A DNA stretch of 51,946 nucleotides, taken from a virus. Location: the IMG/VR virus record IMGVR_UViG_3300008952_000073, positions 1-51,946 of that record. One strand, given 5' to 3'. The notes below the pieces were generated by a model, which worked only from the letters and a program-made list of their open reading frames with translations, was not told where the DNA came from and ran no database searches. The translations under genes were made by a program, and so were the position numbers. Positions 1-51,946 of this stretch are shown piece after piece; the first letter of the stretch is position 1; the number at the start of each line of letters is the position of its first letter.

Positions 1-580
1 TCAAAGTATTTAATTTACCTATTCTAGCAGATCCTTGTCCTTTCTTCAATGATACTTGAACAAATTCTATACCTTTATCTTGAATTGTAACTTTACCATT
101 ATCATCCCATTTCATTATCGAATTAGGGAGTGCTTTCAATAAACCAGAAACAGTTCCCTTAGTTACAAATACTATATCAGCTGTATTTTGTTTACTCCCT
201 TTTTCTTTATATTGATCTGGAGTTTTACTGTAAAATTCATCTACACTTTTATGAATAATTTGTAATTTTGGACCCCAAGATACATTAGGCACTTTCTTAA
301 TATCTGCACCTATCAATTCGATAGCTTGAAGAAGAAATTCATCAGATTTAGTCTGACTGTGTAAATTCTTAATCCATTCCCTACCAACTGGAACAACTTC
401 TGGTTCCGATATTATTTTCTGAACCTCTTTCCAAGTAGGTAATGTTCTTGAACCTGAGATTTTTGCAACAATATAAACCCATGTTTCATATACAGCCTCG
501 GCGTCTACTCCACCACCTACAGCCTTAATAACTGCATCTACATCTGAGGCTTCAGTAATATAAGTCTTGAAAGACTTCAT
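1..580 (-). CDS. Late virion-type protein with capsid-targeting-like N-terminus (partial, 3' end outside window)
   Basis: 193 codons are visible from an ATG at 578-580; the gene runs off the left edge. The protein begins MKSFKTYITE followed by Ala, which closely resembles the capsid targeting sequence of T4 internal proteins (MKTYQEFIAE), where the prohead protease gp21 cuts after (I/L)-x-E. A TATAAATA late promoter lies upstream at 703-710, which fits a virion protein. The C-terminal visible part has ADIVF followed about 40 residues later by VSLKKG, loosely like the D...xxK spacing of PD-(D/E)XK nucleases but with Ser in place of the acidic residue. No family was recognised. Inference: a protein packaged in the head and perhaps injected with the DNA. 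Confidence 0.75.
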   Translation of the reverse strand, partial: MKSFKTYITEASDVDAVIKAVGGGVDAEAVYETWVYIVAKISGSRTLPTWKEVQKIISEPEVVPVGREWIKNLHSQTKSDEFLLQAIELIGADIKKVPNVSWGPKLQIIHKSVDEFYSKTPDQYKEKGSKQNTADIVFVTKGTVSGLLKALPNSIMKWDDNGKVTIQDKGIEFVQVSLKKGQGSARIGKLNTL

Positions 581-641
581 AGATTAAAATAGATAAGGGG
601 AACTAGAGACTAAAGGTAAGATGTTCAAGTTCCCATGTTAC

Positions 642-696
642 AAAAAAAGAGGGGAGTGGTCATGCCCCGTAGGTATGTTTCCTGACTTGCACCCTC
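642..696 (-). terminator. Hairpin plus U-run directly behind a late promoter (small RNA, attenuator or terminator)
   Basis: On the minus strand, GAGGGTG pairs with CACTCCCCTC (two-base bulge), and inside it GTCA pairs with TGAC and CC-TACG-GG forms a tip. Seven T follow directly (642-648). The hairpin starts at 696, about seven bases after the TATAAATA box, where T4-type late transcripts would begin. It could end a short late RNA, attenuate the gene at 1-580, or terminate transcripts coming through gp41. Confidence 0.6.
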
Positions 697-702
697 AGAT
701 AG

Positions 703-710
703 TATTTATA
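703..710 (-). promoter_or_regulatory. T4-type late promoter for the left-edge gene
   Basis: A perfect TATAAATA on the minus strand, directly after the gp41 stop codon and 123 bases upstream of the ATG at 580. This octamer is the T4 late promoter consensus recognised by gp55-RNA polymerase. Confidence 0.8.
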
Positions 711-2096
711 TTAATTGAACTTCCAATCGGTAGTATCTATCTGATGGGCTTTGTCAAAGGCGGGCGTATCATCCTGACCAGAATCCACAATATCTTCTTG
801 TGCTTCCTGTTCAACATCATACAGTTTCATTTTCGGTCTATCAATTCCGATAACGAACTTTTTGTTTTTGGTAGGGTCATTATAGCGGTTTTTGAGTTGC
901 TTAACCATAATTTGATCAAGTTTTTCCAACTGTTCATTTTGGATGAGAGCGAACATGAAGTCCGCTGTAGCAGGAAGACCAAAGCTCTCACTGGTATCCT
1001 CCAATCCGATATCAGTAGCCGTAAATCCCGAGCGAGTCGTTTGTGTAGCCGATACGATTGGTAAGTTACATTCCACAGCAAGTCCTCGAAATTCTTCTGC
1101 AATCGCTTTGATATAGAAATATGATCCGACATTTGCTCCTGTTTTAAATCTAGATGATGCACAAATATTTATGTAGTCAATAAAAATAATGTCTGGCCTA
1201 AAATCTCGTTTCATTGCAAGTTCCTTCAAGAGTCCCTTGAAATGTCCTGTATGGGCCGATGCTGTAGGATACTCCTTAACCACCAGAGTTCCTTGAGTTT
1301 TCTTTTTTATTTTATCAACTGATTTGTCAAATAACTGTTCTGGTAGTTCATGCAACTCATCAATGGTCATGTCCATGAGGTTTGCATCAATTCTCTCTGC
1401 AATCCTCTCTTCTGCCATTTCTAAAGTTATGTATAGTGCATTCTTCCCCTGCATCAAGCAATTAGCAGCTTGATGGCACATAAAAAGAGACTTACCGACA
1501 CCAGTTCCAGCAAGACAAATATTAAGAGTTTTATTCGGAAGTCCACCATTCGTTATCTCGTTGAAGTAAGACAAGTCGAAAGGTATTCTCTGCTCTTTTT
1601 TATGGTAAAACGCAAAACGATCAGAGGCGTCATCAATATAATCATGCCCAATAGAGCTATCAAAACCAACAGAAAGAGCGTTGGATAAAATATCAGGCAG
1701 ACTAGAAGGTTGATGATCTTTGTCATCACCATTAATAATGTGGATTCCTTTAAGGACTGCAAGGTGAATGGCCCTATCTTTGCAATATCGTTCTGTAGCA
1801 TCAACCAGCCATCTTTCATCAGTATCTTCAACTGCCAAGGAATCGAGAACCTTCTGAGTATTCTTCCAAGTTTCCTCATTTATATCACTCCTCTTCTCCA
1901 ACTCAATATGGAGAGCTTCTTTGGATGGTGGATTATTGTATTTATCTACAAATTTATATATTTCATCGAATATTAATTGTTGTTCTTTACGCTCAAAATA
2001 CTCACTCTTCAGGAATGGTAATACCTTCCGATTGTAAGCTTCGTTGTTCAGCAAGTGACTTAGTATTGTTGTCTCGATAGATGATGTCAACTTCAT
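711..2096 (-). CDS. 41: Replicative DNA helicase gp41 (DnaB family)
   Basis: 461 residues, about the length of T4 gp41. It unwinds the fork ahead of the gp43 polymerase as a 5'-3' hexamer and works with the gp61 primase (not in this window). Visible features: Walker A GTGVGKS near residue 198, the LEMAEERIAERIDAN segment typical of gp41, Walker B IIFIDYI, and the late DTSESFGLPATADF block. The N-terminus (ILSHLLNNEAY, FLKSEYF) lines up with the start of T4 gp41, supporting the ATG at 2096. The first 95 bases overlap the 3' end of the upstream gene. It lies in the same block as UvsX, as in relatives. Confidence 0.95.
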   Translation of the reverse strand: MKLTSSIETTILSHLLNNEAYNRKVLPFLKSEYFERKEQQLIFDEIYKFVDKYNNPPSKEALHIELEKRSDINEETWKNTQKVLDSLAVEDTDERWLVDATERYCKDRAIHLAVLKGIHIINGDDKDHQPSSLPDILSNALSVGFDSSIGHDYIDDASDRFAFYHKKEQRIPFDLSYFNEITNGGLPNKTLNICLAGTGVGKSLFMCHQAANCLMQGKNALYITLEMAEERIAERIDANLMDMTIDELHELPEQLFDKSVDKIKKKTQGTLVVKEYPTASAHTGHFKGLLKELAMKRDFRPDIIFIDYINICASSRFKTGANVGSYFYIKAIAEEFRGLAVECNLPIVSATQTTRSGFTATDIGLEDTSESFGLPATADFMFALIQNEQLEKLDQIMVKQLKNRYNDPTKNKKFVIGIDRPKMKLYDVEQEAQEDIVDSGQDDTPAFDKAHQIDTTDWKFN

Positions 2097-2391
2097 CCTC
2101 CTTTCTTAAACCTTTTTCTAAACATGATATTAAAATGTCTCCACATATATTGTGGAACTCTTCTTCAAACTCAAATGGATTTTCAGTAGGACTTTGAGCC
2201 ACTCTAACAGTAAAATGTAGATTTAAACCACCATCTTCATCTTCTTTCCCTACTTGTACCTCATCGTAAAGATAAATTGTATCTTTAAATTTACCTTCAT
2301 CAATACGAATAGCTGTAAACTTTGTATCGTCACCATCACGCACTACATACGAGTGCTTGACAGTTTCTATATCTTTATATTCTTCAGACAT
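2002..2391 (-). CDS. Conserved hypothetical protein between gp41 and the 2OG oxygenase
   Basis: 129 residues, acidic, with no signal peptide or membrane segment. The middle (TIYLYDEVQVG, LNLHFTVRV) looks beta-rich and the C-terminal part helical. No known domain was recognised. It overlaps the oxygenase gene upstream by 8 bases and gp41 downstream by 95 bases, so it is translated within the UvsX-gp41 operon. The long overlap with gp41 is unusual, but both reading frames look like protein. Function unknown; the location suggests replication or recombination. Confidence 0.65.
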   Translation of the reverse strand: MSEEYKDIETVKHSYVVRDGDDTKFTAIRIDEGKFKDTIYLYDEVQVGKEDEDGGLNLHFTVRVAQSPTENPFEFEEEFHNICGDILISCLEKGLRKEDEVDIIYRDNNTKSLAEQRSLQSEGITIPEE

Positions 2392-2956
2392 AATGCAAAT
2401 AAGCTCCTAAAATATATTTGTCCTGACTTACTGGAATATTACCCCTATGAATAAATTCCCATGTTGCAGGAAACAGTAGTACTTTACCACATTCTGGTGA
2501 AACTTGCAAGTCTAAATTGACAAACTCAGTTTCTCCACCTTCCTCTACAGTATTAAGGTATGTAAAGAATACCAGAAAACGCCGTGCAGAATCATAATTC
2601 CCAACATCAACATGATCGTGAAAAAAACCTCTATTTCTTTCATATTTTTTCATCCTTAACGCTTCCCATGAATATTTTTCAGGCCACTGTTTGGGATGCA
2701 ACTTCGTGTCTATTTTGTATCTATCCATGATACTATGAAACCGATTATACAGTCCCAGATTCATGTCACTTTGACCACTATGATCTATTAAATTCAATTC
2801 CCAAAAATGTCTGTGACCTGACATTTTGGTTTCTTTCCAATGTACTTTAGCCTGTTCCATATATTCTATAAGGCCATCACACTCTTCAGTTTCAAATATC
2901 TTCGGGTATGTCTTGATCCACTTGTCCATACATAAACTCATGTTCGGCTGCATCAT
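2384..2956 (-). CDS. 2OG-Fe(II) oxygenase, prolyl-4-hydroxylase type
   Basis: 190 residues. A dioxygenase of the double-stranded beta-helix class that would use 2-oxoglutarate, O2 and Fe(II). The metal site is visible as H-x-D in [11 protein letters not shown] and a distal His in FIHRGN; the strand [18 protein letters not shown] between them is the usual P4H signature. Such genes are common in marine T4-like phages, and the substrate (protein residue or modified base) is unknown. The 5' end overlaps the uvsX 3' end by 65 bases, so the two are probably translated from one message. Confidence 0.85.
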
Positions 2957-3920
2957 TCAGTTTTTTCATCACATCTTCAGTGAAGTATTTTTCTGGATCT
3001 GCATAAATTGATTTGGCATATAACTGAGTCCCATTCATGTCATATCTATTTCCCGACCTTTGAAAAACTCCATGCTTCTCACCGAACTCCAAGAGTCCAT
3101 AATATCGGTCAATTCCACTCTGATAACCCAACTTAACATCGACCATCTTATTCTCAATAGTCAATCTGGATTTCTGATTTTTACAATGAATGATATTACC
3201 CACTACCTCTGTACCATCCTTGTCCTTTTTCTTGGACAAGTAAACTATGGAACTGGCTGCATACTTGAGTCCAGAACCACCACCCATCTCTTTCGTGGGC
3301 ATATATGCACCTATCACATCATAGGTATGATTAGTAACGATCAAAGGAACATTTGCACGACCTAACTTGAGAGTCAGAACACGAAAGGCAGCTTTGATTA
3401 CCTGAGATCTAGTCATGTCTCTGGTATCTGATCCTGCGGCTGTATCTGTAAGTTCTTTAGTTGTTGACAGATTACCCAAAGAGTCCAGAACGAACATCAT
3501 TGGTTTCTTTTCGTTCTCTTCCAGATATGCATCCAGAATCTTGATTGCCTGAGTACGAAATTCCTGTATAGTTACTACAGGAAGTATCACCATCCTCTTT
3601 GGGTCTATCCCACGATTGACAATAAGCTCTCTAGGTATAGCGGACTCAGACTCAAAATACAGAACACCGCTGTCAGGATTAGAATCCAGAAAGTTTTTGA
3701 CCATACCCAATGCGAAATAGGTTTTTCCTGTTGCAGACTCTCCGGCGAGAGCTGTAATTTTATTAGAAGGTAATCCTCCAAACATTGAACCAGAAAGTAA
3801 AGAATTAAAAAGAAAACTGCCAGTATCAATATAATTATTGACATCACCAGCTGCCACCCCATCATCCACAACGGAAGCATACTCATTTCCCGACTCTTTA
3901 ATAAATTGTTTTAGATCCAT
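2892..3920 (-). CDS. uvsX: UvsX recombinase (RecA family)
   Basis: 342 residues. It forms filaments on single-stranded DNA and drives strand invasion for recombination-dependent replication, helped by UvsY (26527-26958). Visible features: Walker [10 protein letters not shown], the [19 protein letters not shown] lead-in, Walker [14 protein letters not shown], and [12 protein letters not shown] with the L2-like region after it. The N-terminus [17 protein letters not shown] is typical of marine UvsX proteins. The stop of the MazG-like gene upstream and the ATG here share base 3920, so translation is probably coupled. Confidence 0.95.
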
Positions 3921-4381
3921 TATTCCTCACGATTTTCAGATTTCTCAGTGTCAAACCCATCTGGATATCTACCAGACAATTTCTTTGTATTCTCTGCAAG
4001 AACATCATGCAAATCCCAATCCATTGCAATTAGGATCTGTTGGACATACCACATGACATCACCCAACTCATTCTTTATTTTCATTCTCAATTCAGTAGTA
4101 GGCTCCTTACCCTGAAAAATAATCTTCTTTACTATATCTAGGAGTTCTCCCCCCTCTGAACAAATACCGATTGCTCCTGTAAGAATTCGTTGAGGTACAT
4201 GAAACCTTGAAGTGTCCTGCAATTCGTCCAATCTTTCAATGAACGTATCACAATCCTTTGTATATTCTGAAGTTACACTATCTACAAATTTTCTATGTTC
4301 CATCACCTGACTAGAATCAGAACTAGGTGGGGAATAACTCATAGACATTTCTTTTCTCCCTTCGGAAAATCTTGCTGCCAT
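3920..4381 (-). CDS. MazG-like nucleotide pyrophosphohydrolase
   Basis: 153 residues. The central part ([16 protein letters not shown], then [22 protein letters not shown]) carries the EExxE...ExxD acidic pattern of the all-alpha NTP pyrophosphatase fold (EGGELLD and ELGDVMWY). Family members hydrolyse dNTPs or (p)ppGpp-like nucleotides; phage copies are thought to adjust host nucleotide or alarmone pools. The start at 4381 has a good AGGAG five bases upstream. The first 60 residues, rich in Ser and charge, match nothing I recognise. It lies between gp43 and uvsX. Confidence 0.85.
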
Positions 4382-4394
4382 TTGTCTCCTTTAA

Positions 4395-6881
4395 TTAATT
4401 AAAAAAATCCATTAGAGTTGCCTGAGAACCATACGATTCGTCTATCTGCCAATGAATTGCATTGGTGATAAATTTTAAAGGCTCAACGTATGACTTCTCA
4501 AATTGTTTTTCATAATCAACATATTTTACAATGTCTAATTCTATAGGACATTCTGTAATAAACGTAAACGCATTACATTGATATGGATTGGGATCTTTCA
4601 AATGAACATATTTGATCTTTTCTCCATTTTGTATCAATGGATATTTTTTTGCAAGTTTATTATTTTTAATCTGATGATTATATACTAATGCACCTTTAAC
4701 GTGCATCGGTGTACCTCTAAGGTATACACCATTTGGTGAACTCCATTTACCCATACCATTACATGACCTTGGAAATGCAATGGCCGTTGGGTCCATATCC
4801 ATCCACTCTTTACGAAAATCTTGAATAAAATTATTGAGATCTTTTTCATCACCACTCATGATCAACTTGAGAGCGTCCCGAATCTTATCCCGACAAACTT
4901 GTGGAGTCGATGATTTGACAGCCTCGATGCCCATCATTTTCAATTTAGGTTCTGCATACTGCACACCTTCCGAATTATGAACATTCAAAATGTATCGTTT
5001 CTTTGCAGTCCAGATACCCTTATCGGCAATGACCTCACGAGCCATGACCATCTTCTGTTCGTATGCATTTACATAATCAGCAAGTTCTGCATACTTACCA
5101 TCAATAAATGGTTCTATCTTCTCTCGACAAATTGTATCCAAAAACTGAACTGGATCTTTTGGATTGAGTTTATCCATCAGCTTCTCAAAGGTGATGTAAA
5201 CTGAATCTGTATCAGATGCTATCACATAATCAATATTTTTAGTTTTCAAAATCTCATTAAAGTATTCATTAAGTGCCTGTTCAATCCACCTAATTGACAA
5301 CTGACCACCATAGGTGACAGCTTCTGCAATACGAATATCATAGAACCGAAAATACTGATTCCCGACTGCACCATAAGCAGAGTTGAGTGCAATCTTGAGT
5401 GCCATCTGCTTGTTGTGCAACTTGGGTATCATATTCTTATATTTCACATCCTTAGTCTTCTCATAATTCTGAGAGGCTTGCAACATCTGTTTCTTGGTTG
5501 CACTACGATCTGTATACATCTTTTGCATCAACTCAGGAAGAAACCCATGTTTCTTTCTAGAAAACAATGCACCATTAGGAGTTATCGTTTGATTAATATT
5601 CTTGAGATCATCAGTATCAAATGACTTGTTCAACATATTATCTACGCCAGGATGAGTCTCACTCATACCAACAATCGTTTCTGGAGAAATATTATATTGC
5701 ATAATGAGATGTGGATATAGACTGTTCAAGTCAAAACTCACCACCCACTTATGCAGACCCACTTGTGGTTCCTTCACATAAGCACCAGCATAAGCTTCAG
5801 ATTTAGATTGTCGTTGTATTAAAGGAATCTGGATATTCTTGTCCCTCAGATAATTATAGATAATCACATCCCACATCTTCACCTGAGAATACACATCATT
5901 GTAGTTACACTTTGAGAAATAAGCCATAGTGATCTGCAAATCGATCAACTTCATCTTATCTTCTAGAGCATCTACAATTTCCACATCCTGTATGTTGTAG
6001 TCAATGAAAGATTGAAAATCCTTGGTATACCAATCACGAAAAGTCTCATAGGGATTCTTTTCCTTTTTCTTACCCAACTCGACAAAACCAATATGATCCA
6101 GAGTATAACTCTCTTGTGCAGAGTAGGTGTATTTCTGATATAATTCTAGATAATCTAATTGGGATATTCCAACAATATCATAGGCAGTATGTTTCCTGCC
6201 CATTTTAAATACTTCATCTGAAAATACAGCTCTCCAAGGGGAAAGTCGTTTAATCTCATCTTCTCCGAAACGAGATTTAATTCTATTGATCAAATATGGA
6301 ATATCAAAGAATCGAGTGTTCCATCCTGTGAGAACATCAGGCATATTGGATTCCCAGAAGTTTAAAAATCTTCTGAGAAGATCATCCTCATTATCGCATT
6401 TGATGTAAGTTACATCTTCACGATCTGTATGATATCCATACAGGCCAAATACTACAAACTTTTTGGATGTATGATTCTTGAGAGTTATAGATAGAACACG
6501 TTCAATGGGATTGTCTACTTGAGGAAAACCATTCTCAGATTCAACCTCAATATCCATAGTAGCAACTAAAATCTTACTCATGTCCCATTGAATTTCCCCC
6601 TTGAAATAATCGGAAATCCACTGATAAGGCCATCGAGTAAACCCATAGACTAATCCTGGCTGATCTTTGTAAGTATCAACAAACCCCTTTGCATCCTTGA
6701 TGGACTCCTGAACCACTGGAGTCAGGAACTTACCATCAAGTGTTTTATATTGAGTTTGTTTTTTTACTGGAACGAAAAGGGTAGGTTGGAATTTGTGGCG
6801 AAGGGTTGTGCGCTCTCCATTCTTGATGCCACGGACAAGAACAGAATTGCCGAATACAGTTACATTAGTATAAAAATCCAT
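4395..6881 (-). CDS. 43: DNA polymerase gp43 (family B)
   Basis: 828 residues, somewhat shorter than T4 gp43 (898). Visible in order: exonuclease motif ExoI MDIEVES near residue 110, ExoII NTRFFDIPYLI, ExoIII in YNIQDVEIVDALE; polymerase motif A SFDLNSLYPHLIMQYN, motif B KIALNSAYGAVGNQYF, motif C IASDTDSVYI with both catalytic Asp. The end, ATLMDFFN, resembles the clamp-binding tail of gp43. It has its own sigma70-like promoter at 6904-6932 and GGAG in the short leader. Proofreading and polymerase sites both look intact. Confidence 0.97.
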   Translation of the reverse strand: MDFYTNVTVFGNSVLVRGIKNGERTTLRHKFQPTLFVPVKKQTQYKTLDGKFLTPVVQESIKDAKGFVDTYKDQPGLVYGFTRWPYQWISDYFKGEIQWDMSKILVATMDIEVESENGFPQVDNPIERVLSITLKNHTSKKFVVFGLYGYHTDREDVTYIKCDNEDDLLRRFLNFWESNMPDVLTGWNTRFFDIPYLINRIKSRFGEDEIKRLSPWRAVFSDEVFKMGRKHTAYDIVGISQLDYLELYQKYTYSAQESYTLDHIGFVELGKKKEKNPYETFRDWYTKDFQSFIDYNIQDVEIVDALEDKMKLIDLQITMAYFSKCNYNDVYSQVKMWDVIIYNYLRDKNIQIPLIQRQSKSEAYAGAYVKEPQVGLHKWVVSFDLNSLYPHLIMQYNISPETIVGMSETHPGVDNMLNKSFDTDDLKNINQTITPNGALFSRKKHGFLPELMQKMYTDRSATKKQMLQASQNYEKTKDVKYKNMIPKLHNKQMALKIALNSAYGAVGNQYFRFYDIRIAEAVTYGGQLSIRWIEQALNEYFNEILKTKNIDYVIASDTDSVYITFEKLMDKLNPKDPVQFLDTICREKIEPFIDGKYAELADYVNAYEQKMVMAREVIADKGIWTAKKRYILNVHNSEGVQYAEPKLKMMGIEAVKSSTPQVCRDKIRDALKLIMSGDEKDLNNFIQDFRKEWMDMDPTAIAFPRSCNGMGKWSSPNGVYLRGTPMHVKGALVYNHQIKNNKLAKKYPLIQNGEKIKYVHLKDPNPYQCNAFTFITECPIELDIVKYVDYEKQFEKSYVEPLKFITNAIHWQIDESYGSQATLMDFFN

Positions 6882-6903
6882 ATATCTCCAAGTTTCATCA
6901 TAT

Positions 6904-6932
6904 AGTATACTCCATCAATTTGAAAAAGTCAA
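6904..6932 (-). promoter_or_regulatory. Sigma70-type promoter for gp43
   Basis: Minus strand: TTGACT at 6932-6927, a 17-base spacer, TATACT at 6909-6904, and a leader of about 15 bases with GGAG before the gp43 ATG. The surrounding GTCTTGACTTTTTC matches the other early promoters here. Confidence 0.8.
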
Positions 6933-6937
6933 GACTT

Positions 6938-7222
6938 TTATCCATTTAACTGCATATTAGGTGATAGGACAATTCCAGAACCAAATTTGGAGTTCCATCC
7001 ATCTCTGGCTCCATCTATTGGGTCTGTTATACAGATAACCCAATCTTTGGTAATTGTTACTGGACCATGTTTTGATAAGGTAGGCCAAGGAGTAAACCCT
7101 AGACCTTCTGGGGTAGGCATGAGCTGGCAAGGAGAGGTGATGCTAACAGAGTCTCCCACAACTGTTACATCACCAATTAATTCCTCACCAGACTTCAATT
7201 TTACTAATCTTATATCACTCAT
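6938..7222 (-). CDS. LSm-like small protein
   Basis: 94 residues. The opening IRLVKLKSGEELIGDVTVVGDSV and the following strand SITSPCQLM have the strand-turn-strand pattern of the Sm1 motif of LSm/Hfq-like proteins (KLKSGEELIGxV), and the C-terminal part adds beta-like segments. Proteins like this are common next to the replication genes of marine T4-like phages; their function is unknown, with RNA binding a plausible guess from the fold. It overlaps the regA stop by 8 bases, so it belongs to the gp45-44-62-regA operon and is followed by the gp43 promoter. Confidence 0.65.
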   Translation of the reverse strand: MSDIRLVKLKSGEELIGDVTVVGDSVSITSPCQLMPTPEGLGFTPWPTLSKHGPVTITKDWVICITDPIDGARDGWNSKFGSGIVLSPNMQLNG

Positions 7223-7625
7223 CCTTCTTTTTTCCTATGTTATATTTTGTTTCAAGAATCCACTCATCCTTCTCAGAGAAGGAGAGAACCTTTATTTGAC
7301 TCAAAGGAGCTCTTGGTTCGGCTTCACCAACCATACCAACTAAACCCCAATCACTTAACAGACCAGCAATCGTGTTCCGTCTTTCTATATCATTATCAGT
7401 CAGACTTGACTTTTTACCATCTAATGCAAATAATTCCTTGAAATGTACAACATAGTACTTCCCCTTCTTGTGAAGGAGATGACAGGACTGATATAATTTT
7501 TTCTCTTTTCTTGATGCAACACCAATTCTTGATAATGTCTCTCTGACCTTCAGAAAATCATCTGGTTCATTCAGAGTGACTTCCAGCATATCTTCTGGAC
7601 CCCAATTCAATTCACCATTACTCAT
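7215..7625 (-). CDS. regA: RegA translational repressor
   Basis: About 136 residues. RegA binds early-phage mRNAs near their start codons and blocks translation. The sequence follows T4 RegA closely: EVTLNEPDDFLKVRETLSRI, LYQSCHLLHKKGKYYVVHFKE, then ERRNTIAGLLSDWGL and KDEWILETKYNIGK. The T4 protein starts at the Met of MLEVTL (ATG at 7589); here ATG 7625 is preferred because AAGG lies five bases upstream, and the frame is open to a GTG at 7631. It overlaps gp62. This RegA is a candidate regulator of the hairpin leaders described elsewhere in the window. Confidence 0.93.
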   Translation of the reverse strand: MSNGELNWGPEDMLEVTLNEPDDFLKVRETLSRIGVASRKEKKLYQSCHLLHKKGKYYVVHFKELFALDGKKSSLTDNDIERRNTIAGLLSDWGLVGMVGEAEPRAPLSQIKVLSFSEKDEWILETKYNIGKKKDE

Positions 7626-7998
7626 TTCCACCTTTATTCAATTTGGATCGGATAAGTTCTAAGTCATCATCTGTAAGTAAAGTCAAGGCATCCTTGGCCT
7701 TCTGATCGCTATATCCGAAATATTCTTTCACTAAATCTAAATTTTTAATTTTAGAAGTTTTCAACCAAGGCGCAAAACGTTTTCTTGATCTAATACTATT
7801 TAGGAGAAAGTCAAACTGAAGTTTGGAATCTAAGTGATTGTTTACATTCATTTCATTAACAAGAAGTATCGTATCTGGATGAGCATACAATGCACGATTT
7901 ACCACCCAAGCTGGATATTTCTTCTCATAAAAAGAATCTTCCATCAGATTCTCTTTAGAGTAGTTAATTGCGTTTAGATATTCTTTTAATTGAGCCAT
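7618..7998 (-). CDS. 62: Clamp loader small subunit gp62
   Basis: 126 residues, shorter than T4 gp62 (187), as in marine relatives. It pairs with gp44 to load the gp45 clamp. Recognisable stretch: FYEKKYPAWVVNRAL, followed by MNVNNHLDSKLQFDFLLNSIRSRKRF, a segment typical of gp62. In T4, gp44 lies directly upstream; here two other genes separate them. The ATG overlaps the stop of the PLP-enzyme gene by one base at 7998, so its translation is probably coupled to that accessory gene and not to gp44. Confidence 0.93.
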   Translation of the reverse strand: MAQLKEYLNAINYSKENLMEDSFYEKKYPAWVVNRALYAHPDTILLVNEMNVNNHLDSKLQFDFLLNSIRSRKRFAPWLKTSKIKNLDLVKEYFGYSDQKAKDALTLLTDDDLELIRSKLNKGGNE

Positions 7999-8834
7999 TA
8001 TCTTATGTTATTACTATTTCCTATTACCCAAAAACAAGGATTTGTTGAGGACTGATATTTACTGGAATTTATCATCATATCATAAGCTTTTGATTCATAA
8101 ATCCTGTCTAACTCAAATCCAACATTTTTCTCATATAACTGGTGATATGGCCAATTTCCTACATGAAAATTATAATCATAATCCCATACCATACCTTCTA
8201 AATTTTTATTGATATCCGACTTCCTATCATAACCAAATGGTTGTAAACCTACAAGTCGAAAATTCTTATTATATATACGTTTTCCTTCTATGACACCAGT
8301 AAAAGTTACTGCACTTCCACATGGAACAAATAGTATATCAACATTATCTGGTATATTTTGTACTTGTTCTGAAATCTTACCTATAATAGAAGATCTATAT
8401 TGTTGGGCTGCATATCCAAACAGAACCTTAAACATAGGTCTAGTTTCTGAAAGTTTATTTAAATTTGAATATAACACATTATTAAACCCCTGAGATTCAC
8501 TCAAGACTACTAACTCAGATCCCATATCTTTACACCAAGACATGGCTTTATGTTTAAGAGCTCCTTCTATACTGGTATTACCAAATCCAATAATGGAGTT
8601 GAGTCCATATTCTTGGGCAACTCTGGATACGATTACAGCTTGTGGGGAATGAATAGATGCGGCTGTAGATATTGTAGAATCACATTCCGATTTAATATAA
8701 TCCAAATTGGTTTCAATTAAATCTCTACACTGTCTAATTTTCCCACCTGTGACAAAATCAGAACCATAGGGAGCATACAAATCATCTCTTTTGTACAATA
8801 CTCCATTATATTCTTCAACTGGTGTTAATTCCAA
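7998..8834 (-). CDS. PLP-dependent fold-type II enzyme, ACC deaminase / D-cysteine desulfhydrase-like
   Basis: 278 residues. The N-terminus LYKRDDLYAPYGSDFVTGGKIRQ matches the xKREDL...GGNKxR pattern of this family, so Lys32 would be the PLP Schiff-base lysine. The segment STAASIHSPQAVIVSRVA fills the place of the substrate-binding SNH-A region, and PCGSAVTFTGVIEGK resembles the phosphate-binding glycine loop. Known members act on small amino acids (ACC, D-cysteine). It overlaps the methyltransferase gene upstream by 10 bases and gp62 by one base, so it is translated within the clamp-loader operon. Substrate unknown; a role in nucleotide or DNA modification with its neighbour is only an inference. 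Confidence 0.75.
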   Translation of the reverse strand: MELTPVEEYNGVLYKRDDLYAPYGSDFVTGGKIRQCRDLIETNLDYIKSECDSTISTAASIHSPQAVIVSRVAQEYGLNSIIGFGNTSIEGALKHKAMSWCKDMGSELVVLSESQGFNNVLYSNLNKLSETRPMFKVLFGYAAQQYRSSIIGKISEQVQNIPDNVDILFVPCGSAVTFTGVIEGKRIYNKNFRLVGLQPFGYDRKSDINKNLEGMVWDYDYNFHVGNWPYHQLYEKNVGFELDRIYESKAYDMMINSSKYQSSTNPCFWVIGNSNNIR

Positions 8835-10177
8835 AATGACTCCAATGTTGAAGGTTTTGGGAATAATTCTACAGAAGGGTCTTTACTGAAACACCAAACA
8901 TTTTCAATAAAAGTTCGTTTCATAAAATCATCCATTTGTTTCTTATCAAATGTTCCATCTTCATTCTTGAACTTAGCTCTACCCTGAGGCCTTTGCATAA
9001 TCCTCATACCCATCTGTCCAATGAAATAAGGATTAAGTGCAACATCATTACAGAGTTCATCACTTGACCGATATCGTTTTCCCTTGATTTGTGGATCAAA
9101 AATATTGATTGCAAGAACACCCCTATCACTCAAAGATTTGAATGAGTTTCTGGATACTGGAATGTAAAAATTATCTCTCCATGATTCATACTCATTAAAC
9201 TTGGCCCATGACTGATCTTCTTGATGATCTCCACCCTTGTTGTATTCTTCAGTAGAAAAATATGGTGGGGATGTAAATGCACAATCTATATCAGAAACAG
9301 ATTCCCAAGGAAGATTCTCAGCTCCACAGCGATAGATAGTAACTTTTTTAGTGCCCCGACTTTGAAATCTATTTGCATTTATCTGAAATACAGGATCACC
9401 CTTATATCCTAATATCCGTTCATATTCCCTACATTCATCAATATATCTATTGAATGTATTAGGATTAGGATCACACCCGATATACTCTTTGGCATTACTG
9501 GCAAAAAATCCACACAAACGATCACCCCAACCACAACTGGTATCTAATACTTTAGTTGCATTAGTCATTTCATAGATACATTTTGCAACCAATGGTTTGA
9601 ACTGAGTTGCAATATATGTTCCAAGACGAAATGCAGACATATAAGAGCTTTGATCTAAATTACCACCTATAAGATTTCCATCTTTATCTTTCTTGACATC
9701 ATTGATACCTCTCCAAATAGGACCAAGACATTTCCATATATCTTTTGCAGAACCATTATTCCAAACATCAATAGGGGCCTTAAAACCATAAGATCCACAA
9801 TTGAGTCTTAGATCTTGACAAAAATAATTACTTGCAGTATTAAATTTATTAGATGCATCAATCACACCCAACCCATGAGTTGAATATGGATACTGATAGT
9901 CATCGAATTTCTCCATGACATCTGCATCTAAAATTAGGGATTTGGTATAGTTTTCTTTTTTAAGCTGTTTAAAGATATTTTCCATATCATAAACAGAAAT
10001 ATTCTTTAAAGGAAAGGGAGGCCTTTCAGTTGCAATAAAAGTGGCAAGAGTGTCCCGAAAAACCTCTTTGCCATACTCTGCATTTAAAACTTGAAAGTGA
10101 CCTTCTTGGATGATAGGAAGACCATCTGAATTTGTATGGTCTTTTAAAATTTGATATAGTTCACTTGAACTTTGCAT
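8825..10177 (-). CDS. SPPY-type amino DNA methyltransferase-like protein
   Basis: 450 residues. The C-terminal half has a Rossmann-type SAM site, VLDTSCGWGDRL (about 210-221) with CDPNP (235-239), then the catalytic TSPPYF (302-307) typical of N6-adenine/N4-cytosine methyltransferases. The first 200 residues (SNYFCQDLRLNC, LGPIWRGINDV) match nothing I recognise and could give specificity or another activity. No restriction partner is adjacent. It overlaps gp44 by 17 bases and the PLP enzyme by 10 bases, so it is co-translated with the replisome genes. It may methylate phage DNA during replication; the TSPPYF form is also compatible with other transfer reactions from SAM. Confidence 0.8.
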   Translation of the reverse strand: MQSSSELYQILKDHTNSDGLPIIQEGHFQVLNAEYGKEVFRDTLATFIATERPPFPLKNISVYDMENIFKQLKKENYTKSLILDADVMEKFDDYQYPYSTHGLGVIDASNKFNTASNYFCQDLRLNCGSYGFKAPIDVWNNGSAKDIWKCLGPIWRGINDVKKDKDGNLIGGNLDQSSYMSAFRLGTYIATQFKPLVAKCIYEMTNATKVLDTSCGWGDRLCGFFASNAKEYIGCDPNPNTFNRYIDECREYERILGYKGDPVFQINANRFQSRGTKKVTIYRCGAENLPWESVSDIDCAFTSPPYFSTEEYNKGGDHQEDQSWAKFNEYESWRDNFYIPVSRNSFKSLSDRGVLAINIFDPQIKGKRYRSSDELCNDVALNPYFIGQMGMRIMQRPQGRAKFKNEDGTFDKKQMDDFMKRTFIENVWCFSKDPSVELFPKPSTLESFWN

Positions 10178-11096
10178 TTGACATTATCTCCACTAAACAA
10201 GCCATTAAATTAATTTCTTGATCTCCCACAAAGGCCGACTTGTATTGATACTCAGCAATATTCAATATAATAGCAGGGATTGAACTAGGATCACATTTCT
10301 CATACAATTTATCGTATACCTTACGATACACTTTTTGTGGGTCATTATCAAGATTATTCACAACCCAAGATCTAACTTCTTTGAAGTTTTTGGTCTTGAG
10401 AGCTTCAGCCAACTCATTCATATTGGCATCACTAATATTTAGCAAAATGCCAGAATCAATATTTCCAGATACAGAATATCGTTGAAGTTCATTCAGAACT
10501 CTACGAAAATCTGGAAAGTGTTTCATGATCAGTTCTGCAACAACTGGTTCCTCAAACCCAATTTCATTCTCTTTCAAAATGAAATTACAACGTGTAAGGA
10601 ACTCCCCAGCCATTTGTCTGGGATCAGTTGCAGAATAATCTATGACTGCACAACGTGAATGAATCGGTTCAATAATCCGATTTTTGAAATTACAGGTGAA
10701 GATAAAAGAACAGTTGGAAGAGAATTTCTCAATGAAACCTCTCATGGCGGGTTGCACCGAATCTGGCGTCATGTAGTCAGCTTCATCAATGATGACAACT
10801 TTCCTACCACCAGACATGGATACAGAACTACAGTATTGTGTAAGTTTATTACGAAGAGTTTCAATCAATCGACCTTCATCAGATCCATTGATAATCATGT
10901 AGTCACAATCTAATGACTTACACAATACCATAGCCGCAGAAGTCTTACCAGTGCCGGCACTTCCACTCAGAATAAGATTGGGTATCTTACCCTGACTAAT
11001 TATTTTACTAAATGTAGTTTTGATACTCTCTGGGAGAATCAAATCATCAATTGTGGAAGGTCTATACCTCTCCACCCATAATATATCTTTATTCAT
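10161..11096 (-). CDS. 44: Clamp loader ATPase gp44 (RFC-like AAA+)
   Basis: 311 residues, the length of T4 gp44 (319). It opens and loads the gp45 clamp with gp62. Visible: RYRPSTIDDLILP at the start, Walker A SGSAGTGKTSAA, Walker B VVIIDEADYMT, sensor FTCNFKNRI, and the arginine finger in HSRCAVIDYS. Its ATG overlaps the gp45 stop at 11096. It is followed by the methyltransferase gene where T4 has gene 62. Confidence 0.96.
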   Translation of the reverse strand: MNKDILWVERYRPSTIDDLILPESIKTTFSKIISQGKIPNLILSGSAGTGKTSAAMVLCKSLDCDYMIINGSDEGRLIETLRNKLTQYCSSVSMSGGRKVVIIDEADYMTPDSVQPAMRGFIEKFSSNCSFIFTCNFKNRIIEPIHSRCAVIDYSATDPRQMAGEFLTRCNFILKENEIGFEEPVVAELIMKHFPDFRRVLNELQRYSVSGNIDSGILLNISDANMNELAEALKTKNFKEVRSWVVNNLDNDPQKVYRKVYDKLYEKCDPSSIPAIILNIAEYQYKSAFVGDQEINLMACLVEIMSNAKFK

Positions 11097-11755
11097 CAGC
11101 CTCCGTAGGTGGAAGATGACTCAGTAGCGATCCAATATTGGAGTTGATTTTGCGAGAATCTTGCGATTCCTTTTGATGAGATCTCAACATCATAGTCGCC
11201 AGGAACCATCTTGAGATTTTCAATTTTGAAAACAAACCTGAATGTTCTATCTGAAGATTCATCCAGATTGACATGAAAGGTATCTGTAGAATCATTATTT
11301 GTGTCCATAGCTCGGACCTTCATTGGTGATCCACCTTCTACAACAATCTCAGGAGTACCAAGGACATTTCCAGCCTTGAGTAATTGAGAGAGTGTATCCT
11401 GTGTCAGTTTAAACCTGACTTCTGGATCTGGAACTGTTATGTTCTTTTCTGGTGGAGTTACAATCATGGAAGGATCACAATAAACATAATCTAAACTATA
11501 TTTATTGTTACCTATTTTGACCGATTTTTCACCAAACTCAAAGTCTGGATCATCAAAGAGTGAAGCTGCACCAAGAAACCTATTTACCTCATAGATTGCG
11601 AAATCTTGAGGAAATGTAGTTTCCACTTGAGCTTCTGCGAGAATGTTTTTCTGAACTGATACAGTTCTCAAGGTATTCCCACCCTTGACTTCAATAGACA
11701 TATTAATGTCACTAAAGTTTTTCAATGTATTAAGTGTTTGTTTATTTATTTTCAT
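11096..11755 (-). CDS. 45: Sliding clamp gp45
   Basis: 219 residues (T4 gp45 is 228). The trimeric clamp gives gp43 processivity and in T4 also activates late transcription through gp55 and gp33. It starts MKINKQTLNTLKNFSDIN like T4 gp45 and has the expected hydrophobic-strand pattern and the C-terminal RFSQNQLQYWIATES. Located first in the core block 45-44-(insert)-62-regA. A clamp-dependent late system is consistent with the gp55 gene and TATAAATA promoters in this window. Confidence 0.94.
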   Translation of the reverse strand: MKINKQTLNTLKNFSDINMSIEVKGGNTLRTVSVQKNILAEAQVETTFPQDFAIYEVNRFLGAASLFDDPDFEFGEKSVKIGNNKYSLDYVYCDPSMIVTPPEKNITVPDPEVRFKLTQDTLSQLLKAGNVLGTPEIVVEGGSPMKVRAMDTNNDSTDTFHVNLDESSDRTFRFVFKIENLKMVPGDYDVEISSKGIARFSQNQLQYWIATESSSTYGG

Positions 11756-12003
11756 ATTGTCTCATTATTAAGATTTGGATACTTATTTAAGTATTCTTTA
11801 GCATAAGGATATATTTCACAAGCCTTTTCAGGATTATCTTCTTCAAATATCGTTATGTATTTCCAAGCTTCATCTCTTGTTTTAAAGAAACTACCACCTA
11901 TCTCTTGATCGTTTTCATACTCACGAACAAAATATTTACCACTAGTTTTAGAACCAAGAACTTTTTCACCTTGTTCAAGAACTTCAATTGTCGCTGTTTT
12001 CAT
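11752..12003 (-). CDS. Hypothetical protein upstream of gp45
   Basis: 83 residues from the ATG at 12001-12003; the frame is also open to ATG 12015 and a non-ATG start at 12030. The text TSGKYFVREYENDQEIGGSFFKTRDEAWKYITIFEEDNP resembles a short alpha/beta fold, but I recognise no family. The stop overlaps the gp45 ATG by 4 bases, and the 5' end overlaps the DUF3310-like gene, so it belongs to the replication operon. Start choice is uncertain because no good ribosome binding site is visible. Confidence 0.6.
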   Translation of the reverse strand: MKTATIEVLEQGEKVLGSKTSGKYFVREYENDQEIGGSFFKTRDEAWKYITIFEEDNPEKACEIYPYAKEYLNKYPNLNNETI

Positions 12004-12262
12004 ATTCCCTTTCATGGATTGATAAAGCAATTATTGCATAATGAATGACTTTCATCAAGTCGTTTCGGTTATATCCACTCTTCTTACCATATCGTTGGGC
12101 ATATTTTATAATATTACCAATTGCAAAGCCTAAACCATGACCTGCATCTATAATAAATTCGGTGGATTGGATTTTTCCAGCAGCATAATGTTGGTCATAA
12201 GTACCATCAATATACTGCTGAATTTGTTTGAGAAGTTCACCTTCATCAAATTTATAGTTCAT
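11984..12262 (-). CDS. DUF3310-like protein
   Basis: 92 residues. The core GHGLGFAIGNIIKYAQRYGKK followed by NRNDLMKVIHYAI has the pattern of DUF3310 (xxGFxxGNxIKYxxRxGxK...DLxKAxxYL), a small helical family widespread in phages and sometimes labelled nucleotide kinase without proof. It overlaps the next gene by 20 bases. A sigma70-like promoter (12263-12291) abuts its ATG, so transcripts from that promoter would probably start inside this gene and serve the genes after it. Confidence 0.75.
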   Translation of the reverse strand: MNYKFDEGELLKQIQQYIDGTYDQHYAAGKIQSTEFIIDAGHGLGFAIGNIIKYAQRYGKKSGYNRNDLMKVIHYAIIALSIHEREYENSDN

Positions 12263-12291
12263 ATTATCTCATAATAAATCGAAAAAGTCAA
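12263..12291 (-). promoter_or_regulatory. Sigma70-type promoter abutting the DUF3310-like start codon
   Basis: Minus strand TTGACT (12291-12286), 17-base spacer, GATAAT (12268-12263), with the ATG directly after it at 12262. The stop codon of the DUF262-HNH gene lies within the -35 box. RNA starting about 7 bases after the -10 would lack this ATG, so the promoter probably serves the downstream gp45 block. Confidence 0.65.
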
Positions 12292-13817
12292 GACACTTTT
12301 TCCAAAGGGGCATCTTTATATGAAAGATTTGAGTCTTTTGATTGGATTTTCAAATCAGTATTACTACCACCTTGTGATTTAGGAATAATATGGCCTCTAT
12401 GAAATCTTTCTCTCAAAATTTCCGTACCTGTTACTTTTCTTCCCTTATAATCAGTAGGATTTTCATTCCACAACTCTTCAATAGAAGGCATTGCAGATGT
12501 ATCTAGTTCAACTAAAATTTGATCTTCTATCAAAGTTGCTTTGATAGATTGAAGATACTCAGAGAATTTTCGGATTCTAGTTTCCAAATTTTGTTTACCA
12601 TATTCCTGTAAAGCCCATGGCAGATAATATGGAACCTTTTCTTTTTTTGATTTCTTAGGATCTGTAGGATGAGGAATGGCCATATAAGCTCCTGGCTCTT
12701 TTTTAAGTTTAGCATCTGCTAAAATAAATTGAGAAACAAACTCAGTCTTTTTTATGATTTTCCAATTTGGTAAATCTATATCCTTAAATTCTTTAGGATG
12801 ATCTAAGGCATACCTAAACATCACATAATTTCTAACCATCATGTGCTTATAAGATTTACTTTTAGTTACCACCATAGCAAATTCTCTTAGATATTTTTTC
12901 AAAAGAGTTACATTTTTTTCAGATACAACAAACCCATCAATACTATCAAAGTATTTAATATGACCAATATTTGAGTCTTTCTTGGGTTGAATTTTACTAT
13001 CCATCCAAATTAACATTTCAGATATAAATTTCTCATGACCATCAAAATCTAACTTATAACTAGAGCCTAATTCTAGAAAAATTCTATCTGCTAATAATCC
13101 ATCAGATTCTAATACTTCTAGAATTTTTCGGTTATGTTCAGTAAAATGTTTAGTAGCTCTTAATTTTTGCCAATCACTCCAAGCAACATTTGAATTCTTA
13201 GCTATAAGTGCAGCTGTAAAAGTTTCAATATCTCCCTTTTGGGCAAAGGCCACTGGAACATACAAATTCCTAATAAACACTTGAACATTAGTAGGAAGAT
13301 CTTTAATTTTCTTACCCGATAAAGATATCTTCTTATTAGGTGTAAAATCTGTATCAGTTATAGTTAATTTTTCCACCCCAAAAGTTATTTCATTATTTAA
13401 AAGTGGTACAATAGCCATCAATAGTCTATTTTGACCATCAATAGTATAATACTCTGTACCTCCTTTTTCATCATTTTTAACTTTATTCAGAACTTGTTTA
13501 ATATTAGTTCGTTCTACATCAGTACTTGCATCTGCAAGATTATTCTCTAAAGAACGAATTACCAATTCGATAGGAACAAACATAAAATAATCTACATCTG
13601 CATTTCCTTTCAATAAGGAATGTAAATATTCCTTAACCCTTTGGTAATCCTGTTCTTTCCAAGAATCCTCTTGAATTCTTCTATTTAAGGTTCCAGCCCT
13701 TGAACCTATTTTACTATTTGGAGTTTCTCTCGCTGGAGTACAATATTTGTGTAATTGATCTAAAGTCCACAACTCATTTGTATCCCATTTACTCGCACCA
13801 TCCACTATCAAAGTCAT
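12288..13817 (-). CDS. DUF262-HNH protein, modification-dependent nuclease candidate
   Basis: 509 residues. Near 124-133 the sequence YTIDGQNRLL matches the DGQQR motif of DUF262 (ParB/Srx-like NTP-using domain). The C-terminus, HRGHIIPKSQGGSNTD then NLSYKD, is an HNH motif (His476, Asn497, Lys501). This DUF262 plus HNH layout is that of GmrSD- and SspE-type defence nucleases, which sense DNA modification. The motif reads Asn in place of the second Gln. The gene has its own sigma70-type promoter (13848-13876), suggesting early expression. In a phage it might attack competing phage or host DNA while the phage's own DNA is protected. Function is inferred; the domain match is by eye. Confidence 0.75.
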   Translation of the reverse strand: MTLIVDGASKWDTNELWTLDQLHKYCTPARETPNSKIGSRAGTLNRRIQEDSWKEQDYQRVKEYLHSLLKGNADVDYFMFVPIELVIRSLENNLADASTDVERTNIKQVLNKVKNDEKGGTEYYTIDGQNRLLMAIVPLLNNEITFGVEKLTITDTDFTPNKKISLSGKKIKDLPTNVQVFIRNLYVPVAFAQKGDIETFTAALIAKNSNVAWSDWQKLRATKHFTEHNRKILEVLESDGLLADRIFLELGSSYKLDFDGHEKFISEMLIWMDSKIQPKKDSNIGHIKYFDSIDGFVVSEKNVTLLKKYLREFAMVVTKSKSYKHMMVRNYVMFRYALDHPKEFKDIDLPNWKIIKKTEFVSQFILADAKLKKEPGAYMAIPHPTDPKKSKKEKVPYYLPWALQEYGKQNLETRIRKFSEYLQSIKATLIEDQILVELDTSAMPSIEELWNENPTDYKGRKVTGTEILRERFHRGHIIPKSQGGSNTDLKIQSKDSNLSYKDAPLEKVS

Positions 13818-13847
13818 ATTATTCTTTCATTTAGATTTTAAAAGGAT

Positions 13848-13876
13848 ATCTTAACATAGAAAATCTCAAATGTCAA
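13848..13876 (-). promoter_or_regulatory. Sigma70-type promoter for the DUF262-HNH gene
   Basis: Minus strand TTGACA (13876-13871), 17-base spacer, TAAGAT (13853-13848), about 30 bases before the ATG at 13817. It directly follows the Hsp20 terminator, so the gene is insulated from late transcription. Confidence 0.75.
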
Positions 13877-13879
13877 GAC

Positions 13880-13903
13880 AAAAAAGGGGGTATTTCACCC
13901 CCC
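13880..13903 (-). terminator. Rho-independent terminator after Hsp20
   Basis: Minus strand GGGGGT-GAAAT-ACCCCC followed by TTTTTT, six bases after the Hsp20 stop codon. Stem of six pairs, mostly GC. Confidence 0.9.
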
Positions 13904-13909
13904 AAGTTA

Positions 13910-14359
13910 TTATTCAGAAATGATCTTGATTGATCTTTTCTCTTTACCCTCTGGGACAATTTTAGACATTGAGATTTTCAACATTCCATTTTTCATGGAT
14001 GCATTATCTACAATGACATCATCTGCCAGAGTAAACTTTTTGGTGAATTTACGAACAGCAATACCCTTATGAACATACTCGGGCTCCTTACTGTCTTTAA
14101 AAGGTTCACTATCTTTTGATGAGATAGTCAGGACATTGTTGGCATAGTCAATATCCAGATCTTCTTCCGAAAATCCAGCGACAGCCATCTCAATATCATA
14201 ACTGGTTTCATCAGTTTTAATTATATTGTATGGGGGAAAATTCTGATTTCCTTGAAAGGAATCAGTAAAGAAATCAGAAGTAATCTGATTTAACATGGAG
14301 TCAAATCCGACTCCAAACTTGGTGATCCGAAAAGGATCAAATTGAGCTTGCATAACCAT
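13910..14359 (-). CDS. Small heat shock protein Hsp20
   Basis: 149 residues with an alpha-crystallin domain (about 45-145): ETSYDIEMAVAGFSEEDLDIDYANN, VLTISSKD, then GIAVRKFTKKFTLADDV and NGMLKISM. Hsp20 chaperones hold unfolded proteins, and marine T4-like phages often encode one, perhaps for capsid or scaffold folding. A consensus late promoter lies at 14447-14454, the ribosome binding site AGGAG sits five bases before the ATG, and a strong terminator follows, so this is a single-gene late unit inserted between early genes. Confidence 0.92.
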   Translation of the reverse strand: MVMQAQFDPFRITKFGVGFDSMLNQITSDFFTDSFQGNQNFPPYNIIKTDETSYDIEMAVAGFSEEDLDIDYANNVLTISSKDSEPFKDSKEPEYVHKGIAVRKFTKKFTLADDVIVDNASMKNGMLKISMSKIVPEGKEKRSIKIISE

Positions 14360-14379
14360 AGTATCTCCTATTTAGCAAG

Positions 14380-14399
14380 ATTAATAAATGCACCCCCGA
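14380..14399 (-). other. TTCG-capped hairpin in the Hsp20 late leader
   Basis: Minus strand GCATCGCC-TTCG-GGGGGTGC pairs over eight positions with one mismatch and one G-T pair and is capped by TTCG. Just upstream, TGGAGT pairs with ACTCCA. The leader is far more GC-rich than its surroundings; it may stabilise the late mRNA. Confidence 0.45.
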
Positions 14400-14446
14400 A
14401 GGCGATGCGAAAATGGAGTCCAGAGCCATTCCAAACTCCAAATAAC

Positions 14447-14454
14447 TATTTATA
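14447..14454 (-). promoter_or_regulatory. T4-type late promoter for Hsp20
   Basis: Perfect TATAAATA on the minus strand, 88 bases upstream of the Hsp20 ATG and just before the stop codon region of the CobS-like gene. Confidence 0.85.
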
Positions 14455-14457
14455 CGA

Positions 14458-15666
14458 TTAAAAAGGTATCTCTGGATCATTTTCTTCAGAATTTTCCTCA
14501 GAAACTTCCTCTAATCCCATAGGAACCTTGACATCCTCATCGACTTTGGAATACAAGTCCATAAAGGATGCCTTAGTATCCTCATCAAAACGATTGACAC
14601 AAAGTTCAATCGCTTTCATGCGATCACCGAAAATGGCGAACGCTTTGACGATATGATCCAATCGGCGAGTTGAAATCAACTCATCGACAGCACCTTCATA
14701 GAAGGACTTACGGATAACTTCTGCCCAAGTGACAAGTCGATCTGCAAATTCGGCCTCGACTTTTCCATACTTTTCCATCGAACCAAGAACAATCTTTTTC
14801 TCAGTTGATGTGGCAGGATAGGGCTGTTCCATCGTTACAGGAAATCTTTCGAGGAACGCCTCGTTTAAAATGTTAGTTCCAATAAACCGACCATCATCAG
14901 AACCTTTACCTTTTGTGTTTGCAGTCGCAATGACTGTAAACCCTTTGGCGGGCTTGATGTATCGGTTGATCTTCTTGATGTAAATACCATTACCTTCAAG
15001 AACAGGCTGTAAACACATGATCTTGTTAGATGCAAGGTCAATCTCATCAAGGAGAAGAACTGCACCTTTTTCCATTGCTTGTGCAACTGGACCAAGATTG
15101 AATTTGGTTTCACCATCAACCAGACGAAATCCACCGATCAGATCATCCTCATCAGTTTCAATAGTTACATTGACCCGAACCATTTCTCGTCCCAACTCGG
15201 CACAAGCCTGTGAGACATTCAGAGTCTTACCATTACCAGATAGTCCAGTTACAAAGATTGGGTAGAATATCTTTGACTTAATGATATTCTTGATATCCCT
15301 GTAATGACCCCAAGGAACAAAACCTTTGAATCGATCAGGAACCATTTTTTCTACATCAGTAACCATCATAAGATTAACAGCTGTTTCAGGCACAACTGGC
15401 TCTACAGTTTTTGCACTTTCACTAAGCACTTCTTCTGTAATACGATGAGTATTACAGGTTTCAGTACTTTCCATAACAAATTCATCCAAAGATGGAATTT
15501 TATATAGACTTCTACCAGTTCTAAAATTATCAGTAAACCAATAAGGATGGGCTATACCCAATTCACTCATAACAGATTCAACATCAGATTTACTAATTTC
15601 AGAACCAGTTCCGAATTTAGTGTAAACATGATTCAAAAATTGTTGACGCTTTTCTGTTAGTTTCAT
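14458..15666 (-). CDS. cobS: CobS-like MoxR-type AAA+ ATPase
   Basis: 402 residues. AAA+ core: Walker A GLSGNGKT (about 139-146), Walker B VLLLDEIDLAS, sensor VIATANTKGKG, and an Arg-finger region FLERFPVTM. The NVSQACAELGREMVRVNVT and EDDLIGGFR segments are those of phage CobS proteins, named after the ATPase of cobaltochelatase. The N-terminal 60 residues look like a small helical domain. The neighbour upstream is a large VWA protein; MoxR-type ATPases usually act with a VWA partner as a remodelling machine. It has its own promoter and a conserved hairpin leader. A role in cobalamin is not shown. Confidence 0.88.
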   Translation of the reverse strand: MKLTEKRQQFLNHVYTKFGTGSEISKSDVESVMSELGIAHPYWFTDNFRTGRSLYKIPSLDEFVMESTETCNTHRITEEVLSESAKTVEPVVPETAVNLMMVTDVEKMVPDRFKGFVPWGHYRDIKNIIKSKIFYPIFVTGLSGNGKTLNVSQACAELGREMVRVNVTIETDEDDLIGGFRLVDGETKFNLGPVAQAMEKGAVLLLDEIDLASNKIMCLQPVLEGNGIYIKKINRYIKPAKGFTVIATANTKGKGSDDGRFIGTNILNEAFLERFPVTMEQPYPATSTEKKIVLGSMEKYGKVEAEFADRLVTWAEVIRKSFYEGAVDELISTRRLDHIVKAFAIFGDRMKAIELCVNRFDEDTKASFMDLYSKVDEDVKVPMGLEEVSEENSEENDPEIPF

Positions 15667-15733
15667 AACAAATCTCCGAAGGAGTTATCAAATTTGAAAG
15701 AGAATTTATTTCCTCTCTCAGTCTCACATTTAT
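15667..15733 (-). promoter_or_regulatory. Conserved hairpin leader of the CobS-like gene
   Basis: Two elements are shared with the leaders at 20220-20280 and 20533-20600: a hairpin with a GGAAATAAAT loop (stem AGAGA/TCTCT here), then about 18 bases later CTCC-TTC-GGAG, in which the ribosome binding site GGAG is paired, followed by ATTTGTT and the ATG. The stem bases differ between copies while the loop is kept. Confidence 0.55.
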
Positions 15734-15762
15734 ATTTTACTATAAGGAATCTCAATTGTCAA
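15734..15762 (-). promoter_or_regulatory. Sigma70-type promoter for the CobS-like gene
   Basis: Minus strand TTGACA (15762-15757), 17-base spacer, TAAAAT (15739-15734), preceded by an A8 tract. The segment GACTTGACAATTGAGATTCC differs by one base from the promoter at 18302-18330. Confidence 0.85.
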
Positions 15763-15772
15763 GTCTTTTTTT

Positions 15773-18262
15773 TTAAACAATTTTCTCAACAAATTTATTT
15801 AGAAGGACTCGATTCAAAGTCTTATTCCTCATGTGTTTCATGAAGGCTTTTGCCATTCTACCTTTAGTCATATCAGAATTGACTTCCAGTTCTTCAGTTT
15901 CCAGTGCCATGTTTCCAGTTGGTATGACATAATACTCATCATATCCAAACTCATCGGCAAGGGCAACCTTATTCTTACGAAGCTCAGCACGAACCTCATC
16001 AAGATTTTGATTTGGAAACAACCAACGCAAATCATTTCTCCTAATAGAACCATTTCCAGTTGATTGGGCAAGATAGAATCCAACCACATTACAACCAGTT
16101 CTGGCTTTCAGCATTTCAAGATGAGCTGCAGTTTCAGAGGCAGTATCTCTACCCTTCATTTTAATCTGCTTTTTGGTTACAGGATCTACATAGTGTTTTA
16201 CTGAATTCCACTCTGAAGAATCCGTAGACCAAATAATTCTTCCAGTAGGTTCTCTTCTATAATTAGAACCATACGCCATTTCTTCTGTTTCCACTATTTT
16301 TCCACCATCATTGTTAGATGCACCATCAGAAATCACAACTACATTCAAGTTCTGAATATTGTTGTCTCTGCGATACTTTGGAACAAAAGTAGAAAGAGTG
16401 GCAATGGCTGCATTTAAAGGAGTTCCACCCAAATGCATTCCATCTGGAAAATGAGGTCTGGCATAATGAAATTCTCTACCTGTAAGATCCATATACTCAC
16501 TAAGCAGGTGCTTACCAGTATAATGATCATAATCCATTCCACACATTTGAATGGTAGTGAATGTAAGATAATGAGCCATTCTTTTCAGTTCCATCTTGGA
16601 CATTCTATCTGAAAAGAGATTCAGAAGAACATGATCCGAAACTGCAACATCACCTAACTTGTAATTAAAGAAAGGATCATTTTTATAATCACCTCTATAT
16701 TCACCAAAGGCACATCCACCTTCTTTATCTTTAAACCAAACATTCATACCATGATCGGCAAATGCAAACACTTCAAACTTGATTCCTGCTCTCTTACAGA
16801 ACCATACAATCTGCATCAACTGTTTGAATGCATCATGGATAATTCGACTCATTGAACCAGACCAATCAATCAGAATGACCAGACCATGATTCTTACCATC
16901 GGGCATAACAGTGATCTTTTTGAAAAGATCTTCATTATACTTGTATGAATGAACCTTAGTCATATCCAGTTGACCAGTTTTGGCAATGGAAGCTCTGACA
17001 TAAGAATCAGCAGACTTCTTCATCTCAAATTCCTTCAACATATAGTTGATTGTTTTCTGAGATTCTTTCTCAAACTTGGTAAGATACTTGTATGAAGCAC
17101 TCATCCATATTTCAGAATTAGAACCACTATAAGTATCAGGTATAAATTCAGCATAATGATTTATAATCGACTTATAGGAAACCAAATTCTTCAGAGTAGA
17201 CTCAGGAAGATTTGCATACCAATAATCTTTTCCATCATTTACGTTCAGATCACGTTTGCGATCTTCCCATTCAATAACTGTATCAGCTTGCATGGTATTG
17301 GTAGTTGAACCCATACCAAATCCACCATTACGACTTATCTCTTTAGGAGTTCCATCTACAGCATCAGATTCTTCTTCTTTTTCATCAGAAGGATTTGCTT
17401 CTTTTGCAGCTTTGAATTCTTCTGCTTTTTTCTCAAATTCTTCCTTTAACTTTTCTGCAAGAGCATTTCCAGACTCAGATCTTTCAGTAGACTCAGACTC
17501 AGGCTCTTCAGTGGACTCTTTGGATTCTCCTTCCATTCCAGAGTCACCATCGGAATCTTCTTCTCCTTCCATTTCAAAAGGAGACTCACCAGCCATGTCC
17601 ATATCTAAATCATCATTTTCACCTTCATCAGACATATCATAATTAAACTCACCAAAATCATGATCATCATCAAACTCTGAATCTTCCATATCTTCAACAT
17701 CTTTGCAATACTCATACAAAGCACGAGCTGCATCAATGGCATCTTTGAAAGTCACAGCTTTCTTACAGAGATCATAGATTTCCATCTCTGAACTGGAAAA
17801 TTCTAATCCAGTTGCATCACCGATTTTAGAATGAAGATTAATCCTATCGGCAAGATTGGACTCAGAAATGTCTCTACCAGCTGTTCCAAAGAAATTATCC
17901 TTATACAACTTCACATAAGCAGTCTTGAACGCACGGCGTCCGCCAGGATACTTGTCCTTAATTTTACGTTCAATCCGAACATCCTCAGTCACATTGATAA
18001 ACGACTTGGGCAGATCATCATCATTATCCTTGTTGACAATCTCAGCCCATTCTTCAGGATCAGTCCAAAGAGCATGACCAACCTCATGAAGTGTCATCAT
18101 ATCATAAGTGTCGCCAGTCATATTCTTGAGAATCGGTAAACCCAACTCACGATTTCTGGTATCGAAATATGCAGTAGGCATATTCTTATGAACTACCGAA
18201 ATATCTTCCGTTGCCAGAAGTTTCGCAAGTAAGGTTTTGACTTCTTTATTTACAGTTTCCAT
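15773..18262 (-). CDS. Large HEXXH and VWA protein, CobT-like
   Basis: 829 residues. The N-terminal part has a zinc metallopeptidase motif HEVGH (59-63) and, about 30 residues later, NVTEDVRIERKIKDKYPG, giving a possible third ligand. A long acidic low-complexity linker follows (about 185-305). The C-terminal part is a von Willebrand A domain with MIDAS DWSGS (466-470) and later VVVISDGASNNDGG. It lies just upstream of the CobS-like ATPase, so the two probably form a MoxR-VWA pair similar to metal chelatases or to CbbQ/CbbO-type activators. Its own promoter is at 18302-18330. Substrate unknown; whether the peptidase site is active cannot be told. Confidence 0.85.
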   Translation of the reverse strand: METVNKEVKTLLAKLLATEDISVVHKNMPTAYFDTRNRELGLPILKNMTGDTYDMMTLHEVGHALWTDPEEWAEIVNKDNDDDLPKSFINVTEDVRIERKIKDKYPGGRRAFKTAYVKLYKDNFFGTAGRDISESNLADRINLHSKIGDATGLEFSSSEMEIYDLCKKAVTFKDAIDAARALYEYCKDVEDMEDSEFDDDHDFGEFNYDMSDEGENDDLDMDMAGESPFEMEGEEDSDGDSGMEGESKESTEEPESESTERSESGNALAEKLKEEFEKKAEEFKAAKEANPSDEKEEESDAVDGTPKEISRNGGFGMGSTTNTMQADTVIEWEDRKRDLNVNDGKDYWYANLPESTLKNLVSYKSIINHYAEFIPDTYSGSNSEIWMSASYKYLTKFEKESQKTINYMLKEFEMKKSADSYVRASIAKTGQLDMTKVHSYKYNEDLFKKITVMPDGKNHGLVILIDWSGSMSRIIHDAFKQLMQIVWFCKRAGIKFEVFAFADHGMNVWFKDKEGGCAFGEYRGDYKNDPFFNYKLGDVAVSDHVLLNLFSDRMSKMELKRMAHYLTFTTIQMCGMDYDHYTGKHLLSEYMDLTGREFHYARPHFPDGMHLGGTPLNAAIATLSTFVPKYRRDNNIQNLNVVVISDGASNNDGGKIVETEEMAYGSNYRREPTGRIIWSTDSSEWNSVKHYVDPVTKKQIKMKGRDTASETAAHLEMLKARTGCNVVGFYLAQSTGNGSIRRNDLRWLFPNQNLDEVRAELRKNKVALADEFGYDEYYVIPTGNMALETEELEVNSDMTKGRMAKAFMKHMRNKTLNRVLLNKFVEKIV

Positions 18263-18301
18263 AACTCTCTAAAAATAGGTTTCTCTTAATCATTCACTTA
18301 T

Positions 18302-18330
18302 ATTATATTATAAGGAATCCCAATTGTCAA
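18302..18330 (-). promoter_or_regulatory. Sigma70-type promoter for the VWA protein gene
   Basis: Minus strand TTGACA (18330-18325), 17-base spacer, TATAAT (18307-18302): a perfect consensus, preceded by an A-rich tract. Confidence 0.88.
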
Positions 18331-18337
18331 GTCTTTT

Positions 18338-18787
18338 TTATTTCCTAAGATCTTTCTCAGGATATTCATAATAGTATGAATTCTTTCTCAACTTCTGAGA
18401 TTTCTTAGTGAATTTACATCCACATTCACAATGTCCTTCCAGTTCAAAACCCCTATTATGAATCAAATAGGATTTTCTGGATTTGATATCTTGACGATGG
18501 GCTTTCCCATCTTTCCTAATTCTCATAGGAGATTTGTAATAACTGTCAAAGATATCACGATCACAATGAGGAAAGGGATCAACTTCTTTTTCTTCTTTCC
18601 CATAGACCTTAGGCCAATGGGATTTTTCTACACCTAATAGTTGTTCTGCGAACACTTCTCCGTGTTCTTCCAGAGCTTCCTTCCAAATTTCTGAAGGATT
18701 CTCAAGATACTCAGGTTCATCATAGAATTCCCACTCATAAGGATAAGTGGCGGACCACATTCTATCTACATATTTCTTTTTTTCCAT
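18338..18787 (-). CDS. Hypothetical protein with Cys-rich C-terminus
   Basis: 149 residues from the ATG at 18785-18787; a GTG at 18796 in frame is less likely because AGGAG lies eight bases before the ATG. The protein is rich in Glu, Lys, Tyr and Trp. Near the C-terminus, EGHCECGCKFTKKSQK has His and three Cys in a short span and could bind a metal. No family recognised. The ATG overlaps the upstream stop by one base (TAATG), so the two genes are translated together. Confidence 0.65.
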   Translation of the reverse strand: MEKKKYVDRMWSATYPYEWEFYDEPEYLENPSEIWKEALEEHGEVFAEQLLGVEKSHWPKVYGKEEKEVDPFPHCDRDIFDSYYKSPMRIRKDGKAHRQDIKSRKSYLIHNRGFELEGHCECGCKFTKKSQKLRKNSYYYEYPEKDLRK

Positions 18788-18984
18788 TATTCCCACTCCT
18801 TTTTGAAAGAGATTATATCATTAAGTTCTATGAAGTCCTCATCGGACATATCATTCCAACCTTCAAACAACATCTCTTCAAGAGCAGAGATTGACATTTC
18901 CCACAAAAGGGCACAACCAACTGCATCACGCATTTTAACGATTAAATGAATACGCACAAGGTCCATCATATCAATTTTTTCCAT
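18787..18984 (-). CDS. Small hypothetical protein behind a long structured leader
   Basis: 65 residues, acidic in its second half (EGWNDMSDEDFIELNDI), probably helical. No family recognised. AAGGA precedes the ATG, within a possible TCCT/AGGA hairpin similar in idea to other leaders here. Its mRNA would begin near 19137 and carry about 150 bases of structured leader, the longest in the window. Confidence 0.6.
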   Translation of the reverse strand: MEKIDMMDLVRIHLIVKMRDAVGCALLWEMSISALEEMLFEGWNDMSDEDFIELNDIISFKKEWE

Positions 18985-19136
18985 AACATTCCTTTCGTTA
19001 GGATTGAGAAAAGCAATTTTGAGTTTCGATTTATTTTTTTGTAAAAGTTTCTCTCTCTGGGCGGTCGTGCTACTCCCCCACCCCCCACTGACGGAGGGGC
19101 TCCGATCATCAAAATTCTTTCTCTCTCAACCTCACA
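18985..19136 (-). promoter_or_regulatory. Long structured 5' leader, riboswitch-like or ncRNA candidate
   Basis: On the minus strand, TTGAGA (19129-19124), AAAG (19120-19117) and AATTTTGA (19116-19109) pair in order with TCTCAA (19009-19004), CTTT (19013-19010) and TCAAAATT (19022-19015), making an 18-pair helix with one three-base and one one-base bulge. The enclosed domain has a CGGAG-CCC-CTCCG hairpin (19104-19092) and G-runs GGGGGGTGGGGG that could compete for the CCCCTCC strand. It is strikingly GC-rich in an AT-rich genome and holds no open reading frame of note. Confidence 0.55.
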
Positions 19137-19142
19137 TATACT

Positions 19143-19171
19143 ATTATCTCAAATTTTCACATCATTGTCAA
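19143..19171 (-). promoter_or_regulatory. Sigma70-type promoter for the structured leader
   Basis: Minus strand TTGACA (19171-19166), 17-base spacer, GATAAT (19148-19143), preceded by an A8 tract that also encodes the C-terminal lysines of the gene upstream. Confidence 0.85.
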
Positions 19172-19416
19172 GTCTTTTTTTTCTTCTTCTTCTTTGCAAT
19201 CTTCTTTTCAAGTTTCTCCAATTCTATCTTCTTTTCCGAAATCATTGCCTTGATTGCCTTATAATCTCGTTTATCATAAAGGGAAGCTTCCATACGATTG
19301 GCCAATGTCTGAGCCTCTTCCACAAGAGAAGGAAGATATGAATAATTATTTGATTCTGAACAAGTTCTCATTTCTGCGAGAACATCACAAAGATAACGAT
19401 TTAGACCATAACTCAT
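19168..19416 (-). CDS. Small helical protein with Lys-rich tail
   Basis: 82 residues. The sequence is mostly helical; from about residue 60 on, EKKIELEKLEKKIAKK looks like a coiled coil, ending in a run of seven Lys. That run is encoded by the A-tract of the promoter at 19143-19171, and the TGA stop lies in its -35 region. The middle, LVEEAQTLANRMEASLYDKRDYKAI, resembles small conserved proteins of marine T4-like phages; function unknown. It follows the tRNA cluster by 20 bases. Confidence 0.65.
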   Translation of the reverse strand: MSYGLNRYLCDVLAEMRTCSESNNYSYLPSLVEEAQTLANRMEASLYDKRDYKAIKAMISEKKIELEKLEKKIAKKKKKKKT

Positions 19417-19436
19417 AATATACTTTCTGTTAAAAG

Positions 19437-19510
19437 TGGCAGACCACCAAGGAATCGAACCCTGACCAAGAGATTTGGAATCTCCTATTCTACCATTAAA
19501 CTAGTGGTCT
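19437..19510 (-). tRNA. tRNA-Trp (anticodon CCA)
   Basis: Acceptor stem AGACCAC/GTGGTCT pairs over seven bases. The anticodon loop is TTCCAAA within GGAGA/TCTCT, giving CCA. The T arm GGTTCGATTCC is standard, the discriminator is G, and the 3' CCA is encoded (19439-19437). Confidence 0.93.
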
Positions 19511-19513
19511 AGA

Positions 19514-19588
19514 TGGCGGCTCGTGGGAGAATCGAACTCCCCTCTCTGGCGTGACAGGCCAGTGTCCTAACCGATAAACGAACGAGCC
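19514..19588 (-). tRNA. tRNA-Asp (anticodon GTC)
   Basis: Acceptor stem GGCTCGT/ACGAGCC, anticodon arm CTGGC-CTGTCAC-GCCAG with anticodon GTC, T arm with GTTCGATTC, discriminator G and encoded CCA (19516-19514). Confidence 0.94.
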
Positions 19589-19590
19589 TC

Positions 19591-19667
19591 TGGTAGGGAA
19601 GACAGGATTTGAACCTGCGGCATCTACGTCCCAAACGTAGTGTTCTACCAGACTGAACTACTTCCCT
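19591..19667 (-). tRNA. tRNA-Pro (anticodon TGG)
   Basis: Acceptor stem AGGGAAG/CTTCCCT, D arm GTTC...GAAC, anticodon arm CTACG-TTTGGGA-CGTAG with anticodon TGG, T arm GGTTCAAATCC, discriminator A and encoded CCA. The stop codon of the upstream small gene lies within its first ten bases. Confidence 0.93.
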
Positions 19668-19834
19668 ATTTCTACATCATAATGGACCATCTCTACAGCT
19701 GCAGAATATCCATTCATAATATTTTCAGAAGAAATATCCCTGAGTTCATCAAAAACCCAACCTTCTTCTTCTGTAGTGGCGATCACCTCACCAGTGAAGT
19801 GTCCACCTACATCAAACACAAAAAATTCTTCCAT
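19658..19834 (-). CDS. Small acidic protein overlapping tRNA-Pro
   Basis: 58 residues from the ATG at 19832-19834: starts MEEFFVFDVGGHFTGEV and ends MVHYDVEIGK. AAGG precedes the ATG by several bases. The final codons and the TAG stop are the first ten bases of tRNA-Pro, so tRNA processing would cut the message. It begins one base after the orphan sigma gene stop region. No family recognised; the compact two-strand start suggests a real small protein. Confidence 0.6.
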   Translation of the reverse strand: MEEFFVFDVGGHFTGEVIATTEEEGWVFDELRDISSENIMNGYSAAVEMVHYDVEIGK

Positions 19835-19835
19835 A

Positions 19836-20219
19836 TTAACCTTCCATATTGGTATGATACTCTCTCATACCTCTTAATAAATTACGAATTTCACTAGAAT
19901 CAAAACCATAAGATGATCTCAATCTTTGTTCACAACGAACTAGAATTTGACGAACTCTCTCTTGAGAGATTCCTTCATCAAATCCAATATCATGTAAAGA
20001 TCGACTATCAGTATATCCAGTATACTGATTCAATCCATATCGTTCCCGAATGATATATTGTTCTCTATCAGAGAGATTTTCAAGAATTATATCAATATTA
20101 TCTGAAAGAACAGAACTATCAAACAATTCTTCTTGACTAGATTCTGAAGAAGGAATATCTTCAACATTCATGTCTACTTGATACCCATAATCCATCAAAT
20201 CTAATTTTGTACGACTCAT
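19836..20219 (-). CDS. Orphan sigma70 region 4 protein
   Basis: 127 residues. Residues about 44-103 are a sigma region 4: ILENLSDREQYIIRERYGL, then SLHDIGFDEGISQERVRQI and RCEQRLR, including the helix-turn-helix (SLxDIG...GISxERVRQI) that contacts the -35 box. Regions 2 and 3 are absent; the first 40 residues are acidic and unrecognised. Such a protein could bind the RNA polymerase beta-flap in place of sigma70 region 4, as T4 gp33 does, or act as an anti-sigma or activator. The ATG at 20219 is chosen because GGAG lies six bases upstream; the frame is open to a TTG at 20231. Confidence 0.85.
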   Translation of the reverse strand: MSRTKLDLMDYGYQVDMNVEDIPSSESSQEELFDSSVLSDNIDIILENLSDREQYIIRERYGLNQYTGYTDSRSLHDIGFDEGISQERVRQILVRCEQRLRSSYGFDSSEIRNLLRGMREYHTNMEG

Positions 20220-20280
20220 AACAAGCTCCAAAGGAGGTTTCTAATTCTAGAAAGGATTTATTTCCCTTCTTGATACCATA
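20220..20280 (-). promoter_or_regulatory. Conserved hairpin leader of the orphan sigma gene
   Basis: Hairpin AAGG-GAAATAAAT-CCTT, then about 18 bases on CTCC-TTT-GGAG covering the ribosome binding site, then CTTGTT and the ATG. Same layout as the CobS-like leader but with different stem bases. A -10-like CATAAT lies at 20286-20291 without a clear -35. Confidence 0.5.
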
Positions 20281-20316
20281 CTTATATTATGACCTAATTT
20301 CTGAGATCCGATATTG

Positions 20317-20341
20317 AATGGGTCTGGAAACCAGACCCATT
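20317..20341 (-). terminator. Perfect 11-bp hairpin after the 61-residue gene
   Basis: AATGGGTCTGG and CCAGACCCATT separated by three bases, six bases past the stop at 20347. There is no U-run after it on the minus strand, whereas the plus strand has TGTTTTC, so it may end RNA weakly, act as a 3' stability hairpin, or stop antisense transcripts. Confidence 0.5.
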
Positions 20342-20346
20342 GTTTT

Positions 20347-20532
20347 CTACATCACCAATGAATCTTCAAGTTCCCAATGTCTCTTTTCAAGAGTTTTTTC
20401 CACAATAACAGAAGAGGTTCCAAACCTTTTTGATCCGTATCCAGACCAACTCAATTTTGTAAATCGTGACCAACCTGTATAATGTTCGTTCACAGACCTT
20501 CTCTTTGACTTACCTTTTGACATCCAACTCAT
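20347..20532 (-). CDS. Small basic protein
   Basis: 61 residues from the ATG at 20530-20532, which has GGAG seven bases upstream; an in-frame ATG at 20562 is less likely because it lies inside the conserved leader. The protein is basic and rich in Ser, Trp and Lys (MSKGKSKRRSVNEHYTGWSRF). No family recognised. Expressed from the promoter at 20601-20629. Confidence 0.6.
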   Translation of the reverse strand: MSWMSKGKSKRRSVNEHYTGWSRFTKLSWSGYGSKRFGTSSVIVEKTLEKRHWELEDSLVM

Positions 20533-20600
20533 AACAAATCTCCAAAGGAGGTTTACATTCAAGCAAGAGAACTATTTCCCTCACTCACTCAACATATACC
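20533..20600 (-). promoter_or_regulatory. Conserved hairpin leader of the 61-residue gene
   Basis: Short hairpin GAG-GGAAATAGTT-CTC, then CTCC-TTT-GGAG over the ribosome binding site, ATTTGTT, ATG. The last 20 bases match the leader of the CobS-like gene almost exactly. Confidence 0.5.
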
Positions 20601-20629
20601 ATTGTATAAACTTTTGGGGTCAATGTCAA
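20601..20629 (-). promoter_or_regulatory. Sigma70-type promoter for the 61-residue gene
   Basis: Minus strand TTGACA (20629-20624), 17-base spacer, TACAAT (20606-20601), preceded by A7. Confidence 0.8.
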
Positions 20630-20637
20630 GTGTTTTT

Positions 20638-21054
20638 TTAAAAATTTATCGGATACTCAAAATTATTGGAGTGGATATTCTCTGCAATCAATTTTGCACC
20701 ATTACTCAGGTGAAACTTCATTGCCATATCAGTTTTGGGGCTTAGCGTTACCATTCTCTTAAATCGCCAAGTTTCTTGGATAATGTCTCTTGCTTGCATT
20801 ATGAGTCTCCTTCCATATCCTTTTTCCAGTGACCATAATGTATATGCAACTGCAACTGGGCCACAGTTTGCACTCAATAAACATTCTTCATCGGCAGGAA
20901 CACGATCAATGTAGACCATGCAGAGATACGCCATATTATCTAGATGGAAAACTTCTCTAGCTGGAGCCAGTCTAGTCTCTGCATTTATATGTGGTCTTAT
21001 AGGATCGCCTGTTATAATTCTACTAACTTGCTCGTGCGAGCATATCTTTTCCAT
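20638..21054 (-). CDS. GNAT-like acetyltransferase
   Basis: 138 residues. The segment GPVAVAYTLWSLEKGYGRRLIMQARDIIQE has the strand then helix of a GNAT acetyl-CoA site, with EKGYGRRLI standing in for the usual RxGxGxxL loop, and KFHLSNGAKLIAE matches the C-terminal part of the fold. The N-terminal 50 residues are less typical. The gene overlaps the peptide deformylase 3' end by 32 bases. Acting on phage or host proteins after deformylation is a reasonable guess, but no substrate can be read from the sequence. Confidence 0.65.
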   Translation of the reverse strand: MEKICSHEQVSRIITGDPIRPHINAETRLAPAREVFHLDNMAYLCMVYIDRVPADEECLLSANCGPVAVAYTLWSLEKGYGRRLIMQARDIIQETWRFKRMVTLSPKTDMAMKFHLSNGAKLIAENIHSNNFEYPINF

Positions 21055-21562
21055 GAGCTCTCTTGAGTTTAAGTTTTCCTCGTTTTAACTTTCGTTTTGC
21101 AATATTTAGATCCATTCTTTTTGCTCGACTTGTAAAATCTATTCCATCCATGTGATCCATCTCATGTTGGAAGACTCTACACATCAGACCCTCAAAGGTA
21201 TCTGAATGCTTTTCACCTTTCTCATCCTCAAATTCTACCTCAATCCAATCTGGTCTGCGAATCTTCACAAATAAGCCAGGATAAGTCAAACAACCTTCCT
21301 CTATTGTAACCACATTCTCAGACTCCACTACAATCTTAGGATTGAAACAATTAATGTAATGTTCATTATCTCCCATCACAAACACTCTGTATGGAAGACC
21401 TACTTGATTTGCAGAAAGGCCTATGCCACCAAAGTGTTTCATAGTCTCAACAAGACTTTCTGCAATTTCTTTCCTACTGGTATCTGATATATCACTATCA
21501 ACATATTCAGGCATTGGGGTTTTGACCATAGGATGGTCTGGCTGTAAAAGTTTATATATCAT
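21023..21562 (-). CDS. def: Peptide deformylase
   Basis: 179 residues. It removes the formyl group from new proteins and needs a bound metal. All three motifs are present: GIGLSANQVG (motif 1), EEGCLTYPG (motif 2, metal Cys) and QHEMDHMDG (motif 3, two metal His and catalytic Glu). Phage deformylases are common in marine T4-like phages and are thought to speed processing of abundant late or host proteins. The C-terminal tail is basic (KRKLKRGKLKLKRAHGK), which is unusual and may bind the ribosome. ATG overlaps the gp46 stop by 4 bases. Confidence 0.95.
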   Translation of the reverse strand: MIYKLLQPDHPMVKTPMPEYVDSDISDTSRKEIAESLVETMKHFGGIGLSANQVGLPYRVFVMGDNEHYINCFNPKIVVESENVVTIEEGCLTYPGLFVKIRRPDWIEVEFEDEKGEKHSDTFEGLMCRVFQHEMDHMDGIDFTSRAKRMDLNIAKRKLKRGKLKLKRAHGKDMLARAS

Positions 21563-23232
21563 GCTTCAATTAATTTGCTAAAGTTATTCTGTTTCTCAAA
21601 TTTCATAATACTTTGAAACTTGTCAAACAATATATCGCCTTTGTGAGAAATCACAAATATATTTTGACTCTCAAGTTGATTGAGAATCTTCAAAAAATCA
21701 TCAGTTCCAGATGCATCAAGGCTGGAATCAAACACCTCATCCATAATGAGTAGATTGGTATTGGTTGAGTTTTTCAACCTTGCAACCTCTCTCCATGTGA
21801 ACATCAGAGCCAAGTCTATTCTCATCTTTTCACCTTCTGAGAATGAAGCATACGAAAAGTCATCACGATAACGAGACTTGATTGTTTCTTCAAACTGTTC
21901 ATTGAGGTGAAAGTTCACATAGAAATCCAGAACACCCAGATACTTTTGAATCGTCTGGTTCATCACAGGAAGATACTGTTTGATGATTTTTGATTTTATC
22001 CCTGTATCATGCAACAAATTTTTACAAATGTCAAGGTAAAAATTTTCCTCTTTCAGTTCCTTCGTTCTGAGATCTATCTCTTCTATATTCTCCTTCAAAC
22101 CTTCTATCTGTTTTTTCTGTTCGTCAGTCTGTTCCTTATCTTTGGTTAATTGATCCAGATAATCTTGGCACTTAGTAGCCATTTTCTCTAATGCATTGAT
22201 CTCAGCATTGTTCTGTTGCATTTCAGCTGCAAGACTATTCAGTTCTGAAAGATTGGTAGTCAATCGTTCCAGTTCCGTTTCCATCTCACCCATCGCATTT
22301 TGATACTTCTGAGATTGATCTAGTAACTCTGAGTTTCTGAGTTTCTTGAATGACTTCTTAATAGGCTGTTCACATACTGGACAGTCATCATTCTTTACAA
22401 AGAATTCTCTCTGTTTATCCACTTCAGACTTCTTGGTTCCTACTTGTGTCTTGAGTGTTTTCAGTTTACTGGTATCAGTTTCTACAGTTGTCTTGTGGAC
22501 TAATGCAGCCTGAATCTCTTGATTTCTATCCTGTCTTTCCTGTTTAGATTCTAAATGGTTATCCCTCTCCTTGGTCAGATCTTCCATCTTTTTCTCTGCA
22601 TCATCTTCAACCTTCTTCAGATGAGACTCCTCAACTTCCAAAGTGCTCCTGTATAAAGACTCCTCTAACTTCAGTTCATTGACTTCAGACTGAACCTCTT
22701 TGTATTTAAGCTTCAGTAGAGTGTTCATCAGAGAGAACACCTTGATATCAAGAATATCTTCTACCACCTCTCTACGATGAGTTGAAGATAACTTCATGAA
22801 AGGAATGAAACAGGAAGACCCTAGAATCACTACTTGAGTAAATGACTTGTAGTTCAACTTGAGTATCTGTTCTTCCAGAACTTTCTGGAAATCCCTTGAA
22901 TGAGCCTCTTGATCCATAGGTTCACCATTCCGAATGATCTCAAAGATATTCGGCTTGATTCCTCTACGAACCAAAAACTCATTGGTTCCTATCTGGAAAT
23001 CCACCTCAACTTCTGCACCACCAGAATTGATAGAATTTACCAGTTGGTTTTTCTTAATTGGTCTGTATGGTTTTCCAAATAGAACAAAACACAATGCATC
23101 AAGGACAGTGGACTTACCAGCTCCATTCTCTCCTATGATGAGTGTGGTTCTAGATCTATCAAGAATGACCTCTGTAAATTGGTTCCCTGTTGAAAGAAAA
23201 TTCTTCCAACGAACCTTTTTAAAGTGTATCAT
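21559..23232 (-). CDS. 46: Recombination nuclease subunit gp46 (Rad50/SbcC-like)
   Basis: 557 residues (T4: 560). ATPase that, with gp47, trims DNA ends to start recombination-dependent replication and degrades host DNA. Walker A IGENGAGKST near residue 34; a coiled-coil middle with zinc hook CPVC (about 286-289); signature SFSEGEKMRIDLAL and Walker B LLIMDEVFDSS near the end. Overlaps the gp47 stop by 4 bases. Confidence 0.96.
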   Translation of the reverse strand: MIHFKKVRWKNFLSTGNQFTEVILDRSRTTLIIGENGAGKSTVLDALCFVLFGKPYRPIKKNQLVNSINSGGAEVEVDFQIGTNEFLVRRGIKPNIFEIIRNGEPMDQEAHSRDFQKVLEEQILKLNYKSFTQVVILGSSCFIPFMKLSSTHRREVVEDILDIKVFSLMNTLLKLKYKEVQSEVNELKLEESLYRSTLEVEESHLKKVEDDAEKKMEDLTKERDNHLESKQERQDRNQEIQAALVHKTTVETDTSKLKTLKTQVGTKKSEVDKQREFFVKNDDCPVCEQPIKKSFKKLRNSELLDQSQKYQNAMGEMETELERLTTNLSELNSLAAEMQQNNAEINALEKMATKCQDYLDQLTKDKEQTDEQKKQIEGLKENIEEIDLRTKELKEENFYLDICKNLLHDTGIKSKIIKQYLPVMNQTIQKYLGVLDFYVNFHLNEQFEETIKSRYRDDFSYASFSEGEKMRIDLALMFTWREVARLKNSTNTNLLIMDEVFDSSLDASGTDDFLKILNQLESQNIFVISHKGDILFDKFQSIMKFEKQNNFSKLIEA

Positions 23233-24302
23233 GCTTCTAAATCGGCTGCTTCAATGTATAATGATTTTAATTTGGTCTTGATTCGTTCCTTGTCGAGAGT
23301 TGTCTCTATCTCTTCAACATACCGATCAAGAAGTGAAAGTGTATCCTGAGCTCCATCCACAATGTCATCATGAACAAAATCGGAGCTCAGGTCTGAAAAA
23401 TCTTCAACTATCTTTAAATCATGTAAGGAAATCTCCTTATACAGTCGATCCAAAAATTTGTCGTATGCATAATAATCATTTCGATTCTCCACGAACACCT
23501 TAACATATTTCTTATCAAATTTGGTTATGTCAAATTCTACATAGTCATGCTTAGTGTCATCATAATATATCTTCTCAAACATGGTATACTCGTTTGGAAT
23601 GAACTCTAATTCCCTAGTTTCCAAATCGAAAGTGTGAAACCCTTTTGGATCTCCACAATCTGCCCATGTCATTTCGTAAGGACACCCCAGATAATAAATC
23701 TGGCCATCATTGGATCTCTTATGGTAGTGTCCACTCAGAACCAGTTCAAAGTTCTTGAACAATTCCTTCTCAAATCCATGATCTGAAACCACCCCAGAGT
23801 GCATTTCAAATCCTCTGACTTCCAGATGACCCATACCAACTTGAGCTCCTGACTTGAGAACCTTGGTAGTCTCTGCATAGTTCTCGGCAGTGATCCAAGG
23901 AATGATTGCAATATCCTGTTTCTCAATAGAGATCACTTGAGGTTTATCATACACATACCAACAAGCCTCACTTCCAGGCATGGGTAACTCATTATAACAA
24001 TTTACTGCAAGTGTGTTCTTATAGTAAATGTCATGGTTTCCCACTATAAAATAACAAGGCAACCATGTTCCCATAAGACCACCTATGAACTTCTCACGAA
24101 AATCCATGGCCGTCTTATAGTTGATAAACTTCCTGCGATCTAGACAATCTCCCAGATGCATGACACCACAAATATCTTCAGAATTTTCCACTATGTATGG
24201 AAAGAACTGATTTTGATAGAAGTCAAAGAAATAGTCACTAAAAACCTGACTATCGTTCCGAGCCCCGAAATGAGTATCAGTAATGATTACGAGTTTCTTC
24301 AT
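23229..24302 (-). CDS. 47: Recombination nuclease subunit gp47 (Mre11/SbcD-like)
   Basis: 357 residues. Phosphoesterase with the metal motifs DTHFGARND, MHLGDCLDRR, VGNHDIYYKN and LSGHYHKRS in order. Forms the nuclease with gp46. The ATG overlaps the stop of the 56-residue gene upstream (ATGA), so the block gp55, small gene, 47, 46, def, GNAT is translationally linked. Confidence 0.96.
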   Translation of the reverse strand: MKKLVIITDTHFGARNDSQVFSDYFFDFYQNQFFPYIVENSEDICGVMHLGDCLDRRKFINYKTAMDFREKFIGGLMGTWLPCYFIVGNHDIYYKNTLAVNCYNELPMPGSEACWYVYDKPQVISIEKQDIAIIPWITAENYAETTKVLKSGAQVGMGHLEVRGFEMHSGVVSDHGFEKELFKNFELVLSGHYHKRSNDGQIYYLGCPYEMTWADCGDPKGFHTFDLETRELEFIPNEYTMFEKIYYDDTKHDYVEFDITKFDKKYVKVFVENRNDYYAYDKFLDRLYKEISLHDLKIVEDFSDLSSDFVHDDIVDGAQDTLSLLDRYVEEIETTLDKERIKTKLKSLYIEAADLEA

Positions 24303-24469
24303 TTTTTAACTAACGCATCAATGAAGTCCTCTAACCAAATTTTACCAGCTCCTGCTTCAGATTCTTCGATTGAGGCTTCAATCTCATGCAGCTCTGTAGC
24401 TGGAATATTTGCAGTGAAATCTGAAATCATTTTCTCGACCTCATCTACATACTTTTCAAATTTTGTCAT
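24299..24469 (-). CDS. Small acidic protein between gp55 and gp47
   Basis: 56 residues from ATG 24467-24469: starts MTKFEKYVDEVEKMIS and ends LEDFIDALVKK. Probably all helical and acidic. Its start overlaps the gp55 stop region by 4 bases and its stop overlaps the gp47 ATG. No family recognised; the tight coupling on both sides supports a real gene. Confidence 0.7.
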   Translation of the reverse strand: MTKFEKYVDEVEKMISDFTANIPATELHEIEASIEESEAGAGKIWLEDFIDALVKK

Positions 24470-25002
24470 AATTCCTCTTCTATGAAATTTTCAATCCCTT
24501 TTTTACGCCGTTTCTTTTTGGGCATACTTTCTTTTGGAAGATTATCCCTCAAGAAATCAATGTAAGTGTTATCGTATACATCGTCATCATAATCATGGAC
24601 ATCATGAGTCTTCAATGTATCGTTATCTATAATTTTCTGCTTAATTGCAGTTTGTTTCTTTTCTTTAGTAATTCGTCTAAGAAATGCATAATAAATTATT
24701 TGAGTAAAATACGCAAATGGATTTTGTGATTTCTCAGGGTTGAAATTCTTAGCATATTGAATACAATTTTCTATACCATCTCCAATCATCTCCTCTCGAT
24801 AAGTGTAATTAATAAAATTTGGTCTATACGATAAATGAGTTGCTATCTTGTAAAAACATTCTCCTATGTACTCAGGTATAGGAGGAATCTGTTCTCCTTC
24901 AGATTCAGCTTCATTTACTTCATCCTTCCAATCTAACATCGCTGCTAGAAATACTTTATTATCCACATAATGTGGTTTTTTAGGTTTTTCACTATTACTC
25001 AT
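24466..25002 (-). CDS. 55: Late sigma factor gp55
   Basis: 178 residues (T4: 185). A reduced sigma2-like protein that directs RNA polymerase to TATAAATA late promoters. Typical segments: YVDNKVFLAAMLDWKDEV at the start, IGECFYKIATHLSYRPNFINYTYREEMIGDGIENCIQYAKNF in parts, and NPFAYFTQIIYYAFLRRI (region 2-like core). The C-terminus is basic then acidic (KKKRRKKGIENFIEEEL); in T4 the gp55 tail binds the gp45 clamp. AGGAG precedes the ATG by six bases, and those six bases are a perfect -10 TATAAT. Confidence 0.95.
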   Translation of the reverse strand: MSNSEKPKKPHYVDNKVFLAAMLDWKDEVNEAESEGEQIPPIPEYIGECFYKIATHLSYRPNFINYTYREEMIGDGIENCIQYAKNFNPEKSQNPFAYFTQIIYYAFLRRITKEKKQTAIKQKIIDNDTLKTHDVHDYDDDVYDNTYIDFLRDNLPKESMPKKKRRKKGIENFIEEEL

Positions 25003-25030
25003 ATTATACTCCTTTTTTTGAAAATGTCAA
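25003..25030 (-). promoter_or_regulatory. Sigma70-type promoter overlapping the gp55 ribosome binding site
   Basis: Minus strand GACTTGACA with TTGACA at 25030-25025, 16-base spacer containing the AGGAG, TATAAT at 25008-25003 directly before the ATG. RNA from here would begin within gp55 and leave out its start codon. Confidence 0.6.
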
Positions 25031-25046
25031 GTCGTTTATTTTTGTC

Positions 25047-25075
25047 TTGACTATTGAGAAAAAACCATGTATACT
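25047..25075 (+). promoter_or_regulatory. Plus-strand sigma70-type promoter antisense to uvsW
   Basis: Plus strand TTGACT (25047-25052), 17-base spacer, TATACT (25070-25075). Its -35 lies 16 bases from the -35 of the gp55 promoter, back to back. The transcript would enter the uvsW 3' end in antisense; no plus-strand gene is evident there. Confidence 0.5.
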
Positions 25076-25094
25076 TTGTATGTTCAGGTTCAAG

Positions 25095-26543
25095 TTACAT
25101 CTCTACCTTATGGATTTCATAGTCGAACTCCTCTTGGTTGTAGATGCTGATCCTCTCTGCAAAGTGTTTAATGGTGTGATTCCGACCATCGAAATCATCA
25201 GCTATATCATACAATTTTGCATTCACCTTACTGTCATGCAACCTTAATCCCCTACCTATTGATTGTAGATTTCTGATGCGAGACTTATAAGGACTAGCGA
25301 AAATAATGTTATGAAGATTCCTAATATTGATGCCAGTACTAAATACACCAAAGCTGGCGACAATAATCCTTCCATTTGTTTGTTCTGTAAGTTTTCTGAT
25401 TCCTTCTCTTGTTTCGGTATCTGTGGCTCCGTAAACCAAGTGAACATCATTTGTTTTCTCCTTTATTAGCTTATATAATAACTCTCCATGTTTTATTAAC
25501 GAAAAAAGGACGAGCGTGTTACCTTTCTGATCTACGCTTAAATTACGAATCAAATTATTTCTCTTTGGATGCTGGGTTATATACTTAATTTCATCTTGAT
25601 ATTTCCTTATTATACACTCTTCTTTTGAATAAGTCAAGACAATTCCTGTCACTTTTATATCAGAAAGTTGTTTCTTATCAATGAGTTGACGAGTTGTAGT
25701 AACCTGTTTTACAGGCCCAAACAACCCCTCAAGTACTAACCTATGACTCTGTGTATCGTTTAGAGTCCCTGTTAAACCATATTTAAACTCCGTACTTATT
25801 GTTTTAGACATGATCTTCTTGAGAGAATCAGCCTTAAATGTATGGGCCTCATCCCCAAAGATCACTCTGAATTTTTTAAAATAACTCTGAGGTTCTTTAT
25901 ATAATGACTGCCATGTTGATATGTAAACTATTTTCCCCTCAGCTTGTTTCTCTCTACCTGAGTATATTCTATGACAATAATAATCTGAGTTCCATCCATA
26001 CTCTTTAAAATCAGAGAACATCTGTTCCACTAGTGAGGTAGTAGGAACCAATAATAACATACAGTCTTTGCCTGGGTCATGCAAAAATTTCTGATAATAT
26101 CGAATCAGTATATAAATTATAAGGGATTTGCCCGATGCAGTAGGACTAACAAGGAGGCTGCGGCCAGTTCTGATACTATGATGAACTGCATCCATTTGGT
26201 AATCCCTAATTTCATACGGAATCCCCAATCTTGAAATAAACGACTCAACATTTTCTTTGTGAATTGAAAGGGGCGACCAATTTCCCCCTGTTAATGAATA
26301 TGATCTTTTTTCTGCAAATTCTCTGATATAGTTATATAACCCACTGTAAATTTGGTTAGTCCTAGTATCAAATAGTCTTATCTTACCATCCCAAAACCTG
26401 TTCTTGTATGCAGGCATAAACTTAGCTTCTGGGATATCAAAACTGAAAAATTCATTCAGTTCCCTCGCAATACTTCTTTCACACTCCACTTGAAGATAGA
26501 CTTCATTCTTCTTATGTAATGTGATATCAGATTCCAGCCTCAA
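25095..26543 (-). CDS. uvsW: UvsW helicase (SF2)
   Basis: 482 residues (T4: about 500). RNA-DNA and branched-DNA helicase that shifts phage replication from origins to recombination. Motifs: Walker A SPTASGKSLI near residue 133, DEAH in FGDEAHTFK, motif III LTGTLNDT, motif VI QSIGRGLRLHD. The N-terminal part up to residue 100 matches the UvsW DNA-binding region by position. Overlaps uvsY by 17 bases. A perfect -10 with a good -35 lies within the gene at 25609-25637. Confidence 0.95.
   Translation of the reverse strand: MRLESDITLHKKNEVYLQVECERSIARELNEFFSFDIPEAKFMPAYKNRFWDGKIRLFDTRTNQIYSGLYNYIREFAEKRSYSLTGGNWSPLSIHKENVESFISRLGIPYEIRDYQMDAVHHSIRTGRSLLVSPTASGKSLIIYILIRYYQKFLHDPGKDCMLLLVPTTSLVEQMFSDFKEYGWNSDYYCHRIYSGREKQAEGKIVYISTWQSLYKEPQSYFKKFRVIFGDEAHTFKADSLKKIMSKTISTEFKYGLTGTLNDTQSHRLVLEGLFGPVKQVTTTRQLIDKKQLSDIKVTGIVLTYSKEECIIRKYQDEIKYITQHPKRNNLIRNLSVDQKGNTLVLFSLIKHGELLYKLIKEKTNDVHLVYGATDTETREGIRKLTEQTNGRIIVASFGVFSTGINIRNLHNIIFASPYKSRIRNLQSIGRGLRLHDSKVNAKLYDIADDFDGRNHTIKHFAERISIYNQEEFDYEIHKVEM
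25609..25637 (-). promoter_or_regulatory. Internal sigma70-type promoter in uvsW
   Basis: Minus strand TCTTGACT (TTGACT at 25637-25632), 17-base spacer, TATAAT (25614-25609), inside the uvsW reading frame. It would give an mRNA that reads into gp55 with the gp55 start codon intact. Confidence 0.5.
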
Positions 26544-26958
26544 ACTTTCTCCACTCTATCGCATTTTTGATCTGAAAGGATCGGTTTGAAATGGACTTAA
26601 CAACTTCTTGAAGATATTCTACTACAGTCTCATAGTATTCAACCTTTCCCTTGAGTTCTCTGACTTCTTCATCAGCCTCAATAAAGGTTCGTTCTTCGTC
26701 TTTGGTTTTTAATTTTAATGGAAAATCTCCCTTCTCCTTATAGACTTCTTCTGGAGCCTTACCTGTATAGTAGATCCATTTGTTCCTTTTGAGAACTGCA
26801 AAATCACCTTGAGTTTTTTTGAGAAGTAGAGAATGCTCCGTAAGAAGCTGTAGATATTTTGAATGGAGTGAAGGGATTCGTAGGGACTCAATATCTAACT
26901 CCATATCGTTGATCTTGAGATCCTTTTTTACTTTATCTTGTATTTCAGTTAGTGTCAT
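26527..26958 (-). CDS. uvsY: UvsY recombination mediator
   Basis: 143 residues (T4: 137). Helps UvsX displace single-strand binding protein. Recognisable: MTLTEIQDKVKKDLKIND, IPSLHSKYLQLLTEHSLLLKK, LKRNKWIYYTGKA and the C-terminal helical NRSFQIKNAIEWRKFEAG. Preceded by the intergenic element 26974-27055 and a CATAAATA box. Confidence 0.95.
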   Translation of the reverse strand: MTLTEIQDKVKKDLKINDMELDIESLRIPSLHSKYLQLLTEHSLLLKKTQGDFAVLKRNKWIYYTGKAPEEVYKEKGDFPLKLKTKDEERTFIEADEEVRELKGKVEYYETVVEYLQEVVKSISNRSFQIKNAIEWRKFEAGI

Positions 26959-26973
26959 AATGTAGTTTCAAGT

Positions 26974-27055
26974 TGAGTCGCTCAAGGCACCCAAGTATGT
27001 TGTCGCACATGAATCGAGTGGACTGATTTATTGGAAAATCTGTCTGAGCGACTCA
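26974..27055 (-). promoter_or_regulatory. Structured intergenic element upstream of uvsY
   Basis: An 11-base perfect inverted repeat, TGAGTCGCTCA and TGAGCGACTCA, encloses 60 bases. Inside on the minus strand GATTT pairs with AAATC and ATGT with ACAT, giving a possible three-way junction. Each arm is also a near palindrome, so a protein operator is an alternative. Confidence 0.5.
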
Positions 27056-27059
27056 TTAC

Positions 27060-27067
27060 TATTTATG
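27060..27067 (-). promoter_or_regulatory. Late promoter variant upstream of uvsY
   Basis: CATAAATA on the minus strand, one mismatch from the late consensus, just before the inverted-repeat element. Activity uncertain. Confidence 0.4.
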
Positions 27068-27650
27068 TTGCATTTTTAAACTCATAATACAAATATCTGA
27101 AAGATGCATCAACTCTAATATATTCCACATCAGAAGTATCAGTTGTTAGATCAATACCACTCAAACTAGTAGGAAATATATCCCTAAAATGGACTTCAAC
27201 TTTTGCAATATTTTTAGAGTTATAAAAAGTCATCGTTGCATCAGAATATGCAGCTCCTTCAGATAAAGTTACATTTTGTCCTGCTTGATTAGAATAAGTC
27301 ATTCTAGAAGCCCCTGGCAGAACTGTATTTACTTTACTCTCAGATAAGACATCAGAAAATTGAGAATGTTGTTTTGGAAATCCAAGACCAACCAACCATT
27401 CCCACATTTCTCTATAATTCTTTAATTCTTCATCTGCAAGAAACTGTATATTCAAAGTGTCAAATGTAAGTTTATCCCCAGAAATGGGTATATCAGACAT
27501 AGGTGTAGGAAACTGAGCTTCTCCCAGAGTAATGCCTGGTATATTTGCATTGGTGCAAAACCAAGTGGTTAAGGGGAGTCGATCAAAGTTAATTCTCCAT
27601 TGATTTGGAGAAGCATAATCGTATGTTGTGGGTTGACTTGCATCGGCCAT
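27063..27650 (-). CDS. Tail tube-fold paralogue (gp19/gp54-like)
   Basis: 195 residues. It shares with the tail tube protein at 33335-33862 the segment NIPGITLGEAQFP (tube: LPGMTLGEVAVP), a following GD-x-L/T-F strand, and a late EVHFRDIFPTSLSGIDL (tube: YTFRGLWPLTIAPIEL). T4 has two such paralogues besides gp19: gp48 and gp54, which start tube assembly on the baseplate. The location after gp23 suggests an extra tube, cap or completion protein. A CCTAAATA box lies 16 bases upstream. Confidence 0.7.
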   Translation of the reverse strand: MADASQPTTYDYASPNQWRINFDRLPLTTWFCTNANIPGITLGEAQFPTPMSDIPISGDKLTFDTLNIQFLADEELKNYREMWEWLVGLGFPKQHSQFSDVLSESKVNTVLPGASRMTYSNQAGQNVTLSEGAAYSDATMTFYNSKNIAKVEVHFRDIFPTSLSGIDLTTDTSDVEYIRVDASFRYLYYEFKNAT

Positions 27651-27665
27651 AATTACCTCTACAAG

Positions 27666-27673
27666 TATTTAGG
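27666..27673 (-). promoter_or_regulatory. Late promoter variant before the tube paralogue
   Basis: CCTAAATA on the minus strand, two mismatches from TATAAATA, placed after the gp23 terminator and 16 bases before the ATG. Weak candidate. Confidence 0.3.
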
Positions 27674-27677
27674 TGGG

Positions 27678-27709
27678 TTTGAAAGGGGGGCCTCTTTTAC
27701 CCCCCTCCC
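27678..27709 (-). terminator. Rho-independent terminator after gp23
   Basis: Minus strand GGGGGG-TAAAAGAGG-CCCCCC then TTT, about 15 bases after the gp23 stop. Six GC pairs, with flanking GGGA/... bases; the U-run is short. Confidence 0.8.
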
Positions 27710-27719
27710 AAATATGTGA

Positions 27720-29078
27720 TTACATAATGTTTGTAACCTTGGCACGCCTGTAGTAACAGTTGTCACCTACACCAAAAGGTGTGGAGTCTGTTCTGATAGC
27801 TCCAGTTGAACCGACTTTTGCGAATGGATTTTCTGCCATTCCGTAACGTGTCTTGAACGCAATCCTTGGTTGGAAAGTGTCTTCAGAGACGGCACGAACC
27901 ATTTGCAATGGAACGTATGGGCAGTAAAACAACCCAGCGTCATAAGCAGATGCACCACGATATCCGGCAACATACCAATCACTGGCACCATCGACAGCCG
28001 ATGCATAAGGATCAACATAGACTTTAATTCGTCCGTTGATTGTACCGGCAAATGTGCTTCCTGTTGGATCAACATTCAAGTTAGTTGACATTGCAGGTGC
28101 ATAGTCAAGTACTCCAGCCATTGACAGAGCAGATGCTGTGTCAGCGGAACACATCAGAATGTTTCCTTTTCCTCGGCGAGTTCTAATTCCGATTGCATTA
28201 CAATCTTTCTCAATTTGGAAAAGTAATCCTTTGAATTTTTCAACTGACCATCGACCATTAGAGTCAAGATCAAGATTGAAAACTCCACCTGAGGCTGTAC
28301 CTTGAGCACCAGTTTCGGCAGTCAAATAAATGGTACGGATAACTTCACGATTGATCTCCTGAAGAATCTCTTGACTCAGAATGTTGGACAACTCGGACTC
28401 AGCATCCAGACCATGAATAGCTTTCAGGTCTTGTGCGAGTTCCATTGTGTAACCGGCACGCAAAGCACGTGAGTTAGCAGTTACAGTTGCTTTCTCAATA
28501 GTAAATCCCATATCTTGGAAAGCAGTTCCACCCGATGCACCATAGGCTTCTACATTTGCTGTAGTATCACCTGGCTTTACGTTGTAGTCACCAGGAGTGT
28601 CTACACCATAAATGTCTGGTGTACCGGCTGCATTTGTAACAGGGGCATTTCCACCATTCAGGGCGCCTGGGTTTGTTCCGGCTTGGTCAGCGGAATATGT
28701 GGAGTTTGATCCAGAAGTATTAGCTTCGTCATGAAGTACTTCGGTATCTCCTGTAGTTCCACCACCGATTCTCGCTTTCATAGCGAAAATAAGTCCTGTA
28801 GGTCCACTCATAGGTTGGACACCGCACACATCGTATGCAATGAGACTTGGCATTGCACGGCGGACTAATGAAATAAGAACTGGGTCCCAATTGGAGATAG
28901 CTGACCCTGTAGACATATCAGCTTCTTGCAACATTTGGCGAGACTCTTTCAGTTCTCTTTCTTGGTTTTCCAAGACAACAGCGGTAACTGCACGCTTATA
29001 AGCATCGTTGATCTCTGGGAGATCGGGATGATTCAAAACTGGTTGCCACTTCTCTTGGAGTTGTTCTGAATTATACAT
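27720..29078 (-). CDS. 23: Major capsid protein gp23
   Basis: 452 residues (T4: 521). HK97-fold capsid protein. Typical text: PVLISLVRRAMPSLIAYDVCGVQPMSGPTGLIFAMK in parts, NREVIRTIYLTAETGAQG, and the C-terminal RPRIAFKTRYG-like FQPRIAFKTRYGMAENPF. The first 52 residues end in MLQE before ADMSTGS; this (L/I)-x-E site fits cleavage by gp21 to remove a propeptide, as in T4. AAGGAG lies five bases before the ATG. Confidence 0.97.
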   Translation of the reverse strand: MYNSEQLQEKWQPVLNHPDLPEINDAYKRAVTAVVLENQERELKESRQMLQEADMSTGSAISNWDPVLISLVRRAMPSLIAYDVCGVQPMSGPTGLIFAMKARIGGGTTGDTEVLHDEANTSGSNSTYSADQAGTNPGALNGGNAPVTNAAGTPDIYGVDTPGDYNVKPGDTTANVEAYGASGGTAFQDMGFTIEKATVTANSRALRAGYTMELAQDLKAIHGLDAESELSNILSQEILQEINREVIRTIYLTAETGAQGTASGGVFNLDLDSNGRWSVEKFKGLLFQIEKDCNAIGIRTRRGKGNILMCSADTASALSMAGVLDYAPAMSTNLNVDPTGSTFAGTINGRIKVYVDPYASAVDGASDWYVAGYRGASAYDAGLFYCPYVPLQMVRAVSEDTFQPRIAFKTRYGMAENPFAKVGSTGAIRTDSTPFGVGDNCYYRRAKVTNIM

Positions 29079-29103
29079 AAATTCTCCTTAAAAAGTATTC
29101 AGA

Positions 29104-30273
29104 TTATTTTTTTGACCGCTTAACATCTTTTCCAATTGCACTCATATATTGTGCCATTGTACCAGATGTTTCTACGGGCGTTTCGGATTGTCCTTCTTCA
29201 GTAAGAACATTTTCAGTTTTTACTTCAGAGGTTCCAAAATAGCTTTCTCTGATTGTTTGAAGTTTACCTTTGTAGGTTTCTTCATCAGAAAATTCTACAT
29301 CCTCAACCAGACTTTGGAACTTCTCAGTTTCAGTATCAGTCATCCCATCAGCAACGGCAGAAATCATGGACTCTTTTACAAGTTCACCCTTCTGTTTTTT
29401 CAACTGGACATTTTCTTCCATCTGTTTGTTAAGTTTTTCCTCTAACTCTTCGATCTTCGTCAAGTTAGCTTCCAGAATGTCATACTTCTCATCTGGAACA
29501 TCAATATAGTGGTCTTCAAAAAGATTCTTCAGTCCACTAATGAAGTCTTCTGCAATTTCACCTTTGAGTCCACGCTCAATGGCTAATTGGTTGTCTTCCA
29601 TCCATTGTTCAACAACGTAATTCATGTAGTCATCAACCTTCTCAACTATGTCATTCATTGTTGATTCGGCCATGTCTTCCATTACCTTGTCGTTTTGTTC
29701 TTGAATTTTTTCAAGTTCTACACGGACTTTAGATTTAACTGCACTTTCAAAGATTGTTGCAGCTTTTGTCTTAAATTCTTCGGAAAGTTCTTCTCCGTCT
29801 ACGAGAGCGGTGACATCATCAGAAACATCAAGTCCATCAACTATTTGATCAATGGATTCTTTCTTGACTTTTTTCTCTTCTGATTCTTCTTCACCATCTT
29901 CGTCATCATCATCCTCATCTTCCTCTTCCTCGTCATCTTGTTCTAAGATTTGAGCTCCATAGATTTTGGCAAGATCTTCTTTCTTCAGACCTTTCATGTG
30001 GTCTACAAGACCTTGAAGAATTTCCGATTTCAGTTTAGGCATCTCTTTGATTTCCTCAACTTCCTCTTCTACTTCTTCAGTTTCTTCTGCAGCCATAGGT
30101 GCAGTACCTTTTGTTTTAGGAGCAGAGGCAGTAGGTCCACCCTGTGGCTTCTGCATATCGTGTGGTTGTTGTTTCAGTTTAGAATTACTGCCCTTTGTTT
30201 TAGGAGCAACAGCTTCCTCTACTGATTCTTCCTCAACCACCTGTTCCATCTCTTTATTGAGTTCTTCAGACAT
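29104..30273 (-). CDS. 22: Prohead scaffold protein gp22
   Basis: 389 residues, longer than T4 gp22 (269). Very acidic, with Glu/Asp runs in the first half (EEVEEEVEEIKE, QDDEEEEDEDDDDEDGEE) and long predicted helices after residue 170. Forms the prohead core and is digested by gp21 on maturation. The C-terminal ISAVADGMTDTETEKFQSLVEDVEF resembles T4 gp22. Own late promoter at 30305-30312. Confidence 0.92.
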   Translation of the reverse strand: MSEELNKEMEQVVEEESVEEAVAPKTKGSNSKLKQQPHDMQKPQGGPTASAPKTKGTAPMAAEETEEVEEEVEEIKEMPKLKSEILQGLVDHMKGLKKEDLAKIYGAQILEQDDEEEEDEDDDDEDGEEESEEKKVKKESIDQIVDGLDVSDDVTALVDGEELSEEFKTKAATIFESAVKSKVRVELEKIQEQNDKVMEDMAESTMNDIVEKVDDYMNYVVEQWMEDNQLAIERGLKGEIAEDFISGLKNLFEDHYIDVPDEKYDILEANLTKIEELEEKLNKQMEENVQLKKQKGELVKESMISAVADGMTDTETEKFQSLVEDVEFSDEETYKGKLQTIRESYFGTSEVKTENVLTEEGQSETPVETSGTMAQYMSAIGKDVKRSKK

Positions 30274-30304
30274 ATTTAAGTCTCCTGAGTAAATTTGTTA
30301 ATTA

Positions 30305-30312
30305 TATTTATA
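30305..30312 (-). promoter_or_regulatory. T4-type late promoter for gp22
   Basis: Perfect TATAAATA on the minus strand, 32 bases upstream of the gp22 ATG, overlapping the space after the gp21 stop. Confidence 0.85.
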
Positions 30313-30315
30313 AAA

Positions 30316-30936
30316 TTAGAGTTTTGAAAGGAACGATTCAAAGGCTTCTGCCTGTTTATTTGCGGATGCAAGTCTATGAATTCGAGCAACTTCAGCCTCT
30401 TTTATGATGCCGTTGTCCCAAATCCACTCCTTACCTTCCATAATTCCTTCCACAAACGCTTCAGGTGCTGAAGGATCTGCAACAATATCCCCTGCTGTCG
30501 CAAGATAAAAATCATCTTTGACATAGTTCGTGTTACCCTTCTTTTCAAGTGTTCCCATTCCTCTACTAGAGACTCCAAGTTTTGCACCAGCATTTAGCAA
30601 TTCCTTGACAATCTTCCCATTAGGAGTATCAAGAATCTTTGCTTTCCCGACAATATTCTTACCATCGGGCACCAGTTCCTCAATAAGATGAGAAACCCTA
30701 TCCAGATTGACAGTTGGTCCTTCTGGATGACCTAGTTCTCCGAAAGCTCGTTTCTTCTCAACCAGTTCTTTGTTGTATCTTTTGACTTCTTTTTCCAGTA
30801 CACCAAAAGGATAAATTCGACCATTTCTATTTTTAGTCTCAGCTTGCATGAAAACCCCTTGGATTTTCATATCTTTACCATTCTTCCCTTCGGTAAGGAT
30901 TTCAAAATCATCATACATTTCCGTAATTAATTTCAT
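30316..30936 (-). CDS. 21: Prohead protease gp21
   Basis: 206 residues (T4: 212). Serine protease of the S78 type that matures the head. Catalytic His in FGELGHPEG and Ser in KLGVSSRGMG are visible, with VSHLIEELVPDG between. The N-terminus has two sites of its own cutting pattern, LITE and ILTE within the first 16 residues, fitting self-processing. The cleavage rule (I/L-x-E) underlies the predictions for other proteins in this window. Confidence 0.95.
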   Translation of the reverse strand: MKLITEMYDDFEILTEGKNGKDMKIQGVFMQAETKNRNGRIYPFGVLEKEVKRYNKELVEKKRAFGELGHPEGPTVNLDRVSHLIEELVPDGKNIVGKAKILDTPNGKIVKELLNAGAKLGVSSRGMGTLEKKGNTNYVKDDFYLATAGDIVADPSAPEAFVEGIMEGKEWIWDNGIIKEAEVARIHRLASANKQAEAFESFLSKL

Positions 30937-30944
30937 AATTCCTC

Positions 30945-31304
30945 TTAGTGTATTTTATGGACTACAAGTGTAATTAATCCATTAGTAAAATCTGTAAAGG
31001 TGACTCCTATATCAGCGGCATCAGAACCCCTAAGAGCAACTCCAGAGTTCTTGTAATTGATATGTCCTATCAAATTAGAACCACCACTTCCATTTCCTAC
31101 TAATTTTATTGCATCAGTTCCACCTCTATCAATTACAACTGTACCAGTAGCAGGAATATTGTAAATTATTTCCACTATTCTTGCACCAGTTAAAGCAGCT
31201 TCATCAGAGCCTGATCTTAACTCAGCAAGAGTAATCTCTCCGTCATTTGTATCTAAATGGAGAATAGCTCTATCGTATGAGTTTTTGTCTATTGTGTTTG
31301 CCAT
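30945..31304 (-). CDS. Beta-rich virion protein candidate
   Basis: 119 residues, with a beta-strand pattern (GEITLAELRSG, TVVIDRGGTDAIKLVGNGSGG, LITLVVHKIH). No family recognised. It lies among head genes between the core proteins and gp21, so it is probably a head or decoration protein. Marine relatives often have a small gene of this kind here. Confidence 0.65.
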   Translation of the reverse strand: MANTIDKNSYDRAILHLDTNDGEITLAELRSGSDEAALTGARIVEIIYNIPATGTVVIDRGGTDAIKLVGNGSGGSNLIGHINYKNSGVALRGSDAADIGVTFTDFTNGLITLVVHKIH

Positions 31305-31312
31305 AAGTTATC

Positions 31313-31564
31313 CTAGATTGTAAGCATTTCTTTGTCAAAATATTTCATAATATCCTTTTCTTTGACACCATTTTTCTTGGCGACCTTTGTTACAGTCTTA
31401 TCAAATGTACTCAAAAAATCAGCTGGTTTTTTCTCCAAGGTAATATACAATTCATCAACTGCCGTCTTCATTTTAGGAGTTAATTTTTTGTATTCTGCTG
31501 ATTTTTTATGTTCATCCTTTTCTATAACATTTTGATGAAACTCACTAAACTTCTTCACCGGCAT
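31313..31564 (-). CDS. Prohead core protein, gp68 position
   Basis: 83 residues from ATG 31562-31564 (AGGA five bases before); the frame opens further upstream to 31582. All-helical, Lys-rich: MPVKKFSEFHQNVIEKDEH at the start resembles the capsid targeting style. In T4 the order is 20-67-68-21, so this gene stands where 68 is. Homology to gp68 cannot be confirmed by eye. Confidence 0.6.
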   Translation of the reverse strand: MPVKKFSEFHQNVIEKDEHKKSAEYKKLTPKMKTAVDELYITLEKKPADFLSTFDKTVTKVAKKNGVKEKDIMKYFDKEMLTI

Positions 31565-31727
31565 CTGCATCCTGTGGCACATGGTGCTTAACTAAAGTGT
31601 TTGCGATTTCCACTCGTTTTAAATCCAATGCATCACCAACTTTTTGAGCAATAACTTCTTTAAATGCACCTTCAGCCTCAATCTTATTGTCATCTATCAA
31701 GGCATTTATCATATTTGGTATAGCCAT
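31545..31727 (-). CDS. 67: Prohead core protein gp67-like
   Basis: 60 residues. The run INALIDDNKIEAEGAFKEVIAQKV resembles the helical start of T4 gp67 (IEAIKSNDLVAARKLFAEAM), and the acidic tail QDADAGEEV is a short form of the gp67 acidic end. Position directly after gp20 also fits. Overlaps the next gene by 20 bases. Confidence 0.75.
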   Translation of the reverse strand: MAIPNMINALIDDNKIEAEGAFKEVIAQKVGDALDLKRVEIANTLVKHHVPQDADAGEEV

Positions 31728-31730
31728 AAT

Positions 31731-33296
31731 TTATCTCCGTTCTATGCTATCAATTTGAATTTGTTCCTCCTCTGGTTCTTCTTCATCCCCAGGCGGTTGA
31801 GGTGGACCTTCATCATCTCCTCCCTCATCATCAGCATCAATATCTGGTGGTGGTGGTTCCGAATCAATAGAATCTTTCATCGAATCTATCTCATCATCTG
31901 ACATTCGGAAAACGTGTTTCTGTACATATTCTTTAGAAAACCATTCACCGATATAAGGTTCTATACTATTTAGTATTTCTAATCGGTCACGCAACAAATC
32001 CATGTCACGCATTTCTGAATAATGACCATCTCTAAGATATGTAAACCTTATATTATCCCTAATTGCAGGCCAATCTTCATCTGTTATCACTCCTTTGAGT
32101 AATAATTGGGTTTTTAGTAGATCAAAAAACAGAAGACTGAATTTTCTTCTAAGTTTTTGGACAAATTTAGTGAATTTGACCTCATCTCTTGTAATTTCTG
32201 CACCTCTACCCAGATTGAAGCCTGGACTTGGTTCTTCTAATCGACTTGCAGGAATATTAAGAGATTTGTAGAGTTTATTTCGGAAATATAATATATCTTC
32301 AACTTCACCAAGATTTTGTCCTCCTGGCAGAGTAGTAATTTCCGTACCCCTTCCACCTTCTCTCCTTGGAAGCCAGAAATCCTCCAACATACTCATTTGA
32401 TTTCTGTCATCTCGTATCTCACCAGTTGCATTATTATATACCAGTTTGTTACGATATCGATTCATGACATCTTTAAGGTATGTCTCAGCTTTAACCTTTG
32501 GTAAATTACCAACATCAATATAAAATATTCTACGTTCAGGTGCTCTTGCAATTCTGTAAATTACAACAGCATCCTCAATCATTCTGAGTTGGTTTACTGG
32601 TTTGATTGCTTTTTGAAGGTAGGAAAGCACCAAATTTTTCTGAGGATCATGCAATCCCGATGGAACATAACAAATCGAATCTTTTGCAATTTTAAAAGAG
32701 CCCGCTGTTGAGGTTGATATTCCCTTTTCGTTATATAAAAAGTATTCTTCTTTTATTTCTAGAGTTGGAGATCCTTTTTTTGTAGCCCCTCTATCAACTT
32801 TTCGTACTAATTTGATTTTGGTTGCATCAACGTATCGTAATTCTGCTATTCCCTGTTTTGGATCTGACTCATCTATAATCTTATGATAATGTAATCTTCC
32901 ATCAATATACCATCGTCTGAATATGTCATGGGCTCTATTATTAAAATCTAATAATCTTATGATTTGTTCAAACTCAGATTTGATTCTATTTCTGATTTTA
33001 ACAGAAAACGGAACTGCTTCAGATATAATAGAAACAGAATCACGCAATTCTTCTGTATTGACAGCCTCATTAATAATATCTTCAATTGCTAAATCACATT
33101 CTGGATGTTCGGCCGTACTTCGGTATTTACGAATAAGATCATATTCGTTCTTAGTCTGCCCTTCTATATCTAGAAATTCGCTGTAGAATCCAGCTGTAGT
33201 AGTTGCGCCCGTTTCAGGTTCAGGGAGAACAAAAGTTGGTTGATCTCCCTGTTCCTTCGGCGCTCGTGTTATTTGAAAACCAAATAAATTCGCCAT
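31731..33296 (-). CDS. 20: Portal protein gp20
   Basis: 521 residues (T4: 524). Dodecameric portal at the head vertex. Typical text: YRSTAEHPECDLAIEDIINEAV in parts, GRLHYHKIID, APERRIFYIDVGNLPKVKAE, RNKLVYNNATGEIRDDRN, MLEDFWLPRREGGRGTEI. C-terminus is Pro/Asp/Glu-rich. Late promoter at 33320-33327. Confidence 0.97.
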   Translation of the reverse strand: MANLFGFQITRAPKEQGDQPTFVLPEPETGATTTAGFYSEFLDIEGQTKNEYDLIRKYRSTAEHPECDLAIEDIINEAVNTEELRDSVSIISEAVPFSVKIRNRIKSEFEQIIRLLDFNNRAHDIFRRWYIDGRLHYHKIIDESDPKQGIAELRYVDATKIKLVRKVDRGATKKGSPTLEIKEEYFLYNEKGISTSTAGSFKIAKDSICYVPSGLHDPQKNLVLSYLQKAIKPVNQLRMIEDAVVIYRIARAPERRIFYIDVGNLPKVKAETYLKDVMNRYRNKLVYNNATGEIRDDRNQMSMLEDFWLPRREGGRGTEITTLPGGQNLGEVEDILYFRNKLYKSLNIPASRLEEPSPGFNLGRGAEITRDEVKFTKFVQKLRRKFSLLFFDLLKTQLLLKGVITDEDWPAIRDNIRFTYLRDGHYSEMRDMDLLRDRLEILNSIEPYIGEWFSKEYVQKHVFRMSDDEIDSMKDSIDSEPPPPDIDADDEGGDDEGPPQPPGDEEEPEEEQIQIDSIERR

Positions 33297-33319
33297 AAAA
33301 CTCCGTAATCAATATTAAA

Positions 33320-33327
33320 TATTTATA
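33320..33327 (-). promoter_or_regulatory. T4-type late promoter for gp20
   Basis: Perfect TATAAATA on the minus strand, 24 bases upstream of the gp20 ATG and just after the gp19 stop. Confidence 0.85.
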
Positions 33328-33334
33328 CGGATTT

Positions 33335-33862
33335 TTAACTGGTCGTATCGGTTTCAAAAAATTGGTAGCGGTATGTAATCTCAAATTCCTCTACGGCATC
33401 ATTAGTATCGTATCCCAATTCGATAGGTGCTATCGTCAATGGCCACAATCCTCTGAAGGTATAGGACTTAATTACTGTTCCAGCACGATCCAGTTGATCA
33501 ACAAACGCATCAACTTGGTAATCGGATGGATTTTCCAGACCACTATTATCTGAAAGAGCATTGATTCCATTCATCCAACGCTCGAAAGCATTACGGATTG
33601 CGAAATCTGTGTCATTCAAAATTGTAGTTGTCCATGTTTCAAAAGTTCGATCACCAGCAATATACAGGGAACGACCTCTGAATGGAACAGCAACTTCACC
33701 AAGTGTCATACCTGGCAAATTAGTTGATCTACAAAGAAACGACATAACTCTCGATTCTCCACCCACAGCTGCAAAGCCTGGGAAAGGCATATTTACTGAG
33801 AACTGATTCGCTCTTGCACCACCACCTTTTAATGTTGCTTTAAAATCGTTAATATTTGCCAT
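33335..33862 (-). CDS. 19: Tail tube protein gp19
   Basis: 175 residues (T4: 163). Forms the inner tail tube. Typical: STNLPGMTLGEVAVPFRGR, FETWTTTILNDTDFAIRNAFERW in parts, YTFRGLWPLTIAPIELGYD, EFEITYRYQFFE. Ten bases after the gp18 stop, so co-expressed with the sheath. Confidence 0.95.
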   Translation of the reverse strand: MANINDFKATLKGGGARANQFSVNMPFPGFAAVGGESRVMSFLCRSTNLPGMTLGEVAVPFRGRSLYIAGDRTFETWTTTILNDTDFAIRNAFERWMNGINALSDNSGLENPSDYQVDAFVDQLDRAGTVIKSYTFRGLWPLTIAPIELGYDTNDAVEEFEITYRYQFFETDTTS

Positions 33863-33872
33863 TTAGTCCTCC

Positions 33873-35855
33873 TTACGCCCCAACTACTTCACTGAACGCA
33901 ACACCAGTTTTCGTGGCGATGAAATTCAGAGAAATAAAGTTAATAGACCGAGCAGGCTTGACGTAAATATCAGCGACAAACTCGTTACGATCAATAACCG
34001 AGCCGGGGTTATTGGTTTCGTCACATACTACCAAGAAATCGGTGACACCTCTTCGACCTTGCACATCTCGCAAGAAAGGTTCGACCATATTCCTGAATCC
34101 AGCTCTTGTGAACTCATCATTGAACTCAAACAACTGAAATTTAGCAGCAGTTGAGATAGCTTTCTCAAGAGTGATAAACAACCTTCGTACATTGATTCTA
34201 TCAAATGCACTTGGTTTTGATTGTGCAGTTTTATCACCATAAAGGACTGTTCCTTGGCCTGGGAAAGTAACAATTGGATTGATTCTTGCACGATAAAGAA
34301 TGTCCCTATTAGCTTTCTGTGGATTATAGGCAAGTTTTACAACTCCCCTAATCTGACCTCGATTAAATCCCCCTGGCGAAAACCAAGGATCTGCAACCAA
34401 ATCTGTTCTTGCACAAAGTCCGGCCATATCTCCGTTCAATGGAATCCACCGATAAGTGTCATTATACTTATCGTATGTGTATTTCCATCCACTATCGAAT
34501 ACTCCGTAAGATGTAGATGTAAGTCCATCAAAATATGATTTTACATTTGATGTTTGCGTTGTTTCATTTGCAACATTGACTACATCTGCAAGTTCTGGTG
34601 AAACGAATGCAACTGCATCTTTACGATCAGTACACATATCCATTGCGTTACCAGCTTTTGTTGCATCTGCTACTCCACAAATGAACATATTTAAATCAAC
34701 AGTTTCAGTGTCCTTGAAACGATCAATTCCATCTTTTTGTTCACCAGTGGTCATAGTGTAAGAATCAACTCCACCAACTAAAGAAACTGATGTATTAACT
34801 TCTGCAAGTGCAGTAAATAATGTTGATCCTTGAGTTGAAATGTCATTACCATATCCTGTATTGGCAGAAGGATGATCCATCCAATAAATGTAACTAGAAC
34901 CACTATAAATTGCAGTTGCATAGTAATTATCAGCACCTTGAGCTGTTTTAGCATCACTCAATTTTGATACTGCATTCCATTTTTCCAGAATCTCTCCTGG
35001 CGTTCCTGTTATTGAACCATCTTCATCAATTATGATAATATGCATTTCATCAGCAGTATTGACACTAGAACGATCTTTCACATAATCAGATGTTCCAGGC
35101 GCACTATCGAATTGATCATAATATTCCCATCGTCTGCGAACATCAGCTCCATTCGCAATAGCTGACCTTACTCCACCAGCAGTATTTGCAGTGCCATATC
35201 TTTCGATAGTTAAAATATCAGTACTAATAGCGGTTACTTTATATTCAGAACCATCTGCTTCAAAAAAGTGAACAATATCACCAACATTAAATTTTGCACC
35301 ACCATCTCCATCAGAACCTCCACCATTTGCAAGTTCAATAGTAGTATCACCAAGCGCTGGACCATTACCTACAATTCCAGCACCAGAAGTGAAAGTTTCT
35401 TCAAACTCTGATGCACTTGGACACATAGAAACTTTTAAACTATTTCCCCATGCTCCAGCTGTTCTTGCGGCCCATTGACCGACATTTGCTTCCCCACCAT
35501 CATATGGTCCACTTGATGTACCATCACCATCTGAATAGTGGGTGTTATTCTTAATCAAAATCGCTGTTCCAGAACTGACTGCATTCTTCATTGTTGAAGT
35601 GGAAGGTCGAACTACTCTCAAAGAATTAGCATAACCTAAAAAAGCTGCACCGGCCATCCAATCGCCGGCGTTATCTGTTTTAGGTTTCCCAAAAATTGAA
35701 ACGAGTTCTTCTTCTGATGCGATAGCTGTAATCTGGTCACATGGACCTTTAGCTGCAGCCATCACCATTCCAGTAATTGAAGTTGCAACAGCAGGAACTA
35801 CGTTTGTTAAGTCTTTTTCTGTTACCTGTACTCCAGGCGAAACTTGAAAACCCAT
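33873..35855 (-). CDS. 18: Tail sheath protein gp18
   Basis: 660 residues (T4: 659). Contractile sheath. Starts MGFQVSPGVQVTEKDLTNVVPAV; C-terminal domain has NPIVTFPGQGTVLYGDKTAQ, FDRINVRRLFITLEKAIS, FLVVCDETNNPGSVIDRNEF. A TCTAAATA box and GGAG are upstream. Confidence 0.97.
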   Translation of the reverse strand: MGFQVSPGVQVTEKDLTNVVPAVATSITGMVMAAAKGPCDQITAIASEEELVSIFGKPKTDNAGDWMAGAAFLGYANSLRVVRPSTSTMKNAVSSGTAILIKNNTHYSDGDGTSSGPYDGGEANVGQWAARTAGAWGNSLKVSMCPSASEFEETFTSGAGIVGNGPALGDTTIELANGGGSDGDGGAKFNVGDIVHFFEADGSEYKVTAISTDILTIERYGTANTAGGVRSAIANGADVRRRWEYYDQFDSAPGTSDYVKDRSSVNTADEMHIIIIDEDGSITGTPGEILEKWNAVSKLSDAKTAQGADNYYATAIYSGSSYIYWMDHPSANTGYGNDISTQGSTLFTALAEVNTSVSLVGGVDSYTMTTGEQKDGIDRFKDTETVDLNMFICGVADATKAGNAMDMCTDRKDAVAFVSPELADVVNVANETTQTSNVKSYFDGLTSTSYGVFDSGWKYTYDKYNDTYRWIPLNGDMAGLCARTDLVADPWFSPGGFNRGQIRGVVKLAYNPQKANRDILYRARINPIVTFPGQGTVLYGDKTAQSKPSAFDRINVRRLFITLEKAISTAAKFQLFEFNDEFTRAGFRNMVEPFLRDVQGRRGVTDFLVVCDETNNPGSVIDRNEFVADIYVKPARSINFISLNFIATKTGVAFSEVVGA

Positions 35856-35886
35856 TCCTGACTCCTATAAGAAGTGTTATCTCCTA

Positions 35887-35894
35887 TATTTAGA
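35887..35894 (-). promoter_or_regulatory. Late promoter variant for gp18
   Basis: TCTAAATA on the minus strand, one mismatch from the consensus, 32 bases before the gp18 ATG, a spacing like that of gp22 and gp20. Confidence 0.5.
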
Positions 35895-35922
35895 CATTTG
35901 ATGTTTTTCAGAAGGGTCTTTT

Positions 35923-35940
35923 ATAACATAAATATGTTAT
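35923..35940 (+). promoter_or_regulatory. Palindrome and late-like box before the only plus-strand gene
   Basis: Arms ATAACATA and TATGTTAT around AA, ending one base before the ATG at 35942. It contains CATAAATA (35927-35934) on the plus strand, a late promoter variant, but too close to the ATG for a usual leader. An operator is the alternative. Confidence 0.4.
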
Positions 35941-35941
35941 T

Positions 35942-36244
35942 ATGACCCATTATGAGAAATACAAAGATACCATCAAAGAAGGTGTAAAGAAAGCTCGTAG
36001 AAAAAGGGAGATTTGGATCAATGAATATCTTGCCGATAAACATTGCAAATATTGTGGGGAATCAGAAACGTGTACGCTTGTCTTCCACCCTGACGATCAA
36101 AAAATCAGAATCTTTTCAAGATCGAAAGGACTCAGAGAAGGACTCAGAGTACCGATTCTGGAATGGATACAAAAGAATATCATTGTATGTATGAATTGCA
36201 GAAGTAAATTGGATAATGATATAGAACTCTCACCAATCCTCTAA
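35942..36244 (+). CDS. HNH-like zinc protein, opposite strand
   Basis: 100 residues, the only recognised plus-strand gene. CKYCGES near residue 36 and VCMNC near 84 form two CxxC pairs framing TLVFHPDDQKI, which resembles the HNH/treble-clef proteins of phages (CxxCG...L.xHH) but with HP where HH is expected. The N-terminus is very basic (KKARRKREIW). It sits between gp17 and gp18, tail to tail with gp17 and overlapping it by 15 bases. A homing-endonuclease-like insertion is plausible; activity is uncertain because the second His is missing. Confidence 0.7.
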   Translation: MTHYEKYKDTIKEGVKKARRKREIWINEYLADKHCKYCGESETCTLVFHPDDQKIRIFSRSKGLREGLRVPILEWIQKNIIVCMNCRSKLDNDIELSPIL

Positions 36245-37891
36245 CCATTCCTTATTTGAATGAACTACAGGAGAAAATGTAGATCCATATTCGTCTATAG
36301 ATTCTCCTATTTGTATACCATCTTCATCATGAATTCCATCTAATACAAATCCAAAAGGGGCCATGTCCTGTTCTACTAGTTCCTCTTTTTCTTTCCAGAG
36401 TTGTTGACGAATATCCATGTTAGTCAATTCTTTAAAATAAGTCTGATCGGATAACCAACCAAACAGAACCATACACATTGCAAGATCATCTGTTGAACCT
36501 TCATCAGCTTCAAAAGATTGTCCTTTAGATATGAAAGTGGTCAATTCTACAATGGTATCAAAATCCTGTATAAGAATCTTATCCCCCTCCAACATGGTCT
36601 TGAAATTAGAACATCCAACCTTCTTGAGGGCCTTAGTTGTTCTTACACCCAACTGTGCCTTCTTTCCAGAGAAACCACCTCCTGCAATTTGACCATTTCG
36701 ACCATGCATAGTAGTCATAATCATATTATCATATTCTAAATCAAACTGAAGTGCATCTGCAACCTGTCCTCCAATATCATTGATCTCTGTTAAGACATAG
36801 GCTAAATTATATGCATTTGCTAATTTATGAATAATGGTAGGAAAATTCATAGGTTTTATTTCATTATCCCTATAAACTGCAACCTGTCTATAAGGTATAT
36901 CTGAAACATCCATTACTGTAAATGCAGAATAATCACTATTAATACCTCTTGATACATCTGCAATTAGAACATAAGAATGTTCTGGAAGTGGATTTTCATA
37001 GACTTTCAACCCTGCATTAACCTTCAAAGGCTCTCTATGAGTCAATGCTCGGAGTTTTGAGGGATGTATGAGGGTATTTACGGACCCAAGAAACTCACAT
37101 TCAAACTCCACGTTGAACTGTTGTTCACTTGTGTTCTTGATAGTTTCTTGTTTCCACTTCTCATCTCTCCCAGGCACCTCACTCCAATGTACCTCAATAG
37201 GAATATAAGAATTTCTACCATTCTCAGCATCATTCCACATCTTGTAAAACATATTCATTCCATGTGGAGTACTTACCATCATGACCTTGGATGTTTTACC
37301 AGAGGAAATTGTAGGATAGACTGAACTGAAAAACTGTTCGGCTATGTTATTAGGAACGTAGGCAAACTCATCAAGAAAAATGATGTTGTAAGAACCACCT
37401 CTGACTGCACTTGAGGATGTTGCACTTGCAAGAATCTTGGAGCCATTTTCCAGTTCAAGAGATCCCTTGTTCCAAGTCATCACCCCTTGTTGCAACCACT
37501 TTGGTAGATGCTCGTATGCGAGTTGTAGCCTTCCTAAGAGATCCCTTGCGACTGCGGCTTTATTAGCCAAAATGGCCACATTAACTGTAGGATTAAACAG
37601 ACAATAATGCAGCAGATATGCAATAATCGTTGTGGATTTACCAGATTGTCTTGGGAGTTTACAGATAGAGAAACGATTGGTATGAAAGGTTTGAACCATG
37701 TCTCTTTGAAAAGGATAGAGATTAAATGGAACAAGGCCTTCATCAATACTTACTATCTTAATATAGTTTTCGATGAAGTATGCAGGGTCATCCTGACATC
37801 GAGCATACTCAACAATTTGTTCCTGCGTAAACTCGATTTGGACATTCGCTCTCTTGAGATTGGGATTCCCAAGATATACATTATCAGACAT
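36230..37891 (-). CDS. 17: Terminase large subunit gp17
   Basis: 553 residues (T4: 610). Packaging motor and nuclease. Walker A in KLPRQSGKSTT, Walker B IIFLDEFAYVP, coupling motif VSTPHG, and nuclease Asp in LIADVSRGINSDYSAF. The start overlaps the upstream gene by 8 bases. In T4 it directly follows gene 16; here four genes come between. Confidence 0.97.
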   Translation of the reverse strand: MSDNVYLGNPNLKRANVQIEFTQEQIVEYARCQDDPAYFIENYIKIVSIDEGLVPFNLYPFQRDMVQTFHTNRFSICKLPRQSGKSTTIIAYLLHYCLFNPTVNVAILANKAAVARDLLGRLQLAYEHLPKWLQQGVMTWNKGSLELENGSKILASATSSSAVRGGSYNIIFLDEFAYVPNNIAEQFFSSVYPTISSGKTSKVMMVSTPHGMNMFYKMWNDAENGRNSYIPIEVHWSEVPGRDEKWKQETIKNTSEQQFNVEFECEFLGSVNTLIHPSKLRALTHREPLKVNAGLKVYENPLPEHSYVLIADVSRGINSDYSAFTVMDVSDIPYRQVAVYRDNEIKPMNFPTIIHKLANAYNLAYVLTEINDIGGQVADALQFDLEYDNMIMTTMHGRNGQIAGGGFSGKKAQLGVRTTKALKKVGCSNFKTMLEGDKILIQDFDTIVELTTFISKGQSFEADEGSTDDLAMCMVLFGWLSDQTYFKELTNMDIRQQLWKEKEELVEQDMAPFGFVLDGIHDEDGIQIGESIDEYGSTFSPVVHSNKEWLEDW

Positions 37892-38813
37892 TTTTTATTT
37901 TAGTTGTCTTTTGAATATATCTTTCTAAGTTCCATATATCATCATATCGCATAATAGGAAATCCATGAATAGTATCGCCATCCTCATAACTATGAGAATA
38001 TGCAGGAGTAACGTGTACTTTATTAACTACAAAATTATTTACCACTATTTCATCCCATTGTGATTGTTCTTTACCCTTTTCATATCTAAATGTCCTATTC
38101 ATTGCATAATCATAAAACAACGATTGTAGAACTTTAGAATTTTTCTTCATCACTTTCTCTATTCCATCAAGATAATCTTTAATGGCCATTCTAAATGCGA
38201 AACCTCGTGTCTTGGGCCTTTGTGAGTTAATATTAGTACCAATCATTTCCCATGCATGGAATGGATCTTTCTTTATGTCTTTTACACTCCCTAAAATGGG
38301 ATCTGGCTCTATCCATTCATCATACTCATTAACAAGTCGTTTAAACATACTAATTAAATCTCTTTTCATTCCTACCAATTTTTTACCACCACCTAATCCT
38401 CCACCATCAATACCTTGTCTAAGCGTTTGAAATGACATATATCTTCTGCCAGAGTTATCTACTATAGTATTAAGGTCATCTGGTCCAGCCACAAGAATGT
38501 CACCAGTTAATTCTGCAACAAAACCACCATCAGTCTGAATACCTGACTCTAAAAAATAACTATCCATATTAAAAAATGCAGATATTGATTTTTTTGATTT
38601 CTGCATCTTTCTTAGTTGGTCTATACCACTCTCATCGGTAATATGAAATACCTTAGAACGTATTTTATCAGGCCATAATCTTTCAATTATTGATGAACCT
38701 AATGGTATCTTCACATCATCAACTGAATGTCTTCTAAAATTAAATAGCATAGAAGACAAACTACCCTGCCGTAATACATTTTCTGAGATAAAAGATTTAA
38801 ATGATTTTAACAT
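37884..38813 (-). CDS. Putative packaged effector, paralogue 1 (possible ADP-ribosyltransferase fold)
   Basis: 309 residues. Starts MLKSFKSFISE then NVLRQ: a capsid-targeting-like signal with an (I)-x-E cleavage site at 9-11. Shared with the 331-residue neighbour: P-L-x-S-S-I-x-x-R-x-W-P, VFHITDESG (His57), ISAFF (77-81), GIQTDGG, SGRRY, IKDYLDG and WDEIVVNNF (Glu255). The order His...hydrophobic ISAFF strand...Glu before a strand recalls the H-Y-E layout of ADP-ribosyltransferases. T4 Alt is a packaged ADP-ribosyltransferase, so the idea is coherent, but the fold is inferred. Late expression from the structural operon. Confidence 0.7.
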   Translation of the reverse strand: MLKSFKSFISENVLRQGSLSSMLFNFRRHSVDDVKIPLGSSIIERLWPDKIRSKVFHITDESGIDQLRKMQKSKKSISAFFNMDSYFLESGIQTDGGFVAELTGDILVAGPDDLNTIVDNSGRRYMSFQTLRQGIDGGGLGGGKKLVGMKRDLISMFKRLVNEYDEWIEPDPILGSVKDIKKDPFHAWEMIGTNINSQRPKTRGFAFRMAIKDYLDGIEKVMKKNSKVLQSLFYDYAMNRTFRYEKGKEQSQWDEIVVNNFVVNKVHVTPAYSHSYEDGDTIHGFPIMRYDDIWNLERYIQKTTKIKNV

Positions 38814-38825
38814 CCTCTCTATTGT

Positions 38826-38833
38826 TATTTAGA
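38826..38833 (-). promoter_or_regulatory. Late promoter variant before paralogue 1
   Basis: TCTAAATA on the minus strand, only 13 bases before the ATG at 38813, which leaves a very short leader. Weak candidate. Confidence 0.3.
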
Positions 38834-38837
38834 TCGT

Positions 38838-39326
38838 TTATCCTCTCACTCCGACTGTAGCACCTACAGATCGAATTTTCATTTTTCTAGAATTAGATCT
38901 TCTCAATTTTCTGAGTAGACTTTCTTTTCTAGTGGAACCTTTGAGTCTACTGGCCTCTGCTCGACCTCGATTTTTAGACTCATCTTCAAATCCGACAATC
39001 TTCCCTCCTTTATGAGAAGCATCTTTTCCATCACCATTTCCGTAAGTTCCTTTATCACGATTAAACTTTACAAGAGCCGCTCGATATTTTATTCTCTCAG
39101 GAGATGATTGAAACTTCTTGTATTCTGCTTTATAGTCTCGTTTTGCAGATTCTATTGCAAGAACCTTAGTTCCATTTCGATCCATTTTAACTGATTTAAG
39201 ACCAAAATGTTTTTTGAGATGTTGAATAACATCAGCAACAGATAACATTTTATTCAATCCCTTCAGATAAGAATTGATCTGCACCAGTGAAACTTTACTA
39301 TCCCAATATTCTTTAAATGTTTTCAT
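38838..39326 (-). CDS. Basic HNH-like protein with capsid-targeting-like start
   Basis: 162 residues, strongly basic. Begins MKTFKEYWDSKVS, like the targeting peptide but without the I/L-x-E site. The middle, YRAALVKFNRDKGTYGNGDGKDASHKGGK, then SKNRGRAEASRLKG, follows a phage HNH-like family (arginine-rich helix, GDGKDxxHK, SxxNR), with a His in SHKGG and Asn in KNR. The C-terminus is Arg/Lys-rich. Probably a packaged DNA-binding protein, nuclease activity unknown. Overlaps the 331-residue gene by 4 bases. Confidence 0.65.
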   Translation of the reverse strand: MKTFKEYWDSKVSLVQINSYLKGLNKMLSVADVIQHLKKHFGLKSVKMDRNGTKVLAIESAKRDYKAEYKKFQSSPERIKYRAALVKFNRDKGTYGNGDGKDASHKGGKIVGFEDESKNRGRAEASRLKGSTRKESLLRKLRRSNSRKMKIRSVGATVGVRG

Positions 39327-40318
39327 TTTTTACCTAATGCTTTCAAGACCTCTGCTTGTCGTTTTGCCAAATCATCTGCTGGGTTAGATTTCTTCTTCGC
39401 CTCACCAGCGTCTTTCTTTGCAACATCTCTAATATACTGTTCCAAATTATTTCTAGAAATTGGTTGAAACTTCAATTTATCTTTTGTTACTTCATCCTTA
39501 AAGTCATTAAGCAAGAAATTCTGTCCGTATGCAACAATCTCATCATCAGGGCTCCAATTATCACTGTCATCTATACCAAAGACCTTTTTGATTTTAAAAT
39601 TATTTACTACAATCTCATCCCAAGCCTCTTCAGTTCTCCTCAGATTCAAATAATTTGTCAACATTCCTCTGAGATGGTTTGCATTCTTTTTATAGATTGA
39701 TTCAACTCCATCCAAATAATCTTTAATAATCAAATGAAGGGTTTTCTTATCATTTTCTCTAGCCTTCATTCCAAGATTCATCCAATGAATATAATATCTA
39801 CCTTTCTGAAATCTAGGGGTACTGGACACATTCATAACCTTTTGCCAGTATTTGTTTAATAATTCTCCTACTAAATCCTGCAATCCTTTTTGATACTTAC
39901 TAAGATCCTTCTCACCAAACCTACCCTTCATAAATTCTAATTGCACCCAGCGTCTTCCTGAAGTGTCTGGGGCACTCATTACATCTTGATTGAACGCACC
40001 AAGGATGTTTGCATCTAACTCTATTACCACACCTCCACTTGTCTGTATACCCTGTCCAAAATAATTAGGCCTCATCTCAAAGAATGCTGAAATACCAGCT
40101 TTCTTACCCTGCATCTTTTTAATATTTCGATACCCAAGTTCGTTTGTCACATGGAAAACAGTAGCTCGAACTTCTTTGGGCCAAATCCTTTTCATTATTG
40201 AACTAGACAATGGCATCCAAAATGCATTGAAACCTATAGAAGATCCCTGTGCAACATCAAAGAGTCTCGTAGAAAGACTCTGTTGCCACATCATCTGTTC
40301 TTTGAAGGTTCTCATCAA
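39323..40318 (-). CDS. Putative packaged effector, paralogue 2
   Basis: 331 residues. Paralogue of the protein at 37884-38813, conserved in VFHVTNELG (His56), ISAFF (76-80), GIQTSGGVVIEL, DTSGRRW, IKDYLDG and WDEIVVNNF (Glu235). The start MMRTFKEQMMW keeps the targeting flavour but lacks the I-x-E site. The C-terminus adds a Lys-rich tail (KKDAGEAKKKSNPADDLAKR). A divergent pair kept side by side around the HNH-like gene suggests two targets. Confidence 0.7.
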   Translation of the reverse strand: MMRTFKEQMMWQQSLSTRLFDVAQGSSIGFNAFWMPLSSSIMKRIWPKEVRATVFHVTNELGYRNIKKMQGKKAGISAFFEMRPNYFGQGIQTSGGVVIELDANILGAFNQDVMSAPDTSGRRWVQLEFMKGRFGEKDLSKYQKGLQDLVGELLNKYWQKVMNVSSTPRFQKGRYYIHWMNLGMKARENDKKTLHLIIKDYLDGVESIYKKNANHLRGMLTNYLNLRRTEEAWDEIVVNNFKIKKVFGIDDSDNWSPDDEIVAYGQNFLLNDFKDEVTKDKLKFQPISRNNLEQYIRDVAKKDAGEAKKKSNPADDLAKRQAEVLKALGKK

Positions 40319-40566
40319 TCTAACTTTATTTCGTAGTTATAAGCAACTACTCCTTTTGTAGAACCTGGCATCTTTCTCAGATACACATGAATGGTTGAAC
40401 TTCCAGTATGATGACCCATAGTAAAGTCAGCCTTACCTTTTATCATCTTTCGATCATCAGTTGCATTGACAGTAATCCTTGCAAGTTTCCTTCGCTTGAT
40501 CTCATCGGCAACATACCTATCAGTCCTATCATCGTATTCTTTGATAAATTCTTTGTATGTTTTCAT
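40315..40566 (-). CDS. Small protein with capsid-targeting sequence
   Basis: 83 residues. The first ten, MKTYKEFIKE, differ from the T4 internal-protein signal MKTYQEFIAE at only two positions, so gp21 cleavage after Glu10 is predicted. The rest is basic and beta-like (IHVYLRKMPGS, VVAYNYEIKLD). By analogy with T4 IPI-IPIII it would be injected with the DNA; IPI protects T4 DNA from a host restriction enzyme. No further family recognised. Confidence 0.75.
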   Translation of the reverse strand: MKTYKEFIKEYDDRTDRYVADEIKRRKLARITVNATDDRKMIKGKADFTMGHHTGSSTIHVYLRKMPGSTKGVVAYNYEIKLD

Positions 40567-40940
40567 TTTCCCTTTATAAGCTTTTGGAGTTCTGCCGTGG
40601 ACCCGACAAAGAGTGCATTGGTCACATTCTTAGGTCCAGAGGATTCTCTCACCTTTTTCTTGGTTGTTTGTAGATTGACCAACTTCTCAGTATTCTCTGC
40701 GTTGGTCTTCAACAACTGTCCTGCGACCTCGTAGGCTCTAGGATGGTCAGTCTCTTTTGCAACCTGAAGAATTCCATCAAGTGCATCCTGACCTCGTTCT
40801 ATTATATGATAAAGATTTTCCCGACTATATTTGAAGTCATCGTTGTCTTCATCCGTAGTCTGTACCCTTGGGATTGCAGGGACAGTTGTGGTGGCTACTG
40901 CCTTTTCTGCAATACCCAAGAGTTCATCAATTTTTTCCAT
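40563..40940 (-). CDS. 16: Terminase small subunit gp16
   Basis: 125 residues (T4: 164). Regulates gp17. The central helices YSRENLYHIIERGQDALDGILQVAKET and HPRAYEVAGQLLKTNAENTEKLVNLQ match T4 gp16 (HPRAYEVAGQLIKN). Overlaps the 83-residue gene by 4 bases. Confidence 0.93.
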   Translation of the reverse strand: MEKIDELLGIAEKAVATTTVPAIPRVQTTDEDNDDFKYSRENLYHIIERGQDALDGILQVAKETDHPRAYEVAGQLLKTNAENTEKLVNLQTTKKKVRESSGPKNVTNALFVGSTAELQKLIKGK

Positions 40941-40944
40941 ACCA

Positions 40945-42762
40945 TTATGATGTTATCTGCGACCAATCAATAAATAAAGATGCAAGAAGTTTATTCAAAC
41001 CACCACCTCCAGCTTGAGTCCAATTTCCAGTTCTGGCAATAGGAATTGCTTTAATGTGTCTAATAGTATCTAACCCACCCCCAAGAGTAGGAGTTGTTGC
41101 TCCAGTTCCATTTACACCATGTTCTGTATTATTAGACCCTATATTAGTTGCATATTGTCCTGTTACTTTCCAATCATCTAATACAAGTAAATATACTGAT
41201 TCTTTATCTGCAGCTGAAGCAGGAGTAAATACTTGATTTGTATAATTACCTCCATCTCCAAAACCTAAATTATGATACTTACTTGAATTTGTACCTGTAA
41301 ATCCATTTTTAACATGAACATATCCAACTACCAGAACAGTATGTCCTATTGTTGAGGTTGGTGAACTTGCATCATAATTCGGAGAACCTTCTCCATTAGG
41401 AGAAGCATCACTACCGGCATATGCACCATTTGCACTTGCCCACTCATAAAATGAAATTGGAAAATTTGTTAATTGTATATTACCACTTGCATCCGTTCCC
41501 ATTGTTTCTGGTGCAAGTGGAGCTATTGTTGTAGTAGTTCCTGCCTTGTCATATTGATATCTCTTTAAATCCCAATGAGCCCATGATGCAATAAATGGTC
41601 TATTTGCATCTAATTCTGCTTTAATATTACTCCATGCAGTTGTTGGTGAACCCTCTAACCAACCCTTTGAAGCTGCACCAGTTCCTGCTGGGGGAGAAGT
41701 CCAAACAGAAGTATCTTGATTCCATGCAAGACCCATCGCAGAATCTAATGATGCAGAAGTATATCCAGCCTTAAGCATAAATTGTTTAAACCCAATATAA
41801 AAATCTGCAATAGGTGTACCTGTAAATGCAGTCCCAGCCGTACCATCAGTCGCAACTGTTGATAAAGTTGCATCCTTGGCTCCCCCATTGTTGGTATTCA
41901 AATACCAACCAATATCAGTCAAAGAACCACTTGCGGTATTATATGCATATGTTGAATTTGCACCAGAACTATCTGCTCGTCCAGTATTTTGAAACTGATG
42001 ACTATGCCAAGTATTTGTACCTATTGCAGTTGTCAAAGGCCATATAGAAACACTAGAAAAAGAACCAGATTTTTTCGCTTTAAAATAACCAACCCAATTT
42101 GCCATTGCAGTTGGGACACACCATGCATCAGCCTCTGCACCATTCACATTACCAGACTGGCCATCAGCTTGAGAACTAGGATCTATCCACCAAGCAGGCA
42201 TAGTATCTATCAATTTTGTATCTAAATATCCACCAAATTCTGTACTCAAATTTGAAGAAGAAAGCCTCAATCTTGCATTATTGTGTATATGAGCTCCAGT
42301 TCCTCCCAAAGTAGAATTCCATCGTTGATTTGTAGAATCATACATGAATTTAACTTCACCAAATCTACCCCCACGATTTTTAATAAGTATGGATTTTTGA
42401 TTATCAAAATATTGACTAGTTTCATTTCCGTCTGGCCATTTTGGATTAGGATTGGCACTACTTGGATTAACTGTCTGATTATCTATATTATGACTAGCAG
42501 TAATCGCAATTTCATTTGTTTTACTAGTCTGATTTCCAATATCCTTCATAACAACTTCATCTCCATCTACAGGATTAGCAGGAAGTGCAATATGAACACC
42601 CAATTTATGTTGATCCGTTCCTGTTACTCCTTTTATTGTAGAATCAGTCCTAACCAAAATTGTTTCATTTGATTCTGTATCGGTATATCTATCTCCTGTG
42701 AGTTTAACTCTCTTTTCGGTATGATAGTCAACCTTATAATTTTTATATGCTGAATGTGACAT
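40945..42762 (-). CDS. Virion/fibre protein with C39-like cysteine peptidase domain
   Basis: 605 residues. The first 150 residues look like a fibre domain (LPANPVDGDEVVMKDIGNQTS). From about 205 the sequence has a papain-like peptidase pattern: AWCVPTAMANW (Cys215), IKAELDANRPFIASW, TIGHTVLVVGYV (His474) and LLVLDDW (Asp529/530), the Cys-His-Asp order of C39/papain-like domains with a long insert. It may cut a host surface or a fibre chaperone, or be a binding domain. Located between gp16 and the cupredoxin-bearing protein, expressed late. Confidence 0.75.
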   Translation of the reverse strand: MSHSAYKNYKVDYHTEKRVKLTGDRYTDTESNETILVRTDSTIKGVTGTDQHKLGVHIALPANPVDGDEVVMKDIGNQTSKTNEIAITASHNIDNQTVNPSSANPNPKWPDGNETSQYFDNQKSILIKNRGGRFGEVKFMYDSTNQRWNSTLGGTGAHIHNNARLRLSSSNLSTEFGGYLDTKLIDTMPAWWIDPSSQADGQSGNVNGAEADAWCVPTAMANWVGYFKAKKSGSFSSVSIWPLTTAIGTNTWHSHQFQNTGRADSSGANSTYAYNTASGSLTDIGWYLNTNNGGAKDATLSTVATDGTAGTAFTGTPIADFYIGFKQFMLKAGYTSASLDSAMGLAWNQDTSVWTSPPAGTGAASKGWLEGSPTTAWSNIKAELDANRPFIASWAHWDLKRYQYDKAGTTTTIAPLAPETMGTDASGNIQLTNFPISFYEWASANGAYAGSDASPNGEGSPNYDASSPTSTIGHTVLVVGYVHVKNGFTGTNSSKYHNLGFGDGGNYTNQVFTPASAADKESVYLLVLDDWKVTGQYATNIGSNNTEHGVNGTGATTPTLGGGLDTIRHIKAIPIARTGNWTQAGGGGLNKLLASLFIDWSQITS

Positions 42763-42766
42763 ATTT

Positions 42767-44329
42767 TTATACCTCCATTAAGATCCATCCATTTGTTGCT
42801 TCATAATAAACTAACCCAAATCCAGCTCTATTAGTATTTACTGTCATATCAGCTGCATTTCCATTTATATTGGTTCCATTTCTTGCAACTGTCATTGCAT
42901 TAGTTGCTGTATTTCCAGACCCATCTATGATTCTTACCCAATTTCCAAATGATGGATTTGCAGGAAGAGTAATGGTTCTCGATGCGGCTGCAGAATCTAC
43001 TATAAGTCTCTCTCCATGAGATGCTGTTCGATTTCCTATAATAGCACACCATCCACCATGATCTGTCGTGTAAATAGGACATTTTTGAGAACTAGAACCT
43101 CCACCCATTCCTGCATGAGCAGTACAATAAATGAAAAGAATATCTGGTGCATCCTGTTTTACTTCTATCTCAGTGTATGCTCCAGCTGACCCTGGCGTAC
43201 CAGTTGTCGTTACACCACTAGTATATGCCGTTCCAGAATTCCAAGTTCCATCAGCCGTTGTTGAAAATGCAAGAATATGTGTACTGTTAGAAGAATTTGA
43301 CTGATCAAACCTATATTTTGTTCCCTTTTGTAGATGTAAAACATTTCGTACATGAGTATTAGATTTAATTGCAGTTCCGTCTATTACAAATACATTTTGA
43401 GAACCAGAGCCATCATCTGCAACTGTAACTGACATCGTTACATAATTAACTTGTACTGCTGAATCTGTATAAGCCTTTACAGCAGCTGATGTTGGAATTG
43501 TTGTATCATTATTGTTTGATGCAATGGTTTCAGATTGTGTTACTAGAGTTCCAGCTGCAATTTCTGAAGTCGTGACTGCAAGACTAAGTTTTGTTTGTGC
43601 AATCGCAGCTGAGGCCTTAATATTTGCATCCTCAATATTTGTTATACTATTTCCAGTACCATCTGCATCAATTGTTTTGTTGGTAAGAGTGTCTGTTGTT
43701 GCTTTACCTATCAGAGTATCCGTTGCAGCAGGCATTGTCAAAGTATTACTACCTGACTGTTTTAGTGATACTATAACTGGAGTTGTCAGAGTCTTATTTT
43801 CAAGTGTCTGAGTTCCTGCTAAAGAAACTTCTGCATTAATAGTAACAGTATCGGTTCCCGATGCAGTGGTTGTAGTAATACCTGTTCCTCCTGCAACTGT
43901 AAGAGTATTACCATCTGTAATACTTTGTCCAGACCCAGCTTGACCAGCAAGTGTAAAGGATGACATATTTCCTCCACCAGAAACACCAACAGTATTTCCA
44001 TTCCAATATAAAGTCCCACCCACATTATAAAGTTTATTCGTTGTGGTGCCTGGTGCAGAACCAGCCCCGACTAATAGTTCATTTCCTCTCAGATTGATTG
44101 CACCTGTATTAGTAATGTTAATATCACCAGATGTGGTTCTGTTTACAAACTTAGTTCCGTCTGCAACTAGTATATCCCCTGAAGTATTCGCATTAGAGAG
44201 ATCTGTACCATCTCCAAATTCTGCATAAATTTCGTTAAAATTTGCGTTGATTTTGGTTCCACCAGATCTTAGGGTATCTCCTGTACCATCATTTGCTGAG
44301 GAACCTAATCCTACTGTTTGTTTTGCCAT
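42767..44329 (-). CDS. Fibre-type protein with cupredoxin-like domain
   Basis: 520 residues. The N-terminal TVGLGSSANDGTGDTLRSGG and FNEIYAEFGDG pattern is common in fibre and baseplate proteins of marine phages; the middle has repeat-like strands (TLENKTLTTP, DTLTNKTID). Residues about 297-412 form a cupredoxin-like domain with His351, Cys402, His405 and Met408 (HILAF, YCTAHAGM), the ligand order of a type 1 copper site. The C-terminus (GLVYYEATNGWILMEV) is a common fibre tip. Copper binding is inferred. Confidence 0.75.
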   Translation of the reverse strand: MAKQTVGLGSSANDGTGDTLRSGGTKINANFNEIYAEFGDGTDLSNANTSGDILVADGTKFVNRTTSGDINITNTGAINLRGNELLVGAGSAPGTTTNKLYNVGGTLYWNGNTVGVSGGGNMSSFTLAGQAGSGQSITDGNTLTVAGGTGITTTTASGTDTVTINAEVSLAGTQTLENKTLTTPVIVSLKQSGSNTLTMPAATDTLIGKATTDTLTNKTIDADGTGNSITNIEDANIKASAAIAQTKLSLAVTTSEIAAGTLVTQSETIASNNNDTTIPTSAAVKAYTDSAVQVNYVTMSVTVADDGSGSQNVFVIDGTAIKSNTHVRNVLHLQKGTKYRFDQSNSSNSTHILAFSTTADGTWNSGTAYTSGVTTTGTPGSAGAYTEIEVKQDAPDILFIYCTAHAGMGGGSSSQKCPIYTTDHGGWCAIIGNRTASHGERLIVDSAAASRTITLPANPSFGNWVRIIDGSGNTATNAMTVARNGTNINGNAADMTVNTNRAGFGLVYYEATNGWILMEV

Positions 44330-44336
44330 AGTTTAC

Positions 44337-45134
44337 CTATTCGTCTTGCCCCGTTTCTGGGTTAAATGTTTTTGCATCCGTAAAGAATGAACTCGTTTCA
44401 TTAAATCCAAAATCATCATCAAAATCAGAAGTAACAGGATCGGGTGTAACTGTATATCTCTGTTCCCTTTTAGGTGCAGCTGATGAGGAATCTGCAAATT
44501 GATCAACCTGAACTTTAGTGACAACCTGACCAGAGATTACAGGACCATACAAATAAGCCTTTGCAGTAAAAGATAGAGTATAGATAATCGCTCGTCTTTC
44601 TGTAAATTCTCCTTCGTAATTATCCTCATAAGAAATTCCTGTCAATATAATAGGAACATCTCTCTTATTACTCATTTGAACAATGTCGTTGATAGTGATC
44701 GTATATTCTGGTTGAAAATACGGAAGTATTTGCTCAACGATTTGCAATGCATCATCACTGTTCTTTGACATTGCATAAAGTTCAAAATCAATATTATAAG
44801 GAACAGGCATATATTGAGTGTCCACCTTATTCCCAGATGATCCAGGCTTTTTGACCTTCTGTATCTTATTCAATTTCCTTACTGGATCGTATGAAATTGC
44901 ACCAATCTCAAATCCAATTCTAGGAAGTGTTATTGCAACCGATTTTGCAATATTTGGATCTTCTCGCAAACGAACCAGAAATTTCTGTTTGGGTCCGAAA
45001 GCCAAAGGAACCTTCATAGATTGTTGTACGTTACCAGAACTATCTTTTCTCGTAATATGAATATTATTAAAAAGTGTTCCAAATCCAATAACAACCTTTC
45101 TGACTGTCTCATGGTAGAATGTATTTCCAAGCAT
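44337..45134 (-). CDS. 15: Tail sheath stabiliser gp15
   Basis: 265 residues (T4: 272). Caps the tail for joining to the head. Typical: FYHETVRKVVIGFGTLFNNI, ITLPRIGFEIGAISYDP, QIVEQILPYFQPEYTITIN, RRAIIYTLSFTAKAYLYGP. Overlaps the gp14 stop at one base. Confidence 0.94.
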   Translation of the reverse strand: MLGNTFYHETVRKVVIGFGTLFNNIHITRKDSSGNVQQSMKVPLAFGPKQKFLVRLREDPNIAKSVAITLPRIGFEIGAISYDPVRKLNKIQKVKKPGSSGNKVDTQYMPVPYNIDFELYAMSKNSDDALQIVEQILPYFQPEYTITINDIVQMSNKRDVPIILTGISYEDNYEGEFTERRAIIYTLSFTAKAYLYGPVISGQVVTKVQVDQFADSSSAAPKREQRYTVTPDPVTSDFDDDFGFNETSSFFTDAKTFNPETGQDE

Positions 45135-45874
45135 TATGTTACCTCACCAAAGGGGTTAATTTCTGTAAAATCAAGTATCGAATCACCTTGTGTTTCAAAG
45201 AAAATGTTATCAGCTGATGGATCTATCGTATCAATTAAGAGTTCTTCTTGAACGATAAAATCACCATCCTCTGTTATTAAATAGTTAGTTCCAGAATCCG
45301 TACCCGATTCTAAAACAAACTGATATCCCAATGCATCTAATGTTTCTGATGTTTCTATTGCATCAATCGCAGAGATACCAGTTGCAAATCCTTCACTACT
45401 GTATTCAAAGGTTCTGCACCTCATCTTGAATACAGGAAGGTTGTTTATCTGATAAAATGGATCATCATGATCCACAAAGGAAATTTCAAAGAGTTTCTTA
45501 GCCTTAGGAAAATAGATCAGATCCCCTTCATTCGGGCGTGTACTGACTATAAGATTTTGATCAGTACTAATTAACTGTTCAAACCTTCTCTTTGAAACTA
45601 CCCATGTCGCTTCGTCCTGCATATCCAGACCGAAACGTGTCATCATTTCTTTCTGTCCCTCAAATCCTTCAATGTTATCTAGATACATCTCTATGATATA
45701 TGCATCATTGAAAGAAGATAACCTATCTTCACCAAACAGAGTGTCTTCGTTTACCAGCTTTCTAGGAAGATAATAAACATCATGACCAAAAGCTCTGAGT
45801 TGCTCAATGATAAGATTTTCGTATAGCCTCTGTTCAGCAGTTGTTCCAGAATCGAAATATACATTTGTTGGCAT
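45134..45874 (-). CDS. 14: Neck protein gp14
   Basis: 246 residues (T4: 256). Head-completion protein of the neck. Typical: EQRLYENLIIEQLRAFGHDVYYLPR, DAYIIEMYLDNIEGFEGQKE, LIYFPKAKKLFEISFVDHDDPFYQ in parts. Next to gp13 and gp15 as in T4. Confidence 0.94.
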   Translation of the reverse strand: MPTNVYFDSGTTAEQRLYENLIIEQLRAFGHDVYYLPRKLVNEDTLFGEDRLSSFNDAYIIEMYLDNIEGFEGQKEMMTRFGLDMQDEATWVVSKRRFEQLISTDQNLIVSTRPNEGDLIYFPKAKKLFEISFVDHDDPFYQINNLPVFKMRCRTFEYSSEGFATGISAIDAIETSETLDALGYQFVLESGTDSGTNYLITEDGDFIVQEELLIDTIDPSADNIFFETQGDSILDFTEINPFGEVT

Positions 45875-45875
45875 A

Positions 45876-46691
45876 TTATCCTATCATCATATCAGCAGGT
45901 AAACCAAATCCATTAAGCATTTGTTCTTCTAATAGCTTTATCTCCTCATCAGCCTGTTGATAAATTATTTCTCCGTTCATCTGGACTCCCCCTAACATTT
46001 GAACTCCTTGAAACTTGATCAAGTTGGCACCCCATTGTTTTTTGATAAGTGCCGTTGCATACTTCTTCAAGAACATATCATTATAAACATCTGTATATGT
46101 AGTTGGATCAAGTTTTCGATAACATTCAATTATAATATATTGATCTTCTTGAACGGCTGTCCAATCTTGATCTATATACAATCTATTTTGATGTACATTA
46201 TAACGAATAGGATGTTCACCTGTCAATAAATGATCTATAAGATCTAAATGTTCTTGCAACATCTGATAGTTAATCATAGATGTGCTAGTGAAGTCCCAAA
46301 GATCATTCAGTCTCATTTGATATTTCATATCAAACATAGGAACTGTAGAGCTATCCGTGAGAGGTAATACTCTAAGTATTGAAACAACTGATGTTGGAAT
46401 TGGAATCCATACTTTCTGTTCTTCCCAAGCGTATGCACCACCAGTATTATCTACTGTATCTGTAACATTTGCAGATGAATTTGTTTGAGATCTAGTCTTT
46501 TGAGTTGAAGTTATTTTATGTTTTAAGTAGACTCTCTCAACTCCATCCATGTGATACTCTGCAAAATATTGAAGAGCTTCATCTATTCTATCATCACATT
46601 GATCTGGATCAACATTGACCTCAATAACTGGTTTCCCTAGTGACCTGAGACAGTATTCTTTAAGTGTGTCTTTTGTTGTTGGTGTAGCCAT
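45876..46691 (-). CDS. 13: Neck protein gp13
   Basis: 271 residues (T4: 309). Head-completion protein. Typical: LKEYCLRSLGKPVIEVNVDPDQCDDRIDEALQYF in parts, VERVYLKHKIT, YIIIECYRKLDPTTYTDVYND, WGANLIKFQGVQMLGG. Four bases separate it from the fibre gene upstream. Confidence 0.94.
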   Translation of the reverse strand: MATPTTKDTLKEYCLRSLGKPVIEVNVDPDQCDDRIDEALQYFAEYHMDGVERVYLKHKITSTQKTRSQTNSSANVTDTVDNTGGAYAWEEQKVWIPIPTSVVSILRVLPLTDSSTVPMFDMKYQMRLNDLWDFTSTSMINYQMLQEHLDLIDHLLTGEHPIRYNVHQNRLYIDQDWTAVQEDQYIIIECYRKLDPTTYTDVYNDMFLKKYATALIKKQWGANLIKFQGVQMLGGVQMNGEIIYQQADEEIKLLEEQMLNGFGLPADMMIG

Positions 46692-46694
46692 ATT

Positions 46695-47585
46695 CTATCC
46701 TAATGCGATTGCGAATGCTGATGCCTGGGCACTGACATGAGTTTTTACTGCGGCCTCTGTGACCAATTTTGTTTCACTTGCAGATGCAGATGTAAATGCA
46801 GAGGTTGCTCCGGCCGCATCAACCAAAACTCCATCTATTACTTGTCCTGAATCAAATTGCAAATTTCCTGAAAGTCCTAAATTTGTAACCCCTGTGAGTG
46901 TCCCTGCAATTGCAAGGTTTCCAGTTGATGTTATATTTCCTGCTTTAATGTCAGCTTGTGCAGATACATTTATATTTCCAGAAACCACTCCTGTATCTGT
47001 AGTAGTTATAAAATTAAAAAGATCCTCACTCTCATCCCATATAAACGCAACATTAGTACTAGAACCTCTTTCTGTAACGAATCCAGAATCAAAAGTACTT
47101 GCGACACCAGATCCTACTCCTGTATTTAATGCCAAAATAGGATCTTCAGTTGCAATCTTAACTGTCTCTGTGAAATTACCTTGGACTGTCAAGTTACCTG
47201 AGAGAGTCATATCTCCTGTAACTGCAAGAGTAGCTCCATCAAATGTTAAATTTGAACTATCCTCAAGTTCCCCTGCCGTTCCTGCGACCACCACCCGATT
47301 GTCTGTCAGATCTGAAACCTTTGCAGATGCAAGTGTCGCAGCTGTTGAGATATTTACATTCGGTGTAGTCAGAGTATTTGTAGAACCATCAAAAGTAAGA
47401 TCTGCCTCCACTGACATTGCAGTGGTTCCATTACCTGTGAGTATCTTATTTGCAGTGATAGTTGCTAGTCCAGTTCCTCCATGAACGACTCCAATAGTAT
47501 CACCCGCTGATGATTGTAGTTCTGCAAGACCTGTTACATTTCCAGATCCGTCAAATAGTCCTTTTAGTGGAGTTTTATCTGCCAT
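46695..47585 (-). CDS. Fibre-type structural protein
   Basis: 296 residues, rich in Thr, Ser, Gly and Ala with a repeating strand pattern (NLTFDGATLAVTGDMTLSG, NLTVQGNF, ITSTGNLAIAGTLTG). Composition and repeats are those of trimeric beta-helical tail fibres. No receptor-binding domain recognised. First of the fibre block read after gp13 in reverse order. Confidence 0.7.
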   Translation of the reverse strand: MADKTPLKGLFDGSGNVTGLAELQSSAGDTIGVVHGGTGLATITANKILTGNGTTAMSVEADLTFDGSTNTLTTPNVNISTAATLASAKVSDLTDNRVVVAGTAGELEDSSNLTFDGATLAVTGDMTLSGNLTVQGNFTETVKIATEDPILALNTGVGSGVASTFDSGFVTERGSSTNVAFIWDESEDLFNFITTTDTGVVSGNINVSAQADIKAGNITSTGNLAIAGTLTGVTNLGLSGNLQFDSGQVIDGVLVDAAGATSAFTSASASETKLVTEAAVKTHVSAQASAFAIALG

Positions 47586-47593
47586 AACTTATC

Positions 47594-47992
47594 TTAATTA
47601 GGTACACCTGTGTTTCCACCATCATCATCCCATGTAATACCATGAGAATGAGTATGAACTTGATGATTAGCTTTCGATATAAAGTGTCCTTGAAATAATG
47701 AAAATAACATCATTTGTTGGAATATATTATATGTAGTTAATGTTCCATCTGCTTTGGTAAAGTTCATCTTGAACCCTGTCACCGATATACCCTGTAAGGC
47801 TCCACCAGCAGTAGTGAAATCCAAAGTAGCAGCAACATCTTCACCACCTATTTTTTGTGCAATTCCATTAGAATCCCCAACCCACATTTTAAGGTCAGCA
47901 AGATTAATTCCTATTTCACCTGTAGCTAAATCACCATTAGCAGGAGTATCCCCTGAAGTTGTACTACGTTTATGTCGTATAGCTACTGCCAT
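47594..47992 (-). CDS. Short fibre-type protein
   Basis: 132 residues. Starts IRHKRSTTSGDTPANGDLATGEIGINLADLKMW in parts, the common fibre N-terminal signature (RxSxxxG..P...L..GE...N..D..l.). The C-terminus has a His-rich stretch (NHQVHTHSHGITWDDDGG) that could bind metal, like the HxH sites of T4 gp37. Overlaps the 600-residue gene by one base. Confidence 0.7.
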   Translation of the reverse strand: MAVAIRHKRSTTSGDTPANGDLATGEIGINLADLKMWVGDSNGIAQKIGGEDVAATLDFTTAGGALQGISVTGFKMNFTKADGTLTTYNIFQQMMLFSLFQGHFISKANHQVHTHSHGITWDDDGGNTGVPN

Positions 47993-49794
47993 TAGAATGA
48001 TCCACCATCAATGGTTGAAGTCCATTCAGGAGCTGTTGCACCACTATTCATTACCAAAAATTGACTTGCAGTTCCTTTTGCTAATGTTGCAATTGTAGTT
48101 GTTCCAGATGCATATACCATATCTCCAGCAGTAAACGATGCTAGTCCTGTTCCACCTGTTCCAACTGCAAGTGTTCCTGAGACTGCATTTGAATTTCCTA
48201 AAGGTAAAGATCCCCAAGTCGCTTCGTTTCCTACTGTTCCAGCAGAAAGAAGAATTTGATTTGCAGTTCCAGATGAATTTACATGAATTGCATTTGCATC
48301 AGCATCAATAGTAGTTCCCCCAACTACATTTATAGTATTTCCAGATTTTGTAAGACCAGTTCCAGCTGTAATTTGTCCTGCACCTGAAAATTGAGAAACT
48401 GGTAATTCTGTATTATTTGATAATGTTCCATCTGTTAATGTTGGAGTTCCATTATGTGTAAATACATAACCATTTTCTGCATTTGTTCCTTCTTCAACAA
48501 AAGTAAATGTTCCACCTGTAAACTCTGAGGTGGCATCACAATCAGTTGCCCTTGTTAATACAAAAGTAGCACTTCCAGAACCTACTGTAGTGACTGTATA
48601 GATACCATTTTGTCTTGCTTCTGCTTGATTTTTAACCAGAACTCTATCATTTGCAGTTAGAGTTACACTTTGTCCCATTCCAGCAGAAGAGTTAATAGAA
48701 CCATTTCCTGACCTTGTTAATGTTCCAGTTGATTGTGAATATGTAACTGTATCCAGAGCAGCTGTAGTTGCAATTCTAACAGAATCTTTAACATCTAATC
48801 CCGACTTAGTGGCATCAACATACGATTTAGTAGCAGCATCCTGTGCTTGAGTTGGATCTGTGACATTAATTATTTTTGAATTACTAGCATTGATAGCACC
48901 AGTTCCATTTGGGTCAAGAACAAGGTTTCCATCTGTATCTGTAGTACTAATTGTGTTTCCATTAATATCAACATTATCAACTGTGAGTTGTGTCACTCCT
49001 GCAATAGCTGTTGATGTTCCACCTAATGAAGTACTAGTAGAACCTATTGTAATTGCACTGAATGCTAATTTTGCATTTGCTATCGACCCTGCGAGTTGTG
49101 CATTTGTAACACCCAATACTTTTATAGTTACATCACCACCTGTAACTGAAAAATCATTTGACGAAAACGAAGCAGCTCCCTTTGCGGTTGTACTTGCATC
49201 ATCTATTGAAATTGAAATTGAGTCACCACTCACTAGTGTATCAATTGGGTCAGTACCATTAAAAGTAAGTGTATCACCTGTATCAAAAGAACTAGTAGTT
49301 CCTGAATCGGCTGCAAGATTGAAAGAAGAAGTTACAGTTGCCCATGACATAACCCCAGAACCATTGGTCTGAAGAAATTGATCTGTTGTTCCATCATCAA
49401 CTGGTAAAGTCAATGTAACATCTGATGTTAGTGCATTTGGTGCTTGTATTCTAACCCTTGAGGTTCCACCATCTCCCTCAAGAAAATCAACTTTACCAGC
49501 ACTACTTGTGACACCCACTTTAAGTTCATTTATTTGACCACTTGCATTTGCAATCAAAGCCGAACCATTAGTAAGAGTACCTGGCGCATGATCAAGCAAT
49601 TGTGTGAAATATTCACCACCAATAATATGAACTCCGTTTCCAGCTGCATTACCTATGTAAAGTCGTTGACCACCATTTGTTTGTGATGCAGTTCCATAGA
49701 CATACGCCAACTCTGCATTTGTTATATTAGAAGAGGTAGGTGCAGTATCAGAAGTTCCTGAACTTGGTCTTTTTATTTGAATTACTGTTGCCAT
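47992..49794 (-). CDS. Tail fibre-type protein with signature N-terminus
   Basis: 600 residues. The opening VIQIKRPSSGTSDTAPTSSNITNAELAYVYG in parts is the same fibre N-terminal signature. Repeats of strand motifs follow, with the segment KSGLDVKDSVRIATTAALDTVTYSQ and NDRVLVKNQAEARQNGIYTVTTVGSG, a module frequent in marine phage fibres. Function: fibre shaft or receptor contact. Confidence 0.75.
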   Translation of the reverse strand: MATVIQIKRPSSGTSDTAPTSSNITNAELAYVYGTASQTNGGQRLYIGNAAGNGVHIIGGEYFTQLLDHAPGTLTNGSALIANASGQINELKVGVTSSAGKVDFLEGDGGTSRVRIQAPNALTSDVTLTLPVDDGTTDQFLQTNGSGVMSWATVTSSFNLAADSGTTSSFDTGDTLTFNGTDPIDTLVSGDSISISIDDASTTAKGAASFSSNDFSVTGGDVTIKVLGVTNAQLAGSIANAKLAFSAITIGSTSTSLGGTSTAIAGVTQLTVDNVDINGNTISTTDTDGNLVLDPNGTGAINASNSKIINVTDPTQAQDAATKSYVDATKSGLDVKDSVRIATTAALDTVTYSQSTGTLTRSGNGSINSSAGMGQSVTLTANDRVLVKNQAEARQNGIYTVTTVGSGSATFVLTRATDCDATSEFTGGTFTFVEEGTNAENGYVFTHNGTPTLTDGTLSNNTELPVSQFSGAGQITAGTGLTKSGNTINVVGGTTIDADANAIHVNSSGTANQILLSAGTVGNEATWGSLPLGNSNAVSGTLAVGTGGTGLASFTAGDMVYASGTTTIATLAKGTASQFLVMNSGATAPEWTSTIDGGSF

Positions 49795-49803
49795 TGTTTA
49801 TCC

Positions 49804-51348
49804 TTAAAAATGTCCTCCACTGATAGAAACATCACCATAAGTTGTACCGAATGGTTGTTGATCCTTCCATTTGGATGAAGAATTTTGATATATTAAAAGA
49901 GAATTATCTGGTATTGTTGAAGCAATACTTGTGTCTGACATTGAACTAATTGCTCCACCTTCAGCACCAGCAGCTGCCATAATATTCCATTTTGTATTGT
50001 CCGTTCCTGGCGTTACATTTTGACTTGTTGCAACTGCAATATATGAAGATCCATTATAATAAACAGCTTCATTTAATCCATATACTGTAGTATTTGACCA
50101 TCCACCTTTCCAAGTTATCTCACCAGTTGCTCCAGTTGCACCTCTTGGTATTGTGAAATCTAAAGTTGCAGTTGTAGAATTTCCAGAATTAGTAACTTCT
50201 GCATCTGTGCCAGGTAAACTTGTAGTGACTGAACCTACTGAGACTGTAGCAGCTGATCCTTGAGCGCCATCTACTCCTCTATTCCCTCTAGGTATTGTAA
50301 ACTGTAAACTCGTTTGATTTGGTGTGCCTGTTTGTGCGACAGATGCATCAGTACCTTCTCCACCTGTGATTGTTGTAAGAATTTGAATTGTTGCATCTAC
50401 TCCATCAGCACCAGCGGGTCCAGTTGCACCTTGTGGTCCTTGAACTCCAGTTGTTCCAGGCTGTCCGTCTTCACCATCGGCCCCTGCCGGTCCAGCTGGT
50501 CCTGCGGGCCCCGTTGCACCAGTATCTCCTTGTGGTCCTTGTGTTCCAGTTGCTCCTGTATCTCCTTTTGGTCCTGTTGGACCAGTTAAACCAATTTGTC
50601 CTTGTGGTCCTGTTGGCCCTGCGGCTCCATCTGTTCCATCATTTCCATCTGCACCAGCAGCTCCAGTTGGTCCTGCTGGTCCTTGTGGTCCAGTGGCTCC
50701 ATCTGCTCCTGCTGGTCCTTGTGGTCCTGTAGCTCCAGTTGGACCAGTATCTCCTTCTGGTCCCTGAGCTCCAGAATCTCCTTGTGGTCCTTCTGGTCCC
50801 TGAGCTCCTTGAGCACCAGTTGCACCTGGCGATCCTGGCGCTCCGTCCGATCCTGCTGGTCCTTGAGGTCCAGCCGGTCCTGTTACTGATGTTCCATCTT
50901 GTCCATCTGCACCAGCTGGGCCCTGAGCTCCTTGAGCACCAGTTGCACCAGAATCTCCTTTTTCACCCCTTGGTCCAGCGGGTCCAACTGCTCCTGTTGC
51001 TCCTGTAGACCCAGCTGTTCCAGTTGCACCTGTAGATCCAACATCTCCCTTGGATACTATTACACTCCACTGAGATGTATTTTGATCTGGTCTGAGATCC
51101 GAATTTCCTTGTATACAAATATAAGAACTTCCATCATAATATACAACTTGATTCACTACATAGGTAGTCGCAGAACTCCAAGTTCCTGCAAAGGACATAT
51201 CTCCATCTGCACCCTGAATGCCCTCAACCGCCATTCGTGTAACTTGAGGTACTGGAGCACCAACCTGAGTAGATGCGGCTACTTCACTTGCAGTTGTAGT
51301 TGTTCCTGAAATAGATCCAGGCGATGATAAAGTTGCATTAACTGGCAT
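49804..51348 (-). CDS. Collagen-like fibre protein with two CBM5/12-like modules
   Basis: 514 residues. Residues about 101-323 are Gly-X-Y repeats ([13 protein letters not shown] style) that should form a collagen-like triple helix. On each side is a similar module: [21 protein letters not shown] (about 53-98) and [21 protein letters not shown] (about 414-460), both followed by W at the end, resembling carbohydrate-binding modules 5/12. Two TIPRG segments follow the repeat. Probably an adhesive fibre. Confidence 0.85.
50380..51048 (-). repeat. Collagen-type repeat region
   Basis: Nine-base Gly-X-Y units, read on the plus strand as repeated forms of TCCTTGTGGTCCTG and related phrases. Copies are near-identical and in frame, so length change by slippage or recombination is expected. 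Confidence 0.9.
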
Positions 51349-51686
51349 TACTGAGTTACCCTTGGATTAATTGTTACGATACCTTCAACAACTCTGGTCT
51401 TGGTTCCACCAGAAGTTTGAGTTATAACTGCATCATAAACGTATCGACCATGAGGTATAGCTGCCGTTTGTGTATTGGAAAGTGCAAGAGTGAATTGTCC
51501 TGCTGAAGCTTCTGTAGTCGTAGTTGTAAACGCTACAGTTGCAGAAGAAGATTCGTAAGTTTTACGAATTTGAGCTGCGTGAGTATAACCAGAAAGGTTT
51601 ACAGCACTCCCTGTACTATCTGTAACTGTTACAGTAGTCGTGAAGTCTGCTCCTGCATCAATGAATATATTTGAAATGACCGCCAT
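51348..51686 (-). CDS. Small beta-sandwich structural protein
   Basis: 112 residues. [33 protein letters not shown] in parts, [27 protein letters not shown] and [14 protein letters not shown] give a compact Ig-like pattern often seen as a baseplate or fibre-attachment protein (BppU N-terminal type). First gene after the late promoter at 51711-51718, so it leads the fibre-neck-terminase operon. Confidence 0.75.
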
Positions 51687-51710
51687 GTTTAACCCTCATA
51701 AATGTTTAAA

Positions 51711-51718
51711 TATTTATA
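51711..51718 (-). promoter_or_regulatory. T4-type late promoter for the fibre-neck operon
   Basis: Perfect TATAAATA on the minus strand, 25 bases before the ATG at 51686. No other consensus late box or terminator was noted between here and gp17. Confidence 0.85.
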
Positions 51719-51742
51719 AGGGTTGACGATTAGAGGTGAGAT

Positions 51743-51946
51743 TTAGGCGAATGCTATCCAGAACTCTTCACGTTCCTTTTTTGCTAGTTCACTTTGGTAT
51801 CTAATGAACCAGAATGCGGCAATGATTACACAGGCAGGTATGCCCAGGTCCATCACCATTTGATATAAGTCAGGCATAGCCTCCGTTGTGTTGATTGTTG
51901 TAGGGTAGTTATAATATTGATCCGCTGGATTAGGATGATGTCCACT
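51743..51946 (-). CDS. Small membrane protein (possibly partial at right edge)
   Basis: 67 codons are open from the right edge to the stop at 51743. The frame contains an ATG at 51875-51877 (MPDLYQMVMDLG...), preceded by GGAG, and one clear membrane segment (IPACVIIAAFWFI), then a charged tail RYQSELAKKEREEFW. It could start at that Met (44 residues) or continue upstream (NPADQYYNYPTTIN is open). Holin- or spanin-like size, but no family recognised. Confidence 0.6.
   Translation of the reverse strand, partial: SGHHPNPADQYYNYPTTINTTEAMPDLYQMVMDLGIPACVIIAAFWFIRYQSELAKKEREEFWIAFA

Follow-up and report, generated by a model that had tools for sequence, protein, structure and literature searches.

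Organization of the clamp-loader locus

The window, that is, the whole stretch of DNA analysed here, comprises 51,946 bases of a marine T4-like virus, from the IMG/VR virus record IMGVR_UViG_3300008952_000073. We observed that its replication genes are arranged on the minus strand in the order gp45–gp44–MT–PLP–gp62–regA–(small ORF)–gp43, where MT is an SPPY amino-methyltransferase-like protein of 450 aa (8825-10177) and PLP is a predicted fold-type II PLP enzyme of 278 aa (7998-8834; phrog_3650). In T4, the order is 45-44-62-regA-43. The sliding clamp gp45 (11096-11755) and the translational repressor regA (7215-7631) were assigned by Pfam and PHROGs, the clamp-loader large subunit gp44 (10161-11096) by Gp44_lid and phrog_168 (E 6e-123), and the small subunit gp62 (7618-7998) by Phage_clamp_A of Pfam together with PHROGs. 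The small ORF (6938-7222) lies between regA and the DNA polymerase gp43 (4395-6881), and a MazG gene is present at 3920-4381. Judged by the polymerase, the OM43 phage Melnitz, a Methylophilales phage of the Kyanoviridae, is the closest one in culture (57.5%).

The initial annotation had described two genes that split 44 and 62 and overlap their neighbours by 17, 10 and 1 bases. All of this was confirmed: the overlaps are 17 nt for gp44/MT, 10 nt for MT/PLP and 1 nt for PLP/gp62 (TAATG). PLP starts with a TTG codon having GGAG ∼6 nt upstream, and both the TTG start and the 10-nt overlap with MT were also found in the relatives L001, L002/L191 and L012. Comparison with relatives gave dN/dS values of ∼0.09–0.13 for MT and PLP. 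As these values are low and similar to that of gp44, the substitution patterns indicate that both genes are under purifying selection and are neither chance ORFs nor decaying.

Other features of the window, all on the minus strand, were also recorded. A 2OG-Fe(II) oxygenase (2384-2956; PF13640, E 1.5e-8) is situated between the uvsX and primase/helicase genes, and Melnitz has an oxygenase at the matching position. Upstream of the gp45 region, a 509-aa ORF (12288-13817) combines a DGQNR motif of DUF262/ParB type with an HNH-like HRGHIIPKSQGG..N stretch at its C-terminus; none of its Pfam matches exceeded the cut-off (HNH_5, E 0.046), and a 33% relative is present near MT in L054. This ORF possibly encodes a phage-borne GmrSD-like nuclease. 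The region 14458-18262, between Hsp20 and the tRNA cluster, encodes an AAA+ ATPase (402 aa) and an 829-aa VWA/CobT-like protein, a pair that is kept beside MT in other phages (L027-L040). The intervals 19437-19667 and 21023-21562 contain genes for three tRNAs (Trp, Asp, Pro) and for a peptide deformylase (PF01327, E 3e-38).

Predicted properties of the MT and PLP proteins

In its AF2 model (pLDDT 89.8), MT adopts a class I SAM fold. Its sequence contains the SAM motif I DTSCGWGDR (residues 212-220), the motif IV TSPPYF (302-307) and the acidic residues D236 and E287, and in the MT alignment D236, E287 and S303-P-P-Y306 did not vary. Hence, a SAM motif I and a motif IV of the type (S/N/D)PP(Y/F/W) occur together in a class I fold, which supports the earlier proposal of a SAM-dependent DNA methyltransferase-like protein as far as the model and motifs go. 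The protein scored below the cut-off of Pfam N6_N4_Mtase (PF01555; 22.5 versus 26.7 bits, E 1.3e-4), and its distant relative in contig L266 exceeded it (28.2 bits). Sequence and fold searches of the PDB with MT returned generic MTases only.

The N-terminal part of MT had been described as a 200-residue region of unknown nature, for which a structure prediction was proposed. The prediction yielded a helical domain at ∼1-180 with pLDDT mostly 85-98. The description holds insofar as a PDB search with this domain gave no match, but the domain is well predicted and the whole 450-aa fold is common to giant-virus and phage MTases in BFVD. In that database, where the names are computed, the full chain aligned with giant-virus proteins named cytosine-N4 methyltransferases, and a part of it with phage proteins, the Vincenzo DNA methylase among them. 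We also considered MT–PLP as a defence system and rejected this, PADLOC having returned only a generic Type II MTase. A second, divergent MT paralogue is located upstream of the gp45 region in the close relatives L002 (2-688) and L263 (3-953); it was not found in the window.

The PLP protein was modelled by AF2 with an alignment whose rows came from the collected loci only, and the model (pLDDT 89) has the PALP fold of fold-type II enzymes. Its best PDB fold matches by Foldseek were 4d9e/1j0a (TMq ∼0.7), corresponding to D-cysteine desulfhydrase/ACC deaminase; the same two enzymes were matched when the PLP profile was compared with PDB sequences, and the fold also matches CysK. We located the Schiff-base Lys32 in GGK.R, SPQ at 63-65, a CGS loop at 172-174 and YE.K at 246-249. 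Lys32 within GGK.R, SPQ and YE.K showed no variation across 14 diverse relatives. The fold, the Schiff-base lysine and the Gly-rich phosphate loop of fold-type II PLP enzymes are thus all present, and the identity given in the initial annotation is well supported by the model and by the invariant lysine.

The window PLP scored below the cut-offs of Pfam PALP (22.2 bits versus 35) and NCBIfam NF010646 (29.9 versus 550), and its relatives in L024 (37.8 bits) and L087 (37.0) exceeded that of PALP. An assignment as ACC deaminase or DCD was rejected, as the curated models do not recognize it as such and it shares with them the fold only. Against the profile of phrog_3650, which groups PLP proteins from Ackermannviridae such as ViI, similarity extended over most of the domain (E 1.4e-26). 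Since PLP falls below the curated Pfam and NCBIfam cut-offs, it is, by these profile comparisons, a divergent branch of fold-type II having its own phage family, phrog_3650.

Recurrence, fusion and exchange of the pair

The initial annotation would have been refuted had the two genes rarely occurred together elsewhere; however, the pair recurs across divergent phages. As the locus scans were seeded with the window's own proteins, the counts describe relatives of the window and not phages at large: among 78 distinct PLP loci, MT was at most four genes away in 42, and a gene for MT, a second MT, GNAT, AspH oxygenase, radical SAM or ParB was near PLP in 61. On a stricter set of 31 PLP loci, dereplicated at 90% and flanked on each side by two genes or more, MT was within two genes of PLP in 13, and MT or another candidate modification gene was near PLP in 21. 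Viewed from the other gene, PLP was beside MT at only 6 of the 37 dereplicated MT loci, and any recognised partner at 17. MT is therefore the commoner gene of the pair, and since most of its loci do not have PLP, it can act alone or with other partners.

In 25 of 28 distinct pairs, the two reading frames overlap. The sites of insertion are gp44/gp62, gp43–MazG/uvsX and gp46–VWA gene, in addition to positions upstream of gp45 and beside the terminase. From these genomic positions, we concluded that MT–PLP is a mobile module, for which the gp44/gp62 site is nothing special.

In some phages, the two functions reside in one chain. Pam4_70 of Pseudanabaena phage Pam4 (829 aa; L107 3789-6278) contains ParB (51-157), the MT motif I region (328-379), PLP (405-631) and the MT CPPY part (668-799). 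In gp1 of Erythrobacter phage R6L (L267 2790-5407), an inserted PLP domain separates the SAM motif from the CPPY motif in the same way, and a ZS04 protein matches the same span. The corresponding ParB-MTase of the mycobacterial prophage prophiGD43A-5 has no PLP insertion. In Mycobacterium phages AlanGrant and Vincenzo, the ParB-MTase gene overlaps a PLP gene; in Microcystis phage Mae-JY30, ParB-MT is followed by a PLP-family protein; and in contig L266, the gene after MT encodes an 844-aa fusion protein with a PLP part. The R6L fused protein has been named a CcrM-like DNA modification methylase (PMC5463345), and the accessible part of that paper contains no mention that we could find of its PLP domain.

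Judged by their domain order, the Pam4 and R6L proteins, with PLP inside a ParB-methyltransferase, provide a direct physical link between the two activities. The phage ParB-methyltransferases (phrog_498/phrog_12517; AlanGrant gp1, Pam4_70 and R6L gp1), which adjoin or contain the PLP family found in the window, have the same CPPY/SPPY..E.Y signature as the window MT. However, the latter has no ParB domain and carries a different N-terminal domain, and the likeness is remote (hhalign with AlanGrant gp1, E 6.6e-6, probability 85%).

At the sensitivity used, PLP matched in only 4 of 84,980 bacterial and archaeal species genomes, and these matches included one T4-like locus, one ParB–rSAM–PLP cassette and one MT-linked gene. 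By this search, members of the PLP family hardly occur outside viral or viral-like contigs.

The partner of MT also differs between close relatives. At the gp44/gp62 site, the window, L001 and L002 carry PLP, whereas L003 and L004 carry AspH and GNAT. Near-identical MTs have unlike partners, namely AspH/GNAT in L133, a second MT in L137 and PLP in L142. On an MT tree of 102 rows, made by a quick search and having some long branches, the label 'PLP neighbour' changed at least nine times on the starred branches alone. The exact count is soft, because contig ends and simple ORF calling affect the labelling and because of the way in which the tree was made. These patterns indicate that the gene beside MT is repeatedly exchanged among PLP, GNAT, an AspH-type oxygenase and a second MT. 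The AspH (PF05118, E ∼1e-12) and second MTase (PF01555, E 3e-22) partners were recognised by Pfam, while the support for GNAT was weak and below the cut-off. Downstream of MT–PLP, single contigs encode an AsnB (PF00733) asparagine synthetase with a 2-hydroxyacid dehydrogenase (L175 3753-6006) and a spermidine-synthase-like protein (L220 3079-3714). An SbmA/BacA-like peptide transporter gene follows MT directly in the marine phage contigs L041 (PF05992, E 3e-120), L044, L059, L062 and L066-L068.

DNA hypermodification as the probable function

We take ViI gp226 and M6 gp52 to act in the base-modification pathways of phages ViI and M6, where these PLP homologues presumably work on an amino acid that the base already carries. 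The PLP profile matched Vi01_182 (phrog_3650) of Salmonella phage ViI at E 1e-68 and gp52 of Pseudomonas phage M6 at E 4e-14, so that both 5-hmdU systems have a homologue of the window PLP. The DNA of ViI carries 5-NeOmdU and that of M6 carries 5-NedU (PMC6449724). The first steps are different: hmdU synthase, kinase and transferase in ViI and M6, and, as proposed here, an SPPY methyltransferase-like enzyme in the window. A 5-hmdU route was rejected for the window, as PF00303 (thymidylate-synthase family), present in ViI and M6, was absent from the window and 13 related fragmentary records. Next to gp52, M6 encodes the radical SAM protein gp53, a relative of those beside PLP in the ParB–rSAM–PLP cassettes of L083-L102. 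Such cassettes lie directly upstream of the terminase in Firmicutes-type phages (L083-L089, L091, L097-L102 and L265), and their PLP proteins resemble gp52 just as their radical SAM proteins resemble gp53.

Synechococcus phage S-B43 has the CmoA/CmoX/CmoY carboxymethylcytosine system (PMC12783734). The likeness is that a DNA MTase homologue sets a handle which a second enzyme elaborates, that ParB is associated and that the second enzymes vary. However, CmoX is a C5-MTase with SPPC while the window MT is amino-MTase-like with SPPY, and the second step at window-type loci would involve PLP, GNAT or AspH enzymes. In Melnitz, the gp43–MazG–RecA interval (L262 1415-9915) encodes a C5-cytosine MTase, a Tet_JBP dioxygenase, a protein of 427 aa and a P-loop kinase, and the gene for a RimK-type ATP-grasp ligase lies shortly upstream of gp43; from this gene content, it is likely a hypermodification island in a cultured OM43 phage. 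It occupies the gp43-to-MazG/uvsX slot that the MT–PLP module uses elsewhere, but with another first-step enzyme. A TET/JBP route was rejected for the window, as Tet_JBP (PF12851), present in the control Melnitz, was found in none of 17 fragmentary records, among them the window. GNAT-type enzymes are also among the exchangeable partners of MT, as in the Mom system of Mu (N6-carbamoylmethyladenine), but these partners had no detectable similarity to Mom in a shallow alignment (hhalign probability 0.1%).

We consider it quite probable that MT and PLP are co-expressed with the replisome and act as a module that hypermodifies DNA bases after replication. The two-step DNA modification offered by the initial annotation gains from the recurrent pairing, the overlaps, the Pam4/R6L fusion and the homology to the ViI/M6 PLP proteins. 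The SPPY MT would act on freshly replicated phage DNA, modifying an exocyclic amine (C-N4 or A-N6), and the PLP enzyme would next act on the modified base within DNA. Amino acids are the usual substrates of PLP, AspH and AsnB enzymes, and amines those of GNATs; this tentatively favours a first step whose product is amino-acid-like, for example a 3-amino-3-carboxypropyl group from SAM. Transfer of aminocarboxypropyl from SAM is perhaps the simplest way to such a product, a suggestion that we make tentatively. PLP might then convert the group by decarboxylation or by beta/gamma chemistry, and the GNAT, AspH-type oxygenase and AsnB partners in sister phages might acylate, hydroxylate or amidate it. 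Protection against host nucleases would be the likely benefit, and partner swapping would diversify the final base. More speculatively, the locus may belong to a widespread class of phage hypermodification, in which an SPPY enzyme adds an amino-acid-like group to an exocyclic amine, a swappable partner tailors it and relatives differ in their base. We found no description of the MT–PLP pair among the searchable papers, and as far as these show it would be an undescribed variant of phage DNA hypermodification.

It is unlikely that MT simply makes m4C/m6A as an ordinary orphan methyltransferase, with PLP as separate cargo that shares the insertion site by chance, such as a D-cysteine desulfhydrase/ACC-deaminase-like auxiliary metabolic gene. 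The SPPY amino-MTase motif of MT is indeed canonical, PLP is often missing from MT loci, the closest solved structures of PLP are the enzymes just named and the replication cluster is a hot spot for cargo (SbmA in L041); yet PLP sits within MTase domains in Pam4 and R6L, the pairing occurs at several genomic sites in unrelated phages, and the PLP family, unlike most auxiliary metabolic genes, is nearly missing from cellular genomes. We also hold little expectation that PLP itself installs the group, by forming an aminoacrylate from serine or O-acetylserine to which the base amine adds, with MT methylating or capping the same or a neighbouring base. Fold-type II PLP enzymes perform beta-replacement, on heterocycles in the plant willardiine/mimosine synthases; the fold match to CysK and D-cysteine desulfhydrase is in keeping with this, and a GNAT partner could provide an acyl-activated donor. 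However, no GNAT lies beside the window pair, and the ViI/M6 homologues presumably act on an amino acid that is on the base already.

A carboxy-SAM route, in which MT moves a carboxymethyl group to an exocyclic amine (CmoX acts at C5), appears quite improbable. The cyanophage CmoA/CmoX/CmoY precedent (PMC12783734) and the AsnB-type amidotransferase in L175 would suit it, but CmoA (TIGR00740) was found in 0 of 25 related records, which are fragments, and the Cx-SAM route was rejected on this account. Highly improbable is a role in nucleotide-pool metabolism or in making a modified dNTP before incorporation by gp43, to which the location among replication genes and the nearby MazG could point: no thymidylate-synthase-family, TET or CmoA gene was found in the window or the related fragments searched, and ParB-MTases as well as a second DNA MTase are among the partners. 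The nucleotide-metabolism module, the other suggestion of the initial annotation, is thus not supported, because the partners either act on DNA (ParB, MTase, second MTase) or are tailoring enzymes, and because nearly all members of the PLP family come from viral or viral-like contigs.

If MT–PLP is indeed a hypermodification module, the presence of a PLP enzyme in a replication operon would be accounted for. The pair or its fusion is present in the cultured phages Pam4, R6L, AlanGrant and Vincenzo, so the hypothesis is testable already. New bases would become predictable from the partner that follows MT, and the module would be a source of new enzymes for DNA labelling. A part of the marine T4-like phages would carry DNA with a new hypermodified base, and the enzyme of the second step would be exchanged between close relatives, which would suggest that host defences select on the last modification step.

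What the first reader, a model, noticed from the sequence alone, without database searches (positions are those of the whole stretch)
12288..13817. Phage-encoded DUF262-HNH nuclease candidate with its own early promoter
DGQNR (DUF262) plus a C-terminal HNH is the layout of modification-sensing defence nucleases (GmrSD, SspE). A phage carrying one could exclude rival phages or cut host DNA, with the methyltransferase 2 kb downstream giving self-protection.
Basis: partly seen in the sequence, partly recalled or inferred. Interest (0 to 1): 0.7.

Follow-up and report, generated by a model that had tools for sequence, protein, structure and literature searches.

The report
Phage-borne DUF262-HNH DNA nuclease
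A marine T4-like virus of bacteria carries a two-part enzyme that looks like the DNA-cutting bacterial immunity proteins GmrSD and SspE but belongs to a separate family, which can move between related viruses and often sits beside DNA-modifying enzymes, so it may be a weapon one virus uses against another.

Summary
Its 18-sequence AlphaFold2 model (pLDDT 77) matches mainly viral DUF262/GmrSD N-terminal proteins in BFVD. The best PDB rows are SspE (residues 5-212) and, for 444-509, Cas9 HNH domains, at modest Z. DGQNR is invariant where covered, and GH-GG-N-Q-N is conserved. It fails membership tests for GmrSD and SspE. I found 24 related viral records; tblastn of sequenced phages and plasmids and pattern scans of the genome collection found none. 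In 11 of 24 a methyltransferase gene lies within about 1 kb upstream, usually with a second, exchangeable enzyme between; in 2 more it lies further off. Yet 75 of 78 methyltransferase loci (many fragments) show no such nuclease, and two 129-136 kb nuclease records lack that methyltransferase, so protection by it is not established. Window and L001 share the gene at dS 0.03 while six flanking genes have dS 0.37-0.79: recent transfer. Best reading: an NTP-gated HNH nuclease against competing DNA; homing is the main rival. New variant of a known kind.

The parts
12288..13817 (-). DUF262-like + HNH-like nuclease gene (509 aa), here called DHNH
   Evidence: 24 related viral records; model m365fcfa6f382
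13173..13817 (-). N-terminal DUF262-like (ParB/Srx-fold) part, residues 1-215 (limits approximate)
   Evidence: VIA-align rows SspE Z 6.5 and 6.0 over model 5-212, KorB Z 4.6 over 14-217; 6 of the 8 BFVD matches at E<=0.001 are named DUF262/GmrSD N-terminal, the other 2 have no name
13425..13439 (-). DGQNR motif, residues 127-131, in the place of DGQQR
   Evidence: 15 of 15 sequences that cover it; the DGQQR arginine is needed for GTP hydrolysis in SspE (PMC13251355, passages)
13659..13688 (-). L-N-R-x-x-Q-x-x-x-W, residues 44-53 (family: L-Q-R), after G42; in the place of P-x-x-Q-R-x-F-V-W of BrxU-type DUF262
12291..12488 (-). C-terminal HNH-like part, residues 444-509
   Evidence: Cas9 HNH rows, best Z 5.2, rmsd 3.0, 65 residues; Endonuclea_NS_2/HNH Pfam hits below cut-off in relatives
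12327..12395 (-). Predicted catalytic motif G475-H476...GG-x-N486...Q492...N497
   Evidence: H476, N486, N497 in 18 of 18, Q492 in 17 of 18
13848..13876 (-). Promoter-like TTGACA-17-TAAGAT with TG before the second hexamer, upstream of DHNH
   Evidence: 8% of shuffles as good
13885..13903 (-). Terminator-like hairpin after hsp20
12263..12291 (-). Promoter-like TTGACT-17-GATAAT with TG, before the downstream DUF3310-gp45 genes
8825..10177 (-). Methyltransferase-like gene (450 aa, TSPPYF motif)
   Evidence: PF01555 E 1.3e-4, below cut-off; 78 viral loci
7998..8834 (-). PLP-dependent enzyme-like gene next to the methyltransferase
   Evidence: PF00291 E 1e-4, below cut-off; phrog_3650 (unknown function) E 1.4e-26

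Best explanation
A phage-encoded, probably NTP-gated DNA nuclease. The N-terminal DUF262-like domain, with the DGQNR motif, would bind and hydrolyse a nucleotide and recognise a DNA state. This would license the C-terminal His-Me-finger (HNH-like) domain to nick or cut DNA. Made as its own transcription unit early in infection, it would act on competing DNA, most likely that of other T4-like phages in the same cell, and perhaps that of the host. The phage's own DNA would be spared by a mark or by sequence. Adjacent, exchangeable modification enzymes would give that mark in many but not all lineages. Shown: the domain layout by model and motif order, conserved active-site residues, purifying selection in relatives, one recent transfer, frequent methyltransferase neighbours. 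Inferred: NTP use, cleavage, target, timing and self-protection.
For: Fold: SspE is the top VIA-align row (Z 6.5, rmsd 4.8, 160 aligned, residues 5-212) and SaCas9 the top row for 444-509 (Z 5.2, rmsd 3.0, 65 aligned); DndI spans 14-433 (Z 4.2, rmsd 8.6). In BFVD 6 of 8 matches at E<=0.001 are named DUF262/GmrSD N-terminal, 2 have no name. Motif order: G.LQR..Q...W, DGQNR and KN in the family stand in the order of P..QR.FVW, DGQQR and F.R.N..G of 12 BrxU-type proteins, each followed by an HNH-type motif. Neighbours: a methyltransferase gene within about 1 kb upstream, same strand, in 11 of 24 records: ten have the 450-aa family, with a GNAT-like or second methyltransferase-like gene between it and DHNH; L121 has a Dam-type enzyme (PF02086 E 6.9e-25). 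MTase, MTase2 and DHNH have similar dS in L117/L120 (0.80, 0.95, 0.75); in L116/L118 gp43, MTase and DHNH are 1.69, 2.08 and 1.51, near saturation, as if inherited together. DHNH has higher dN than all matched neighbours in L104/L107, L116/L118 and L117/L120, though not in L105/L106 or L101/L102, as conflict genes often do.
Against: No library holds a named DUF262 match: PF03235 gave 0 of 15 records at E<=10; only unnamed PHROGs hit the DGQNR region of some relatives (phrog_1583 E 9.5e-6 in L106, phrog_2598 E 1.3e-4 in L116). hhalign against 12 BrxU-type proteins gave probability 0.5% and did not align the motifs. Foldseek on PDB had nothing at E<=0.001; VIA Z under 8 can reflect a common arrangement, and BFVD TM-scores are low (0.23-0.43 on the query for those 8). 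DGQNR alone is not diagnostic: it also occurs in short phage proteins that look ParB-like by my reading (L006, L008-L010). The window protein departs from its family at three otherwise near-invariant places: N45 for Q, S209 for E, N210 for G, so this copy may be altered or degenerate. 75 of 78 methyltransferase loci show no DHNH, and 0 of 40 of their records searched whole (which held no known positive). The L107/L108 records (128,880 and 135,728 bp) hold neither this methyltransferase nor PF01555. No activity data of any kind.
Confidence: 0.44

Rival explanations
1. A free-standing homing endonuclease of T4-like phages: it cuts a conserved gene next to its own insertion point in phages that lack it and is copied in by repair, so its effect on rivals is a by-product.
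For: Sporadic, in different intergenic slots beside core replication genes: before uvsX (L116; L076 with one gene between), before a gene I read as gp32 (L110), before hsp20 or gp45 (L114, L115, window) (the names gp43, uvsX, gp41 and gp32 in relatives are my reading of the translations). T4 SegA sits at uvsX and targets it; SegG sits at gene 32 and targets it (PMC2988022, passages). Window/L001: DHNH dS 0.033, 97.4% nt, against dS 0.37-0.79 in six flanking genes, identity falling 0.97, 0.96, 0.92, 0.81 within about 300 bp past the gene, like a co-conversion tract. DHNH identity follows gp43 poorly (r 0.36, 34 pairs) compared with MTase (r 0.72, 13 pairs); L120/L121 have gp43 81% but DHNH 40%. 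Another possibly nuclease-like gene (c37: SegE GIY-YIG E 0.0067 in L048, homing-endonuclease PHROGs E 0.0013 in L060, both weak) fills the same slot in L048, L060 and L068.
Against: The passages seen name no homing enzyme with a DUF262 or ParB domain (ParB searched, ParB and DUF262). At 505-537 aa in full-length relatives it is large (size comparison recalled). In none of seven other pairs is a tract like that of window/L001 evident; three of the seven (L101/L102, L109/L111, L112/L113) cannot be judged. L001 starts inside DHNH, so the other end of the tract is unseen.
Confidence: 0.28
2. A phage nuclease for breaking down unmodified host chromosome, like T4 EndoII/EndoIV in role (recalled), with phage DNA spared by its modification.
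For: Sigma-70-like promoter and position among replication genes; modification genes often near.
Against: Sporadic: no relative in the sequenced phages searched and none in the record of the relative L024, whose slot holds other genes; a host-degradation gene would be expected to be more regular.
Confidence: 0.15
3. No longer a nuclease, or a regulator: DUF262/ParB-fold DNA binding used in phage gene control, the HNH part being structural; or the window copy alone is decaying.
For: ParB-fold proteins include regulators such as KorB (row). The window copy departs from the family at residues 45, 209 and 210.
Against: H476, N486 and N497 are the same in 18 of 18, window included, hard to explain without catalysis.
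Confidence: 0.09

Closest known systems
SspE (phosphorothioate-sensing DUF262-HNH effector)
   Same: DUF262-type N-domain by fold (Z 6.5), DGQxR arginine, C-terminal HNH
   Different: The P-x-Y-Q-R tyrosine that senses phosphorothioate (PMC13251355, passages) is L44 in 15 of 15, and the proline position is G42 in 14 of 15 (equivalence by motif, not by superposition); second Q of DGQQR is N in 15 of 15; shorter than the 771-residue SspE chain
GmrSD / BrxU (Type IV restriction)
   Same: N-terminal DUF262-like and C-terminal HNH-like parts in one chain; N-terminal motifs in the same order
   Different: No PF03235 match, no DUF1524 (D/E)HxxP motif, hhalign negative
Free-standing homing endonucleases of T4-like phages (seg, mob)
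   Same: Intergenic, sporadic, beside core genes, one recent transfer
   Different: DUF262-like domain, large size, site specificity unknown
Endonuclea_NS_2 / EssD-type and Cas9 HNH domains
   Same: RGH..GG.N..N-type motif; sub-threshold Pfam and PDB profile hits in the C-terminus
   Different: Only about the last 65-110 residues; no secretion or CRISPR context seen

Membership tests
GmrSD (Type IV, COG1479) | DUF262 domain detectable by PF03235 | tested here: not met
   0 of 15 records at E<=10, window included; control genomes rang in 10 of 14
GmrSD (Type IV, COG1479) | (I/V)DGQQR motif, DGQQR in nearly all members (PMC4619093, passages) | tested here: not met
   IDGQNR in 15 of 15: D, G, first Q and R kept, second Q is N
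GmrSD (Type IV, COG1479) | DUF1524 (PF07510) with (E/D)H(I/L/V)xPQ | tested here: not met
   No PF07510 hit in the 9 members of A3; RGHIIPK-type motif instead
GmrSD (Type IV, COG1479) | Cleaves modified-cytosine DNA | not testable with these tools
   needs protein
DUF262 / ParB-Srx fold superfamily | ParB/Srx-type N-terminal fold with DGQxR | tested here: met
   BFVD 6 of 8 at E<=0.001 named DUF262/GmrSD; SspE top VIA row; motif order. Limits: modest Z, low TM-scores, Foldseek PDB and hhalign negative
SspE | Phosphorothioate-sensing tyrosine in PxYQR | tested here: not met
   Leu in 15 of 15, equivalence by motif
SspE | Neighbouring sspABCD modification genes | not tested
   neighbours were clustered by similarity; SspA-D were not searched for
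His-Me finger (HNH) nucleases | beta-beta-alpha core with conserved His and Asn | tested here: met
   H476, N486, N497 in 18 of 18; Cas9 HNH rows for 444-509; Pfam hits below cut-off only
Free-standing homing endonuclease | Sporadic, intergenic, beside core genes | tested here: met
Free-standing homing endonuclease | Spread with co-conversion of flanks | tested here: inconclusive
   one tract in window/L001 with one visible end; not evident in seven other pairs, three of them not judgeable
Free-standing homing endonuclease | Site-specific cleavage of a cognate allele | not testable with these tools
   needs protein or crosses
Restriction-modification system | Cognate methyltransferase with the nuclease | tested here: inconclusive
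   this MTase family in 12 of 24 mostly short records; absent, with PF01555, from two records of 129-136 kb; other methyltransferase families were not searched there

The most novel reading that the evidence does not exclude
Marine T4-like phages carry a mobile exclusion cassette: a methyltransferase usually next to the DNA polymerase gene, an exchangeable second enzyme (second methyltransferase, GNAT-like or PLP-like; a Dam-type enzyme alone in one lineage) and an exchangeable NTP-gated nuclease (DUF262-HNH, or a GIY-YIG-like one). In several lineages the nuclease is held in check by a pseudoknot leader RNA. It distinguishes competing phage DNA by its lack, or its kind, of modification.
Probability: 0.22. 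Interest if true: 0.82.

Novelty: new variant of a known kind. Interest (0 to 1): 0.6.

Why it matters
DUF262-HNH enzymes are known as bacterial defences. A family of them in T4-like phages, without a named match in the profile libraries used here and often beside varied DNA-modifying enzymes, would show modification-based restriction used by viruses against viruses in the ocean. It makes testable whether phage DNA modification serves offence as well as defence. If it proves to be a homing enzyme, it would add a domain not named for that class in the passages read here.

Tried and rejected
Sequence searches that gave nothing firm for the window protein: Pfam, PHROGs, PADLOC and NCBIfam (Pfam HNH_5 E 0.046 and DUF6942 E 0.036, both below cut-off), PDB by phmmer, tblastn in 50,697 phage records (at E 10 only one 46-residue piece, E 0.8, in two records of one cyanophage) and 72,556 plasmid records, and two pattern-limited scans of genome contigs. 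Degenerate DNA patterns for HRGHIIPK and IDGQNRL found L001 again and proteins not related by tblastn.

First AlphaFold2 model (9 sequences, pLDDT 67) gave uninformative Foldseek rows; the second (18 sequences) was used. Foldseek on PDB with the second model gave nothing at E<=0.001. hhalign against BrxU-type proteins failed. Searches used nearly the same peptide pattern and gave the same 23 loci, so the repeat says nothing about saturation.

Considered and dropped: GmrSD or SspE membership (features not met); a tie to the PLP enzyme (PLP-like match in 10 loci, 9 distinct since L003 is L001's contig; DHNH only in L001); an Rfam identity for the leader RNA of relatives (at gathering only a tmRNA in L117 among 11 loci, nothing convincing at E<=10 for two leaders). 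A ParB-like nature of the alternative slot proteins in L024 and L043 was suspected from short motifs; no Pfam or PHROG support, so not claimed.

Literature: no paper on this family was noticed in the listings of searches; that says only that these term searches of the held library did not show one. Papers: passages seen of PMC4619093, PMC10952713, PMC13251355, PMC7824862, PMC2988022; abstract, outline and passages of PMC10448857; all others only as listings.

Full report
What is there. The window is a 51,946-base virus record with T4-type genes: gp45 clamp, gp44 and gp62 clamp loader, RegA, hsp20, and AAA and peptidase genes that correspond to CobS and 'peptidase' in HTVC008M. The best-ranked matches to its prohead-core protein among phage records are Pelagibacter phage HTVC008M and Methylophilales phages. 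The ORF at 12288-13817 (-) encodes 509 aa. It follows a terminator-like hairpin and has a TTGACA-17-TAAGAT promoter-like site; the downstream DUF3310-gp45 genes have another promoter-like site at its 3' end. So it looks like a one-gene insert with its own start, but the promoter match alone could be chance.

Family. Profile libraries give the window protein no match above a cut-off, and phmmer of PDB nothing. The first distant relative, L076 (33% identity), was found among 78 methyltransferase loci. Alignment-based scans then brought the total to 24 related viral records: L001, L054 (N-terminal 55 residues only), L076 and L101-L121. No relative was found in the phage and plasmid records by tblastn or in genome contigs by two pattern-limited scans (with L076 in phages). 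Ten relatives scanned against PHROGs gave weak hits of the DGQNR region to two unnamed phage families: phrog_1583 in L106 and L107 (best E 9.5e-6), phrog_2598 in L076, L105, L109 and L116 (best E 1.3e-4), and none to either in the other four.

Domains. In an 18-sequence alignment DGQNR is present in all 15 sequences that cover it, and H476, N486 and N497 in all 18. The window copy differs from the 14 others at residues 45 (N for Q), 209 (S for E) and 210 (N for G). The model (pLDDT 77.4, pTM 0.66) gives 8 BFVD matches at E<=0.001; six are named DUF262 or GmrSD N-terminal proteins of phages and giant viruses, two have no name. In the VIA-align second look the best rows are SspE (Z 6.5 and 6.0, residues 5-212), then a Cas9 with its HNH region (Z 5.2, residues 444-509), with KorB and DndI lower. 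These Z values are modest and unrelated rows reach about 5. The case rests on agreement between two libraries, both domains and the motif order, since PF03235, Foldseek on PDB and hhalign were negative. Compared with 12 BrxU-type proteins, the order QR...W, DGQ(Q/N)R, N, HNH is the same; but the second Q is N, the P-x-x-Q-R stretch is G-x-L-Q-R, and the nuclease motif is RGH-GG-N-Q-N in place of DHxxP. In SspE the pocket tyrosine of PxYQR reads phosphorothioate and the DGQQR arginine is needed for GTP hydrolysis (PMC13251355, passages). So the expected catalytic residues are kept while the sensing pocket differs. DGQNR is not specific to this family: short phage proteins that I read as ParB-like carry it too.

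Neighbourhood. Gene names gp43, uvsX, gp41 and gp32 in relatives are my reading of the translations. In several lineages the order is gp43 - methyltransferase - {GNAT-like or second methyltransferase} - DHNH - ... - gp41, with uvsX soon after DHNH in L076 and L116. Counting records: 11 of 24 have a methyltransferase gene within about 1 kb upstream (L054, L076, L101-L103, L116-L120, and a Dam-type one in L121). L001 has one 1.9 kb downstream and L114 a fragment further off. The other 11 (L104-L113, L115) show none by the searches made, though L112 and L115 have little or no upstream sequence. Several records are one lineage (L101-L103, L104-L108, L109-L111, L118/L119). In the other direction 3 of 78 methyltransferase loci show DHNH (L001, L054, L076), and 0 of 40 of the rest when their records were searched whole. 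The methyltransferase's second partner varies (second methyltransferase, GNAT-like, PLP-like) with or without DHNH. So DHNH often has a modification neighbourhood, but neither gene needs the other. Both are also known here only from uncultivated viral contigs of one broad T4-like kind, which could produce part of the association; a neutral sample of such phages was not available to me.

Slots. Just upstream of DUF3310-gp45 the content changes: DHNH in the window and L001; a methyltransferase-like fragment plus an unknown 472-aa gene in L024; another methyltransferase-like fragment in L027. Around hsp20 upstream of the clamp there are unknown genes in L037 and L043, and in HTVC008M a 2OG-oxygenase and a hypothetical gene between heat-shock gene and clamp.

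Mobility. Between window and L001 the 205 shared DHNH codons have dS 0.033 and 97.4% nucleotide identity. DUF3310, gp45, gp44, MTase, gp62 and RegA have dS 0.37, 0.79, 0.60, 0.78, 0.76 and 0.44. This is a recent transfer tract that includes DHNH and fades within about 300 bp beyond it. Identity of DHNH follows gp43 poorly (r 0.36 over 34 pairs) compared with the methyltransferase (0.72 over 13 pairs). Against constant mobility, in L117/L120, L116/L118, L104/L107 and L105/L106 DHNH dS is close to or within the range of its neighbours (the L116/L118 values are near saturation). DHNH dN exceeds that of all matched neighbours in the first three of these, not in L105/L106. L101/L102 and L109/L111 are too similar to tell, and in L112/L113 the one other matched gene aligns too poorly.

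Mechanism. The motif and fold evidence supports an NTP-responsive HNH nuclease. What it cuts is inferred. Competing phage DNA is favoured because the gene is accessory, exchanged at least once recently, in three pairs faster-changing than its neighbours, and often beside DNA-modifying genes. Homing is the main rival: T4 free-standing endonucleases sit at uvsX and gene 32 and act there (PMC2988022, passages), and homing genes are often near essential genes in phages (PMC10448857, abstract, outline and passages). Both readings share the same first test, DNA cleavage.

Known precedents. BrxU-like DUF262 proteins occur in a few phage-labelled records (7 of 50,697 at E<=0.01), and named DUF262 proteins of phages appear in BFVD, so a DUF262 gene in a phage is not itself new. 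A review suggests that HNH domains fused to phage RNA ligases might attack superinfecting phages or host DNA (PMC7824862, passages).

Side finding. In 10 of 11 relatives examined, the leader of DHNH can form an H-type pseudoknot starting 81-105 nt before the ATG, with differing but complementary arms (arms chosen by eye). L076 has complementary arms only in a different geometry, and a strict descriptor did not find it in the window gene. That descriptor found it in 7 of 14 relatives' leaders and in 27 of 365 other upstream regions, one of which is the DHNH of L119. No Rfam family matched the leaders.

Noticed in passing
Upstream of DHNH in L101, L104, L109, L112, L113, L116, L117, L118, L120, L121 (starting 81-105 nt before the start): Possible conserved H-type pseudoknot leader RNA, in some with a TTGACA-17-TATTAT-like promoter about 130 nt upstream (best in L101, L102, L117); no Rfam match; not found in the window gene.
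   Followed up: partly
window 7998-10177 and loci: The methyltransferase has exchangeable partners: PLP-like (10 loci, 9 distinct), GNAT-like (21 loci) or a second N4/N6 methyltransferase-like gene (matches in 43 loci, some weak or elsewhere). L025, L026 and L097 have a GNAT-like gene between methyltransferase and gp62 where the window has the PLP-like one. Could be a DNA hypermodification pathway.
   Followed up: partly
L048 4689-6038, L060 6132-7430, L068 from 3998: Gene c37 (449 and 432 aa; cut off in L068) in the slot after methyltransferase + GNAT-like gene, with weak SegE GIY-YIG (L048) and homing endonuclease (L060) hits.
   Followed up: partly
L024 2-685 and 850-2265: Relative of the window phage with a second SPPYF-type methyltransferase-like fragment and an unknown 472-aa gene where the window has DHNH.
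   Followed up: partly
L106, L107, L116, L109, L105, L076 (DGQNR region): Weak matches to phrog_1583 and phrog_2598, phage families of unknown function that may share the DUF262/ParB-type core.
   Followed up: no
L117 5192-5494: tmRNA (alpha or permuted type) directly downstream of DHNH in a viral contig.
   Followed up: no
window 18330-18302 (-): Perfect 12 of 12 sigma-70 consensus (TTGACA-17-TATAAT) upstream of the 829-aa peptidase-like gene.
   Followed up: no
phage records PQ492289, OR846597, MT835506, MT835483: Phage-labelled records with BrxU-like DUF262 proteins, 33-35% identity over 82-100% of BrxU.
   Followed up: no

What the first reader, a model, noticed from the sequence alone, without database searches (positions are those of the whole stretch)
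37884..40566. Four-gene cassette between the terminase subunits with capsid-targeting-like N-termini
In T4 genes 16 and 17 are adjacent. Here four genes separate them, and all begin with variants of the T4 internal-protein signal: MKTYKEFIKE (two changes from MKTYQEFIAE), MLKSFKSFISE, MKTFKEYW and MRTFKEQ. Two keep the I-x-E cleavage site of the prohead protease. This suggests a bank of proteins packed in the head and injected with the DNA.
Basis: partly seen in the sequence, partly recalled or inferred. Interest (0 to 1): 0.78.

Follow-up and report, generated by a model that had tools for sequence, protein, structure and literature searches.

The report
Head-packed enzymes in marine T4-like phages
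Genes squeezed between the two DNA-packaging genes of a marine relative of phage T4 carry the short address label that T4 uses to load proteins into its head; the same label sits on many unrelated proteins in related ocean phages, and in cultured relatives some proteins with this label have been found in purified phage particles.

Summary
In detail: four genes lie between TerS and TerL; D83 (MKTYKEFIKE) and A309 (MLKSFKSFISE) keep I-x-E. B162 (MKTFKEYWDS) keeps the aromatic targeting residues but no cleavage site; C331 (MRTFKEQ) has lost most of the signal, though its relatives have it. A fifth tagged gene is cut by the window start (580..1).

The tag is not chance: it marks 76 of 440 N-termini against 3 of 1921 internal Met in related loci, on unrelated bodies. 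A matrix trained on uncultured marine tags ranks T4 gp61.1, IPIII, IPII and IPI 1-4 of 254 T4 ORFs. In published virion proteomes of four cyanophages, 7 of 9 genes scoring 6 or more were detected; without the cytidylyltransferase family it is 3 of 5. Both misses are S-SZBM1 genes in the TerS-TerL gap.

A309 and C331 are paralogues with a predicted ADP-ribosyltransferase fold (individually weak matches). Most likely: a swappable set of head-packed, injected effectors. Packaging is inferred from relatives; cleavage, injection and activity are untested. The gp16-gp17 gap is a known insertion hot spot. New variant of a known kind.

The parts
40315..40566 (-). D83: tag MKTYKEFIKE (40537-40566) plus small body of unknown function
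   Evidence: leave-out score 11.5; relatives carry different tags on the same body
39323..40315 (-). C331: predicted ADP-ribosyltransferase-fold protein, degraded tag MRTFKEQ
   Evidence: paralogue of A309; model pLDDT 84.5; best second-look rows are mono-ADP-ribosyltransferases (Z 5.7 and below); tag score -1.2
38838..39326 (-). B162: targeting-only tag MKTFKEYWDS (39297-39326) plus phrog_6437 domain (residues 61-126)
   Evidence: 7e-14; 9.3
37884..38813 (-). A309: tag MLKSFKSFISE (38781-38813) plus predicted ADP-ribosyltransferase-fold body
   Evidence: 18.7; model pLDDT 87.6 with residues 1-15 below 50
40563..40940 (-). terminase small subunit (gp16-like), overlaps D83 by 4 bases
   Evidence: phrog_445 1.8e-41
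36230..37891 (-). terminase large subunit (gp17-like), overlaps A309 by 8 bases
   Evidence: PF03237 3.7e-22
1..580 (-). fifth tagged gene, cut by the window start: MKSFKTYITEA... (tag 551-580); body without a family match of weight
   Evidence: score 25.2, best of 62; best PHROG 0.063, best Pfam 0.1
30316..30936 (-). prohead protease (gp21-like), the expected processing enzyme
   Evidence: PF03420 Peptidase_S77 3.2e-34
27720..29078 (-). major capsid protein gp23; LQE52-A is a candidate maturation site (read by eye, inference)
   Evidence: PF07068 2e-132; sequence
29104..30273 (-). scaffold gp22-like (prohead core)
   Evidence: PF25623 2.4e-68
31313..31582 (-). small gene between portal and protease; from an inner GTG start it reads MKKFSEFHQNVIEKD, a weak tag-like N-terminus
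   Evidence: score 6.9, fifth of 62; start codon

Best explanation
The cassette is a small, exchangeable set of head-packed proteins. A short N-terminal peptide with aromatic residues at positions 4 and 7 takes each protein into the prohead core, as the capsid targeting sequence (CTS) does for T4 internal proteins; where L/I at 8 and E at 10 are present the phage's own gp21-type protease removes it. The proteins then stay with the DNA and enter the next host with it, acting before phage genes are expressed. D83 and A309 are predicted targeted and processed, B162 targeted but not processed, C331 a decayed or weakly targeted copy. A309 and C331 are predicted ADP-ribosyltransferases, so would work like T4 Alt. 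Shown: the tag, its statistics, its presence on many bodies, its match to T4 internal proteins, virion detection of tagged proteins in cultured relatives. Inferred: packaging in this phage, cleavage, injection, enzyme activity, targets.
For: Strict tag pattern at 76 of 440 N-termini against 3 of 1921 internal Met. Offset test without that pattern: F/Y plus an aromatic three on, at position 4 in 95 of 448 non-ART ORFs of the related contigs, 3-10 at eleven other offsets; with L/I and E, 44 against 0-3; controls HTVC008M+Mosig 10 of 393 and 0. L or I ahead of the E in 70 of 76 though eight residues were allowed. Marine-trained matrix ranks T4 gp61.1, IPIII, IPII, IPI 1-4 of 254 T4 ORFs. T4 mutants: residues 4 and 7 matter for targeting, 8 and 10 for processing (PMC9026906 passage). 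Same body with different tags or none: D83 family, phrog_6437, DUF6267. Virion link: S-CREM2 4 of 4 genes scoring 6 or more are in its 52-protein virion list; the best scorer of S-SM1 (219 ORFs) and of the 60 kb scored of S-SCSM1 (90 ORFs) is the virion-reported cytidylyltransferase/NMNAT; S-SZBM1 1 of 3. gp21-type protease in the window. Tag disordered in the A309 model. ART fold.
Against: Two S-SZBM1 genes with excellent tags (SSZBM1_191, 192), lying in the TerS-TerL gap as here, are absent from its 30-protein virion list. Without the cytidylyltransferase family, on which I had already seen the tag, the virion count is 3 of 5 (P 0.053; S-CREM2 alone 3 of 3, P 0.012). C331 scores -1.2 and B162 lacks a cleavage site. 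The score has false positives: the clamp loader start MKKTFQTFVDEGNIPNLLL (16.0 in Melnitz, its like 15.0 in S-SSM5). With the leave-out model and alternative starts T4 IPI falls to fifth of 271 (6.1). Virion lists may hold carry-over, as their authors say. ART evidence rests on two models from one alignment and weak matches (Z below 6; best Foldseek E 1.1 and 1.0); no ART family was among the 25 Pfam families shown of 27 matched by any of 42 members, nor among 4 PADLOC families. HTVC008M has 2 and Mosig 0 ORFs scoring 6 or more.
Confidence: 0.72

Rival explanations
1. The shared N-terminus is a translation or regulatory feature (start-region codon bias, or a recombination seam that lets genes be swapped) and not a protein address.
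For: Most neighbouring genes overlap by a few bases and gene sets differ between relatives; the tag's codons are A-rich.
Against: Conservation is at protein level at spaced residues with varied codons; it coincides with the residues that matter in T4 and, in S-CREM2, with virion detection.
Confidence: 0.08
2. The peptides are docking signals to the terminase or to a late assembly factor, so the proteins help packaging and are not cargo.
For: Tagged genes lie between TerS and TerL in the window, L001, L002, L016, L017, L151 and L165, and next to one of them in L003, L005, L006, L007, L015, L018 and L019, where the other terminase gene is off the stretch. The two S-SZBM1 gap genes were not seen in virions.
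Against: Tagged genes also lie away from the terminase genes: window 580..1, beside DUF6267 and cytidylyltransferase genes; bodies include tRNA nucleotidyltransferase, NT5C, HD_4 and RimK-like proteins.
Confidence: 0.08
3. The tag once worked but the window's cassette is decaying, with only D83 and A309 still packed.
For: C331 has lost four residues of the tag relative to L004/L005 relatives; B162 lacks the processing site.
Against: Targeting-only forms recur with several sequences in relatives (MITFKEYDDR, MISFKEYTRD), which points to a used class; C331's body is intact in length and models well.
Confidence: 0.2
4. A309 and C331 are not ADP-ribosyltransferases but another alpha/beta protein with a similar strand order.
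For: No significant Foldseek match, no ART family match by sequence; for A309 E. coli RNA polymerase rows (helical stretch) rank above DarT.
Against: Two models (same family alignment) both pick ADP-ribosyltransferase folds: DarT, PARP14, TreTu for A309; CteC, DarT, TreTu, PARP14, Tpt1 for C331; R52, H57, E101, E255 invariant in 42 sequences.
Confidence: 0.3

Closest known systems
T4 internal proteins IPI, IPII, IPIII with capsid targeting sequence
   Same: Ten-residue N-terminus with aromatic residues at 4 and 7, I/L at 8, E at 10 (IPII, IPIII); one tag type on unrelated bodies; prohead protease in the genome.
   Different: Here in marine T4-like phages, on enzymes as well as small proteins, in tandem sets, some in the TerS-TerL gap, with a targeting-only class; packaging not shown for this phage.
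T4 Alt (head-packed ADP-ribosyltransferase; its role from PMC9026906)
   Same: A predicted ADP-ribosyltransferase with a head-packaging signal.
   Different: A309/C331 models are nearest to CteC, DarT, TreTu and PARP in the searches; kinship with Alt was not tested; the tag is of the IP type; four tandem ART-family genes in L040.
Virion-associated enzymes of cyanophages (T4-GC190 cytidylyltransferase/NMNAT, SAM hydrolase, APH/ChoK-like kinase)
   Same: The tag matrix picks these very proteins.
   Different: In the passages and sections I read their authors report them in virions without naming a targeting signal.
gp16-gp17 insertion hot spot of cyanomyoviruses
   Same: Same location, variable genes.
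   Different: In the window most of the genes there carry the head-packaging tag.

Membership tests
T4-type CTS internal head proteins | Aromatic residues at 4 and 7 of the N-terminus (targeting) | tested here: met
   D83, B162, cut gene at 580, A309 (shifted by one); not C331 (residue roles from PMC9026906)
T4-type CTS internal head proteins | I/L at 8 and E at 10 (processing) | tested here: inconclusive
   met by D83, A309 and the gene at 580; not met by B162 and C331
T4-type CTS internal head proteins | gp21-type prohead protease in the same genome | tested here: met
   30316-30936, PF03420 3.2e-34
T4-type CTS internal head proteins | One tag type on unrelated mature bodies | tested here: met
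   (29 crude clusters; several are ART subgroups)
T4-type CTS internal head proteins | Present in the mature head with the tag cleaved off, injected | not testable with these tools
   uncultured phage; only relatives' proteomes in print, which show presence, not cleavage, in what I read
ADP-ribosyltransferase superfamily (A309, C331) | ART fold | tested here: inconclusive
   second-look Z 4.2 for A309 (DarT 7omu, 128 aligned, rmsd 4.3) and 5.7 for C331 (8htf, 152 aligned, rmsd 4.4); Foldseek not significant
ADP-ribosyltransferase superfamily (A309, C331) | Match to a curated ART family by sequence | tested here: inconclusive
   none among the 25 Pfam families shown of 27 or 4 PADLOC families for 42 members; distance may be too great
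ADP-ribosyltransferase superfamily (A309, C331) | Conserved active-site His and Glu (or R-S-E) | tested here: inconclusive
   R52, H57, E101, E255 invariant in 42 sequences; their place in the pocket was not measured
ADP-ribosyltransferase superfamily (A309, C331) | ADP-ribosyl transfer activity | not testable with these tools
   needs an assay
T4 Alt family | Sequence or profile homology to Alt | not tested
   no comparison with Alt was run

The most novel reading that the evidence does not exclude
One capsid-import code is shared by T4-like phages from coliphage T4 to ocean phages, and marine lineages use it to deliver a swappable set of enzymes (predicted ADP-ribosyltransferases, tRNA nucleotidyltransferase, HD hydrolase, nucleotidase, RimK-like ligase, cytidylyltransferase, SAM hydrolase, kinases) into the host ahead of phage gene expression, with the gp16-gp17 junction as one loading site. 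Virion content could then be read from genome sequence alone.
Probability: 0.52. Interest if true: 0.87.

Novelty: new variant of a known kind. Interest (0 to 1): 0.72.

Why it matters
If right, a ten-residue signature predicts which proteins ocean phages carry in their heads and inject, which would explain virion-associated enzymes that proteome papers reported as possible cargo or possible carry-over, and it yields a list of candidate first-strike effectors and counter-defence proteins. It also points to a head-packed ADP-ribosyltransferase-like family, four genes in a row in one contig, without a match in the curated families searched.

Tried and rejected
Window ORF 24299-24469 (MTKFEKYVDEVEK) matched the DNA pattern but I do not count it; the score that one search printed for it used letters typed partly wrongly after residue 10, so it is not quoted. 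UvsX ([14 protein letters not shown], 3.6) and clamp loaders (16.0, 15.0) show that look-alikes exist.

tblastn of C331 in cultured phages: no match. Searches for A309/C331 in Pfam, PHROGs (best 0.0032), PADLOC and PDB sequences: nothing that names an ART. BFVD fold search of A309: best E 0.12. Bacterial genome scan with the ART alignment: 3 loci; by eye L127 and L128 have tagged, phage-like neighbours, while L126 has phage-like genes mixed with transporter- and metabolism-like ones, so its origin is open (no family search was run on these neighbours). In the second-look tables, rows matching only the helical stretch (about 128-240 in A309, for instance E. coli RNA polymerase at Z 4.7 to 4.3, above DarT) and helical-bundle rows such as 3cex (Z 4.2, C331) were set aside as helix matches; that is a judgement.

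A promoter reading was not pursued: sigma-70-like sites are at chance level and TATAAATA occurs 5 times against 3.7 expected. The plan to draw DarT relatives for a profile-profile test was dropped. DNA-pattern counts over 14 records were too strict to be useful: 7 of 14 records matched and known tags were missed.

Virion count: unpruned ORFs of 40 residues or more scoring 6 or more were checked against annotation; two in S-CREM2, one in S-SM1 and three in S-SZBM1 lie in other frames or strands of annotated genes and were dropped. The ORF pruner had hidden SSZBM1_192, which the annotation restored. S-SCSM1 was scored in 60 of 229 kb only. Chance of 7 or more of 9 is 1.7e-4; the cut of 6 was first used with another matrix, and the phages were chosen for having virion lists in which a cytidylyltransferase/NMNAT was named, after I had seen the tag on that family. 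Without that family it is 3 of 5, P 0.053.
Full report
What is there. The window is a 51,946-base linear virus record of a T4-like phage; its TerL is nearest to Pelagibacter phage HTVC008M (69.6%), Melnitz phages (67.3%) and cyanophages. On the minus strand, in order of transcription, lie TerS (40563-40940), D83, C331, B162, A309 and TerL (36230-37891). TerS/D83 and C331/B162 overlap by 4 bases, A309/TerL by 8 and D83/C331 by one; B162 and A309 are 24 bases apart (coordinates). A309 and C331 are paralogues, 34% identical.

The gap itself is ordinary. HTVC008M has two and Melnitz, Mosig and AG-345-L05 one other gene there. S-SSM5 shows gnd, zwf and others ahead of gp17, but its gp16 lay outside the stretch shown. 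Sullivan et al. 2010 name the gp16-gp17 interval as a hot spot, citing Millard 2009 (PMC3037559, passage of section 18).

The tag is real. Over loci L001-L055 and the window (control phages L008-L012 included), a strict pattern hits 76 of 440 distinct ORF N-termini and 3 of 1921 internal Met. The residue ahead of the E is L or I in 70 of 76, where eight residues were allowed; the spacing to the E is one residue in 62 and two in 14. Without the pattern, F/Y followed three on by an aromatic peaks at position 4 only: 95 of 448 non-ART ORFs of the ART-bearing contigs against 3-10 at eleven other offsets; with L/I and E, 44 against 0-3. HTVC008M plus Mosig give 10 of 393 and 0; S-SSM5, AG-345-L05 and Melnitz 13 of 628 and 6; T4 9 of 271 and 3. 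Relatives from different contigs were merged only when their last 40 residues agree, so the counts are not independent.

The tag sits on many bodies. Tagged proteins in the related contigs include a tRNA nucleotidyltransferase (PF01743 2.2e-18), DUF6267 (1.7e-112), an NT5C-like nucleotidase (2.1e-5), an HD_4 protein (4.9e-15), a P-loop/zeta-like kinase (7.2e-8) and a RimK-like ATP-grasp protein (9.5e-29) (ten proteins given, chosen by eye; PHROGs). The DUF6267 body is tagged in these phages and in Melnitz but starts without a tag in the four cyanophages looked at, S-8S55, P-HM1, Syn9 and S-SSM5. The D83 body occurs behind MKTYKEFIKE, MKTFKELIKE, MKTYKELIKE, IKTYKDFLKE, MKKFKEYLEE, MITFKE and MKTYKEFIQ (28 of the 29 loci given, 2 not found; by the script's rule 5 full, 11 aromatic-only, 10 neither, the last being forms with L at position 7 or a longer start). 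For phrog_6437, the B162 domain, 78 loci of the best 80 kept were given and 63 read: 2 full, 9 aromatic-only, 52 untagged.

It is the T4 tag. A matrix built only from uncultured marine tags, one per crude cluster (29 clusters), ranks among 254 T4 ORFs gp61.1 first (22.7), IPIII and IPII next (16.9 each) and IPI fourth (5.8) (gp61.1 named). With the leave-out matrix and alternative starts IPI is fifth of 271. T4 work located targeting mainly at residues 4 and 7 and processing at 8 and 10, and found that Asp at 10 blocks processing but not targeting (PMC9026906, passage of section 10; the original paper was not read). By that rule D83, A309 and the cut gene at 580 should be targeted and processed, B162 targeted only, C331 hardly targeted. 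With the cassette families left out of training the scores are 580 25.2, A309 18.7, D83 11.5, B162 9.3, C331 -1.2.

Virion evidence from cultured relatives. S-CREM2: the four annotated genes scoring 6 or more (cytidylyltransferase MKNFSSFLTEA, APH/ChoK-like kinase MKRFDAFLTEE from a GTG, SAM hydrolase MKDFDSFLEEF, ORF136 MQTFSMFFSED) are all in its 52-protein virion list, as is the next scorer ORF13 (MKDLHSFLTEQ, 3.8) (list from PMC10665884 section 18; 221 features in the record). S-SM1: the only annotated gene scoring 6 or more is the cytidylyltransferase MKKFSAFLNEAE, T4-GC190, reported in its virions (PMC3037559 section 26). S-SCSM1: best of 90 ORFs in 60 of 229 kb is SSCSM1_91, QFG06348.1, the NMNAT reported in its virions (MKSFLQFLKEA; PMC9602691 passages). 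S-SZBM1: cytidylyltransferase MRFRQFIIEA is in the 30-protein list (PMC9146016 section 27), but SSZBM1_191 (MKSFKSFLSES) and 192 (MKTFKQYITEA), both between TerS and TerL, are not. Together 7 of 9. Since I came to these phages through the cytidylyltransferase, the fairer count leaves that family out: 3 of 5, P 0.053; S-CREM2 alone 3 of 3, P 0.012. The S-CREM2 and S-SCSM1 authors warn that such enzymes may be carry-over from lysates.

The ART-like proteins. A search with the family alignment gave 39 loci in IMG/VR. Forty-two sequences share R52, H57, K74, G91, E101, D113, D119, G122, R124, W253, D254 and E255 among others. A309 models at pLDDT 87.6 with residues 1-15 below 50, C331 at 84.5. Foldseek finds nothing significant. 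In the second look A309's first three rows are RNA polymerase chains on the helical stretch (Z 4.7-4.3), then DarT (4.2, 128 aligned), later PARP14 (3.4 and below) and TreTu (3.0). C331's first five rows are Chromobacterium violaceum effector entries (Z 5.7-5.3), one titled mono-ADP-ribosyltransferase CteC with NAD+ and the others 'effector ... in complex with ubiquitin', which I take to be the same protein; then DarT 4.6, an RNA polymerase row 4.4, TreTu 4.2, PARP14 4.0, APE0204/Tpt1 3.9. Each is weak, and the two models share one alignment; that both point to one superfamily is the argument. By eye the H-x-T strand, the ISAFF strand and the final W-D-E strand recall DarT-type enzymes; this is recall, not a test.

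Same place, different cargo. In the loci where both terminase genes were found by motif, the gap holds: window/L001 D83, ART, B162, ART; L016/L017 a tagged 399-aa protein, an ART and an untagged 423-aa protein; L151 and L165 four small genes, mostly tagged or tag-like, with no ART. The script's rule scored 6 of 23 gap genes as full, 6 as targeting-only and 11 as untagged, control phages and near-repeats included. L003, L005, L006 and L015, which hold one terminase gene each, show further mixes.

Literature. Searches and 117 of the open PMC library listed no paper that by title or abstract describes a capsid targeting sequence in cyanophages or pelagiphages; I read sections or passages of eight of the papers listed, and subscription papers and preprints are not held, so this is a limited statement. 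PMC3012670 and PMC9391042 (passages) give IPI as an inhibitor of a restriction enzyme and IPIII as needed on one E. coli strain, which is the model for what small tagged proteins such as D83 may do. PMC9026906 itself suggests the CTS as a way for T4-like phages to take in varied proteins, so the principle is known; its reach into marine phages, the enzyme load and the link to cyanophage virion proteomes are what seems new.

Noticed in passing
T4 NC_000866 18966-19130 (L271): T4 gp61.1, annotated only as hypothetical, starts MKTFKEFIKED and is the best tag in T4, so it may be an unrecognised head protein.
   Followed up: partly
window 703-710, 14447-14454, 30305-30312, 33320-33327, 51711-51718: TATAAATA, the T4 late promoter word (recalled), occurs 5 times, all on the minus strand: 32 bases before gp22, 24 before gp20, 25 before 51348-51686, 88 before 13910-14359 and 123 before the tagged gene at 580; the count is not above chance.
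   Followed up: partly
window 40945-42762: 605-aa protein upstream of TerS with a C39-peptidase-like stretch (PF13529 1.2e-4, just under cut-off).
   Followed up: no
window 35942-36244 (+): Small HNH endonuclease-like gene on the opposite strand between TerL and tail sheath (phrog_2255 3.9e-7).
   Followed up: no
S-CREM2 OR473000 7704-10313 (in L239): Cas9-like nuclease reported in virions has LRFASFMAEA at about residues 17-26, a tag-like stretch not at the start.
   Followed up: no
L132 535-1566, L157 4639-5907: Relatives' cytidylyltransferase-like proteins start SKTYREFITE (after M) and MKTYQRFMTE, close to the T4 IPIII tag.
   Followed up: partly
L040 2002-5637: Four ART-family genes in tandem, each with its own MKRFKEY tag.
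   Followed up: no
S-SZBM1 OL473597 122311-123125 (L270): Two adjacent genes with strong tags lie between TerS and TerL of a cultured cyanophage, a ready test case, though neither was in its virion list.
   Followed up: partly
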